NCBI RefSeq assembly: GCF_947623445.1
Contig: NC_135244.1
Location: forward strand, 10,106,001-10,170,000
Direction: 5' to 3'
Source of the DNA: Clavelina lepadiformis
Taxonomy: Eukaryota > Chordata > Ascidiacea > Aplousobranchia > Clavelinidae
DNA length: 64,000 bases
In this document: one piece after another, positions 1 to 64,000 of the stretch
Position numbering within the stretch: position 1 is the first letter of the stretch
Layout: every line of letters begins with the position of its first letter
Notes under the pieces: model-generated
Databases searched by the model: none
Told to the model about the DNA's origin: nothing
Seen by the model: the letters and a program-made list of their open reading frames with translations, nothing else
Position numbers and translations under genes: made by a program

Positions 1-3000
1 TTAAAACATCGAAACAGGTAAGTTTTCTTTTCTGTAAAATAGTCTATAGTTATTTTAAAAGGTTTAATGTCAACGAGGTGTGAAGTTGCATACTTACCAC
101 ATCACTGCTGTTCAAGTGATGACAAATGAGTGTAGTTTGAAATAAGTTACTTAATTCGACACAGCATTGATAGCCGAGTGATTTTCAAGTCCATTTTCCG
201 AAGTTGCGTTATAGCAAGCATTTACCAGCAGCATAGCCTTACTGCATGGTTGTCTGCTTCACTCTGCTTCAGTTAAAGTGTGTTGCAACTTACCAAAGAT
301 CACTTAGCCTGTGTCAATTAAAAATTCTTGTGCAGTCCCCAATGGATCAATACATTGGTTGATAACAGAGCTAGAAAATGTCTTCGGTTTCTAAAAAGCA
401 TCAGGTCTTCTGTTGCCCTGGGTAAGTTATGTAAAAAGTGAAGTTCTTTTTGTTATAGCTGAATGAAATTTATATTAAAACGTAATAAAACAGTAACGAG
501 CTGATCCTAGACCTTGGCCTCCCGGAATCGTTGAAACATGTTTGAGCTGGGATGATCGAGGAGTCGTTGCCGTATTAACCATTGAAGTTAACCCTATAAT
601 GCACGCAAACTGTTGTAATATTGCGATGTTTAAAACCCATAAAACCATACCACAAATCACCATACGTTATGGGTGGGTGATAGCGCTTACAAGCTGCCCG
701 AGCAGCCAAATCGCAAAGCACAGTTAATCCTCACAAGAAATCCAGCATCGTCGCTCAGCAGTCAGCAGGGTGTGTAACATAAACCCAGCGATAACCCAGC
801 TCCCTATTTCAATTATCACTCTCACTGCTTTGGAAAGCTTGTTTGCTGTACACCTTTCTATGAAAATTTAACAAACGAAAAATCGAACAAACATTTTAGA
901 TCAGCCTTCGAACAACGATGTACGCATACACGAGAGTAGGCGAAGTGAGCTTTCTATCTCTTCTTATCTGTCAGGTTTGCATTGTCTATATTTTTGTGAA
1001 TGGGCAGTTAGCAAACGTTGGGCACTGGTAATGATAAGTCAAATTAACCATCTATTGTGATAAAACAGCCTTGATAAGCTGGAGAAACAAGGAAGGAGAT
1101 TTGGCTGACTTGCTGCTTGACCGCGTATCACCATGTCACCGCCAGTCAAAAGAACTTCGAAAACATTGGACCAAATTTTTCATGAAGAGAAGAAACAGCG
1201 CTGCTGTTGCCCCGGCAATACTACAACATACCTGGGATGGAAATTCAGGCGAAATAACATTTAGACCAATAAAAACAAGGCTAGTGAATCGATACATTTT
1301 GTACTATAGGCTGTAACAATTACTGTAATTCTCCTACCCATTGCAATATTAAGTGCAATTCGGTTCAATTTTATGCAGGTTTTCATCGAATACTTTGATT
1401 GCTGCCGAATTAGTGTTGACACGTTCAAGTCCTTCCGATATAGGAGAACTATTCGGCCGATACAGCACTCGGGTATCACTGAAAAGCCATAACGCTCGCA
1501 CAGTAATGCACTCAGACTACCAGGTAGCGTATTAACATTATTTTTTAACGCGTGGTTGCAAATTGTGTTTAAATTTAACAATGGATATAATGATAATTTT
1601 CATTTGTTATTAATTTGTCGTCTCGGTAGCCAAGCAGTTAGACAGCTAGGCTCGGTGGTCGATACCAATTAGCGCTACCGTTGTAATGACCTTGGGGGAA
1701 AACATCAATGCTTGAATGCATAAAGATCATATACAATCCATATCATTGTCTAATAAACTAAATTTGTTGCAATGGAGGTCTGCAATATAAAAGCTTTAAC
1801 ATTTTAAGTTGTACCTTACAAGGGACTAGTAAGGGAACGAAGTGGAAACAAGTGAATTTATTGCAATAAGGACTCTTAATCATGTGTACAAAATAATCAT
1901 TGCAGTCTTCGTGCCCGTCTCGAGACGGTCGTTTTATGGTATTGGAAATGGAAACTAATCATCTTTTTCAATGGTATCATAACAGAAGCAGTAATTTTTC
2001 ACTTTCAGTCAGCGTTATTCCGAGACGACAATATACTTCTCCACGTAAGTAAAATGTGTCAAGGCGATTGTTCAAGAACATCAGCATAAATACTATAGCA
2101 GACGCATTTTGGTTGAACTTTGTTTAATGTTTTTTTTTTTACTTTTCGTAGTAGTACAGGAGCCCATAAACGTAGTTGAAAGAATTGTAGGTCTTGTCAC
2201 GCATTTTGAACGTTCCTATTCTGGCCCCAACAATGACATGGATAGATCTAGGAGACTTTTGCTACAAGCCTTGACAGGTTCTCCGTACACACTTTCCAAC
2301 AGCATGGGCGGTAAATGCTTTATGTTGGCTTAGAACCATTTCCTTTCTACCGTTCGTATCGCTTAGTTAATTCCTAACGTAACCTAAGGTAAACATTGCT
2401 TGGTGCCAAATTGAAGTGCAACAAACATGTGCAGGCGACAGTCATCAAAAAGACACGCATTTTGGAAGATCAGCTGAAGCTACGCGCCGACGCCGTTCAC
2501 CAACCAGAGCATCGAAAAGACAACGACTTCAGATAAAACACAAAAGACCTTCACCGTCATACGAAGCCTGTCACCTTGTTCCGTTTATCTTGCCTGATTC
2601 GTTTACTAGGGTAACTAAAGTATATATGTGGCGTATGCGTACTAATTTTCTAAACTCATTTCTATGATGGCTTTCAGAATATCCGTGTATCCTGGGACCC
2701 GGTGAATGGTCCCACTCCCTTGAATATATGGGAATGTCAAGGCGAATGCAGTCATCCGTTACCAAGTCACCTCGAAGCGACTTCCCATGCTATAACTTTA
2801 AGCCAGGTAAATCGTGTTTAGTTTAACGAATGCTCTTGTTTCATGCCAAGTTTTTAAACTACAGCTCGAAATTATGCAAGTCGAACTATTTTAATCTCCT
2901 TTTATGAACAGTTAAACCATGACGTTTGCTGCGTACCAACTGAGCATAAAACACTTCACTACACGAGGAACAACGACGGAGAGATTACTTTTGAAGAATT

Positions 3001-3037
3001 TCAAAAGATGGTGGCCACCAAATGCGGTTGTTTGTGA
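1..3037 (+). CDS. TGF-beta superfamily ligand, nodal-like, copy 1 (5' partial)
   Basis: Secreted dimeric growth-factor precursor. Exons: ..1-17, 336-421, 1069-1279, 1379-1523, 1906-2044, 2152-2310, 2435-2610, 2678-2806, 2912-3037; phases agree at every junction and no stop interrupts. Most of exon 1, with start and signal peptide, lies left of the window. The C-terminal domain has the TGF-beta cysteine knot: CHLVPF, then CQGEC, then CCVPT, then KCGCL at the very end; the KCGCL ending recalls Nodal. Exon 7 carries basic cleavage sites: RRRR is kept, but the second site reads KRQRL instead of the KRKRR of the other copies. Intron 3 begins GC (1280). Exon 6 has tandem acceptors three bases apart (2151/2154). 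The spacing between the third cysteine and CC is shorter than in classical Nodal, so subfamily is uncertain; family membership is solid. Confidence 0.85.
1620..1684 (+). repeat. tRNA-like SINE-head relic in intron 4 (copy 1)
   Basis: The stretch starts GTCTCGGTAGCCAAGCAG, resembling a pol III A box, and has GGTCGATACC about 30 bases later, resembling a B box one base short. The 3' side cannot pair as an acceptor stem, so this is not a tRNA gene. The same sequence lies in intron 4 of all five copies (11110, 20493, 27929, 35724), so it predates the array. Confidence 0.35.
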
Positions 3038-4407
3038 AAGTTAAATACCTTCACTATTACAGTATTTTCAATGACAAGAAAGGTCTACTTCCTGCGTTTT
3101 GCATAGGAAGTGCAATTGTCAGTAACTATTGTCTACACAGAAATTGAATCGCAAACAAAATCGTAGTTGAATTGTTAAGTGTTTCTTATTGTCATCACTG
3201 AAGTGTTTCTTTTTGTTGTAAATTATTTTTTGTTTCGTATGAGTTCCTTGTAGTTATACTGAGTAGCACGCTATTGCATCGTGTATTTCTATATATTTTT
3301 TGATTTTGTTGATTAATAATAATGTCGAAAGATTGCTGCTAAACTTCAAAGGAAGCATTTATAGGAGAACTGTTTATTGTAGAACAAATAGAAAAAACGG
3401 CGATTATCTAAAGACTTGGCATAAGTTGTTTTATTGAACGTATCTTGAATTGCGTGTAATATTAAGTACGAGCGAAATGAAATATATCATGAGTCATGAC
3501 AGTTACGGTTGAAAGGAAACATTGCAGCAGACACTGATTAGACTAAGATTTCCCGCTTAACTTTCAAAAAAGGAACGATTCGCGGAATTGTCTCAAAACC
3601 AACAGTTCTACATCACTTTACCTATAGTATTTTACTTAAACTCTTTCAAATTTGTCTGGAAAAGTTTTTTTTTAATTAAATGAGAATTTAATCAAATTTA
3701 GTAGACTTTTTCTATAAGCAAGGTAAGTAAATAAAGATTAATTAGCCGCAGATTTTTTGCTTGCGAAACTGCACTTAAGCCAACTATTTTGTTATTTTTA
3801 AGCTTCGTTCAAATTGTCCAAAGTTATTGTAACAACTGATGTTTGGACACAAACGTCACAACTGCAGTTTAGTTGTGTTTTAGATATCGTTATACTTGAC
3901 CATAGTTTTAAAGCCATTCCTTTAAGATAAACAATTTAATATATGATCACAAAAAATGTTTTGAAACATTTAAAAATTTTGTTTCAATGAACATAGAAAC
4001 ATATTTCACAGATTTGCCGAGGCATAGATTATAGTTTTTTTTTGCAAAATAACGTGGCATGTTATCAGAATTTTTTTCCTTAAATTTTGAAAAAGTCTTT
4101 GCATAATTCAAAGTGAGGGGCAAATCCAAAAAGAAGTTGCTTTAAATTAAAGAGTATTTGTCAGTAAATATAATGGAGAAAGGATTCGCACCAATGCAAG
4201 TAATAGAGGAACAATTGAAAAGATAAATGGGGTGTTTATCTATACTAACAGTTAAAACCAATAACATTATCCTCAGTTTTAAAAATATAAGCTACGTAGA
4301 ACTGTTGCTCCCATGTTACGCAATAGCTTCGGCTTCGTAAGTTCGTTTCCACGTTGAAAAACTGCTCCGCCTACGACTTAGCTGACAACGGTTTTAAAAG
4401 TTAAAGG
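3038..4407 (+). other. 3' flank and spacer of TGF-beta copy 1
   Basis: No convincing gene. The first ~680 bases match the 3' flanks of the other copies; from about 3720 the sequence follows the copy-3 type flank (AAATAAAG near 3729 could serve as a poly(A) signal). The rest recurs in the spacers after copy 3 (22.7-23.4 kb and 24.5-25.2 kb) and before copy 5 (32.3-33.0 kb). Confidence 0.6.
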
Positions 4408-4600
4408 TTCATATTTTCTTTGCGTTCAAGTTTCATTATCACGTCCAGCAAAACAATAGTTTCCTTTTTTATTCGCTATTTTTGAAAAAGTTTACCTCTA
4501 TTGATAGTTTGTATCATAATATTTACCAGTGCTTAACATTGAAGGATAGGCTAAAGAATAATGTTATCATAAAACCTAACAGGTTATTTTACATGTAAGT
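4408..4600 (+). repeat. Left direct repeat flanking the 4.6-8.5 kb insert
   Basis: About 190 bases beginning with TTCATATTTTCTTTGCGTTC are repeated with few changes at 8466-8665. The sequence between the two repeats is absent from the matching place in the other spacers. Confidence 0.6.
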
Positions 4601-4689
4601 AGTATAGTCCTGCCGCCCTAGGAATCCCATACCTTAAAGTCCTTGCGGGTAATTAGGTCACCCGCGGGTAATTAGGTCGTTAAGGTTCA

Positions 4690-4945
4690 GGTCGTTCCAT
4701 AGCGCCACCACGCGTAAAGAAAAAGGAATATGTACAAGAAAAGGGAGAATGTACAAGTGACGTCATAGTTTTCGTTCCATAGCGCCACAACGCACGAAGA
4801 AGCGAGGTAACATGCAAGTGACGTCATAGTTTTTGTTCCATAGCGCCACCACGCGTAAAGAAAAAGGTATATGTACTAGGAAAGAAAAGTGAGAATGTAC
4901 AAGTGACGTTATAGTTTTTGTTCCATAGCGCCAACGCGCGGTCAA
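4690..4945 (+). repeat. Short tandem repeats built on GTTCCATAGCGCCA
   Basis: The motif GTTCCATAGCGCCA(C)CACGCG recurs four times (about 4692, 4776, 4836, 4919). The copies are separated by variable arms containing ACAAGTGACGTCATAG-type sequence and poly-purine AAAGAAAAAGG. Unit length varies between about 60 and 85 bases, so this is a degenerate minisatellite. Confidence 0.65.
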
Positions 4946-5125
4946 CAGGTTGTAGGTTTCTAGAGGAAGGGTGTAAGAAAAGAGAAAAAACAGCTTGGGT
5001 TTTGTGGATACACGATATACAAGAAAAGAAATGAAAGAATGTATCAGTTACGTCATAGTTTCAGCGTAAAGCATACAGAAGTATTACCCGTATGAATAGC
5101 CAATTGGAATAATCTGGAAAAAAGC

Positions 5126-5660
5126 CTTGAGGAAGAACGCGATAATCGTATTTGCACACGCTAACATGACCTTGGTATGAATTACAGCTTGGGTTGAAAT
5201 GTGAAAGCCGGACTTTAGAAACAAAGCATTATCTAGTAGGAAGGTCATTCGAATGCATTACAACCAATCTATTCGCATCCAGTTGTGAGAGAAGAATAAA
5301 TGAAAGCTGGCATCCAGTTGTGATTTGTTTGACCTGATTACGAATTGCCTATGTTTACAAATATGTCAATACCAAATACAGTCAAAGCTGTGTTTTGGAC
5401 AGGTCAAAAGGGAGAATATTGCACCTTGAGGAAGAACGCGATAATCGTATTTGCATACGCTGAACTAACATGACCTGGTTATGAATTACAGCTTGGGTTG
5501 AAATGTGAAAGCCGGACTTTAGAAACAAAGCATTCGAATGCATTGCAACCAATCCATTCGCATCCAGTTGTGAGATAAGAATAAATGAAAGCTGGCATCC
5601 AGTTGTGATTTGTTTGACCTGATTACGAATTGCCTATGTTTACGAATATGTCAATTACGA
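5126..5660 (+). repeat. Tandem duplication of a ~298 bp unit
   Basis: CTTGAGGAAGAACGCGATAA occurs near 5127 and again near 5425. Each is followed by the same run of sequence (GAATTACAGCTTGGGTTG, GCCGGACTTTAGAAAC, GCATCCAGTTGTGA) with small internal differences. A third, partial and more diverged copy lies at about 5820-5890 (CATTCGAATGCGTTGCAACC). No coding potential was recognised. Confidence 0.65.
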
Positions 5661-8465
5661 TGACGACATGATATATGACGAGTAGCCTGTGGTTACAACA
5701 TCGAATTCGAAGTATCTGGAAAACTCGTCAGAATGTATGCAAGGCAAGTCCAAACCTGTCTGGTTGAAACAAGTGTTTTGGACAGATCAAAAGGGGAGAT
5801 TATTGCGCGATCGTGGTGTTGTGAGGTCATTCGAATGCGTTGCAACCAAACCATTCGCACCCAGCTGTGATTTGTTTGTTTCCAGAATCTAACTTTATGA
5901 AGAGAAAGGAGTAATAGCTATTGCCAAAACGCTTTGAAAGGATTATTGCGGTTCAAGTCAGTGCTGAAACGGTCACACCTGAAAATGAACACAATCGTGA
6001 TAACAGAAACACTGAAAGCCTATCATGTCTGTAAACTCATAGAAATAGAATAAAACTATAAGCGAATAGTATCTGTTGTATTCGTGTCATTTCAGTTTGA
6101 ACAAATGCAATCTTTTCATATATAATTGCTACTTATAATCTCAACAGAGTCGCTCAATAACAACCTGTACCCAGGAGAAACAGTATTGATATTGTAATTA
6201 CAATCCTGTAAAGAAACTGTGGTATTTGTTGAATATGGTATTTTAAACGTATTGTATAAGTGGTGACGTCACGTGCAAGTGCAGCCTGAACTGTACCATG
6301 TTGCACTGCACAGCGTTTATAACGTGACTTATTGAATCCGGAATTAACTTAGTTTGACTTTCTATCAGTACGCCCCTGAGATTGTTTTTTAAACCATTCG
6401 CGTAGGTTGTAATGCATAAGCATTGTAATACATCTTACCATACATGGTATACATGTTATACATGTAATGCATAAGCATTGTAATAACTTAAACAGGTGAC
6501 GTACAAGTTTACAATCACATTTTCATGACGAAGCTGACTACCGGTTCCAGGTTACTGTTTCAATTATGCTTATTCAAAATGTAAAAGAGCTGGTGTCAAT
6601 TTGTTTTTATTCTATCTTTGATATCTATGATTTTTTAAATGTATTTCAAATTTCATTCACTTTAACAGATTTGATAAAAATAAATTCGATTTTATCTCAA
6701 TTTAGCTTCACATTTTTTTTTGAAATTTATTTTTATTTTAATAATACTTTGTTTCAGTTTATGATTTTTTAAATGTATTTCCAATTTCATTCACTTTAGC
6801 AGATTTGATAAAAATAAATTCGATTTTATCTCAATTTATCTTCACTTTTTTGAAATTTGTGTAGAACAGACATAAATCAATATTAAACGTGTCATGGTTT
6901 GTCGTGTTTACACCATAAAGTGTTAAAATTTTGTCAAATTAACAAGTTCTATACACCTACGTACAAAATTAAACACTTCAACATGTTTAAAGAAGTGAAA
7001 TTGTGTTTCATTTTTAAACACCATAATGACAGTGTAATGCAATTAAGTTTGAATTTATATTAATATACTAGTTTGCTTTTTTAATAGCCCATATTTCAGT
7101 TTTTTTAAACATTTGCTATTTTGTTGTAAATTAAACTTATTTGAATTTATCTTCATTAATTTAAAATTTCTTCAATTTTTGGAAAATATTTTTTCAATCA
7201 ATACGAATTTAAACGAATCCAATTAAATTGATATAAATCTATTTGAATTTAATTTTTACGATTTTTTTTTAAAATTACGGGTTTAAAACAGGTAGAAAAT
7301 AATTTTATGAGTAAACCATGCGAATAAGTAATCCCAGAAGTAACCAGGGTACTCGGTAACCAGCTTCACGCCAGTCAAACAGACAACCTATAAAGAAACC
7401 TTAACAAAAGTGATAGCTGTGAATTGTTTTGTCACTTTCTCATCAACTTTTCTCTCGATATACGCTGTTCTCAATCTGTAAGCAATAAAACTCGTTGATA
7501 ATTTCAACAAAGCAGAAACCGGTTTATCTATAGGCGGTAGTTTTACAATGCAATTTTGACCATGAAATAATTATCTAAGCTTTGTTATTGTCCTTGATAC
7601 CACTTTGGGGTAAACTATTCACTGCACGAATACAACAAATCATTATGAATTGAAGGTTTTTAATCAGGTAACAAAACAATAAGTGAGTTGACACCCACAA
7701 TGTTACTAACGTAAGCAAAACGTTGTGTACAACCCACACGTTTGAAACACCTATACGCAATCACTGGGTAAGGAAAACGATGCAACTTCTGAAACATGCA
7801 AAACTTACTTCAAACATACTGCACTATCTTTGTAACTATATTCAAAATATGTTATAAAAGTAATCTATATAAGATCAAAAACATAAAGGTCGCTCAAAAA
7901 ATGCAATACGAAAGGTCTTTATGTGTTTAGAAAGGCCTATTTCCTATACACAAAATGGTATGGTATGGGATCTGGTATGGGCAGGGTTGTCCAGGGGAAA
8001 CTTTTTCTGTCCCATTATATCAATTATGGCAGTTTGTATACCTGTCCCATTTTGTTTTTGTTACGAGACGTCAATAATAATAAATTTTCTTATACATGTG
8101 GGGCAAAATGCAAATGTATCGTAGCAAAGTTTTCTAATTCAAGTGTGTTATTATGTAAAAACAAACTGTCCAGCATGGAACATAGCACAAATCCCACGTT
8201 AGAATTCCTTGGGTAACCCTGTGTATCGGAGTATTTACCTTTGGACTGATGGTTCTTCAGTCCTCACCGCTGAAGCTCGTTTCATCGAAATATTCTTTGT
8301 GTGTTATTCCACTGATAACTTTATATTTGATTTCTTGAACTGTTATTGTGGTGTTGCATGACATGGAAACTGTGTATTGGAACCAGTAAATAGGAATAAA
8401 CGTCGTTAATACCTTACCAAGAGCGTTGCATGGTTTCGTGGCTGACGTTTTTAACCCTGACGACA

Positions 8466-8665
8466 CTTCATATTTCATATTTTCTTTGCGTTCAAGTTTC
8501 CTTATCATGTCCAGTAAACAATAGTTTCCTTTTTATTCGCTAATTTTGAAAAAGTTTACCTCTATTGATAGTTTGTATCATAATATCTACCAGTGCCTAA
8601 CATTGAAGGATAGGCTAAATAATAATGTTATCATAAACCTTAACAGGTTATTTTACATGTACTTA
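8466..8665 (+). repeat. Right direct repeat flanking the 4.6-8.5 kb insert
   Basis: Counterpart of 4408-4600. After it the sequence rejoins the ordinary pre-promoter spacer shared by all copies (TTTTACATGTACTTAGTGTA and onward). Confidence 0.6.
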
Positions 8666-9031
8666 GTGTAAAACAGGTTAAGTCGTTTTTTTGAAAATTG
8701 AACCCGGTGAAAACAAGTATTTAAAATCCCGATTATTTCGCAACCCTAATACTTCATAATAACGCTTACAGCATGAAATAATTTAATGTAGCATCTGTAT
8801 AGGATATGTTCGAATTAAACTTTATATTAATTTTGGTAAAACTATAATACTTTAAATCTAACAGTTTGTTTATCCGGCAATGAAAGCTATGTCAGTTTTA
8901 CATTTCAAACAACGTTATTTGTCTCAACCATCACAATGTAGGAATTCTGCCATTACTGCAACCAAGTAATGTCAACACTTGCTCTCATCAAGTCTGATTT
9001 TTATTTACGCTTGCGGTCATTAAACGTCATC

Positions 9032-9130
9032 TAATTACCACGGCGCGTCAAACGTTGTGTAATTACCATGCACGGCGCGCCAAGGTAATGTGTGCAGTGT
9101 GGACTGCTTGAAACATACAATTATAAAAAG
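9032..9130 (+). promoter_or_regulatory. Conserved promoter block, TGF-beta copy 2
   Basis: In order: TAATTACC (9032), CGGCGCGTC, a second TAATTACC (about 9060), CGGCGCGCCAAGG, then TATAAAAAG at the right end. The same order and spacing occur before copies 3, 4 and 5. The TATA segment starts 211 bases before the ATG in all four. TAATTA is a typical homeodomain core, and TTTGGCGCG on the other strand of the first box in copies 3-5 fits an E2F-type site; both readings are inference. This copy has GGCGCGTC where the others have GGCGCGCC. Confidence 0.6.
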
Positions 9131-9331
9131 CTTGTCAAGGTTAACTGGTACTCAGTGTGGTAAAGTTTGTCACTTCACAAAAGCCGTAAAGGCTGAAAGT
9201 CCTTTTTCAGCGTGTTGGGACGGAAAACATCAGGATTAAATTGCATATAATTCTTCATTATAAACCGAAGCTTTCTTCGTGCAGATATCGTTACTTGTAA
9301 TTGTGCTAAAATAATAACATTTTTAGTTATA

Positions 9332-12300
9332 ATGGCCGTTAGACAAAATATTTGCCAAAAGCGAAAAATGTCAAATGGTTATTGTGGTTTGATTTATTAT
9401 TTCTACTTCTTATTTTTGTTGACGACCATGTTTGCGACGACACACGGAAAAAGTTTGAAGAATGATGGAGAATTTTTCTATAACTGCTTAAAACATCGAA
9501 ACAGGTAAGTTTTCTTTTCTGTAAAATAGTCTATAGTTATTTTAAAAGGTTTAATGTCAACGAGGTGAGAAGTTGCATACTTACCACACCACTGCTGTTC
9601 AAGTAATGATAAATGAGTGTAGTTTGAAATAAGTTACTTTAACTCGACACAGCATTGACAGCCGAGTGATTTTCAAGTCCATTTTCAGAAGTTGCGTTAT
9701 AGCAAGCATTTACCAGCAGCATAGCCTAACTGCATGGTTGTCTGCTTTACTCTGCTTCAGTTAAAGTGTGTTGCAACTTACCAAAGATCACTTAGCCTGT
9801 GTCAATTAAAAATTCTTGTGCAGTCCCCAATGGATCAATACATTGGTTGATAACAGAGCTAGAAAATGTCTTCGGTTTCTAAAAAGCATCAGGTCTTCTG
9901 TTGCCCAGGGTAAGTTATGTAAAAAGTGAAGTTCTTTTTGTTATAGCTGAATGAAATTTATATTAAGATGTAATAAAACAGTAACGAGCTGATCCTAGAC
10001 CTTGGCCTCCCGGAATCGTTGAAACATGTTTAAGCTGGGGATGATCGAGGAGTCGTTGCCGTATTAACCATTGAAGTTAACCCTATAATGCACGCAAACT
10101 GTTGTAATATTGCGATGTTTAAAACCCGTAAAACCATACCACAAATCACCATACGTTATGGGTGGGTGATAGCGCTTACAAGCTACCCGAGCAGCCAAAT
10201 CGCAAAGCACAGTTAATCCTCAAGAAATCCAGCATCGTCGCTCAGCAGTCAGCAGGGTGTGTAACATAAACCCAGCGATAACCCAGCTCCCTATTTCAAT
10301 TATCACTCTCACTGCTTTGGAAAGCTTGTTTGCTGTACACCTTTCTATGAAAATTTAACAAACGAAAAATCGAACAAACATTTTAGATCAGCCTTCGAAC
10401 AACGATGTACGCATACACGAGAGCAGGCGAAGTGAGCTTTCTATCTCTTCTTATTTGTCAGGTTTGCATTGTCTATATTTTTGTGAATGGGCAGTTAGCA
10501 AACGTTGGGCACTGGTAATGATAAGTCAAATTAACCATCTATTGTGATAAAACAGCCTTGGTAAGCTGGAGAAACAAGGAAGGAGATTTGGCTGACTTGC
10601 TGCTTGACCGCATATCACCATGTCACCGCCAGTCAAAAGAACTTCGAAAACATTGGACCAAATTTTTCATGAAGAGAAGAAATAGCGCTGCTGTTGCCCC
10701 GGCAATACTACAACATACCTGGGATGGAAATTCAGGCGAAATAACATTTAGACCAATAAAAACAAGGTTAGTGAATCGATACATTTTGTACTATAGGCTG
10801 TAAAAATTGCTGTAATTCTCCTACCCATTGCAATATTAAGTGCAATTCGGATCTTCAATTTTATGCAGGTTTTCATCGAATACTTTGATTGCTGCCGAAT
10901 TAGTGTTGACACGTTCAAGCCCTTCCGATATAGGAGAACTATTCGGCCGATACAGCACTCGGGTATCACTGAAAAGCCATAACGCTCGCACAGTAATGCA
11001 CTCAGACTACCAGGTAGCGTATTAACATTATTTTTTAACGCGTGGTTGCAAATTGTGTTTAAATTTAACAATGGATATAATGATAATTTTCATTTGTTAT
11101 TAATTTGTCGTCTCGGTAGCCAAGCAGTTAGACAGCTAGGCTCGGTGGTCGATACCAATTAGCGCTACCGTTGTAATGACCTTGGGGGAAAACATCAATG
11201 CTTGAATGCATAAAGATCATATACAATCCATATCATTGTCTAATAAGTTTGTTGCAACGGAAGTCTGCAATATAAAAGCTTTAACATTTTAAGGTGTAGC
11301 TTATAACGGACTAGTAATGGAACGAAGTGGAAACAAGTGAGTTTATTGCAATAAGGACTCTTAATCATGTGTACAAAATAATCTTTGCAGTCTTCGTGCC
11401 CGTCTCGAGACGGTCGTTTTATGGTATTGGAAATGGAAACTAATCATCTTTTTCAATGGTATCATAACAGAAGCAGAAATTTTTCACTTTCAGTCAGCGT
11501 TATTCCGAGACGACAATATACTTCTCCACGTAAGTAAAATGTGTCAAGGCGATTGTTCAAGAACATCAGCATAAATACTATAGCAGACGCATTTTGGTTG
11601 AACATTGTTAAATTGTTTTTTTTTTACTTTTCGTAGTAGTACAGGAGCCCATAAACGTAGTTGAAAGAATTGTAGGTCTTGTCATGCATTTTGAACGTTC
11701 CTATTCTGGCCCCAACAATGACATGGATAGATCAAGGAGGCTTTTGCTACAAGCCTTGACAGGTTCTCCGGACACACTTTCCAACAGCATGGGCGGTAAA
11801 TGCTTTATGTTGGCTTAGAACTATTTCCTTTCTACCGTTCGTATCGCATAGTTAATTTCTTAAAAACGTATAAAACAGTAATTGCGAGCATTTCGAAGTA
11901 CTTGATTTTTCACAAACCAAGCGCTTTAATTTGACTTGACCGGCCTAATTTTTTCCGTTTTAGCTTTGAACTCGGTGGTTTCGGCTGCAAGCTATGTAAA
12001 CCTAACGTAACCTAAGGTAAACATTGTTTGGTGCCAAATTGAAGTGCAGCAAACATGTGCAGGCGACAGTCGTCTAGAAGTGGAACATCATTTTGGAAGA
12101 TCAGCTGAAGCTACGCGCCGACGCCGTTCACCAACCAGAGCATCGAAAAGAAAACGACGTCAGATAAAACACAAAAGACCTTCACCATCTTACGAAGCCT
12201 GTCATCTTGTTCCGTTTATCTTGCCGGATTCGTTTACTAGGGTAACTAAAGTATATACGCGGCGTATAGGTATTAATTTTCTAAACTCATTTATATGATG

Positions 12301-12668
12301 GCTTTCAGAATATCCGTGTATCCTGGGACCCGGTGAATGGTCCCACTCACTTGAATATATGGGAATGTCAAGGCGAATGCAGTCATCCGATACCAAGTCA
12401 CCTCGAAGCGACTTCCCATGCTATAACTTTAAGCCAGGTAAATCGTGTTTAGTTTAACGAATGCTCTTGTTTCATGCCAAGTTTTTAAACTACAGCTCGA
12501 AATTATGCAAGTCGAACTATTTTAATCTCCTTTTATGAACAGTTAAACCATGACGTTTGCTGCGTACCAACTAAGCATAGAACACTTCACTACACGAGGA
12601 ACAACGACGGAGAGATTACTTTTGAACATTTTCGAAAGATGGTGGCCACCAAATGCGGTTGTTTGTGA
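9332..12668 (+). CDS. TGF-beta superfamily ligand, nodal-like, copy 2
   Basis: Complete nine-exon gene, 448 residues. Exons: 9332-9504, 9824-9909, 10556-10766, 10869-11013, 11391-11529, 11637-11795, 12063-12241, 12309-12437, 12543-12668. Exon 1 starts MAVRQNICQKRK and has a hydrophobic secretion signal at about residues 18-36 ending near MTHG. The prodomain follows, then RRRR and KRKRR processing sites in exon 7 and a mature domain of about 110 residues with all seven cysteines, ending KCGCL. This is the only copy whose intron 3 begins with a standard GT (10767). Exon 7 is one codon longer than in its sisters (SRLEVEHH). The start is supported by conservation in copies 2-5 and by its fixed distance from the TATA box. 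Confidence 0.85.
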
Positions 12669-13355
12669 AAGTTAAATGCCTTCACTATTACAGTATTTTC
12701 AATGACATGAAAGGTATTCTGCCTACGTTTTGCATAGGAAGTGTAATAGTCGGTAACTATTGCCTACACAGAAATTGAATCGCAAACGAAATCGTAGTTG
12801 AATTGCTTAGATTGTCATCACTAAAGTGTTCCTTTTTGTCGTAAATTATTTTTTGTTTCGTATGAGTTCCTTGTAGTTGTATTAAGTAGCACGTTAATTG
12901 CATCGTGTATTTCTATATATATTTTTTGTGTTGATTAATAATAATGTCGAAAGGATGCTGCTAAACTTCAAAGAAAGCATTTATAGGAGAACTATATATT
13001 GTAGAACAAAAAGAAAAAACGGCGATTATCTTGTGACTTGGTATAAGTTGTTTTATTGAACGTATCTTCAATTGCGTGTAATATTAAGTACGAGCGAAAT
13101 GAAATATATCATGAGTCATGACAGTTAAGGTTGAAAGGAAACACTGCAGCAGACACTGATTAGACTAAGATTTCCCGTTTAGCGTTCAAAAAAGGAACGA
13201 TTCGCGGAATTGTCTCCAAACCAACCGTTCTACATCACTTTACCTATAGTATTTTACTTAAACACTTTTACTTTTGTTTGGGAGCAGTTCTTTTTAAATT
13301 AAAGGAAAATTTAATTACATTTACAAGGACTTTTCTATAAGCAATGTAAACTTTG
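12669..13355 (+). other. 3' flank of TGF-beta copy 2
   Basis: Matches the flanks of copies 4 and 5 up to the words AACTTTGAATGTAAAATA. In those copies the JmjC-propeller stop codon begins just beyond this point. Here the match ends and unrelated sequence begins, so a neighbouring JmjC gene seems to have been replaced. Confidence 0.6.
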
Positions 13356-16300
13356 AATGTAAAATATCATAACGTAGCTTTACCACAGACGTTTCAGGCA
13401 AAACTCTATTTAAAGATGATTAAAACAAAATTCAAAATAATAGTTAATGATGTGCAATATTCAATATACTAATACATTTGCTAAGTTATTCAAGCACTTA
13501 CCGAATAAATCCAGCAGAAAAAGTATCTCCAATAATTTTATGACTAGCATAATTCAGCCTTTCCACCCAATGTTCCATGGGAACCACAGAGATGTGGAGA
13601 TCTACAAGCTAAAATTGCAAATGCCATACTTGTTATATCTCACGTTTCAAAAATGCTTTTTATATCTCAGGTTATAAACAAACATGCAGTTTTACATACA
13701 TTATCGGAGGGAGGACGAAGGTCAGCTGAATCACCTCCGTCACTCATTCCGTTTCGGCTGGGCATAAACAGTAAATACTATAGAAAAAAATAATCTGTTG
13801 AAATGAAAGTTAATTTAAACAAATAACATTTATTAGTTAAAGGTCATTACAAAAATTGCAATGTTGAAGTTTTTTTAAAGGACGTTTTTAAAAAGATTTA
13901 TGTCTGAAATTGTTCAAATAAACGAAAATATACAGGTATTATATGCAATACACTTGTTTACACAGATACCAGACATATTGAAATAAAGGACAAATTTATT
14001 CGTTTGTTTATTTTTAACAATAGAAAGGTAAAATTTTTTGGAAAGTTTTGTGAATTGCAAAATGTATTAATACCAAAATATATTTCTTTACACAAGTATA
14101 GTGTAACGATTCTTGAATGCACTCCAAAAATTATTAATTTTACTCGCTCAGATTTCTTTTTATGGCAATGTGTAAAATGTGACTAATATTTTACATATCA
14201 TATATATACACTTACACAGCTGTGATGTGGTGGTGATGCAAGAGAGAGAAAAACAGTTTTATGAGTTGGATTACATTGATCTACTTACAATATGTAATAA
14301 AATAGCAATCGATCTGTTTGCGTTTTCTAAAATGCAGATGTGATTTAAGTCTAAAATATGCAAACAGAGCAGTGATCAATTTAAAAGTCAGCAGCAACAT
14401 AGAATTCTAGTAATCACCAGTTTAGATAAGTTTAATCAACAATAAATACTGAAATTCGTCTCTAGAATATACTGCAAAACAGCAATTCTACACAAGAAAG
14501 TTGGCACAAAAGCTAACTTTCTGCGTCGAAGAAATCATACATACTTTCAAGCAGGGCAGATAAAAAGCATCTTTTACAATGAAACAATAACATCTATGTA
14601 TAATTACCTATGTTCGATCATGAAATCTTACGCATTTACACAAACTTTGTTCTTCTTTCTTTGTTCCTATAGCAAGGAATATGAATCTTTGCTATAGGTC
14701 TAGCCTACCATATATTATAAAACTAGCCATCTTCTTGTCAGTTGAAATGGCTTTTACATAAACTGGTAAGAGTAGGATTTTTCAAAAACATCTTCTTGCA
14801 GAAAATAACAATATTAAGTCTACTTTTAACTCCAAAATAAACCAGTTTTATAAGCACAATTAACACTGCACAGCTTATGCAAACTTGTGTAATTTTTAAA
14901 ATATAGCTATGAACGCACAATTTTTTCCGGTGAAATAGTAGCAGCCAAATAAATAAGCCAAGCCAACTTAAGTCCTGCACAGATATTAACTATTTATTCA
15001 GCATTGTATTAAAAATGTTCCTTGTATGCCGGTATGCCGTTTAAACTGTATACTGGTACCAATAGCATTCAGACTGTCAGATGCAAGTAACTCTCTAACG
15101 ACTTTACTCTAATCGTATGGCAAGTAACTTCTTAGGATTTAAGCTCAAGTTTACGCCAGTATGGAATATAAGTTTTTTTGTGCACCGAACACTGTAATTT
15201 TCAAAGACTGGTGTACACCAGCACCAATAGGCAACAAAAAATGTGCATCGGTATGCGTGAGTGTGCGCCACATGTCACTGTTTGGGAATTAGTTAGCTTA
15301 CAAAGTAGCGTTTTTGACCCATTTTGTGCACCAGGTAACTATGTTGTGCACCGGACAACGTTTCTTTCGACATGGGAGTTTATGTCTTGTAAGGCAAATT
15401 TGCTTTGGACAATATGATGCAGGGGGAATCCCGTTGTTAATAGCAACTACTGCATTTTGGCATACTATGATATTACGTAGATAGGTTAGTAAAATAAAAA
15501 CTAGGATATTGGATGGCACTCTAGGGTTAAGTTATAATTTTTATTTTCCTATTCATGTTTTTAAGAACAGTGAAGAAAGCCAAAATAGTTTACTTTCCCA
15601 GAGTTTTCGTAAGCTTTAGATTGTTTTTTTTTTGGCCTGAGTAGGAGTTACTTATTTATCTATTTATATGACTAACTGTTTTACGTGTAAATAAAGCTTT
15701 TTTTGCATTTGAACGAGCAACCTAAAATTTGCGATACCTCATGTTTAAAAAACGCCATTAATCTTCAACCTTCTTTATTTATTGTTTTCAAATCATAAAA
15801 AGTTAATGCTGTTCTGCCATCATCCATGTGTTGCTGCAAAACTCATAAAATCAACTAACAGTAACATGAGTAACAATCTGAATTAATATGTCTGAGATTT
15901 GTGACCAGACTGGTGGTCAGGCAAACAGACGAAAAGCCAATATGAGCAGACAGCTAAAACGCTAGGTTCTCTTGTTCTGAAAACAAGACGAAGGAAAAAA
16001 GAACTTTCCTTCTTTACAATAGTTTATTTTAACATTTGAACCAAGCTGATGTGCGCCATCTTTTGACAATTTTAAGCAGAAGATTCGATATTCCCATAGA
16101 CTACTGCTAGCAAACTACAAGACAGGAGAACACACACTACTCATAGTAGTCTATGATATTCTCACTTTTTTTCCGACTTCGAAGTTTACAATTCACGAAG
16201 GCTATTCTTCGTAAGCAAATTTGTGAATACTAACTTTTTATCTCTTGTTCCTTGTTTTGATGTGCTATAACTGACTAGTATGCGGGGATGTAATTACAAC

Positions 16301-17570
16301 AAATACGATTGGTTTATTTTTAAATATAAAGTTGGGAAAAACGCGTAAAAGTATTTCTTGTTGAATATTTGATTACGTTGAACTTGAAAAAGATGATATT
16401 TACAAGACGGGTGAAGAAACTTCTCCTGTAGTTTATGATAATATTTATTCAAAACATACGCCGTATTAAGTTTAAAATAAAAATGAATTTGACAGATGAT
16501 GGAACTGGAAATAAATTGTAACGTCATTTTGTCATGCATGAACACTTCTTTCGTAAGCAAGTTTCTGGTCGGGCGGGAGATAGTGTTGTTATGAAGCCCG
16601 CTTATGTCGTAATATCATGTAGGCCTAGATGTTTGACCGACGTTCGTTCAACAGCCGAATAAAACACTCCATTTTCAAAAAATTATGTTCTTCCTTATAC
16701 ACTATTTTTAAATGTTTAGTTTTTTTAACGCTACTTCTTTCCCAATTTGTCTTGCCAAATATCGAAGTAGAAAAATTCATTGACTTGGTGGTTCCTCGCG
16801 GCGTGATAGGATGACGTAACTTCCCTGTGAAGAGTTATGGGGGGACATCATGGGGATGTCCAATGTTTTCTCAAACATGCCAAGAATCAGGTTTTTAGAA
16901 ATCATGAGATTCCTACGTTTCGATCTGAAAACGGAAAGGTGAAGAAATTTTGTACATGACAAGTTTGCACTCGGTTCACAACTTTGCAATAATTTTATTT
17001 CTAACGGTCAAAAAGCATTCGTTCCACAATGGAACATTACAGTGGAACGTTGTCGCAAGATTGCAAAATGTGTGCATAGCAAAATTTTTGTTTGAGTAAG
17101 GGCTTACTGGTTATGTCAAACTGACACATGCATTTGAGGGTGTGTATTCGTTTCATTTAATGGAAATACATAAAACATTCAATGAAAGCAGTTTTAAAAG
17201 AAATAATGCAGTTATATGAATCTAATGCTTTAAATTTGAGCTGTTGAACAATTTGCGTCAACTGACGCATCCGGTCTTTCTAGGTATGTGAAAATCGCGG
17301 CCCTTCTAGTGTTAATTGCTACATTATAACTTACACCATAAAAAACTTATGCTCAACCTTCAAATATGAGCTTATTAAATTAACTCAGTTTGTGTCCAAT
17401 TATTATCATACTTTCGTTTTAATTTCTTGCCAATTATTATAGCATCACATACCAAGGAACGTAATCAAACCAGACACCGATGGAATAAAGATACACAGAC
17501 ATTTTTCCCGTTAAAAACAATATTTCACAATATAGTATACAGCTATTTGTATACTATCAGCTTAACACTG
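13356..17570. other. Unique AT-rich segment between copies 2 and 3
   Basis: No counterpart elsewhere in the window. It holds only short open frames without recognisable domains, apart from the piggyBac fragment listed separately. An 11-base inverted repeat, CATAGACTACT at 16095 and its complement at 16145, flanks a 39-base loop. No RNA gene was recognised. Confidence 0.5.
16790..17314 (+). mobile_element. piggyBac-type DNA transposon remnant
   Basis: A frame beginning near 16825 reads ELWGDIMGMSNVFSNMPRIR and continues with RFLEIMRFLRFDLKTER, a stop, then DKFALGSQLCNNFI and PQWNITVE. This order of motifs is characteristic of the PiggyBac/DDE_Tnp_1_7 transposase N-terminal half. An upstream TAA (near 16815) and the internal TGA interrupt it, and the catalytic part is missing. 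The segment ends at CCCTTCTAGTGTTAA (about 17300-17314), which on the opposite strand reads TTAA followed by CACTAGAAGGG, as expected of a piggyBac end with its TTAA target. No matching left end was found. Confidence 0.7.
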
Positions 17571-18145
17571 CTAGCTGTAAACCCAAATCGTTTGGGTTTG
17601 ACAACAGGAGTTACGCTTAATAATGATTTTATCAGAGTTCGGTTTCTCCGCTTATCGCTGTTGTTCAGCGGTTCTTAACCGGTAGGAAACTCTTCATTAA
17701 GTACAGGAAGAAAATAATCAATTTATGCAAGTCCTTTACGCATTTACGCATTTACGCATTTACAGTGGGATGATTGCATGCGGTGAACAACTTTCATCTC
17801 AACTGATGTCATGTTTCATAGGATATTATATATTACCAAGCTCCGTACATTTTGCGTTTGTGGTACGTTTCAAAATGTATTTGCAGAAGAGTCGGTGTAA
17901 GACCATTAATTTATGGTCAAACAAATAGACTATATAGTTATAGTAATCTTATAGTATATACTACGGTAGACATACTTTTTATTTACATTTACATACTTTA
18001 TTGCGTTTTCAGCCTTGAAGAAATTGAAGGCGTCACATTAAAAATACTATGCAGAAAATGTTTAATGAAAAGTTGCTGCAAAATTTCCAATTCTGCGCTG
18101 TTGCACTGCCGGTTGTTACAGCGGTGTTTGTGCATATCACAATTA
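17571..18145. repeat. Segment shared with 30.9-31.96 kb
   Basis: Contains GGGTTTGACA(A/G)CAGGAGTTA, AGCGGTTCTTAACCG and TCAACTGATGTCATGTTTC in the same order as 30908-31369 plus 31790-31960. CAGCGGTTCTTAACC resembles a hAT terminus, so a hAT relic is possible. An open frame (SLEEIEGVTLKILCRKC) follows a TTTTCAG but belongs to no family I know. CATTTACG is repeated four times near 17737. Confidence 0.5.
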
Positions 18146-18351
18146 AAGTTTATATTAAACTTTGGTACAACTATAATAGTTTAAATCTAAAAGTTTGTTT
18201 ATCCGGCAATGAAAGCTATGTCAGTTTTACATTTCAAACAACGTTATTTGTCACAATATAGGAATTTTTCCATTACTACAACCAAGTAATGTCAACACTT
18301 GCTCTCATCAAGTCTGATTTTTATTTACGCTTGCGGTCATTAAACGTCATC

Positions 18352-18450
18352 TAATTACCACGGCGCGCCAAACGTTGTGTAATTACCATGCACGGCGCGC
18401 CAAGGTAATGTGTGCAGTGTGGACTGCTTGAAACATACAATTATAAAAAG
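18352..18450 (+). promoter_or_regulatory. Conserved promoter block, TGF-beta copy 3
   Basis: Same order as in copy 2: TAATTACC, GGCGCGCCAAACG, TAATTACC, GGCGCGCCAAGG, then TATAAAAAG beginning 18442. The interval from the TATA segment to the ATG is 211 bases. Both GC-rich boxes are intact here. Confidence 0.6.
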
Positions 18451-18651
18451 CTTGTCAAGGTTAACTGGTACTCAGTGTGGTAAACTCTGTAACTTTACAA
18501 AAGCCGTAAAGGCTGAAAGTCCTTTTTCAGCGTATTGGGACGGAAAGCATCAGGATTAAATTGCATATAATTCTTCATTATAAATCGAAGCTGTGTTCGT
18601 GCAGATATCGTTACTTGTAACTGTGTTAAAATAATAACATTTTTAGTTATA

Positions 18652-21600
18652 ATGGCCGTTAGACAAAATATTTGGCAAAAGCGAAAAATGTCAAATGGTT
18701 ATTGTGGTTTGCTTTATTATTTCTACTTTTTATTTTTGTTGACGACCATGTTTGCGATGACACACGGAAAAAGCTTGAAGAATGATGGAGAATTTTTCTA
18801 TAACTGCTTAAAACATCGAAACAGGTAAGTTTTCTTTTCTGTAAAATAGTCTATAGTTCAAAAGGTTTTCAATGTCAACGAGGTGTGAAGTTGCATACTT
18901 ACCACATCACTGCTGTTCAAGTAATGACAAATGAGTGTAGTTTGAAATAAGTTACTTAATTCGACACAGCATTGATAGCCGAGTGGTTTTCAAGTCCATT
19001 TTCCGAAGTTGCGTTATAGCAAGCATTTACCAACATCGTAGCCTAACTGCATGGTTGTCTGCTTCACTCTGCTTCAGTTATTGTGTGTTGCAACTTACCA
19101 AAGATCACTTATCCTGTGTCAATTAAAAATTCTTGTGCAGTCCCCAATGGATCAATTCATTTGCTGATAACAGAGCTAGAAAATGTCTTCGGTTTCTAAA
19201 AAGCATCAGATCTTCTGTTGCCAAGGGTGAGTCATATAAAAACTGAAGTTCTATTTGTTATAGCTGAATGAAATTTATATTTCTTAAGATGTAATAAAAC
19301 AGTAAAGAGCTCATCCTAGACATTGGCCTCCCGGAATCGTTGAAACATGTGTGAGCTGGAAATGGTCGAGGAGTCGTTGCTTTATTAACCATTGAAGTTA
19401 ACCCTATAATGCACGCAAACTGTTGTAATATTACGATGTTTCAAACCCGTAAAACCATACCACAAAGCACCATACGTTATGGGTGGGTGATAGCGCTTAC
19501 AAGCTGCCCGAGCAGCCAAATCGCAAAGCACATTTAATCCTCACAAGAAAACCAGCACCGTCGCACAGCAGTCTGCAGGGTGTGTAACATGAACCCAGCG
19601 ATAACCCAGCTCCCTATTTCAATTATCACTCTCACTGCTTTGGAAAGCTTGTTTGCTGTACACCTTTCTATGAAAATTTAACAGACGAAAAAGCTAACAA
19701 ATATTTTAGATCAGCCTTCGAACAACGATGAACGTACACACGAGAGCAGGCGAAGTGAGCTTTCCATCTCTTCTTATTTGTCAGGTTTGCAATGTCTATA
19801 TTTTTGTGAATGGGCAGTTAGCAAACGTTGCGCACTGGTAATGATAAGTCAAATTAACCATCTATTGTGTTAAAACAGCCTTGATAAGCTGGAGAAACAA
19901 GGAAGGAGATTTGGCTGACTTGCTGCTTGACCGCATATCACCATGTCACCGCCAGTCAAAAGAACTTCGAAAACATTGGACCAAATTTTTCATGAAGAGA
20001 AGAAATAGCGCTGCTGTTGCCCCGGCAATACTACAACATACCTGGGAGGGAAATTCAGGCGAAATAACATTTAGACCAATAAAAACAAGGCTAGTGAATC
20101 GACACATTTTGTACTATAGGCTGTAACAATTACTGTAATTCTCCTACCCATTGCAATATTAAGTGCAATTCGGATCTTCCATTTTATGCAGGTTTTCATC
20201 GAATACTTTGATTGCTGCCGAATTAGTGTTGACACGCTTAAGTCCTTCCGATATAGGAGAACTATTCGGCCGATACAGCACTCGAGTATCACTGAAAAGC
20301 CATAACGCTCGCACAGTAATGCACTCGGACTACCAGGTAGCGTATTAACATTAGTTTTCAACGCACAATTTGTCTCTTGCTTTCGTGGACAATTGTAACC
20401 CTTCAACACCCTATTTGCTAGAAAGTGGTTACAAATTCTGTTCAAATTTAAGAATGGGTATAATGATAATTTTCATTCGTTATTAATTTGTCGTCTCGGT
20501 AGCCAAGCAGTTAAGACAGCTAGGCTCGGTGGTCGATACCAATCGGCGCTACCGTTGTAATGACCTTGGAGCGGAGCAAAGCAATGCTTGAATGCATAAA
20601 GATCATATACAATCCATATCATTGTCTAATATACTATAAGTTTGTTGCAATGGAGGTCTGCAATATAAAAGCTTTAACATTTTAAGTTGTAGCTTATAAC
20701 GGACTAGTAATGGAACGAAGTGGAAATAAGTGAATTTATTGCAATAAGGACTCTTAATCATGTGTACAAAATACTCATTGCAGTCTTCGTGCCCGTCTCG
20801 AGACGGTCGTTTTATGGTATTGGAAATGGAAACTGATCACCTTTTTCAATGGTATCATAACAGAAGCAGAAATTTTTCACTTTCAGTCAGCGTTATTCCG
20901 AGACGACAATATACTTCTCCGCGTAAGTAAAATGTGTCAAGGCGATTGTTCAAGAACATCAGCATAAATACTATAGCAGACGCATTTTGGTTGAACTTTG
21001 TTAAATTTTTTTTACTTTTTGTAGTAGTACAGGAGTCCATAAACGTAGTTGAAAGAATTGTAGGTCTTGTCATGCATTTTGAACGTTCCTATTCTGGCCC
21101 CAACAATGACATGGATAGATCAAGGAGACTTTTGCTGCAAGCCTTGACAGGTTCTCCGGACACACTTTCCAACAGCATGAGCGGTAAATTCTTTATGTTG
21201 GCTTAGAACCATTTCCTTTCTACCGTTCGTATTGCATAGTTAATTTCTTGTAAACGTATAAAACAGTGATTTCGAGCATTTCGAAGTAGTGTATTGTTGA
21301 CAAATCAAGCGCTTTAATTTGACTTGACCGGCCTAATTTTTTCAGTTTAAATTTTGAACTCGGTGGTTTCGGCTGAAAGCTATTTAAACCTAACGTAACC
21401 TAAGGTAAACATTGTTTGGTGCCAAATTGAAGTGCAGCAAACATGTGCAGGCGACAGTCATCAAGAAGACACCCATTTTGGAAGATCAGCTGAAGCTACG
21501 CGCCGACGCCGTTCACCAACCAGAGCATCAAAAAGAAAACGACGTCAGATACGACACAAAAAATCTTCACCGTCATACGAAGCCTGTCATCTTGTTCCGT

Positions 21601-22053
21601 TTATCGTGGACGATTCGTTTACTAGGGTAACTAAAGTATATGTGGCGTATGCGTGTTAATTTTCTAAACTCATTTATATGATGACTTTCAGAATATCCGT
21701 GTATCCTGGGACCCGGTGAATGGTCCCACTCCCTGGAATATATGGGAATGTCAAGGCAATTGCAGTCATCCGATACCAAGTCACCTCGTAACGACTTACC
21801 ATGCTATAACTTTAAGCGAGGTAAATCCTGTTTACTAAAACGAACGCTCTTGTTTAATGACAAGTTTAAATAAACTAAAGCTCGAAATTATCTAAGTCGA
21901 ACTATTTTAATCTCCTTTTATGAACAGTTAAACCGTAAACTTTGCTGCGTACCAACTGAGCATAGAACACTGCACTACACGAGGAACAACGACGGAGAGA
22001 TTACTTTTGAAGAATTTCAAAAGATGGTGGCCACCAAATGCGGTTGTTTGTGA
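18652..22053 (+). CDS. TGF-beta superfamily ligand, nodal-like, copy 3
   Basis: Complete, 447 residues. Exons: 18652-18824, 19141-19226, 19879-20089, 20192-20336, 20784-20922, 21025-21183, 21451-21626, 21692-21820, 21928-22053. Secretion signal at about residues 18-36; cleavage motifs RRRR at 322-325 and KRKRR at 332-336. The knot cysteines fall at about 350, 383, 387, 412, 413, 444 and 446. The motif between the second and third reads CQGNC rather than the CQGEC of copies 1 and 2. Intron 3 begins GC (20090). Exon 2 differs from its sisters (INSFADN, SSVAK), as does the loop before CC (LVTTYHAITLSE, LNRKL). A member of the TGF-beta family with confidence; the nodal-like label rests on the CGCL end and the THNHA-like stretch only. 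Confidence 0.86.
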
Positions 22054-23966
22054 AAGTTAAAATACCTTCACTATTACAGTATTTTCAATGACATGACATG
22101 GTATTCTGCTTACGTTTTGCATTGGAAGTGTAATAGTCAGTAACTATTGCCTACACAGAAATTGAATCGCAAACAAAATCGTAGTTGAATTGCTTAGATT
22201 GTCATCACTAAAGTGTTCTTTTTTTGTCGTAAATTATTTTTTGTTTCGTATGAGTTCATTGTAGTTATACTAAGTAGCACATTATTGTATCGTGCATTTC
22301 TATATATATTTTTTTGTGTTGATTAATAATAATATCGAAGATTGCTGCTAAACTTCAATAAAAGCATTTATAGGAGAACTATATATTGTAGAACAAATAG
22401 AAAAAACGGCGATTATCTAAAGACTTGGCTAAAGTTGTTTTATTGAACGTGTCTTGAATTGCGTGTAATATTAAGTACGAGGGAAATGAAATATATCAGG
22501 AGTCATGACAGTTAAGGTTGAAAGGAAACATTGCAGCAGACACTGATTAGAATAAGATTTCCCGGTTAACATTCAAAAAAGGAAAGATTCGCGGAATTGT
22601 CTCGAAACCAACCGTTCTACATCACTTAACCTTCAGCACTTTAGTTAAATTCTTTCAATTTTGTCTGGAAAATTCTTTTTTTAATTAAATGAAAATTTAA
22701 TCAAATTTAGTAGAACTTTTCTTTAAGCAAAGTAAGTAAATAAAGATTTATTAGCCACAGATTTTTTGTTTGGGAAACTGCACATAAGCCAACTATTTTG
22801 TTATTTTTAAGCTTTGTTCAAATTGCCAAAGTTATTGTAACAACTGATATCTGTACACAAACGTCATAACTGCAGTTTAGTTGTGTTTTAGATATCGTTA
22901 TACTTGACCATAATTTTAAAGTCATTCCTTTAAGATAAAAAAATTTAATATATGATCACAGAAAATCTTTTAAACATTTAAAAGTTTTGTTTCAATGAAC
23001 ATAGAAACATATTTCACTGATTTGCCGAGGCATAGAATATAGTTTATTTTTTGAAAAATAACGTGGCATGTTGTCAGAATGTTTTTCTTTGAATTTGAAG
23101 AAATCTTTGCATAATTCAACGTGATGCTGGGCAAATCCAAAAAAATGGCTTTAATTTAAAAAGTAGTTGTCAGTAAATATAATGGAGAAAGTATTTGTAC
23201 CAATGCAAGTAATAGAGGACCAATTGAGAACATAAATGGCGTGTTTATCTACAGTTTCTATACTATAGCAGTTAAAACCAATAACATTATCCTCAATATT
23301 AAAATTATAAGCTACGTAGAAATGTTGCTCCCATGTTACGCAATGGCTCCGGCTTCGTGAGTTCGTTTCCACATTGAAAAACTAATCCACCTACGACTTT
23401 TCTGGCAGCGGTTTTAAAAGTTAAAGTTTCATATTTTCTTTGCGTTCAAGTTTCATATTCACGTCCAGTAAAACAATAGTTTCCTTTTTATTCTCTAATT
23501 TTGAAAAAGTTTACCTCTATTGATAGTTTGTATCATAATATCTACCAGTACCAAACATTGAAGGATAGGCTACAAAATATTGTTATCATAAAGCCTAACA
23601 GGTTATTTTACATGTACTTACTGTAAAACCGGTTTAGCCGTATTTTTTTGAAAATTGAACCCGGTGAAAACCAGTATTTAAAATCTCGATTATTTCGCAA
23701 CCCTAACACTTGATGATAACGCTTACAGCATGAAATAATTTAATGTAGCATCTGTATAGGATATGTTCGAATTAAACTTTATATTAATTTTGGTAAAACT
23801 ATAATAGTTTAAATCTAACAGTTTGTTTATCCGGCAATGAAGGCTATGTCAGTTTTACATTTCAAACAACGTTATTTGTCACAATATAGGAATTGTTCCA
23901 TTACTACAACCAAGTAATATCAACACTTGCTCTCATCAAGTCTGATTTTTATTTACGATTGCGGTT
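22054..23966. repeat. Spacer block 1 after copy 3
   Basis: Runs from the copy-3 stop through the standard 3' flank and spacer to the pre-promoter sequence, ending at TTTATTTACGATTGCGGT just before the TAATTACC box would be expected. It then jumps back to 3'-flank sequence. No gene is present. It is about 1.8 kb and is repeated by the next block. Confidence 0.6.
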
Positions 23967-25788
23967 GTGAATTATGAAATTAAATCGCAAACAAAATCGT
24001 AGTTGAATTGCTTAGATTGTCATCACTAAAGTGTTCTTGTCGTAAATTACTTTTTGTTTCGTATGAGTTCCTTGCAGTTGTTCTTAAGTAGCACGTTATT
24101 GCATCGTGTATTTCTATATATATTTTTTTGTGTTGATAAATAATAATATCGAAAGACTGCTGCTAAACTTCAAAGAAAGCATTTATAGGAGAACTAACTT
24201 ATATATTGTAGAACAAATAGAAAAATCGGCGATTGTGTAAAGATTTGGCTTAGTTGTTTTATTGAATATATCTTGAATTGCGTATAATATTACGTACGAG
24301 GGAAATGAAATATATCATGAATCATCATAATTAAGGTTGAAAGGAAACATTGCAGCAGACACTCATTAGACTAAGAATTCCCGCTTAACGTTCAAAAAAG
24401 GAACGATTCGCGGAATTGTCTCAAAACCAACCGTTCTACATCACTTTACCGATAGCATTTTAGTTGAACCCCTTCAATTTTCTGTGGAAATAGTTTTTTT
24501 TTTATTAAAGGAGAATGTAATGAAATGTAGTAGAACTTTTCTATAAGCAAAGTAAGTAAATAAAGATTATTTAACCGCAGATTTTTTGCTTGCGAAACTG
24601 CACATAACCAACTTTTTTGTTATTATTAAGCTTTTTTCAAATTTTCCAAGTTATTGTAACAACTGATGTTTGGACACAAACTTCACAACTGCAGTTTAGT
24701 TGTGTTTTAGATATCGTTATACTTGACCATAATTTTAAAACCATTCCTATAAGATAAAAAAATTTAATATATGATCACAGAAAATATTTTAAACATTTAA
24801 AAGTTTTGTTTCAATGAACATAGAAACATATTTCACAGACTTGCATAGATTATAGTTTTTTTTCCAAAATAACGTGGCATGTTTTCAGAATTTTTTTCCC
24901 TTAAATTTTGAAGAAAACTTTGCATAATTCAAAGTGAGGGGCAAATCCAAAAAGAAATTGCTTTAATTTAAAAAGTAGTTGTCGGTAAATATAATGGAGA
25001 AAGGATTTGTACCAATGCAAGTAATAGAGGAACAATTGAATAGATAAATGGGGTGTTTATCTATTCTATACTAACAGTTAAAACCAAAAACATTATCCTC
25101 AATATTAAAAATATAAGCTACGTAGAACTGTAGCTCCCATGTTACGCAGTAGCTTCGGCTTCGTGAGTTCGTTTCCACGTTGAAGAACTAATCCACCTTT
25201 AACCTATCTGACAACGGTTTTAAAAGTTAAAGGTTCATATTTTCTTTGCGTTCAAGTTTCATATTCACGTCCAGTAAAACAATAGTTTCCTTTTTATTCG
25301 CTGTTTTTGAAAAAGTTTACCTGTAGTGATAGTTTGTATCAAAACATCTACCAGTACCAAACATAGGCTAAAAAATAATGTTCTCGTAAAGCCTAACAGG
25401 TTATTTTACATGTACTTAGTGTAAAACCGGTTTAGCCGTTCTTTTTGAAAATTGAACCCAGTGAAAACAAGTCATTGAAATTCCAATTAATTCACAACCC
25501 TAACACTTAATGATAACGCTTACAGTATGAAATAGTTTAATGTAGCACCTGTATAAGGTATGTGCGAATTAAACGTTATATTAATTTTGGTAAAACTATA
25601 ATAATAGTTAAAATCTAACAGTTTGTTTATCCAGCAATGAAAGCCATGTCATTTTTACATTTCAAACAACGTTATTTGTCTCAACCATCACAATATAGGG
25701 ATTTTTCCATTACTGCAACCAAGTAATATCAACACTTGCTCTCATCAAGTCTGATTTTTATTTACGCTTGCGGTCATTAAACGTCATC
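23967..25788. repeat. Spacer block 2 before copy 4
   Basis: Second, slightly diverged copy of the preceding block. It begins about 120 bases into a TGF-beta 3' flank (AAATCGCAAACAAAATCGTA) and runs to the copy-4 promoter. No gene is present. Its extent fits the spacer of a lost gene copy. Confidence 0.6.
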
Positions 25789-25887
25789 TAATTACCACGG
25801 CGCGCCAAACGTTGTGTAATCACCATGCACGGCGCGCCAAGGTAATGTGTGCAGTGTGGACTGCTTGAAACATACAATTATAAAAAG
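25789..25887 (+). promoter_or_regulatory. Conserved promoter block, TGF-beta copy 4
   Basis: TAATTACC, GGCGCGCC, TAATCACC (one change from the other copies), GGCGCGCC, then TATAAAAAG. The TATA segment lies 211 bases before the ATG, as in copies 2, 3 and 5. Confidence 0.6.
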
Positions 25888-26088
25888 CTTGTCAAGGTTA
25901 ACTGGTACTCAGTGTGGTAAACTTTGTAACGTCACAAAAGCCGTAAAGGCTGAAAGTCCTTTTTCAGCGTATTGGGACGGAAAGCATCAGGATGAAATTG
26001 CATATAATTCGTCATTATAAATCGAAGCTGTCTTCGTGCAGATATCGTTACTTGTAACTGTGTTAAAATAATAACATTTTTAGTTATA

Positions 26089-29000
26089 ATGGCCGTTAGA
26101 CAAAATATTTGGCAAAGGCGAAAAATGTCAAATGGTTATTGTGGTTTGCTTTATTATTTCTACCTTTTATTTTTGTTGACGACAATGTTTGCGATGACAC
26201 ACGGAAAAAGCTTGAAGAATGATGGAGAATTTTTCTATAACTGCTTAAAACATCGAAACAGGTAAGTTTTCTTTTCTGTAATACTGTAATAGAATCTATA
26301 GTTCAAAAGGTTTTCAATGTCAACGAGGTGTGAATTTGCATACTTACCACATCACTGCTGTTCAAGTAATGATAAATGGGTTCAGTTTGAAATAAGGTAC
26401 TTAATTCGACACAGCATTGATAGCCGAGTGGTTTTCAAGTCCATTTTCCGAAGTTGCGTTATAGCAAGCATTTACCAACGTCATAGCCTAACTGCATGGT
26501 TGTCTGCTTCACTCTGCTTCATTTAATGTGTATTGCAACTTACCAAAGATCACTTATCCTGTGTCAATTAAAAATTCTTGTGCAGTCCCCAATGGATCAA
26601 TACATTGGTTGATAACAGAGCTAGAAAATGTCTTCGGTTTCTAAAAAGCATCAGATCTTCTGTTACCCAGGGTAAGTTATGTAAAAACTGAAGTTCTATT
26701 TGTTATAGCTGAATGAAATTTATATTCCTTCACATGTAATGAAACAGTAAAGAGCTGATCCTAGACCTTGGCCTCCCGTAATAGTTAAAACATGTGTGAG
26801 CTGGGAATGGTCGAGAAGTCCTTGCTTTATTATTATTAACCATTGAAGTTAACCCTATAATGCACGCAAACTGTTGTAATATTGCGATGTTTCAAACCCG
26901 TAACACCATACGTTATGGGTGATGATAGCGCTTACAAGCTCCCCGAGCAGCCAAATCGCAAAGCACAATTAATCCTCACAAGCAAACAAGCACCGTCTCT
27001 CAGCAATCAGCAGGGTGTGTAACATGAACCCAGCGATAACCCAGCTCCCTATTTCAATTATCATTCTCACTGCTTTGGAAAGCTTGTTTGCTGTACACCT
27101 TTCTATGAAAATTTAAAAGACGAAAAATCGAATTAAAATTTTAGACCAGCCTTCGAACAACGATGTACGCATACACGAGAGCAGACGAAGTGAGCTTTCC
27201 ATCTCTTCTTATCTGTCAGGTTTGCAATGTCTATATTTTTGTGAATGGGCAGTTGGCAAAAGTTGGGCACCGGTAATGATAAGTCAAATTAACCACCTAT
27301 TGTGTTAAAACAGCCTTGATAAGCTGGAGAAACAACGAAGGAAATTTGGCTGACTTGCTGCTTGACCGCACATCACCATGTCACCGCCAGTCAAAAGAAC
27401 TTCGAAAACATTGGACCAAATTTTTCATGAAGAGAAGAAATAGCGCTGCTGTTTCCCCGGCAATACTACAACATACCTGGGACGGAAATTCAGGCGAAAT
27501 AACATTTAGACCAATAAAAACAAGGCTAGTGAATCGATACATTTTGTACTATCGGCTGTAACAATTACTGTAATTCTCCTACCCATTGCAATATTAAGTG
27601 CAATTCGGATCTTCAATTTTATGCAGGTTTTCATCGAATACTTTGATTGCTGCCGAATTAGTGTTGACACGTTCAAGTCCTTCCGATATAGGAGAACTAT
27701 TCGGCCGATACAGCACTCGAGTATCACTGAAAAACCATAACGCTCGCACAGTAATGCACTCGGACTACCAGGTAGCGTATTAATATTTGTTTTCAACGCA
27801 CAATTTGTCTCTCGCTTTCGTGGACAATTTCTAACCTTTCAACACCCTACTTGCTAGAAAGTGGTGGCAAATTTTGCTTAAATTTAACAATGGGTATAAT
27901 GATAATTTTCATTCGTTATTAATTTGTCGTCTCGGTAGCCAAGCAGTTAAGACAGCTAGGCTCGGTGGTCGATACCAATCGGTGCTACCGTTGTAATTAC
28001 CTTGAAGGAAAAGCATCAATGCTTAAATGCATAAAGATTATATACAATCCATATCATTGACTAATAAACTATAAATTTGTTGCAACGAAAGTCTGCAATA
28101 TAAAAGCTTTAACATTTTAAGTTGTAGCTTATAACGGACTAGTAATGGAACGAAGTGGAAACAAGTGAGTTTATTGCAATAAGGACTCTTAATCATGTGT
28201 ACAAAATACTCATTGCAGTCTTCGTGCCCGTCTCGAGACGGTCGTTTTATGTTATTGGAAATGGAAACTGATCATCTAATTCAATGGTATCATAACAGAA
28301 GCAGAAATTTTTCACTTTCAGTCAGCGTTATTCCGAGACGACAATATACTTCTCCGCGTAAGTAAAATGTGTCAAGAACATCAGCATAAATACTATAGCA
28401 GACGCATTTTGGTTGAACTTTGTTAAATTTTTTTTACTTTTTGTAGTAGTACAGGAGCCCATAAACGTAGTTGAAAGAATTGTAGGTCTTGTCATGCATT
28501 TTGAACGTTCCTATTCTGGCCCCAACAATGACATGGATAGATCAAGGAGACTTTTGCTACAAGCCTTGACAGGTTCTCCGGACACACTTTCCAACAGCAT
28601 GAGCGGTAAATTCTTTATGTTGGCTTAGAACCATTTCCTTGCTACCGTTCGATTCGCATAGTTAATTTCTTATAAACTTATAAAACAGTGATTGCGAGCA
28701 TTTCGAAGTGTTGTATTATTCACAAACCAAGCGCTTAAATTTGACTTGACCGGCCTAATTTCTTCCGTTTTAATTTTGAACTCGTGGTTTCGGCTGTAAG
28801 CTATGTAAACCTAACGTAACCTAAGGTAAACATTGTTTGGTGCCAAATTGAAGTGCAGCAAATATGTGCAGGCGACAGTCCTGTAGAAGACACCCATTTT
28901 GGAAGATCAGCTGAAACTACGCGCCGACGCCGTTCACCAACCAGAGCATCGAAAAGAAAACGACGTCAGATAAGACACAAAAGATCTTCACCGTCATACG

Positions 29001-29470
29001 AAGCCTGTCATCTTGTTCCGTTTATCTTGAAGACTTCGTTTACTACGGTAACTAAAGTATATGTGGCGTATGCGTGTTAATTTTCTAAACTCATTTATAT
29101 GATGGTTTTCAGAATATCGGTGTATCCTGGGACCCGGTGAATGGTCCCACTCCCTGGAATATATGGGACTGTCAAGGTAATTGCAGTCATCCGATACCAA
29201 GTCACCTCGAAACGACTTACCATGCTATGGTTTTAAGCGAGGTAAATCGTGTTTACTAAAAAAGTTTCTTGTTTAATGCCAAGTTTATAAACTAAAGCTC
29301 GAAAATATCTAAGTCGAACTACTTTAATCTCCTTTTATGAACAGTCACACAGTAAACTTTGCTGCGTACCAACTGAGCATAGAACACTTCACTACACGAG
29401 GAACAACGACGATGAGATAACTTTTGAAGAATTTCCAAAGATGGTGGCCACCAAATGCGGTTGTTTGTGA
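26089..29470 (+). CDS. TGF-beta superfamily ligand, nodal-like, copy 4
   Basis: Complete, 447 residues. Exons: 26089-26261, 26586-26671, 27314-27524, 27627-27771, 28219-28357, 28447-28605, 28872-29047, 29113-29241, 29345-29470. Signal peptide, prodomain, RRRR and KRKRR sites and the seven knot cysteines are all present. Its mature domain is the most changed at the wrist: DCQGNC, HLETTYHAMVLSE, SHSKLCC and NNDDEITFEEFPKM. Exon 3 has RNNEGNLAD where copies 1-3 have RNKEGDLAD, a change shared with copy 5. Intron 3 begins GC (27525). The gene is followed 0.67 kb downstream, tail to tail, by the 3' end of a JmjC-propeller relic. Confidence 0.85.
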
Positions 29471-30143
29471 AAGTTGAAATACCTTCACTATTACAGTATT
29501 TTCAATGACAAAAAGATCTTCTTCCTACGTTTTGCAGATGAAGTGTATAATAGTCAGTAATTATTGCCTACACAGAAATTAAATCGCAAACAAAATCGTA
29601 GTTGAATTGCTTAGATTGTCATCAGTTCATCACTGTTCTTGTTGTAAATTATTTTTTGTTTCGTATGAGTTCCTTGTAGTTGTTCTTAAGTAGCACGTTA
29701 TTGCATCGTATATTTCTATATATTTTTTTGTGTTGATAAATATAATATCGAAAGATTGCTGCTAAACTTCAAAGAAAGCATTTATAGGAGAACTAACTTA
29801 TATATTGCAGAACAAATAGAAAAAACGGCGATTGTCTAAAGATTAGTTGTTTTATTGAACGTATCTTGAATTGCGTATAATATTAAGTACCAGCGAAATG
29901 AAATATATCAGGAGTCACGACAATTAAGGTTGAAAGGAAACATTGGAGCAGACACTGATTAGAATAAGCTTTCCCGCTTAACTGTCTCAAAACCAACCGT
30001 TCTACATCACTTAACCTTCAGCATTTTAGTTAAAACTCTTTTAATTTTCTTTGGGAGCATTTTTTTTTAAATTAAAGGAAAATTTAATTACATTTACAAG
30101 GACTTTTCTATAAGCAATGTAAACTTTGAATGTAAAATAGATT
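29471..30143. other. Intergenic between TGF-beta copy 4 and JmjC relic A
   Basis: Noncoding, tail-to-tail spacer, nearly identical to 37286-37497 plus 39902-40362, which separate copy 5 from JmjC copy B. It serves as the empty-site reference for the LTR insertion at 37.5 kb (GTAGTTGTTCTTAAG here). Confidence 0.7.
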
Positions 30144-30908
30144 TTACATTTGCCAAAGTCCTCCTATGCAACTTTGGTCTCTGAAACGTTTTGGAATTGT
30201 TACGCTGCTTACAATCGGCCCGCTCGTTTTTAGGTACCATTGAAGTTTTCCATTCTTACCGTCGAAAGCATATAATGTCTTATCCGTACCACCGAAATAG
30301 AGAGTGCCAAACTTGTCCATTGCCGGACTTGACATAAAATAAGCTTGTCCAATGAATTTCCAAAGCCCGATACCATTCGACGCATTCAACGCGAGTATTT
30401 CATTTTGTAATGCAACACAAAGAATGTTCCTCTTTTCGGAGAGCAACGGTGTGGACATAACGTCACTTTCGGTGCTTTTGTTGCTTGCAAAATTCCAAAC
30501 AACAGCGCGAGAATTTGCAATTTCCAGACACATAACACTACCTGAAGTCGTAACAGCATACAGATATTTTCCATTAGAAGTAAGAACTGGAGATGATAAA
30601 ACTCCATCTCCAATGTCAAATGTCCCCAGGGATTTCCCTGTTTGCATATCAATTACGTTTAAATAGTTTTCCACATCTAACACGAACAAATTGTTGCTTT
30701 CGTGATCCACCACAGGGGATGCAAATACTGGTCTTCCCATCGTGTGTGACCACATTACGCTTCCGTTGCTTTCGTGCAACATGTAAACTGATGGATCTTC
30801 TGTTGAAGTTGTTTTTATATATATTATTAATCCTGGTTTATGAATGAAAGGACTAGATCAGATTTCTGCTGGAAAGGGACCACTTTTCCTAAATAGTGAA
30901 AGCCTACC
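30144..30908 (-). pseudogene. JmjC-propeller gene copy A, 3' relic
   Basis: About 250 codons corresponding to propeller blades 4-8 of the full gene. It ends with the same QSCIGGLWQM tail as copy B and matches B almost base for base. The 5' side breaks off near 30908, where sequence shared with the copy 2-3 spacer begins, so the JmjC domain, signal peptide and first blades are gone. A TGA replaces the Trp of EIWSS near the broken end. Like B it has SLGTFD where C-F have SLWTFD. Certainly non-functional as an enzyme. Confidence 0.85.
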
Positions 30909-31369
30909 CAAACTGTTTGGGTTTGACAGCAGGAGTTAGGCTTAATTATACCAACGTTCAACTTCTTCGCTTATCACTGTAGTTCAGCGGTTCTTAACCG
31001 TTGGAAAATTCTTCCAGTACAGGTGGAAAATAATGAATTTATGCAAGTCCTTTGTAAACCAAAATAACAAACACGAAACAAGTTTGGTTGTAAAAACGTA
31101 AATGAACTTATATTACAAGTTATCGTTTTATATGCATTCTGCAGTGAGACGTTTGCATGCGGTGACCAATTTTCATCTCAACTGATGTCATGTTTCTAGG
31201 ATATTATATATTACCGAGCTCCGTACATTTGGCGTTTGTGGTACGTTTCAAAATGTATTTGCAGAGGAGTCGATGTAAGAGCATTAATTTATGGTCAAAC
31301 AAATAGACTATAGGCCTACTTATAGTAATCTTATAGTATACTACTGTAGAGATACTTTTTATTTACATT
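30909..31369. repeat. Segment shared with 17.6-18.0 kb
   Basis: Follows the broken end of relic A and parallels the copy 2-3 spacer (GGGTTTGACAGCAGGAGTTA, CAGCGGTTCTTAACCG, TATATTACCGAGCTCCG). No gene. A solo LTR interrupts it at 31370; the match resumes at 31790 and continues to about 31960. Confidence 0.55.
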
Positions 31370-31789
31370 TGTCACGGGATTATTTTTATGCACCTGTTTT
31401 GTAGACACCACATTATACACCGTCTTTTCTTTGCATTGTGTTGTTTTTGTGCATGTTCACGGTCTGCCGTATTTTACTTGTTTATGTTCTTTTACTTGTT
31501 CTTGTACACCTGTTTTTATCAAATCTCTTGTGACGTCTCACGTAGTTACCCCAAAGGCTTAATTAGTATCGTGTTTTACGTTCCACGTTGATTCCTTCAT
31601 CGCGTGAAATTTGTTTGGTGTAGTACTGTGCTCGGCTGGGCGACGGTTGTCGGCAGTTACGTTTTGGTTTTAGAGTAAGGTGGATGTTTTTATGAAAGAA
31701 AATGCCATTAAAAGTTAACAAGGCAGAACCGGCTAAGTGACTAGCCGTTAAGGCGGGAAGATTCCTGGCTAAGGAAAATCTTGGTTACA
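31370..31789 (+). mobile_element. Solo LTR, Ty3-like family
   Basis: Starts TGTCACGGGATTATTTTTAT and ends CTTGGTTACA, with TG...CA termini and a 4-base target duplication CATT on both sides. The copy 2-3 spacer has the uninterrupted target (TTTACATTTACATAC). It is 420 bases long. Its ends and inner segments match the 412-base LTRs at 37.5 and 39.5 kb in opposite orientation, but it is clearly diverged, so it comes from an older or different subfamily. Confidence 0.75.
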
Positions 31790-33542
31790 CATTTACATAC
31801 TTTATTGCGTTTTCAGCCTTGAAGAAATTGAAGGCGTCACATTAAAAACACTATGCAATAAATGTTTAATGAAAAGTTGCTGCAAAGTTTCCAATTTTGC
31901 GCTGATGCACCTCCGGTTGTTACTGTGGTGTTTGTGCATGTCACCGTTCAGTTTAGCAACCATCTTGAAAGACTTCACACGGTCATGACACCGGTATCAT
32001 CACACTTTTTTTATTGAGACGACCATCTCTGCTGCACTGATATTAAGAAAAACCCATAAATTCTTTCAAATTCGCATTTTACTTGCGTTGTGTTATATGT
32101 TCGCCGGCTGCGGTTACAACGAATTCATTAACTGACGTGTTTAGTTGGTTACGTTAAATTATGTAAAAAAAATTAGGCTTACCTGAGATCTAGCCAGAAA
32201 AGTTTAAAAACTGAAAGTGGGAAATTTGGGTTTGTTGAAAAATTGGCGTCCCGAGAAGCCATCGTTAAAAAGCGTTTTTCGTTTGTGACGGACTGAGTAA
32301 ATCGCAGATAGCTACATATGTAGATAAAGATTAATTAGCCACAGATTTTTTGCTTGCGAAACTGCACATAAGCCAACTATTTTGTTATTTTTAAGCTTTG
32401 TTTATATTGACCAAAGTTATTGTAACAACGGATGTTTGGACACAAACGTCACAACTGCAGTTTAGTTGTGTTTTTTAAATCGTTATACTTGACCATAATT
32501 TTAAAGCCATTCCTGATAAAACAATTTAATATATGATGAAAAAAAATTTTTTTAAACACTTAAAAGTTTTGTTTCGATAAACATGGAAACACATTTCACA
32601 GATTTGTCGAGCCATAGAATATAGTTTATTTTTTGCAAAATAACGTGGCATGTAATCTGAATCTTTTTCCTTGAATTTGAGGAATCCTTTGCAGAATTTA
32701 AAGTGAGGGGCAAATCCAAAAAGAAATTGCTTTAAATTAAAGAGTAGTTGTCAGTAAATATAATGGAGAATGGATTTGCACCAATGCAAGTAATAGAGGA
32801 ACAATTGAAAAGATAAATAGGGTGTTTATCTATATTAACAATTAAAACCAATAACATTATCCTCAATATTAAAAATATAAGCTACGTAGAAATGTTGCTC
32901 CCATGTTACGCAATAGCTTCGGCTTCGTAAGTTCGTTTCCACATTGAAAAACTGCTCCGCCTACGATTTAGCTGACAACGGTTTTAAAAGTTAATTAAAG
33001 GTTCATATTTTCTTTGCGTTCAAGTTTCATTATCACGTCCAGTAAAACAATAGTTTCCTTTTTATTCGCTGTTTTTGAAAAAGTTTACCTCTATTGATAG
33101 TTTGTATCATAACATCTACCAGTACCAAACATAGGCTAAAAATAATGTTATCATAAAGCCTAACAGGTTATTTTACATGTACTTAGTGTAAAACCGGTTA
33201 AGTCGTTTTTTTGAAAATTGAACCCAGTGAAAACAAGTATTTAAAATCCCGATTATTTCGCAACCCTAATACTTCATGATAACGCTTACAGTATGAAATA
33301 GTTTAATGTAGCATCTGTATAGGATATGTGCGAATTAAACTTTATATTAATTTTGGTAAAACTATAATAGTTTAAATCTAACAGTTTGTTTATCCGGCAA
33401 TGAAAGCTATGTCAGTTTTACATTTCAAACAACGTTATTTGTCACAATATAGGAATTTTTCCATTACTACAACCAAGTAATATCAACACTTGCTCTCATC
33501 AAGTCTGATTTTTATTTACGCTTGCGGTCATTAAACGTCATC
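31790..33542. other. Spacer upstream of TGF-beta copy 5
   Basis: To about 31960 it continues the 17.6-18.1 kb-like block. About 31960-32310 has no match elsewhere in the window and no recognised feature. From about 32310 it is the standard spacer (GATTAATTAGCCACAGATTT and onward) leading to the promoter. Confidence 0.5.
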
Positions 33543-33641
33543 TAATTACCACGGCGCGCCAAACGTTGTGTAATTACCATGCACGGCGCGCCAAGGCAAT
33601 GTGTGCAGTGTGGACTGCTTGTAACATACAATTATAAAAAG
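33543..33641 (+). promoter_or_regulatory. Conserved promoter block, TGF-beta copy 5
   Basis: TAATTACC, GGCGCGCC, TAATTACC, GGCGCGCC, then TATAAAAAG, starting the TATA segment 211 bases before the ATG. All four boxes have the majority sequence. Confidence 0.6.
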
Positions 33642-33842
33642 TTTGTCAAGGTTAACTGGTACTCAGTGTGGTAAACTTTGTAACTTCACAAAAGCCGTAA
33701 AGGCTGAACGTCCTTTTTCAGCGTGTTGGGATGGAAAGCATCAGGATTAAATTGCATATAATTCTTCATTATAAATCGAAGCTGTGTTCGTGCAGATATC
33801 GTTACTTGTAACCGTGTTAAAATAATAACATTTTTAGTTATA

Positions 33843-36800
33843 ATGGCCGTTAGACAAAATATTTGGCAAAAGCGAAAAATGTCAAATGGTTATTGTGGTT
33901 TGCTTTATTATTTCTACCTTTTATTTTTGTTGACGACCATGTTTGCGATGACACACGGAAAAAGCTTGAAGAATGATGGAGAATTTTTCTATAACTGCTT
34001 AAAACATCGAAACAGGTAAGTTTTCTTTTCTGTAATACTGTAATAGAATCTATAGTTCAAAAGGTTTTCAATGTCAACGAGGTGTGAATTTGCATACCTA
34101 CAACATCACTGCTGTTCAAGTAATGACAAATGAGTGTAGTTTGAAGTAAGTTACTTAATTCGACACAGCATTGATAGCCGAGTGGTTTTCAAGTCCATTT
34201 TCCGAAGTTGCGTTATAGCAAGCATTTACCGACTGACTGCCTGAAGCCTAACTGCATGGTTGTCTGCTTCACTCTGCTTCACTCTGCTTCACTCTGCTTC
34301 ATTTAATGTGTATTGCAACTTACCAAAGATCACTTATCCTGTGTCAATTAAAAATTCTTGTGCAGTCCCCAATGGATCAATACATTGGTTGAAAACAGAG
34401 CGAGAAAATGTCTTCGGTTTCTAAAAAGCATCAGATCTTCTGTTGCCCAGGGTAAGTTATGTAAAAATTGAAGTTTTATTTGTTATAGCTGAATGAAATT
34501 TATATTAAGACGTAATAAAACAGTAACGAGCTGATCCTAGACCTTGGCCTCCCGGAATCGTTGAAACATGTTTGAGCTGGGGATGATCGAGGAGTCGTAG
34601 CCGTATTAACCATTGAAGTTAAATATATAATGCAATATATGCAAGAAAACTGTTGTAATATTGCGATGTTTAAAACCCGTAAAACCATACCACAAAACAC
34701 CATACGTTATGGGTGGGTGATAGCGCTTACAAGCTGCCCGAGCAGCGCCAAATCGCAAAGTACAGTTAATCCTCACAAGAAATCCAGCATCGTCGCTCAT
34801 CAGTCAGCAGTGTGTGTAACATAAACCCAGCGATAACCCAGCTCCCTATTTCAATTATCACTCTCACTGCTTTGGAAAGCTTGTTTGCTGTACACCTTTC
34901 TATGAAAATTTAACAAACGAATAATCTAACAAACATTTTAGATCAGCCTTCGAACAACGATGTACGCATACACGAGAGCAGACGAAGTGAGCTTTCCATC
35001 TCTTCTTATCTGTCAGGTTTGCATTGTCGATATTTTTGTGAATGGGCAGTTAGCAAACGTTAGGCACTGGTAATAATAAGTCAAATTAACCATTTATTGT
35101 GTTAAAACAGCCTTGATAAGCTGGAGAAACAACGAAGGAAATTTGGCTGACTTGCTGCTTGACCGCATATCACCATGTCACCGCCAGTCAAAAGAACTTC
35201 GAAAACATTGGACCAAATTTTTCATGAAGAGAAGAAATAGCGCTGCTGTTGCCCCGGCAATACTACAACATACCTGGGACGGAAATTCAGGCGAAATAAC
35301 ATTTAGACCAATAAAAACAAGGCTAGTGAATCGATACATTTTGTACTATAGGCTGTAACAATTACTGTAATTCTCCTACCCATTGCAATATTAAGTGCAA
35401 TTCGAATCTTCAATTTTATGCAGGTTTTCCTCGAATACTTTGATTGCTGCCGAATTAGTGTTGACACGCTTAAGTCCTTCCGATATAGGAGAACTATTCG
35501 GCCGATACAGCACTCGGGTATCACTGAAAAGCCATAACGCTCGCACAGTAATGCACTCGGACTACCTGGTAGCGTATTAACATTTGTTTTCAACGCACAA
35601 TTTGTCTCTCGCTTTCGTGGACAAGTGTAACCTTTCAACACCCTACTTGCTAGAAAGTGGTGGCAAATTTTGCTTAAATTTAAGAATGGGTATAATGATA
35701 GTTTTCATTCGTTATTAATTTGTCGTCTCGGTAGCCAAGCAGTTAAGACAGCTAGGCTCGGTGGTCGATACCAATCGGCGCTACCGTTGTAATGACCTTG
35801 GAGCAAAGTATCAATGCTTGAATGCATAAAGATCATATACAATCCATATCATTGTCTAATATACTATAAGTTTGTTGCAATGGAGGTCTGCAATATAAAA
35901 GCTTTAACATTTTAAGTTGTAGCTTATAACGGACTAGTAATGGAACGAAGTGGAAACAAGTGAAATTATTGCAATAATAACTCTTAATCATGTGTACAAA
36001 ATAATCATTGCAGTCTTCGTGCCCGTCTCGAGACGGTCGTTTTATGGTATTGGAAATGGAAACTGATCACCTTTTTCAATGGTATCATAACAGAAGCAGA
36101 AATTTTTCACTTTCAGTCAGCGTTATTCCGAGACGACAATATACTTCTCCGCGTAAGTAAAATGTGTCAAGGCGATTGTTCAAGAACATCAGCATAAATA
36201 CTATAGCAGACGCATTTTGGTTGAATTTTTTGAAATTGTTTTTTTTTTTTACTTTTTGTAGTAGTACAGGAGCCCATAAACGTAGTTGAAAGAATTGTAG
36301 GTCTTGTCATGCATTTTGAACGTTCCTATTCTGGCCCCAACAATGACATGGATAGATCAAGGAGACTTTTGCTACAAGCCTTGACAGGTTCTCCGGACAC
36401 ACTTTCCAACAACATGGGCGGTAAATGCTTTATGTTGGCTTAGAACCATTTCCTTGCTACCGTTCGTATCGCTTAGTTAATTTCTTATAAACGTATAAAA
36501 CAGTGATTGCGAGCATTTCGAAGTATTGGTTTTTCACAAACCAAGCGCTTTAATTTTACTTGACCGGCCTAATTTTTTCTGTTTTCACTTTGAACTCGAT
36601 GGTTTCGGCTGAAAGCTATCTAAACCTAACGTAACCTAAGGTAAACATTGTTTGGTGCCAAATTGAAGTGCAGCAAACATGTGCAGGCAACAGTCCTGTA
36701 GAAGACACTCATTTTGGAAGATCAGCTGAAGCTACGCGCCGACGCCGTTCACCAACCAAAGCATCGAAAAGAAAACGACGTCAGATAAGACACAAAAGAT

Positions 36801-37285
36801 CTTCACCGTCATACGAAGCCTGTCATCTTGTTTCGTTTATCTTGGAGACTTCGTTTACTACGGTAACTAAAGTATATGTGGCGTATGCGTGTTAATTTTC
36901 TAAACTCATTTATATGATGATTTTCAGAATATCGGTGTATCCTGGGACCCGGTGATTGGTCCCACTCCCTGGAATATACGGGAATGTCAAGGCAATTGCA
37001 GTCATCCGATACCAAGTCACCTCGCAACGACTAACCATGCTATAACTTTAAGCCAGGTAAATCGTGTTTACTAAAAAAGTTTCTTGTTTAATGCCAAGTT
37101 TATAAACTAAAGCTCGAAAATATCTAAGTCGAACTACTTTAATCTCCTTTTATGAACAGTCACACAGTAAACTTTGCTGCGTACCAACTGAGCATAGAAC
37201 ACTTCACTACACGAGGAACAACGACGATGAGATAACTTTTGAAGAATTTCCAAAGATGGTGGCCACCAAATGCGGTTGTTTGTGA
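33843..37285 (+). CDS. TGF-beta superfamily ligand, nodal-like, copy 5
   Basis: Complete, 447 residues. Exons: 33843-34015, 34366-34451, 35111-35321, 35424-35568, 36014-36152, 36262-36420, 36687-36862, 36928-37056, 37160-37285. Seven knot cysteines and both basic cleavage motifs are present. The heel region reads HLATTNHAITLSQ, the closest of the five to the TNHA motif of Nodal and related ligands. Exon 9 is identical in protein to copy 4 (SHSKLCC, FPKM), and the surrounding introns and 3' flank are nearly identical to copy 4, suggesting recent exchange. Intron 3 begins GC (35322). Intron 1 has a short ACTCTGCTTC triplication near 34270. Confidence 0.86.
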
Positions 37286-37497
37286 AAGTTGAAATACCTT
37301 CACTATTACAGTATTTTCAATGACAAAAAGATCTTCTTCCTACGTTTTGCAGATGAAGTGTATAATAGTCAGTAATTATTGCCTACACAGAAATTAAATC
37401 GCAAACAAAATCGTAGTTGAATTGCTTAGATTGTCATCAGTTCATCACTGTTCTTGTTGTAAATTATTTTTTGTTTCGTATGAGTTCCTTGTAGTTG
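37286..37497. other. 3' flank of TGF-beta copy 5, left of the LTR insertion
   Basis: Noncoding, nearly identical to the flank of copy 4. It ends in GTTG, the left copy of the LTR element's target duplication. Confidence 0.7.
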
Positions 37498-39897
37498 TGT
37501 AACCAAACTTTCTCTACCAGGTAAGCTCCCCGCTTAACGGCTAGTCGAATAGCCAGATTGTCTCATTTCTACAAGTCTTTCTTAGATAAAAACAAACGTC
37601 TTCCTTTATTAAAACCAAACGTAGACTGCCTTCACTCGCCCAGCCGAGCGCGACACCTCACAAAACACAAATTCCACGTAATCAAAGAATCAACGTGGGA
37701 CGCTGAATACTAATTAAGCGCTCGGGGTAGCGAGACGAGACGTCACTAGTGAAAAAATACGTGTACACATAAACATGTAAAATATAGCAGAACGTGAACA
37801 TGCACGAAGAGACAATACGATGCAAATAAAACGGTGTATAAAACGTGATGGTGATAATGCGAATAAAAACGAATAAAACGTGACGGATATAAAAATAATT
37901 CTCGTGACATCGCTCCCCCCGTTCAGTTCTTTTTCGTCCCCGGAAAAGTTATTCAATATCCGGGTAAACGACCATCGTTCGTAGCTCCTTGTTAATCGTT
38001 TGGCGCTCCGTTGTTGATGAGCACCACGCAACCCAAACCGACCGTCCAGCTTGGTGAACATCCGTCCCCTGGTGTCGCTGACGACTCCACAGCACAAAAA
38101 TCACTCGATTGGCTCACTTCGTGATTGTAACGAAACAAACTTACGTCCCAAATACGCTGCTTGCTGGCTGGAGCTGACTCAACGGCCTGCTCTTCGGGAG
38201 CTGGAGTTTCAGCAGCTTGTTCTGCTGGAGCTGACTCAACGGCCTGCTCTTCGGGAGCTGGAGTTTCAGCAGCTTGTTCTGCTGGAGCTGACTCAACGGC
38301 CTGCTCTTCGGGAGCTGGAGTTTCAGCAGCTTGTTCTGCTGGAGCTGACTCAGCGGCCTGCTCTTCGGGAGCTGGAGTTTCAGCAGCTTGTTCTGCTGGA
38401 GCTGACTCAGCGGCCTGCTCTTCGGGAGCGGGAGTTTCGGCAGCTTCTTCGGCTGGAGCGGACTCAGCGGCCTGCTCTTCGGGAGCCGGAGTTTCAGCAG
38501 CTTGTTCTGCTGGAGCTGACTCAACGGCCTGCTCTTCGGGAGCTGGAGTTTCAGCAGCTTGTTCTGCTGGAGCTGACTCAACGGCCTGCTCTTCGGGAGC
38601 TGGAGTTTCAGCAGCTTGTTCTGCTGGAGCTGACTCAACGGCCTGCTCTTCGGGAGCTGGAGTTTCAGCAGCTTGTTCTGCTGGAGCTGACTCAGCGGCC
38701 TGTTCTTCGGGAGCTGGAGTTTCAGCAGCTTGTTCTGCTGGAGCTGACTCAGCGGCCTGCTCTTCGGGAGCTGGAGTTTCAGCAGCTTGTTCTGCTGGAG
38801 CTGACTCAGCGGCCTGCTCTTCGGGAGCGGGAGTTTCGGCAGCTTCTTCGGCTGGAGCGGACTCAGCGGCCTGCTCTTCGGGAGCCGGAGTTTCAGCAGC
38901 TTGTTCTGCTGGAGCGGACTCAGCGGCCTGCTCTTCGGGAGCTGGAGTTTCAGCAGGTTGTTCTGCTGGAGTGGACGCAACGGCCTGCTCTTCGGAAGCG
39001 GGAGTTTCAGTAGCTTCTTCAGCTGGAGCAGACTCAGCGGCCTGCTCTTCGGAAGCGGGAGTTTCTACCGCACATATACGTTTTCGGACAGCGAAAGCCA
39101 ATGAAGATATTGCTCTGTCGGCATCGAATCGAGTCCCCTTTAATACTCGACATTTGTTACTTTCTGTAGAACAAATGGGCGGCCTCGCTTCGGTACCTCT
39201 TTTCACCAACTCATCGTACTCCAAGTCGAAAAGCGACAAGTCTCTGCCTCGTACATCCCAGCTTAAATCTTCATCCAAGCTGTTAATTAAAAGATGTTTC
39301 CTTAAAGCGGGATTCGCTTCAATCATCGTACAAAAAGCGTCGAAGCGGTTGAAGAAGCTTAGGAAATCTTCGTTGGGCTCATATTTTGGCGGCGGAATAG
39401 CAAAGTAGATGCTGGCCATCGTGAAACTTCCAAACGTTTTTGGGAATAGTTTCGTTGACTGCGGGATCCTGGCGCGCTCGCCAATTGTAACCAAACTTTC
39501 TCTACCAGGTAAGCTCCCCGCTTAACGGCTAGTCGAATAGCCAGATTGTCTCATTTCTACAAGTCTTTCTTAGATAAAAACAAACGTCTTCCTTTATTAA
39601 AACCAAACGTAGACTGCCTTCACTCGCCCAGCCGAGCGCGACACCTCACAAAACACAAATTCCACGTAATCAAAGAATCAACGTGGGACGCTGAATACTA
39701 ATTAAGCGCTCGGGGTAGCGAGACGAGACGTCACTAGTGAAAAAATACGTGTACACATAAACATGTAAAATATAGCAGAACGTGAACATGCACGAAGAGA
39801 CAATACGATGCAAATAAAACGGTGTATAAAACGTGATGGTGATAATGCGAATAAAAACGAATAAAACGTGACGGATATAAAAATAATTCTCGTGACA
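37498..39897 (-). mobile_element. Short non-autonomous LTR retrotransposon, Ty3-like
   Basis: A 2.4 kb element on the minus strand. Two 412-base LTRs (37498-37909 and 39486-39897) look identical by eye, start TG and end CA, and are flanked by GTTG on both sides; the sister flank near 29.69 kb is the empty site. Next to the 5' LTR (right-hand side) a TGGCGAGCGCGCCAGG stretch could prime reverse transcription, and a GAACGGGGGGAGCGA purine tract precedes the 3' LTR. The interior holds one long frame whose start resembles a Gag segment (FLSFFNRFDAFCTMIEAN), followed by a long 19-residue repeat. No protease, reverse transcriptase or integrase is present. It looks structurally whole at its ends and very young. 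Confidence 0.85.
38161..39070 (-). repeat. 57-bp (19-residue) tandem repeat inside the LTR element
   Basis: About 16 units of 57 bases, reading AESAPAEQAAETPAPEEQA in the Gag-like frame: Ala/Glu/Pro rich, acidic. A variant unit with CGGCAGCTTCTTCGGC occurs twice exactly 399 bases (seven units) apart, so a block of seven units was itself duplicated. Because 57 is a multiple of three and the unit lacks stops, several frames on both strands are open. The overlapping frames of 279-415 residues are by-products. Confidence 0.85.
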
Positions 39898-39901
39898 GTT
39901 G

Positions 39902-40362
39902 TTCTTAAGTAGCACGTTATTGCATCGTATATTTCTATATATTTTTTTGTGTTGATAAATATAATATCGAAAGATTGCTGCTAAACTTCAAAGAAAGCAT
40001 TTATAGGAGAACTAACTTATATATTGCAGAACAAATAGAAAAAACGGCGATTGTCTAAAGATTAGTTGTTTTATTGAACGTATCTTGAATTGCGTATAAT
40101 ATTAAGTACCAGCGAAATGAAATATATCAGGAGTCACGACAATTAAGGTTGAAAGGAAACATTGGAGCAGACACTGATTAGAATAAGCTTTCCCGCTTAA
40201 CTGTCTCAAAACCAACCGTTCTACATCACTTAACCTTCAGCATTTTAGTTAAAACTCTTTTAATTTTCTTTGGGAGCATTTTTTTTTAAATTAAAGGAAA
40301 ATTTAATTACATTTACAAGGACTTTTCTATAAGCAATGTAAACTTTGAATGTAAAATAGATT
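39902..40362. other. Intergenic between LTR element and JmjC copy B
   Basis: Continuation of the copy-5 3' flank, matching 29.69-30.14 kb. On the minus strand it is the 3' flank of copy B; AATAAA at 40075-40070 could be its poly(A) signal. Confidence 0.55.
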
Positions 40363-42363
40363 TTACATTTGCCAAAGTCCTCCTATGCAACTTTGGTCTC
40401 TGAAACGTTTTGGAATTGTTACGCTGCTTACAATCGGCCCGCTCGTTTTTAGGTACCATTGAAGTTTTCCATTCTTACCGTCGAAAGCATATAATGTCTT
40501 ATCCGTACCACCGAAATAGAGAGTGCCAAACTTGTCCATTGCCGGACTTGACATAAAATAAGCTTGTCCAATGAATTTCCAAAGCCCGATACCATTCGAC
40601 GCATTCAACGCGAGTATTTCATTTTGTAATGCAACACAAAGAATGTTCCTCTTTTCGGAGAGCAACGGTGTGGACATAACGTCACTTTCGGTGCTTTTGT
40701 TGCTTGCAAAATTCCAAACAACAGCGCGAGAATTTGCAATTTCCAGACACATAACACTACCTGAAGTCGTAACAGCATACAGATATTTTCCATTAGAAGT
40801 AAGAACTGGAGATGATAAAACTCCATCTCCAATGTCAAATGTCCCCAGGGATTTCCCTGTTTGCATATCAATTACGTTTAAATAGTTTTCCACATCTAAC
40901 ACGAACAAATTGTTGCTTTCGTGATCCACCACAGGGGATGCAAATACTGGTCTTCCCATCGTGTGTGACCACATTACGCTTCCGTTGCTTTCGTGCAACA
41001 TGTAAACTGATGGATCTTCTGTTGAAGTTGTTTTTATACATATTATTAATCCTGGTTTATGAATGAAAGGACTAGACCAGATTTCTCCTGGAAAGGGACC
41101 ACTTTTCCATAAAAGTGAAGGCCTACCATCTGCCGTGATATTAAACGCGTAAACCCATCCGTCAATAGTTGCAGCATACAAAATGTCTTTAATTTTATTC
41201 AGTCGAAGAGAAGCCACAATTGCGTCACTAAGCTCTATTTTCCATAAAAGATTTCCGGATTCTGTATGAAACGCATAAAGCTTTGAATCTTCATCAGCAA
41301 AATAAACAGTTTTTTCATCAGCGCTGACAACAGGAGTTGATCCAGCATCCGTGCTTATCGTATAATTCCAAAGTATTGAACCGGTTATAGAATTTACAGC
41401 ATAGAAACATCCAGAAATATCCGAACTAAAATAAATCGAATACACATAAACAGATTTGGATGGTGTATAAACTTCTTTCCAATTAGACTGAGAAACATCT
41501 GCGAGAGAACGATGTTGCCACATGCATTTTATAGAAGGAGAAGAAGATTCTCGAATGAACTTGGACACGACCGTAGTGTGGTTTGCAATATTACGTAAGT
41601 TTTGCGAAGGTGGAAAATTGAAAACATTACTCCATAAATTGACAGATATGATTGGTGGGTCAAACGAAGTTACATGATGCCACCAATGCTCAGGCACGTA
41701 GAGCATATCTCCAGGTTCGACAGTTACTTTGTAGAAATTTATGTCAGCAGCAAGAGGATATTTGTCGAGGTCAACTTGTTCGGGATTGATCGGGGACAAA
41801 CCGGGTTGTACATCGTATAGATCAGCATAAGCCTTGTTTCCTTCTGAATAATTTGCTATTAACCAAGTCTTTTTACCAGATATTTGAAAAAAGAAATTTT
41901 CCGATACATCGTGATGAAATGCAGAGGTAGAATTACGATTTGTGTATAACAATGTGGTCGACTGCGCCCAATCCGTGTACCTTGAGCAGCTGAGTGGCAA
42001 CGGTAGTGGCATATGTTTAAATAAAGTGTTTTCTAAAGGAAATGATGAATCCCAATAAAGCTTTTCATCATAGACCCTTTGTAGAAAATCTGTATAATTA
42101 AGTCTTACTTCGCCCGGGTAATCCTGTGTCCAAATAGGTCTGCTGTATGCTCTACCAGGCATATCGTTTATGTGTGTTTGGAGAAAACTTGGCTTCGCCC
42201 AGTTCGAAAAATACTTATGCCAAGACGGATTGTTAGTTCTAATAAGTACTGGAGTACTACTTCGTATGAAATCTTCATAAAAGGTTTCCGGTGTTGGTTC
42301 ATAGTTTAGAACTTTGATTGATCCCAATGTTGGTTTATGCATACCAAGCTTCAACATTGTCAT
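40363..42363 (-). CDS. JmjC-propeller protein copy B, divergent, no signal peptide
   Basis: Intact frame of 666 residues beginning MTMLKLGMHKP. The JmjC iron ligands are kept: FHHD (H-x-D; the others have FHQD), GKKTW and WWHH. Eight propeller segments follow, but the fifth has lost its Trp (SLGTFD). The last third differs strongly from copies C-F (LEIANSRAVVW, QSCIGGLWQM end), whereas the first two-thirds are nearly identical, giving a sharp mosaic boundary near 40.85 kb. An 8-base deletion just upstream of MLKLG puts the ATG at 42430, which encodes the signal peptide in the sister genes, out of frame. The product would be leaderless, or the gene is decaying. Tail to tail with TGF-beta copy 5. 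Confidence 0.75.
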   Translation of the reverse strand: MTMLKLGMHKPTLGSIKVLNYEPTPETFYEDFIRSSTPVLIRTNNPSWHKYFSNWAKPSFLQTHINDMPGRAYSRPIWTQDYPGEVRLNYTDFLQRVYDEKLYWDSSFPLENTLFKHMPLPLPLSCSRYTDWAQSTTLLYTNRNSTSAFHHDVSENFFFQISGKKTWLIANYSEGNKAYADLYDVQPGLSPINPEQVDLDKYPLAADINFYKVTVEPGDMLYVPEHWWHHVTSFDPPIISVNLWSNVFNFPPSQNLRNIANHTTVVSKFIRESSSPSIKCMWQHRSLADVSQSNWKEVYTPSKSVYVYSIYFSSDISGCFYAVNSITGSILWNYTISTDAGSTPVVSADEKTVYFADEDSKLYAFHTESGNLLWKIELSDAIVASLRLNKIKDILYAATIDGWVYAFNITADGRPSLLWKSGPFPGEIWSSPFIHKPGLIICIKTTSTEDPSVYMLHESNGSVMWSHTMGRPVFASPVVDHESNNLFVLDVENYLNVIDMQTGKSLGTFDIGDGVLSSPVLTSNGKYLYAVTTSGSVMCLEIANSRAVVWNFASNKSTESDVMSTPLLSEKRNILCVALQNEILALNASNGIGLWKFIGQAYFMSSPAMDKFGTLYFGGTDKTLYAFDGKNGKLQWYLKTSGPIVSSVTIPKRFRDQSCIGGLWQM

Positions 42364-42774
42364 GCTTCATACTCACGCTATAGACAATATTCCACAAAAT
42401 ACATAGAGTATGTAAAAGGTTCAGAAACATATTTGAGCTACTGGAATTCCTGCAAATAAAAGTCGCTTACTGTCTTAATACAGAACCAAACAATTCGAAT
42501 ACACAAAAAGGTTCTTGAAATAATGGTCTACTAGTTTGTTGCTTTACGATTAAAGATGTGTAAGATATTGTTAGAGATAAGTGACATAAATTTGCCAAGA
42601 AATATCGTTTCTGATTTCATTTCAATATTTTCTCTCCCTTAAAATGAACAGCAGTTATTAATTATGAATCTTAAAATTTCCTGTTCGATATTATACTTTA
42701 CTTTACTTATATCTATTGATTGCTTGCTAGCTGATCCCTGCCTCATATACAGTAGGCTACAATGTACGTAAAGC
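42364..42774. other. Upstream region of JmjC copy B
   Basis: Includes the displaced signal-peptide exon (ATG at 42430) and the TTTGCAG acceptor-like site at about 42450 (minus strand). The sequence then parallels the upstream regions of C, D and E until the hAT insertion. No other gene is seen. Confidence 0.55.
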
Positions 42775-45770
42775 CAGTGGCGTAGGAGCATATGCTGCCG
42801 CCCCTGGCTTTCGATGAAAATGCCGCCCTATGTAGACTGCAGCAAATTTTGAAGTATAGTTTCATGCTCACGCAATCTTTTCAATAAAAATAATTACAGA
42901 TAATGTGCCGTGTCTCAGAAGTTCTATATTGCTTGAGAAAGAAGCCTCACTGTCTCAGCGTTAAGGCCTAAATTAAAAGACAAAAAATGGAGAACAAATG
43001 TATTAGGCAAATAAAAGATCAATAGCCGCCTCAAAATTGAACTTTTCGAGCTTTCGCCGAAGCAAAATCAGCGATAATATCTTCAAAATCAAGTTTTTGA
43101 ACGTATAATGTCTTTCATGGTAGAACGTAAATAGGACTTTATCATTTTGAGCTTTGAGAAACTCCACTCGCAACTCGCAATTGAAACACCAATGGTAAGA
43201 TAAAGTTTCAGACACAAGCATAAAAATGGTAGGCCTACGTACGTGTCGAATCAAGTAAGTGTGATTTAGCTAACCACTGTAAAACATCAAACGCTGTTGC
43301 ATTACGATCAAACGTGGTTTCACTGCTTCGCACCAGCCTCTTAAATCTGTCAATTTCCACAACTAGCTCCAAAAAGTCCACCTCGTCGTCATAAGTGCTT
43401 CTAAAAGCGTTGGTGAATCCATTGTGACTTTCGCTTTGCAGTAGTGAGTGAGGATTCAAAAATCCAAACATATCATTCAAGTGGTGTATGCAGGTAAACC
43501 TAGTTTCAGCTTCAAGTTTAAATCTGTCCAATGCTTGAAACATGCATCGTCTTACTTCTCCAACACCACTAAGGCCAGCATCTTCTGCGTGTTCGCCAGG
43601 CATTCTCTTTTTTCTGTGAACTCTCCGATCTTCAACTGGAATCTCTAGCTCTGTGCATTTTTTGATCGCTGCATCCACAGAACCTTTAACCAGATTATCT
43701 CGTTCTTCCACTAAAAAGTTGACAAACGCTTTCATCTTGTTAGAGCATTGCGCTAACAGCAATCCTTTTTGCTGCAAGTAAGTTTGAGTATGATTTTAAG
43801 ATTCTCGCAGGATTACTTTCCAAAAACATAAGAAGAAAAAGAAAGAAAAATTCTGAATCGCTTCTAGAATACTATGAGCGTCGCCTCGTGTATTAAGATT
43901 TTCGTTTGGATTACATAGTTCCTCTAGACTCTAGAGCAGGGGTTCCCAACCGGTGGTACGCGTACCACTAGTGGTACGCGGGAGCTTTTCAGGTGGTACG
44001 CGAGCAGCTCTCCGTTGCATGCGATATACAGTATAGTAGTATAACAATTTAATTTTGAGTTGCTAAAATATGCGAACAACACTTTTATTTCTTTCCGTAC
44101 TAAATTCTCTGCACTCAGTAAGCTACTTTTGTCGATCTTGCTCCCTGCTGTCATTGTTATTAATACAATGCTGCTGTGCGAATATTGGATCAAATTAGTT
44201 GTTTTGAAAATAGTGGTACGTGTTGACAATCCGTGGTGGCTAAATGGTACGAGAACATAAAAAGGTTGGGAACCCCTGCTCTAGAGCATCCATAAACTCA
44301 TCAAAATCTGCGTGAAGGGCCTTTACAGCAGCGTGATGTGCGCTCCATCGCGTATCAATCACTCGCTTCAGCGCGATTGGCGCATGCTTTAGAAGGACAT
44401 ATCCCATCTATGAGTAGAGGCAGCAAAAAAACATACTTTGTAAAACAGCGAAGATCTGTCGCTTAAATGCGACGATCCGACGGCATGAACAAGAGTGAAG
44501 ATGCATGAACATGCAAGATTCAGTGTGTGATTTCCACACGGTACGAGTAGTGCTTTTGGATTTATGTTTTTGATTTTTTGCTGAACTCCAGTATGAATTC
44601 CCGACCTAGTAGATGCGTTGTCGTAGCCTTTTCCCCTACACATCATCACATCTAAGTTGTTTAGTTCAAGTTCATCTAGAATAGATTGAGAAATTTCAGC
44701 TGCCGTTTTTCCGCTCAACGGAAAGAAATTCAAAAACAATTCCTTCAGTTGGGCAATATTGTTTTTGATTGTTACATATCTGACTATAAGAGTCATTTGA
44801 TCAGTATGTGATACGTCCGGAGTACTGTCGCACATAATCGCAAAATATTTAGCTTCGCGCACCTTTTCAAGAACGATGTTTTTGAATTTTTTACTGCGAA
44901 GCAAAATAAGCTCATTTTGAATAGTGGGAGAAAGATAAGTAGTTATCATCTTCGTAGAAATACGAATATCAGAAAGGTATTTGATGATTACGGGACTATA
45001 TTGTTCCAGAAGCTTCACGGTCTCTAAAAAATACCCTTGGTTGTTGGATTCAAAAGCTTCACGATGTCCTCGAAAAGGAAGGTTTTGCTTACTTAGAAAT
45101 AATATGACATCAACAACGCTTTCTCAAAATTGCTTTCCACTTTTTTCGCTCTTCATCCATACAAATGGTGATCTATAGCTTCAGGCCAAAAGGCCACATC
45201 ATTGGGAAAATTGTTGACTACTGCAACTGCTTCGTCGTTATTTTCACCTTCGTCTCCATCTATAACTGTCAATGCATAATTGATTTCATTGGTATTACTT
45301 TTGATAGACCCTGTTTCTTGCGTTTCTGCTGATAAGCTGATATTTTAAGTATCTCACTGGAGCTCAGCGTTATTGTCTGGGTTTTCATTTGAATCGTTCT
45401 CTGGTAATGTTAAAGAAACATTTGAACCAGAAGAGGTTACAAATTTTAGCATAGCTCCCTTGTGCTTTTTTAATTCTGCTTCTTTTGTTCTCTCTTCTTT
45501 TTAAAAAAAGCTCCACTCTCTTTGACACGTTTCATTTTCGAGTCTAAATTAACACTTGTATAAATTTAACCACAACCTGTCATTTAAACGTTTACAATCA
45601 ATAACAACTTAAAAGTTTACAATTAAACGTTTAAATGCCCAGGACTGGTTCACCTTCCACAGTTTTCTTGGTCAGCGGGACCAAATTGTAACAAATTAGC
45701 TTGTTTACCGCTCCATTTTTTTAAAACTCTCGTGCTGTGTGCACTGTGCAGCCTCATTTTGCCGCCCCCT
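42775..45770 (-). mobile_element. Decayed hAT transposon, about 3 kb
   Basis: Minus-strand remains of a hAT transposase of the type found in ZMYM-like/DUF4371 proteins. 45018-44389 reads FAIMCDSTPDVSHTDQMTLI, then GNHTLNLAC and FFAASTHRW. 44388-44287 continues, after a frame change, with LKRVIDTRWSAHHAAVKAL. 43777-43235 carries the middle region. 43200-43010 carries a dimerisation segment (KILSLILLRRKLEKFNFEAA). The left boundary begins CAGTGGCGTAG, a common hAT terminus. The right boundary (GCCGCCCCCTAAG) is unclear, and about 130 bases of unit sequence present in C-E are missing, so insertion plus deletion happened. A MITE splits the coding region. Confidence 0.75.
43937..44278. mobile_element. 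hAT-type MITE nested in the hAT remnant
   Basis: 342 bases with perfect 15-base inverted ends CAGGGGTTCCCAACC and an 8-base target duplication CTCTAGAG on both sides (43929-43936, 44279-44286). No coding capacity. The inner part repeats GGTGGTACGCG several times near the left end. It is younger than its host element. Confidence 0.92.
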
Positions 45771-47313
45771 AAGTTATAGCAAAATACAAAACATATGCTA
45801 GAAGTTGACACAAACCAACCGTTGCTACGGTATAAACAGAGCAAAGGCTTCTTAATCACGCACGGTTACTGGAAAGCATATGTTATACGGAGTAACTATA
45901 TAATTTCATGGTACAGAGGTTGTGATGCTCATGCTAAAGATAGACAGCTATATACTGTAGGAGAATGGGTAAGCAAAAAGCCGATTTAGGTTTTTAGGAT
46001 TTGATTACAGTTGTGACGGTTACTTCACGAGTCATGAGTTGTTTTGGAAATGAAATTCTATTTTGGGATCTTGCAATTCAGTTGCAGACCAAGCTTAAAT
46101 TCTCCTTAATGACGTTTAAATAAATACCTCGCTTGAACTGGTGTGCCACATATAAATACCTATGTAATGTTTGCAGTCTTTACTTTTACTTTTCCCTTTC
46201 ACTGGTTACTACTGCGCAATGCAACATTCAGTAAGATTTGCCCAAAGGTGTAAGCCTTTGTGTCTGATAATAAATAAAAATGGGAACTTCATCATTTAGT
46301 AATATGCATAGACAGAATTTAAGCAACTAACAGCATTGTCACGCCGTTTGAGAAATGAGAACTCATACCATCGAAGCAAAAGTAAAACAAGATATCAATT
46401 CAACCGTCCTCGCTTTAATCAGCCATACAGTTATATTTGAATTAGAATGAATATTTAAGTTAGATTAACAAGAAACTATGAAAAATAAACCAAGTGCGAT
46501 TCTTTCCGGTTGATTAGTGGCTGCCCATCAAGTTATAGGCATGTTTCCGAGTTAGATAAAAAACAAGATGTTGCCAAAAACTTTCAAGAGAAAGTCAAGG
46601 TATTTTTTGCATAAAGGATTATGGCAGGGGCGGGCAACTTCTTCGGTCGGCGGGCCTGATATGAGAAAATGAAGTACTTGGCGGACCGAATTCCTGAATA
46701 GATTGGAACGCAGCTTTGTCTTATTAATGTTCATGGTCGAAAATGTTTGCTCATAAATGTATGTAGACCCGAACAGAACAAGTAGATTTATGGCCATCTT
46801 TCTCAGGTTGGCAAACTTGGACTTATTCAGTGACGCAATACAGGGATTGCGGCAGAATGTGGCCGCAGGCCACATTATCATGTAAGACCGGAAACTGTCT
46901 GCGGGCCGCTCAAAATCCCGTCGCGGGCCGGATCCGGCCCGCGGGCCGTATGTTGCCCACCCCTGGATTATGGGGTATAGGGGAGTCCCGACATTTTAAT
47001 GTAGGCCTACATGCAAGCCGCAATAGAACCCTATAGCTATACCCTTTGTATAACAGTGGTAATTCCTTGATTCTTACTTAAAATTACTACATCTAAACAT
47101 AGGCCTATTGCGTTAAACTGTCAAAGGCATCCTGAAATATCGGAATTGTCGACAAATATTTTTCAATTTTTGCCATGCTGCTCTTTGTGCAGCGAGTTAT
47201 TTCGTACGTATATACTGATGGCTTTTATATGTGTACGCCTTTGGGAATATACGTATAAAATGGGCTATATATACTTCAGCCCCTTTAAAAAGTGCTCCTA
47301 TTCTTACTTTATC
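45771..47313. other. JmjC unit spacer upstream of copy B
   Basis: Matches the spacers of units C-E, interrupted by the hAT derivative at 46625. It contains a 64-residue plus-strand frame (45795-45989, MLEVDTNQPLLRYKQSK and onward) present with frame-preserving indels in all units; see findings. No other gene was recognised. Confidence 0.5.
46625..46965 (-). mobile_element. hAT (Charlie-like) deletion derivative
   Basis: 341 bases with ends CAGGGGCGGGCAAC and, inverted, CAGGGGTGGGCAAC, flanked by the 8-base duplication GATTATGG. Units C and D hold the empty site (AAAGGATTATGGGGTAG). The minus strand retains the transposase C-terminal dimerisation motif LFGSTYIYEQTFSTMNINKT, so it is an internally deleted autonomous element. 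It inserted after the units multiplied. Confidence 0.92.
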
Positions 47314-48941
47314 TAGGCTTACTATACGTCCCGCTTTAGCCGGGACAGTCCCCCTTTTTAACGTCTTGTCCCGGCGTCCCGATTTATTAGCCAAACGTCC
47401 CGGTTTGGCACTCAGTCAGCCAGCATAGGCACACCGCATAGAAGCCATACACGAACATTATCATGTTCTTATTATTGTTTTTGCTGTGTAGCGTACCGGT
47501 TCTTCTTGAAGAAGAATTTGTGATCTTGTTTGTTATTTATTTCATTGTATGCAATAAAAATGTTATTGTGACGTCATTGTTAGCGGATAATTGGTACAGC
47601 TTGTTACTTTGGCTAGTGGTTTCATTGTTAGCTAGTTCAGCTAATGCTGTGGTAGCTTGTAGAAATATACGGTGTTCTTTTAGTAGATTAGGCTTGCAGG
47701 GCTGTAGGCTTGAGGTCTATTTGAGAGCTCTATTTGAAATTTGTTCATGGGCAGTTGAATTACTTCAATGAGACCATTCTTAAGTTAGAAAGGGAAAACG
47801 CTTGTGCCGTAGATGTGGCGCTTGTTCTGTCAGAGCTAAAGCTAAACTTACTTCAAAAGAAAGAAAACAACTTCATTCCATCTCAAGCAATGACTCTCTT
47901 GGGAAAGCTAGAAGAAGCAAGTGAAGTAAATGTAAAATTATTTTACAAAGAAACAATTAATTTTTACGATAAACGCTTATCGTATCTGGATCTTTATGAT
48001 GATGCTTATAAAGATGTGCTTCCTCATCTTTGGATCGACCTAAATGAAGAAATATCCTGGACGCGAGTGCGTGAATCTGCGGTAAAGATCAATGTCATGT
48101 TTGGGAAGCACTAGGTGATCAACAGCGACTCTCTTTTCGACGAACAAGTACAAGTGAAAAGGCACTTTTCTGAACGTTGTAAGGAAGATAGCTGGCAAAA
48201 TGTATCGTTTGAACAAAAGTGGGTCGCGATGTTCAAAAAATTTGAAGAAAAATGCGTACGCATTTCAAATTCTCAGAAGCTGGTGGAGTTTATATTTTGT
48301 TTACCTGGAACATCCGCACCCGTTGAGAGAATTTTTTCCATCATGAAGAACATGTGGTCTGACAGCAGAAGCAGGATGCTGGAGCAGAACGTGAAAGCCG
48401 TTATTACTTGTAAAGTCGATACTTATTGGTCCTGCTCTGAGTTTTACGAGAATGTAAAATTGAACAATGATTTCTTGAAGAAAGTATTGTGTACAGAAAA
48501 GTACGATTGGGCCAATAAATAAATTTATAAATGCTTGTTGTATACAATGTTTGGTAAACTCAGTGTTGGGAGTAGCATGTCGACTTGGAAACTATGTTCA
48601 ATTCGATATTTCTTCCTTTTGCTGTATCGAAAAGGTGTAAGTTCTACAGAGTGACTACTTCACCGGAAAAAGACTCGCTAACCTTTTATTATTGATAGGC
48701 CGTTAGGTTAGGAGAATAGACACGCAAAAACTTGATTTTAGCTATTTAGGATTTAATTGAAGTTAAATTTGCATTAAAAGGTAGATTTAGGTAATTAGGT
48801 AACTATTTTTCTATATTATTATTTGAAGAAGAATTCGTGATCTTGTTTGTTATTTATTTCATTGTATTCGATAAAAATGTTATCGTGACGTCATATGTCG
48901 AAAGCGTCCCGCTTTGAAGCCACTAAATTATGGTAAGCCTA
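47314..48941 (+). mobile_element. hAT transposon remnant, 1.6 kb
   Basis: Ends TAGGCTTACTATA and, inverted, TAGGCTTACCATA, with target duplication ACTTTATC on both sides; units C-E have uninterrupted or near-uninterrupted target (CTTACTTTATC). Plus-strand frames at 47734-48114 and 48115-48522 are in the same register, separated by one TAG, and encode the C-terminal part of a hAT transposase including LPGTSAPVERIFSIMKNMWS. The N-terminal DNA-binding and catalytic parts are missing. The plus-strand sequence from 47320 contains repeated CGTCCCG words near both ends. Confidence 0.85.
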
Positions 48942-49541
48942 ACTTTATCATATATATGTAACCTATGTTTATATGTGTATCTTAATTGTTTATAGTTAAC
49001 CATTTATGGTTAACTTCTCGATAATTTAGGATAATTTTGAAAGTTAAGGTTAGTTTTGGCACTACCGTATGTTGGGAAAAACTTCTTAAATTTTAGTTCC
49101 CTTGTTACAATAGCAATGAACGTCATTGATACAAAGAAGGGAATGTATATTTTAATTTTTCAAAACGCGGTTTGTCACATGAAGTCAGTGTATTATTGTA
49201 CAGTATTTATAGAAATGTTAAAAAACGTGTGATAAAATTATATTTAAACTTTAATACTATGTTTAAGTTTGAGAGACAAATCAACGTATATAATAGTGTC
49301 TAAATAGACTATAGTCTACATACGTATAATTCACTGAATTAAGATAGCCGTATTTTGTATAATGTATAATGCGTTGCTTTTGCATGCAAGCCTTCGGGGA
49401 AGTTGATAAAAAGATATGAAATATATCAACAATTGCACAAAATATAAAGCAAACAAGTAGTTAGTCTGTAAAACACATGCGATAAAACGCTGGTTTTCGG
49501 CAATTTTCTTACTCACAATTAATTCCTATTTACATTAATCC
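48942..49541. other. Orphan 3' flank of a lost JmjC copy
   Basis: Same sequence as the 3' flanks of C-F (49542-50088 and equivalents), ending in ATTTACATTAATCC, where the last bases are the stop and final codons of the JmjC gene (GGLM). It then jumps back to flank sequence at ATGTGTATCTTAATTG. The gene that should follow is absent. Confidence 0.6.
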
Positions 49542-50088
49542 ATGTGTATCTTAATTGTTTATAGTTAACCATTTATGGTTAACTTCGATAGTTTAGGAAA
49601 ATTTTGAAAGTTAAGGTTAGTTTTAGCACTACCGTATGTTGGGAAAAACTTCTCAAATTTTAGTTCCCTTGTTACAATAGCAATGAACGTCATTGATACA
49701 AAGAAGGGAGTGTATATTTTAATTTTTCAAAACGCGGTTTGTCACATAAAGTCAGTGCATTATTGTACAGTATTTATAGAAATGTTAAAAAACGTGTGAT
49801 AAAATTATATTTAAACTTTATTATTATGTTTAAGTTTTAGAGACAAATCAATGTATATAATAGAGTTTAAATAGACTATAGTGTACATACGTATAATTCA
49901 CTGAATTAAAATAGCCGTTTTTTGTATAATGCGATGCTTTTGCATGTAAGCCTTCGGGGAAGTTGATAAAAAGATATGAAATATAACAACAATTGCACAA
50001 AATATAAAGCAAACAAATAGTTAGTCTGTAAACACATGCGATAAAACGCTGGTTTTCTGCAATTATTTTACTCACAATTAATTCCTAT
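49542..50088. other. 3' flank of JmjC copy C
   Basis: Noncoding. It has the poly(A) signal listed next. A short minus-strand frame (SKIIAENQRFIACV...) lies just after the stop and recurs after each copy, but it shifts frame in this unit, so I regard it as 3' UTR. Confidence 0.55.
49817..49822 (-). terminator. Poly(A) signal AATAAA, JmjC copy C
   Basis: AATAAA on the minus strand 267 bases past the stop. The same hexamer sits at the corresponding place after D (54083-54088), E (58381-58386) and F (62675-62680). The orphan flank near 49255 has lost it (CTTTAATACT). Confidence 0.45.
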
Positions 50089-52155
50089 TTACATTAATCC
50101 TCCGTAACTACTTTCCTCAACGTATCGGTCGAAGATCGTTACGCTACTTACAATTGGGCCAAGCGATAAAACAGACCATTGCACTGTTCCTTTTAGTCCA
50201 TTTAAGGCATATAGTTTGTTATCCGTACCACCAATATATAAAGTTCCATATTTGTCTAGTCTGGGGCTGGACATAAATTCAGCATCTGCTGAAAACTCCC
50301 AAACTATTTTTCCGTTTTTAGCATCCAAGGCCATTACACGATAGCCAATTGCGACATATAGGAGCTTCCATTTTTCCATAAGTAATGGCGACGAAACTAC
50401 TTCAATATCTGTGCTTTTTTCAACTACAATCTTCCAAATTATATCCAACTTGAGAGCATCTAGACACATGACTTGACCTGACGCCGTTACAATATATAAA
50501 ATATTTCCATTAGAACTAAGAACTGGGGATGATAAAACTCCATCTCCAATGTCAAATGTCCACAGGGATTTCCCTGTTTGCATATCAATTACGTTTAAAT
50601 AGTTCTCCACATCTAACACGAACAAATTGTTGCTTTCGTGATCCACCACAGGGGATGCAAATACTGGTCTTCCCATCGTGTGTGACCACATTACGCTTCC
50701 GTTGCTTTCGTGCAACATGTAAACTGATGGATCTTCTGTTGAAGTTGTTTTTATACATATTATTAATCCTGGTTTATGAATGAAAGGACTAGACCAGATT
50801 TCTCCTGGAAAGGGACCACTTTTCCATAAAAGTGAAGGCCTACCATCTGCCGTGATATTGAAAGCATAGACCCATCCGTCAATAGTCGCAGCATACAAAA
50901 TGTCTTTAATTTTATTCAGTCGAAGAGAAGCCACAATTGCGTCACTAAGCTCTATTTTCCATAAAAGATTTCCGGATTCTGTATGAAACGCATAAAGCTT
51001 TGAATCTTCATCAGCAAAATAAACAGTTTTTTCATCAGCGCTGACAACAGGAGTTGATCCAGCATCCGTGCTTATCGTATAATTCCAAAGTATAGTACCG
51101 GTTATAGAATTTACAGCATAGAAACATCCAGAAATATCCGAACTAAAATAAATCGAATACACATAAGCAGATTTGGATGGTGTATAAAATTCTTTCCAAT
51201 TAGACTGAGAAACATCTGCAAGAGAACGATGTTGCCACATGCATTTTATAGAAAGAGAAGAAGATTCTCGAATGAACTTGGAGATAACCGTAGTGTGGTT
51301 TGCAATATTACGTAAGTTTTGCGAAGGTGGAAAATTGAAAACATTACTCCATAAATTAACAGATATGATTGGTGGGTCAAACGAAGTTACATGATGCCAC
51401 CAATGTTCAGGCACGTAGAGCATATCTCCAGGTTCGACAGTTACTTTGTAGAAATTTATGTCAGCAGCAAGAGGATATTTGTCGAGGTCAACTTGTTCGG
51501 GATTGATCGGTGACAAACCGGGTTGTACATCATATAGATCAGCATAAGCCTTGTTTCCTTCTGAATAATTTGCTATTAACCAAGTCTTTTTACCAGATAT
51601 TTGAAAAAAGAAATTTTCCGCTCCGTCTTGATGAAATGCAGAGGTAGAATTACGATTTGTGTATAACAATGTGGTCGACTGCGCCCAATCCGTGTACCTT
51701 GAGCAGCTGAGTGGCAACGGTAGCGGCATATGTTTAAATAATGAATTGTCCAAGGGAAATGTTGAATCCCAATAAAGCTTTTCATCATAGACCCTTTGTA
51801 GAAAATCTGTAAAATTAAGTCTTACTTCGCCCGGGTAATCCTGTGTCCAAATAGGTCTGCTGTATGCTCTACCAGGCATATCGTTTATGTGTGTTTGGAG
51901 AAAACTTGGCCTCGCCCAGTTCGAAAAATACTTATGCCAAGACGGATTGTTAGTTCTAATAAGTACTGGAGTACTACTTCGTATGAAATCTTCATAAAAG
52001 GTTTCCGGTGTTGGTTCATAGTTTAGAACTTTGATTGATCCCAATGTTGGTTTATGCATACCAAGCTTCAACATTGTTGAAAACTCATGCTTCCTACTCA
52101 CGCTATAGACAATATTCCACAAAATACATAGAGTATGTAAAAGGTTCAGAAACAT
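50089..52155 (-). CDS. Secreted JmjC dioxygenase fused to 8-blade PQQ-like propeller, copy C
   Basis: 688 residues, single exon. Start MFLNLLHTLCILWNIVYSVS is the first ATG in frame (the frame is open further upstream but from a TTG) and forms a signal peptide (1-20). Residues 40-275 are a JmjC/cupin_8 domain: Fe ligands H175-x-D177 and H254 in HWWHHV, and GKKTW for 2-oxoglutarate. Residues 340-680 hold eight propeller segments with closing Trp at 357, 399, 444, 490, 532, 574, 619 and 660, as in PQQ/BamB-type propellers. Sequons (NFT, NST, NYS, NHT, NYT, NIT, NGS) fit a secretory-pathway protein. Expected activity is Fe(II)/2OG hydroxylation; substrate unknown. A TTTGCAG acceptor-like site lies 20 bases before the ATG. 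Confidence 0.88.
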   Translation of the reverse strand: MFLNLLHTLCILWNIVYSVSRKHEFSTMLKLGMHKPTLGSIKVLNYEPTPETFYEDFIRSSTPVLIRTNNPSWHKYFSNWARPSFLQTHINDMPGRAYSRPIWTQDYPGEVRLNFTDFLQRVYDEKLYWDSTFPLDNSLFKHMPLPLPLSCSRYTDWAQSTTLLYTNRNSTSAFHQDGAENFFFQISGKKTWLIANYSEGNKAYADLYDVQPGLSPINPEQVDLDKYPLAADINFYKVTVEPGDMLYVPEHWWHHVTSFDPPIISVNLWSNVFNFPPSQNLRNIANHTTVISKFIRESSSLSIKCMWQHRSLADVSQSNWKEFYTPSKSAYVYSIYFSSDISGCFYAVNSITGTILWNYTISTDAGSTPVVSADEKTVYFADEDSKLYAFHTESGNLLWKIELSDAIVASLRLNKIKDILYAATIDGWVYAFNITADGRPSLLWKSGPFPGEIWSSPFIHKPGLIICIKTTSTEDPSVYMLHESNGSVMWSHTMGRPVFASPVVDHESNNLFVLDVENYLNVIDMQTGKSLWTFDIGDGVLSSPVLSSNGNILYIVTASGQVMCLDALKLDIIWKIVVEKSTDIEVVSSPLLMEKWKLLYVAIGYRVMALDAKNGKIVWEFSADAEFMSSPRLDKYGTLYIGGTDNKLYALNGLKGTVQWSVLSLGPIVSSVTIFDRYVEESSYGGLM

Positions 52156-54351
52156 ATTTGAGCTACTGGAATTCCTGCAAATAAAAGTCGCTTGCTGTCT
52201 TAATACAAAACCAAACAATTCGAATACACAAAAAGGTTTTTGAAATAGTGGTCTACTAGTTTGTTGCTTTATGATTAAAGATGTGTAGGATATTGTTAGA
52301 GATAAATGACATAAATTTGCCAAGAAATATCGTTTCTGATTTCATTTCAATATCTTCTCTCTCTTAAAATGAACGGCAGTTATTAATTATGAAGGTTAAA
52401 ATTTCCTATTTGATATTATACTTTACTTTACTTATATCTATTGCTTGCTAGCTGATCCCTGCCTCATATACCGTACAATATACGTAAAGATATTGATTCC
52501 ACTCATTGCAAGCAGATAATGTGCCGTATCACTAACACAAACAACTCTAATCATAACACTAAAACTGCTTGCATCACAACCACATCGCCGTTAAGGGTTT
52601 TACAAGTTATAGCAAATTACAAAACATATGTTAGAAGTTGACACAAACCAACCGTTGCTACAGTATAAACAGAGCAAAGGCTTCTTAATCACGTACGGTT
52701 ACTGGAAAGCATATGTTATAGGCCTACGGAGTAACTATATAATTTCATGGTACCGAGGTTGTGATGCTCATGCTAAAGATAGACAGCTATATACTGTAGG
52801 AGAATGTGTATGCAAAAAGCCGATTTAGGTTTTTAGGATTTGATTACAGTTGTGACGGTTACTTCACGAGTCATGAGTTGTTTTGGAAATGAAATTCTAT
52901 TTTGGGATCTTGCAATTCAGTTGCAGACCAAGCTTAAATTCTCCTTAATGACGTTTAGATAAATACCTTGCTTGAACTGGTGTGCCACATATAAATACCG
53001 ATGTAATGTTTGCAGTCTTTCCTTTTACTTTTCCCTTTCACTTGTTACTACTGCGCAATGTAACATTCAGTAAGATTTGCCCAAAGGTGTAAGCCTTTGT
53101 GTCTTATAATAAATAAAAATGGGAACTTCATCATTTAGTAATATGCATAGAATGAATTTAAGCAACTAACAGCATTGTCACGCCGTTTGAGAAATGAGAA
53201 CTCATACCATCGAAGCAAAAGTAAAACAAGATATCAATTCAACCGTCCTCGCTTTAATCTGCCATACAGTTATATTTGAATTAGAATGAATATTTAAGTT
53301 AGATTAACAAAAAACTATGAAAAATAAACCAAGTGCGATTCTTTCCGGTTGATTAGTGGCTGCCCATCAAGTTATAGGCATGTTTCCGAGTTAGATAAAA
53401 AACAAGATGTTGCCAAAAACTTTCAAGAGAAAGTCAAGGTATTTTTTGCATAAAGGATTATGGGGTAGGGGAGTCCCGACATTTTAATGTAGGCCTACAT
53501 GCAAGCCGCAATAGAACCCTATAGCTATACCCTATGTATAACAGTGGTAATTCCTTGATTCTTACTTAAAATTACTACATCTAAGCATAGGCCTATTGCG
53601 TTAAACTGCCAAAGGCATCCTGAAATATCGGAATTGTCGACAAATATTTTTCAAGTTTTGCCATGCTGCTCTTTGTGCAGCGAGTTATTTCGTACGTATA
53701 TACTGATGGCTTTTATATGTGTACGACTTTGGGAATATACGTATAAAATGGGCTATATATACTTCAGCCCCTTTAAAAAGTGCTCCTATTCTTACTTTAT
53801 CGTCTTTATCGTATATATGTAACCTATGTTTATATGTGTATCTTAACTTCTCGATAATTTAGGGCAATTTTGAAAGTTAAGGTTAGTTTTGGCACTACCG
53901 TATGTTGGGAAAAACTTCTTAAATTTTAGTTCCCTTGTTACAATAGCAATGAACGTCATTGATACAAAGAAGGGAATGTATATTTTAATTTTTCAAAACG
54001 CGGTTTGTCACATAAAGTCAGTGTATTATTGTACAGTATTTATAGAAATGTTAAAAAACGTGTGATCAAATTATATTTAAACTTTATTATTATGTTTAAG
54101 TTTTAGAGACAAATCGATGTATATAATAGACTAAAGTCTACATACGTATAATTCACTGAATTAAGATAGCCGTATTTTGTATAATGTATAATGCGATGCT
54201 TTTGCATGTAAGCCTTCGGGGAAGTTGATAAAAAGATATGAAATATATCAACAATTGCACAAAATATAAAGCAAACAAATAGTTAGTCTGTAAAACACAA
54301 GCGATAAAACGTTGGTTTTCTGCAATTTTCTCACTCACAATTATATCCTAT
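52156..54351. other. Spacer between JmjC units C and D
   Basis: Contains the upstream region of C (acceptor-like TTTGCAG ending at 52175, minus strand), the recurrent 66-residue plus frame at 52628-52828, the empty sites for the hAT insertions of the B-C spacer (near 53455 and 53795), and the 3' flank of D with its poly(A) signal. Nothing else was recognised. Confidence 0.55.
54083..54088 (-). terminator. Poly(A) signal AATAAA, JmjC copy D
   Basis: Minus-strand AATAAA 264 bases past the stop of copy D, in the conserved context TAATAATAAAGTTTA. Confidence 0.45.
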
Positions 54352-56418
54352 TTACATTAATCCTCCGTAACTACTTTCCTCAACGTATCGATCGAAAATC
54401 GTTACGCTACTTACAATTGGGCCAAGCGATAAAACAGACCATTGCACTGTTCCTTTTAGTCCATTTAAGGCATATAGTTTGTTATCCGTACCACCGATAT
54501 ATAAAGTCCCATATTTGTCTAGTCTGGGGCTGGACATAAATTCAGCATCTGCTGAAAACTCCCAAACTGCTTTTCCGTTTTCAGCATCCAAGGCCATTAC
54601 ACGATAGCCAATTGCAACATATAGGAGCTTCCATTTTTCCGTAAGTAATGGTGACGAAACTACTTCAATATCTGTGCTTTTTTCAACTACAATCTTCCAA
54701 ATTATATCCAACTTGAGAGCATCTAGACACATGACTTGACCTGACGCCGTTACAATATATAAAATGTTTCCATTGGAACTAAGAACTGGGGATGATAAAA
54801 CTCCATCTCCAATGTCAAATGTCCACAGGGATTTCCCTGTTTGCATATCAATTACGTTTAAATAGTTCTCCACATCTAACACGAACAAATTGTTGCTTTC
54901 GTGATCCACCACAGGGGATGCAAATACTGGTCTTCCCATCGTGTGTGACCACATTACGCTTCCGTTGCTTTCGTGCAACATGTAAACTGATGGATCTTCT
55001 GTTGAAGTTGTTTTTATACATATTATTAATCCTGGTTTATGAATGAAAGGACTAGACCAGATTTCTCCTGGAAAGGGACCACTTTTCCATAAAAGTGAAG
55101 GCCTACCATCTGCCGTGATATTAAAAGCGTAAACCCATCCGTCAATAGTTGCAGCATACAAAATGTCTTTAATTTTATTCAGTCGAAGAGAAGCCACAAT
55201 TGCGTCACTAAGCTCTATTTTCCATAAAAGATTTCCGGATTCTGTATGAAACGCATAAAGCTTTGAATCTTCATCAGCAAAATAAACAGTTTTTTCATCA
55301 GCGCTGACAACAGGAGTTGATCCAGCATCCGTGCTTATCGTATAATTCCAAAGTATAGTACCGGTTATAGAATTTACAGCATAGAAACATCCAGAAATAT
55401 CCGCACTAAAATAAATCGAATACACATAAGCAGATTTGGATGGTGTATAAACTTCTTTCCAATTAGACTGAGAAACATCTGCGAGAGAACGATGTTGCCA
55501 CATGCATTTTATAGAAGGAGAAGAAGATTCTCGAATGAACTTGGAGATAACCGTAGTGTGGTTTGCAATATTACGTAAGTTTTGCGAAGGTGGAAAATTG
55601 AAAACATTACTCCATAAATTAACAGATATGATTGGTGGGTCAAACGAAGTTACATGATGCCACCAATGTTCAGGCACGTAGAGCATATCTCCAGGTTCGA
55701 CAGTTACTTTGTAGAAATTTATGTCAGCAGCAAGAGGATATTTGTCGAGGTCAACTTGTTCGGGATTGATCGGTGACAAACCGGGTTGTACATCATATAG
55801 ATCAGCATAAGCCTTGTTTCCTTCTGAATAATTTGCTATTAACCAAGTCTTTTTACCAGATATTTGAAAAAAGAAATTTTCCGCTCCGTCTTGATGAAAT
55901 GCAGAGGTAGAATTACGATTTGTGTATAACAATGTGGTCGACTGCGCCCAATCCGTGTACCTTGAGCAGCTGAGTGGCAACGGTAGCGGCATATGCTTAA
56001 ATAAAGTGTTTTCTAAAGGAAATGTTGAATCCCAATAAAGCTTTTCATCATAGACCCTTTGTAGAAAATCTGTAAAATTAAGTCTCACTTCGCCCGGGTA
56101 ATCCTGTGTCCAAATAGGTCTGCTGTATGCTCTACCAGGCATATCGTTTATGTGTGTTTGGAGAAAACTTGGCCTCGCCCAGTTCGAAAAATACCTATGC
56201 CAAGACGGATTGTTAGTTCTAATAAGTACTGGAGTACTACTTCGTATGAAATCTTCATAAAAGGCCTCCGGTGTTGGTTCATAGTTTAGAACTTTGATTG
56301 ATCCCAATGTTGGTTTATGCATACCAAGCTTCAACATTGTTGAAAACTCATGCTTCATACTCACGCTATAGACAATATTCCACAAAATACATAGAGTGTA
56401 TAAAAGGTTCAGAAACAT
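54352..56418 (-). CDS. Secreted JmjC-propeller protein, copy D
   Basis: 688 residues, intronless, same architecture as copy C: signal peptide (MFLNLLYTLCILWNIVYSVS), JmjC domain with FHQD, GKKTW and WWHH intact, and eight propeller Trp motifs. It differs from C at scattered sites, for example SADISGCF for SSDISGCF, RYFSNW for KYFSNW, and LLTEKW and AENGKAVW for LLMEKW and AKNGKIVW. It keeps DVENYLN and GDGVLSS like C. The acceptor-like TTTGCAG upstream is preserved. A functional gene by every criterion visible; substrate unknown. Confidence 0.88.
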   Translation of the reverse strand: MFLNLLYTLCILWNIVYSVSMKHEFSTMLKLGMHKPTLGSIKVLNYEPTPEAFYEDFIRSSTPVLIRTNNPSWHRYFSNWARPSFLQTHINDMPGRAYSRPIWTQDYPGEVRLNFTDFLQRVYDEKLYWDSTFPLENTLFKHMPLPLPLSCSRYTDWAQSTTLLYTNRNSTSAFHQDGAENFFFQISGKKTWLIANYSEGNKAYADLYDVQPGLSPINPEQVDLDKYPLAADINFYKVTVEPGDMLYVPEHWWHHVTSFDPPIISVNLWSNVFNFPPSQNLRNIANHTTVISKFIRESSSPSIKCMWQHRSLADVSQSNWKEVYTPSKSAYVYSIYFSADISGCFYAVNSITGTILWNYTISTDAGSTPVVSADEKTVYFADEDSKLYAFHTESGNLLWKIELSDAIVASLRLNKIKDILYAATIDGWVYAFNITADGRPSLLWKSGPFPGEIWSSPFIHKPGLIICIKTTSTEDPSVYMLHESNGSVMWSHTMGRPVFASPVVDHESNNLFVLDVENYLNVIDMQTGKSLWTFDIGDGVLSSPVLSSNGNILYIVTASGQVMCLDALKLDIIWKIVVEKSTDIEVVSSPLLTEKWKLLYVAIGYRVMALDAENGKAVWEFSADAEFMSSPRLDKYGTLYIGGTDNKLYALNGLKGTVQWSVLSLGPIVSSVTIFDRYVEESSYGGLM

Positions 56419-58660
56419 ATTTGAGCTACTGGAATTCCTGCAAATAAAAGTCGCTTGCTGTCTTAATACAGAACCAAACAATTCGAATACACAAAAAGGT
56501 TTTTGAAATAGTGGTCTACTAGTTTGTTGCTTTATGATTAAAAATGTGTAGGATATTGTTAGAGATAAATGACATAAATTTGCCAAGAAATATCGTTTCT
56601 GATTTCATTTCAATATCTTCTCTCTCTTAAAATGAACAGCAGTTATTAATTATGAAGGTTAAAATTTCCTATTTGATATTATACTTCACTTTACTTATAT
56701 TTATTGCTTGCTAGCTGATCCCTGCCTCATATACCGTACAATATACGTAAAGCTATTCATTCCACTCATTGCAAGCAGATAATGTGCCGTATCACTAACA
56801 CAAACAACTCTAATCATAACACTAAAACTGCTTGCATCACAACCACATCGCCGTTAAGGGTTTTATAAGTTATAGCAAAATACAAAACATATGTTAGAAG
56901 TTGACACAAACCAACCGTTGCTACGGTATAAACAGAGCAAAGGCTTCTTAATAATCACGTACGGTTACTGGAAAGCATATGTTATACGGAGTAACTATAT
57001 AATTTCATGGTACAGAGGTGGTGATGCTCATGCTAAAGATAGACAGCTATATACTGTAGGAGAATGTGTATGCAAAAATCAGATTTAAGGTTTTTAGGAT
57101 TTGATTACAGTTGTGACGGTTACGTCACGAGTCATGACTCATGAGCTGTTTTGGAAATGCTGAAATTCTATTTTGGGATCTTGCAATTCAGTTGCAGACC
57201 AAGCTTAAATTCTCCTTAATGACGTTCAGATAATTACCTTGCTTGAACTGGTGGGCCACATATAAATACCGATGTAATGTTTGCAGTCTTTCTTTTCACT
57301 TTTCCCTTTCACTGGTTACTACTGCGCAATGCAACATTCAGTAAGATTTGCTCAAAGGTGTAAGCCTTTGTGTCTGATAATAAATAAAAAGGGAACTTTA
57401 TCATTTAGTAATATGCATAGAATGAATTTAAGCAACTAACAGCATTGTCACGCCGTTTAAGAAATGAAAACTCATACCATCGAGCCAAAAGTAAAACAAG
57501 GTATCAATTCAACCGTCCTCGCTTTTATCTGCCATACAGTTATATTTGAATTAAAATGAATATTTAAGTTAGATTAACAAGAAACTATGAAAAATAAATC
57601 AAGTGCGATTCTTTCCGGTTGATTAGTGGCTGCCCATCAAGTTATAGGCCTGTTTCCGAATTAGATAAAAAAACAAGATGTTGTCAAAAACTTTCAAGAG
57701 AAAGTCAAGGTATCTTTTGCATAAAGGATTATGGGGTAGGGGAGTCCCGACATTTTAATGTAGGCCTACATGCAAGCCGCAATAAAACCCTATAGCTATA
57801 CCCTATGTATAACAGTGGTAATTCCTTGATTCTTACTTAAAATTACTACATCTAAACATAGGCCCACAGCGTTGAACTGTCAAAGGCATCCTGAAATATC
57901 GGAATAATCGACAAATATTTTTCAAGTTTTGCCATGCTGCTCTTTGTGCAGCGATTTATTTCGGTACGTATATACTGATGGCTTTTATATGTGTACGCCT
58001 TTGGGAATATAGGTATACAATGGGCTATATAAGTTTATATCCTTCAGCCCCTTTAAAAAAGTACTCCTATTTTTACTTTATCATATATATGTAACCTATG
58101 TTTAAATGTGTATCTTAATTGTTTATAGTTAACCATTTATGGTTAACTTCGATAGTTTAGGAAAATTTTGAAAGTTAAGGTTAGTTTTGGCACTACCGTA
58201 TGTTGGGAAAAACTTCTTAAATTTTAGTTCCCTTGTTACAATAGCAATGAACGTCATTGATACAAAGAAGAGAATGTATATTTTAATTTTTCAAAACGCG
58301 GTTTGTCACATAAAGTCAGTGTATTATTGTACAGTATTTATAGAAATGTTAAAAAACGTGTGATCAAATTATATTTAAACTTTATTATTATGTTTAAGTT
58401 TTAGAGACAAATCAATGTATATAATAGAGTTTAAATAGACTATAGTCTACATACGTATAATTCACTGAATTAAAATAGCCGTTTTTTGTATAATGTATAA
58501 TGCGTTGCTTTTGCATGCAAGCCTTCGGGGAAGTTGATAAAAAGATATGAAATATATCAACAATTGCACAAAATATAAAGCAAACAAATAGTTAGTCTGT
58601 AAAACACAAGCGATAAAACGTTGGTTTTCTGCAATTTTCTCACTCACAATTATATCCTAT
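56419..58660. other. Spacer between JmjC units D and E
   Basis: Same organisation as the C-D spacer. The plus-strand small frame is at 56891-57088 with one extra codon (LIITYG). The 3' flank of E carries its poly(A) signal. No further gene was recognised. Confidence 0.55.
58381..58386 (-). terminator. Poly(A) signal AATAAA, JmjC copy E
   Basis: Minus-strand AATAAA 275 bases past the stop of copy E, same context as in C, D and F. Confidence 0.45.
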
Positions 58661-60727
58661 TTACATTAATCCTCCGTAACTACTTTCCTCAACGTATCGA
58701 TCGAAAATCGTTACGCTACTTACAATTGGGCCAAGCGATAAAACAGACCATTGCACTGTCCCTTTTAGTCCATTTAAGGCATATAGTTTGTTATCCGTAC
58801 CACCGATATATAAAGTCCCATATTTGTCTAGTCTGGGGCTGGACATAAATTCAGCATCTGCTGAAAACTCCCAAACTGCTTTTCCGTTTTCAGCATCCAA
58901 GGCCATTACACGATAGCCAATTGCAACATATAGGAGCTTCCATTTTTCCGTAAGTAATGGTGACGAAACTACTTCAATATCTGTGCTTTTTTCAACTACA
59001 ATCTTCCAAATTATATCCAACTTGAGAGCATCTAGACACATGACTTGACCTGACGCCGTTACAATATATAAAATATTTCCATTAGAACTAAGAACTGGGG
59101 ATGATAAAACTTCATCTCCAATATCAAATGTCCACAGGGATTTCCCTGTTTGCATATCAATTACGTTTAAATAGTTCCCCATATCTAACACAAACAAATT
59201 GTTGCTTTCGTGATCCACCACAGGGGATGCAAATACTGGTCTTCCCATCGTGTGTGACCACATTACGCTTCCGTTGCTTTCGTGCAACATGTAAACTGAT
59301 GGATCTTCTGTTGAAGTTGTTTTTATACATATTATTAATCCTGGTTTATGAATGAAAGGACTAGACCAGATTTCTCCTGGAAAGGGACCACTTTTCCATA
59401 AAAGTGAAGGCCTACCATCTGCCGTGATATTGAAAGCATAGACCCATCCGTCAATAGTCGCAGCATACAAAATGTCTTTAATTTTATTCAGTCGAAGAGA
59501 AGCCACAATTGCGTCACTAAGCTCTATTTTCCATAAAAGATTTCCGGATTCTGTATGAAACGCATAAAGCTTTGAATCTTCATCAGCAAAATAAACAGTT
59601 TTTTCATCAGCGCTGACAACAGGAGTTGATCCAGCATCCGTGCTTATCGTATAATTCCAAAGTATAGTACCGGTTATAGAATTTACAGCATAGAAACATC
59701 CAGAAATATCCGAACTAAAATAAATCGAATACACATAAGCAGATTTGGATGGTGTATAAACTTCTTTCCAATTAGACTGAGAAACATCTGCGAGAGAACG
59801 ATGTTGCCACATGCATTTTATAGAAAGAGAAGAAGATTCTCGAATGAACTTGGAGATAACCGTAGTGTGGTTTGCAATATTACGTAAGTTTTGCGAAGGT
59901 GGAAAATTGAAAACATTACTCCATAAATTAACAGATATGATTGGTGGGTCAAACGAAGTTACATGATGCCACCAATGTTCAGGCACGTAGAGCATATCTC
60001 CAGGTTCGACAGTTACTTTGTAGAAATTTATGTCAGCAGCAAGAGGATATTTGTCGAGGTCAACTTGTTCGGGATTGATCGGTGACAAACCGGGTTGTAC
60101 ATCATATAGATCAGCATAAGCCTTGTTTCCTTCTGAATAATTTGCTATTAACCAAGTCTTTTTACCAGATATTTGAAAAAAGAAATTTTCCGCTCCGTCT
60201 TGATGAAATGCAGAGGTAGAATTACGATTTGTGTATAACAATGTGGTCGACTGCGCCCAATCCGTGTACCTTGAGCAGCTGAGTGGCAACGGTAGCGGCA
60301 TATGCTTAAATAAAGTGTTTTCTAAAGGAAATGTTGAATCCCAATAAAGCTTTTCATCATAGACCCTTTGTAGAAAATCTGTAAAATTAAGTCTCACTTC
60401 GCCCGGGTAATCCTGTGTCCAAATAGGTCTGCTGTATGCTCTACCAGGCATATCGTTTATGTGTGTTTGGAGAAAACTTGGCCTCGCCCAGTTCGAAAAA
60501 TACCTATGCCAAGACGGATTGTTAGTTCTAATAAGTACTGGAGTACTACTTCGTATGAAATCTTCATAAAAGGCCTCCGGTGTTGGTTCATAGTTTAGAA
60601 CTTTGATTGATCCCAATGTTGGTTTATGCATACCAAGCTTCAACATTGTTGAAAACTCATGCTTCATACTCACGCTATAGACAATATTCCACAAAATACA
60701 TAGAGTGTGTAAAAGGTTCAGAAACAT
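58661..60727 (-). CDS. Secreted JmjC-propeller protein, copy E
   Basis: 688 residues, intronless, same domains and catalytic residues as copies C and D (FHQD, GKKTW, WWHH; eight blade Trp residues). It carries D-type residues late in the propeller (LLTEKW, AENGKAVW) but its own changes in blade 5 (LDMGNYLN for LDVENYLN, GDEVLSS for GDGVLSS), which copy F shares. The signal peptide is intact. The distance to copy D, stop to stop, is 4309 bases, typical of this array. Confidence 0.88.
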   Translation of the reverse strand: MFLNLLHTLCILWNIVYSVSMKHEFSTMLKLGMHKPTLGSIKVLNYEPTPEAFYEDFIRSSTPVLIRTNNPSWHRYFSNWARPSFLQTHINDMPGRAYSRPIWTQDYPGEVRLNFTDFLQRVYDEKLYWDSTFPLENTLFKHMPLPLPLSCSRYTDWAQSTTLLYTNRNSTSAFHQDGAENFFFQISGKKTWLIANYSEGNKAYADLYDVQPGLSPINPEQVDLDKYPLAADINFYKVTVEPGDMLYVPEHWWHHVTSFDPPIISVNLWSNVFNFPPSQNLRNIANHTTVISKFIRESSSLSIKCMWQHRSLADVSQSNWKEVYTPSKSAYVYSIYFSSDISGCFYAVNSITGTILWNYTISTDAGSTPVVSADEKTVYFADEDSKLYAFHTESGNLLWKIELSDAIVASLRLNKIKDILYAATIDGWVYAFNITADGRPSLLWKSGPFPGEIWSSPFIHKPGLIICIKTTSTEDPSVYMLHESNGSVMWSHTMGRPVFASPVVDHESNNLFVLDMGNYLNVIDMQTGKSLWTFDIGDEVLSSPVLSSNGNILYIVTASGQVMCLDALKLDIIWKIVVEKSTDIEVVSSPLLTEKWKLLYVAIGYRVMALDAENGKAVWEFSADAEFMSSPRLDKYGTLYIGGTDNKLYALNGLKGTVQWSVLSLGPIVSSVTIFDRYVEESSYGGLM

Positions 60728-62935
60728 ATTTGAGCTACTGGAATTCCTGCAAATAAAAGTCGCTTGCTGTCTTAATACAGAACCAAACAATTCGAATACA
60801 CAAAAAGGTTTTTGAAATAGTGGTCTACTAGTTTGTTGCTTTATGATTAAAGATGTGTAGGATATTGTTAGAGATAAATGACATAAATTTGCCAAGAAAT
60901 ATCGTTTCTGATTTCATTTCAATATCTTCTCTCTCTTAAAATGAACAGCAGTTATTAATTATGAAGGTTAAAATTTCCTATTTGATATTATACTTTACTT
61001 TACTTATATCTATTGCTTGCTAGCTGATCCCTGCCTCATATACCGTACAATATACGTAAAGCTATTGATTCCACTCATTGCAAGCAGATAATGTGCCGTA
61101 TCACTAACACAAACAACTCTAATCATAACACTAAAACTGCTTGCATCACAACCACATCGCCGTTAAGGGTTTTACAAGTTATAGCAAATTACAAAACATA
61201 TGTTAGAAGTTGACACAAACCAACCGTTGCTACAGTATAAACAGAGAAAAGGCTTCTTAATCACGTACGGTTACTGGAAAGCATATGTTATACGGAGTAA
61301 CTATATAATTTCATGGTACAGAGGTTGTGATGCTCATGCTAAAGATAGGCAGCTATATACTGTAGGAGAATGTGTATGCAAAAAGCAGATTTAAGGTTTT
61401 TAGGATTTGATTACAGTTGTGACGGTTACGTCACGAGTCATGACTCATGAGTTGTTTTGGAAATGCTGAAATTCTATTTTGGGATCTTGCAATTCAGTTG
61501 CTGACCAAGCTTAAATTCTCCTTAATGACGTTCAGATAATTTCCTTGCTTGAACTGGTGGGCCACATATAAATACCGATGTAATGTTTGCAGTCTTTCCT
61601 TTTACTTTTCCCTTTCACTGGTTACTACTGCACAATGTAACATTCAGTAAGATTTGCTCAAAGGTGCAAGCCTTTGTGTCTTATAATAAATAAAAAAGGA
61701 ACTTTATCATTTAGTAATATGCATAGAATGAATTTAAGCAACTAACAGCATTGTCACGCCGTTTAAGAAATGAGAACTCATACCATCGAAGCAAAAGTAA
61801 AACAAGGTATCCATTCAACCGTCCTCGCTTTTATCTGCCATACAGTTATATTTGAATTAAAATGAATATTTAAGTTAGATTAACAAGAAACTACGAAAAA
61901 TAAATCAAGTGCGATTTTTCCGGTTGATTAGTGGCTGCCCATCAAGTTATAGGCCTGTTTCCGAATTAGATAAAAAAACAAGATGTTGTCAAAAGCTTTC
62001 AAGAGAAAGTCAAGGTATCTTTTGCATAAAGGATTATGGTGTAGGGGGTTCCGACATTTTAATATAGGCCTACATGCACGCCGCAATAGAACCCTATAGC
62101 TATACCCTATGCATAACAGTGGCAATTCCTTGATTCTTACTACATCTAAACATAGGCCTATAGCGTTTAACTGTCAAAGGCATCCTGAAATATCGGAATT
62201 GTCGACAAATATTTTTCAAGTTTTGCCATGCTGCTCTTTGTGCAGCGATTTATTTCGGTACGTATATACTGATGGCTTTTATATGTGTACGCCTTTGGGA
62301 ATATAGGTATACAATGGGCTATATAAGTATATATCCTTCAGCCCCTTTAAAAAAGTACTCCTATTCTTACTTTATCATATATATGTAACCCATGTTTATA
62401 TGTGTATCTTAATTGTTTATAGTTAACCATTTATGGTTAACTTCGATAGTTTAGGAAAATTTTGAAAGTTAAGGTTAGTTTTAGCACTACCGTATGTTGG
62501 AAAAAACTTCTCAAATTTTAGTTCCCTTGTTACAATAGCAGTGAACGTCATTGATACAAAGAAGAGAATGTATATTTTAATTTTTCAAAACGCGTTTTGT
62601 CACATAAAGTCAGTGTATTATTGTACAGTATTTATAGAAATGTTAAAAAACGTGTGATCAAATTATATTTAAACTTTATTATTATGTTTAACTTTTAGAG
62701 ACAAATCGATGTATATAATAGACTAAAGTCTACATACGTATAATTCACTGAATTAAGATAGCCGTTTTTTGTATAATGCGCTGCTTTTGCATGCAGGCCT
62801 TCGGGGAAGTTGATAAAAAGATATGAAATATATCAACAATGGCACAAAATATAAAGCAAACAAATAGTTAGTCTGTAAACACATGCGATAAAACGCTGGT
62901 TTTCTGCAATTATTTTACTCACAATTAATTCCTAT
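60728..62935. other. Spacer between JmjC units E and F
   Basis: Same organisation as the other spacers, with the small plus frame at 61200-61394. The last ~60 bases before the F stop are of the C type (TTATTTTACTCACAATTAATTCC), not the D/E type (TTTTCTCACTCACAATTATATCC). Confidence 0.55.
62675..62680 (-). terminator. Poly(A) signal AATAAA, JmjC copy F
   Basis: Minus-strand AATAAA 256 bases past the stop of copy F. Confidence 0.45.
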
Positions 62936-64000
62936 TTACATTAATCCTCCGTAACTACTTTCCTCAACGTATCGATCGAAAATCGTTACGCTACTTACAA
63001 TTGGGCCAAGCGATAAAACAGACCATTGCACTGTTCCTTTTAGTCCATTTAAGGCATATAGTTTGTTATCCGTACCACCGATATATAAAGTTCCATATTT
63101 GTCTAGTCTGGGGCTGGACATAAATTCAGCATCTGCTGAAAACTCCCAAACTATTTTTCCGTTTTTAGCATCCAAGGCCATTACACGATAGCCAATTGCG
63201 ACATATAGGAGCTTCCATTTTTCCATAAGTAATGGCGACGAAACTACTTCAATATCTGTGCTTTTTTCAACTACAATCTTCCAAATTATATCCAACTTGA
63301 GAGCATCTAGACACATGACTTGACCTGACGCCGTTACAATATATAAAATATTTCCATTAGAACTAAGAACTGGGGATGATAAAACTTCATCTCCAATATC
63401 AAATGTCCACAGGGATTTCCCTGTTTGCATATCAATTACGTTTAAATAGTTCCCCATATCTAACACAAACAAATTGTTGCTTTCGTGATCCACCACAGGG
63501 GATGCAAATACTGGTCTTCCCATCGTGTGTGACCACATTACGCTTCCGTTGCTTTCGTGCAACATGTAAACTGATGGATCTTCTGTTGAAGTTGTTTTTA
63601 TACATATTATTAATCCTGGTTTATGAATGAAAGGACTAGACCAGATTTCTCCTGGAAAGGGACCACTTTTCCATAAAAGTGAAGGCCTACCATCTGCCGT
63701 GATATTGAAAGCATAGACCCATCCGTCAATAGTCGCAGCATACAAAATGTCTTTAATTTTATTCAGTCGAAGAGAAGCCACAATTGCGTCACTAAGCTCT
63801 ATTTTCCATAAAAGATTTCCGGATTCTGTATGAAACGCATAAAGCTTTGAATCTTCATCAGCAAAATAAACAGTTTTTTCATCAGCGCTGACAACAGGAG
63901 TTGATCCAGCATCCGTGCTTATCGTATAATTCCAAAGTATAGTACCGGTTATAGAATTTACAGCATAGAAACATCCAGAAATATCCGAACTAAAATAAAT
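62936..64000 (-). CDS. Secreted JmjC-propeller protein, copy F (5' end outside window)
   Basis: The last 354 codons, covering the eight propeller segments; the frame is open to the window edge, so the JmjC domain and start lie beyond 64000. The segment is a mosaic: blade 5 is like E (LDMGNYLN, GDEVLSS), while blades 6-8 and the 3' flank are like C (LLMEKW, AKNGKIVW, C-type flank). All closing Trp residues are present and no stop interrupts it. Confidence 0.85.
   Translation of the reverse strand: MYFSSDISGCFYAVNSITGTILWNYTISTDAGSTPVVSADEKTVYFADEDSKLYAFHTESGNLLWKIELSDAIVASLRLNKIKDILYAATIDGWVYAFNITADGRPSLLWKSGPFPGEIWSSPFIHKPGLIICIKTTSTEDPSVYMLHESNGSVMWSHTMGRPVFASPVVDHESNNLFVLDMGNYLNVIDMQTGKSLWTFDIGDEVLSSPVLSSNGNILYIVTASGQVMCLDALKLDIIWKIVVEKSTDIEVVSSPLLMEKWKLLYVAIGYRVMALDAKNGKIVWEFSADAEFMSSPRLDKYGTLYIGGTDNKLYALNGLKGTVQWSVLSLGPIVSSVTIFDRYVEESSYGGLM

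Follow-up and report, generated by a model that had tools for sequence, protein, structure and literature searches.

A tandem array of intronless genes joining a JmjC domain with a hydrophobic leader to a PQQ-like propeller in Clavelina lepadiformis

The window analysed here, a 64,000-nucleotide stretch of the Clavelina lepadiformis genome, contains part of a tandem series of genes that are nearly identical to one another. Four long open frames lie on its minus strand; three are complete (50089-52323, 54352-56586 and 58661-60895), and the fourth (62936-64000) runs off the end of the window. As listed, the open frames start with TTG, and the first in-frame ATG lies 56 codons downstream. Starting at that ATG (52155, 56418 and 60727, respectively), the three complete intronless genes, copy 1 (50089..52155), copy 2 (54352..56418) and copy 3 (58661..60727), each encode a 688-residue product with a hydrophobic leader, a JmjC/Cupin_8 domain and an eight-tryptophan propeller, with no stops. 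Residues are numbered throughout according to copy 3. Copy 4 (62936..64000, minus strand) is represented in the window by its 3' half, which encodes the propeller; it is intact, with its ATG at C5:10171002, beyond the window. A fifth gene, copy 5, also lies beyond the window and has a leader different from that of copies 1-4. Two further members on the minus strand are damaged or partial. Copy 6 (40363..42363) retains a JmjC and propeller open frame with the HHD motif and the third His, its leader being out of frame; the final three to four blades have diverged strongly, with Gly in place of the fifth Trp. Copy 7 (30144..30782) is a 3' fragment whose propeller end is diverged in the same way as that of copy 6. 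Copies 5, 6 and 7 had been passed over by an earlier sequence-only reading of this DNA, whose count of at least four copies is correct, because copy 4 is complete in the genome beyond the window.

The array lies within a chromosome of 24.6 Mb, surrounded by repeats of the host. One of these, a dispersed repeat of approximately 285 bp (61416..61699, minus strand), lies in the intergenic unit and is also found on all of the eight other numbered chromosomes. Pieces of older intergenic units are seen between 45771 and 49541, and transposon debris is present near the array.

Pfam searches with the three complete frames matched Cupin_8 (E-values 2.3e-28 to 2.7e-28) and JmjC (approximately 5e-6), together with the PQQ-like propeller described below, all above curated cut-offs and in a single intronless frame, as the sequence-only reading had proposed. 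Cupin_8 scored 100-102 bits against a cut-off of 27.4 in four of the five proteins scanned, the fifth being the window-cut propeller half. In copy 3 the domain spans 59921..60577 (minus strand; residues 51-269, or 107-325 of the TTG frame). Alignment to JMJD5 places the iron ligands H175-Q-D177 at 60197..60205 and the third ligand, H254, also placed by alignment of the copies, at 59966..59968; K190, the lysine for the 2-oxoglutarate (2OG) C5-carboxylate, lies at 60158..60160 (all minus strand), 15 residues past H175, matching the H321/K336 pair of JMJD5. The triad and K190 are kept in all six aligned copies, so that the complete HxD...H motif reported earlier holds. H175 and D177 are also present in 13 of 13 rows of alignment A3 (where H254 is there by construction), which took eight of eleven viral-contig Cupin_8 frames and left out L083, L089 (a repeat of L087) and L091; K190 is invariant in alignments A1 and A3. 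The copies carry an alcohol side chain, S172, three residues before the first His, at the position of S318 in JMJD5. We read Y128, which HMMER left unaligned, as a 2OG-pocket tyrosine. Roles of the 2OG lysine and its partner residues in JmjC proteins were taken from PMC9712658. As to the double-stranded beta-helix fold, the JmjC part of the structure model has predicted strands with middling pLDDT (10-residue means about 49-77 over residues 170-260), and matches in fold searches with the model were filled by the propeller rather than by the JmjC part.

FIH is an asparaginyl hydroxylase, and both FIH and JMJD5 are cytosolic or nuclear. Both enzymes share with the array the iron triad, the lysine 15 residues past the first His and an alcohol side chain three residues ahead of that His, but they have neither leader nor propeller, whereas the array proteins have both. 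JMJD5/KDM8 is described as an arginyl C-3 hydroxylase in the title of PMC5862942. Human JMJD8, according to PMC5684140, is a JmjC protein of the ER lumen that has His instead of the iron-binding Asp. It resembles the array proteins, by their predicted leader, in being a JmjC protein of the secretory pathway, but it differs in having His at the iron site and no other domain, whereas D177 is found in six of six array copies. The likely JMJD8 orthologue in the C. lepadiformis genome reads HFH.

The PQQ-like propeller of copy 3 (58664..59731, minus strand; residues 333-688) was identified by Pfam, tryptophan motifs and fold match. Across the three complete frames Beta-prop_ACSF4 (5.5e-55 to 2.5e-54) and PQQ_2 (1.5e-32 to 5.3e-32) were matched above curated cut-offs, and fold searches support a match to PQQ-like W-motif propellers. 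Eight Trp motifs, at residues 357, 399, 444, 490, 532, 574, 619 and 660, are kept in all of copies 1-4; their spacing (42, 45, 46, 42, 42, 45 and 41 residues) bears out the 41-46 range given previously. The former description of the propeller as PQQ/BamB-like stands as to its kind; in the two copies scanned, however, scores fell well short of the curated cut-offs both for PQQ-dependent dehydrogenases (TIGR03075, 60.9 and 48.6 bits against 480) and for BamB (TIGR03300, 103 and 97.1 against 285.2; NF008351, 82.3 and 69.1 against 423), and we see no sign in the predicted propeller of quinone chemistry. BamB, YxaL and AASDH-type propellers have W-motif repeats in common with the array but no JmjC domain, and BamB, unlike the array proteins, is a lipoprotein of an outer-membrane machine. 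AASDH (ACSF4) has an AMP-binding domain before its propeller as well as carrier domains, whereas Pfam finds neither in the array proteins; the AMP-binding family is absent among the families listed at E-values up to 1 for five proteins.

The JmjC domain may be active while the propeller, instead of docking a substrate, serves for structure or oligomerisation, in the manner of a BamB-like scaffold, or as a tag for trafficking. PQQ-like propellers occur in BamB complexes, judging by the titles of published reports, and the linker between the JmjC domain and the propeller, approximately 60 residues, is modelled with low confidence; a long linker of this kind allows loose tethering. Nothing specific stands against such a role other than the conservation of the propeller among copies 1-4, which equals that of the JmjC part, and we regard it as unlikely while still giving it appreciable weight.

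The leader of copy 3 (60668..60727, minus strand; residues 1-20) is hydrophobic and contains no Lys or Arg. Signal-peptide cleavage follows a rule on the -3 and -1 positions, both of which are occupied by Ser at a possible cleavage site after S20. The 9-residue mean hydropathy is 2.0 for the leader of copies 1-4 and 2.8 for the unrelated leader of copy 5, and the leader frame is open in all of copies 1-5. Of the signal peptide claimed in the sequence-only reading, a hydrophobic leader is supported and cleavage is putative. From this feature, the array proteins appear to enter the secretory pathway; an ER-retention tail is absent from them. Matches in the genome do not show the leader to come from a captured known exon: for copies 1-4, matches outside the array cover only the dispersed repeat further upstream, and for copy 5 there is one full match (itself) and eight partial ones, all ending short of the leader.

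A cytosolic or nuclear protein resembling JMJD5 and FIH would result if the leader were 5' untranslated sequence or spliced out and translation began at an inner ATG (M28, MLKLGMHK). The leader of copies 1-4 contains a donor-like GTGAGT, and a GCAG following a pyrimidine-rich tract (60747..60750, minus strand) forms, by motif only, a possible 3' splice or trans-splice acceptor 19 bases before the copy 3 ATG, so that an upstream exon is possible. Copy 6, moreover, is open from the inner ATG although its leader frame is lost. However, only 27 bases separate GTGAGT from the M28 codon, too few for an ordinary intron, and two unrelated hydrophobic leaders occupy the same joint, each in an open frame, while a leader frame also precedes the best JmjC match in this genome. 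These observations make a cytosolic or nuclear protein improbable.

Sequence comparison among copies 1-4 gave dN/dS values of 0.17-0.27, and values of 0.37-0.39 were obtained for these copies against copy 5; coding difference was smaller than intergenic difference in six of six pairs of copies 1-4. The array genes are, by these comparisons, under purifying selection. The broken or partial state of copies 6 and 7, along with the remnants of older intergenic units and the transposon debris, would suit a decaying array of duplicates with no present function, but the selection values, the intergenic excess and the stop-free frames of copies 1-5 make this very improbable.

Other JmjC genes in the genome, located at C6:15880245, C7:13045006, C8:5560403 and C3:284083, are split into exons; we refer to these four as the secreted-type JmjC group, a name of our own. 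All four have Cupin_8/JmjC with HxD, as in the array. Three of them are the best JmjC matches of the array (phmmer, 68.7, 52.8 and 48.1 bits), and the fourth, L019, scored 16.3 bits against copy 3 from a short piece. A hydrophobic leader frame lies just before the JmjC exons in two of the four (C6:15.88 Mb and C3:0.28 Mb), and the best match of the array is among those with a leader frame. By reading, GMHKPTLGS in the array is similar to GHLQPLGS, which follows the leader in the C6 gene. In the C7 gene, a stretch resembling an EF-hand scores below Pfam cut-offs. In a FastTree analysis the array groups with the secreted-type genes with a local support of 0.868, over 107 columns and hand-joined exon pieces; this tree took three viral-contig Cupin_8 frames, left out L022 and the JMJD4-like L027, and used partial pieces for the FIH-, HSPBAP1- and KDM8-like entries and L019. 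No propeller match was found at the four loci. Because the closest JmjC relatives in this genome are split and two of them have a visible leader, secretion was probably inherited, the propeller being the new part. The earlier view that a secretory JmjC protein is unusual is weakened by other leader-bearing JmjC genes in the same genome and by human JMJD8 in the ER lumen.

Both parts are familiar, and their combination is unusual. A fusion of JmjC with PQQ or a propeller, also sought as Cupin_8 with PQQ_2, was not found in open-licence PMC literature, covered partly by title and abstract start. Pattern scans gave five stretches on viral contigs, none confirmed as relatives, and 43 on genome contigs, none confirmed; a second genome-contig scan confirmed one of 18, an acidobacterial propeller piece, and a whole-genome search of that assembly gave no match. 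Among 297 acidobacterial genomes (up to three candidates scored per genome), 134 had matches, and in all the matches listed JmjC and propeller lay in different frames. Matches were found in 73 plasmid records, none of which covers 80% of the query at a single location; in the ten records listed, the propeller is 24-29% identical to plasmid-borne bacterial and archaeal proteins, with no stretch of strong conservation in the alignment. A recent transfer of the gene from a bacterium would account for the missing introns and for the bacterial appearance of the propeller, but is hardly credible given these searches, the grouping of the JmjC part with split animal genes and the chromosomal setting among host repeats, and a retrocopy of an animal gene explains the missing introns equally well.

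The hydrophobic leader, complete iron triad, 2OG lysine, linker and eight-Trp propeller, in genes under purifying selection, lead us to favour, as reasonably probable, an Fe(II)/2-oxoglutarate protein hydroxylase of the secretory pathway, with a propeller that would dock a substrate or partner. The leader would bring the protein into the ER, where, as in the Golgi, iron and 2OG are available to other lumenal hydroxylases. In the ER or Golgi the JmjC domain would act on a secreted protein or peptide by hydroxylating a side chain, with arginine, lysine, or asparagine/aspartate as candidate targets, as in JMJD5, JMJD7 and FIH. The propeller, going by its kind, may bind the substrate or partner and set specificity, and tandem amplification with gene conversion may raise and homogenise dose. 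Most likely, the gene arose when a member of the secreted-type JmjC group was joined to a PQQ-like propeller. More specifically, though improbable at this level of detail, the array may encode a tunicate-lineage ER or extracellular arginyl/lysyl hydroxylase, derived from a secreted JmjC protein and a propeller, whose substrates would be secreted peptides present in abundance or proteins of the tunic.

Animal JmjC hydroxylases have been studied mainly in the nucleus and cytosol. The array provides a JmjC candidate apparently routed to the secretory pathway, with a large binding module, selected and amplified, and keeping all catalytic residues, whereas lumenal JMJD8, as described in the paper cited above, has lost the usual iron-binding Asp. 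We know of no enzyme assigned to the hydroxylated residues of ascidian secreted peptides, and the array is a testable candidate for the enzymes behind their hydroxylated basic residues. If this is true, JmjC hydroxylation directed by a propeller would add a new way in which secretory peptides are modified after translation. The array also shows how a group of JmjC proteins acquired a further domain in an invertebrate chordate.

Genes for a protein joining a JmjC domain to a propeller form a tandem array on the minus strand, with complete open frames at 50089-52323, 54352-56586 and 58661-60895 (copies 1-3) and a fourth at 62936-64000 (copy 4), truncated by the window end and complete in the chromosome, so the tandem repetition of at least four copies claimed by the sequence-only reading holds. 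All four encode a near-identical protein. The genome search (C5:10106001-10170000 being the window, in an assembly of 209 Mb and 95 contigs) located copy 5 next after copy 4, at C5:10173235-10175313. Frames were listed from a TTG or to run-off at the sequence end; in the complete frames the first ATG lies 56 codons past the listed TTG and starts a hydrophobic leader, giving a product of 688 residues. In copy 5, the stop flagged by the search precedes the ATG, from which the frame is stop-free. JmjC and propeller remain in one frame in copy 6 (40363-42363), whose leader is out of frame and whose last blades have diverged; copy 7 (30144-30782) is a 3' fragment.

The repeat unit is about 4.3 kb, and copies 1-4 differ by 0.4-1.6% in coding sequence. 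Given this divergence, and HiFi reads and a QV of 67.4 described in the genome note (PMC10884593), an assembly artefact is unlikely, if the assembly is that of the note. A dispersed repeat of about 285 bp (61416-61699; 83-91% identity) lies upstream of each of copies 1-4; of its 41 scored matches, 35 fall elsewhere than in the array. Pieces of hAT-type transposase (DUF4371, below cut-off, and Dimer_Tnp_hAT) at 44389-45018 and 48115-48522 adjoin decayed array pieces. The region 37992-39494, which holds a 57-bp repeat (38167-39065; 15.8 copies, 95% matches), has several open frames, on either strand; a Pfam search of the 500-residue one, to E 0.01, gave no match.

Pfam searches bore out the proposed combination of domains. 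Beta-prop_ACSF4 (185-215 bits, cut-off 133) and PQQ_2 (92-119 bits, cut-off 27.6) matched all five proteins scanned, and Cupin_8 (100-102 bits, cut-off 27.4) and JmjC (27-28 bits, cut-off 24) matched the four containing the JmjC part. Eight Trp motifs spaced 41-46 residues apart in copy 3, as first read, are present throughout copies 1-4; the fifth reads Gly in copy 6. The propeller had been called PQQ/BamB-like; NCBIfam models for PQQ dehydrogenases and BamB scored far below cut-offs in the two proteins scanned, so the propeller is PQQ-like in kind and quinone chemistry is unsupported. Aligned to JMJD5 by HMMER, H175, D177 and H254 (copy 3 numbering) fall on its iron ligands and K190 on its 2OG lysine, residue roles described in PMC9712658. 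All four residues are conserved in six of six copies, the iron ligands thus being complete, as had been proposed. When eight Cupin_8 proteins from viral contigs join the alignment, H175, D177 and K190 are invariant in 13 of 13 rows; H254 is too, but the viral contigs were retrieved by a pattern that already contains it.

Two leaders precede this protein. One, MFLNLLHTLCILWNIVYSVS, is common to copies 1-4, which show one or two differences close by; the other, MSSANNLLMLACLVSSLSCA, belongs to copy 5, whose upstream DNA is unrelated to theirs. Both leaders are hydrophobic and join the common part at MLKLG. That one protein carries two unrelated hydrophobic leaders is the best evidence in these data for a predicted secretory destination. 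Seven sequons are present in copy 3, which lacks an ER-retention tail and any membrane stretch besides the leader. In copies 1-4, a pyrimidine-rich tract with terminal GCAG, 19 bases upstream of the ATG, is possibly a splice or trans-splice acceptor, judged by motif. A donor-like GTGAGT closes their leader (60668-60673 in copy 3); no ordinary intron fits, and the string may be left over from a leader exon.

dN/dS is 0.17-0.27 in all six pairs within copies 1-4, 0.37-0.39 against copy 5 (four pairs) and 0.34-0.40 against copy 6 (five pairs). Codon positions 1, 2 and 3 of copies 1-4 hold 8, 7 and 25 variable sites, and intergenic DNA diverges more than coding DNA in six of six pairs. Sliding identity to copy 3 is patchy: within the JmjC part copy 5 has two patches at 73-88%, and it reaches 96-100% in propeller windows, while copy 6, mostly at 96-100%, falls to 57-70% across the final part of the frame. 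Gene conversion or unequal crossing-over would best explain this patchwork.

Cupin_8 matches in the genome number 25 among those listed, including what we take, from their motifs, to be likely JMJD7, TYW5, KDM8, HSPBAP1, FIH, JMJD4 and JMJD8. The locus at C2:3743913-3744491, likely the JMJD8 orthologue, reads FHFHGPG, the iron-binding Asp being replaced by His, a substitution also reported in human JMJD8. Four split genes with HxD form a group that we term secreted-type (C6:15880245, C7:13045006, C8:5560403 and C3:284083), the first and last having a hydrophobic leader frame upstream; one of the four continues into an EF-hand-like stretch, below Pfam cut-offs. Three gave the top scores against the array JmjC domain (68.7, 52.8 and 48.1 bits), followed by HSPBAP1-like (43.9 bits) and TYW5-like (43.3 bits) sequences; the fourth, at 16.3 bits, ranked under KDM8-, JMJD7-, FIH- and JMJD8-like pieces, several of the entries compared being partial. 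FastTree placed the array beside all four (support 0.868; 107 columns, 15 sequences). Among the best candidates scored, propeller matches elsewhere included a split AASDH-like gene (C1:5.717-5.720 Mb) as well as further frames; none lay at the four split JmjC genes.

When the fusion was sought beyond this genome, no relative was confirmed in viral contigs. Cupin_8/JmjC genes do occur in IMG/VR viral contigs (L083-L093), several of about 325 residues, with HQD or HHD ligands. One bacterial genome scan returned a single propeller piece and another, of genome contigs, none. Matches occurred in 73 plasmid records, none covering 80% of the query, and the 10 matches listed lay in or around the propeller. 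Of 297 acidobacterial genomes 134 matched, and JmjC and propeller never shared one frame among the matches listed.

Read most economically, these sequences encode a predicted protein hydroxylase of the secretory pathway, in which the propeller is a putative docking module. JMJD5 is described as hydroxylating C-3 of arginine, and JMJD7 C-3 of lysine. Since ascidians make secreted peptides carrying hydroxylated arginine and lysine, for example styelin D (PMC8659048), such peptides might, speculatively and with the caution that Styela clava is a different species from this one, of a different order, be a candidate class of substrates for the array enzyme.
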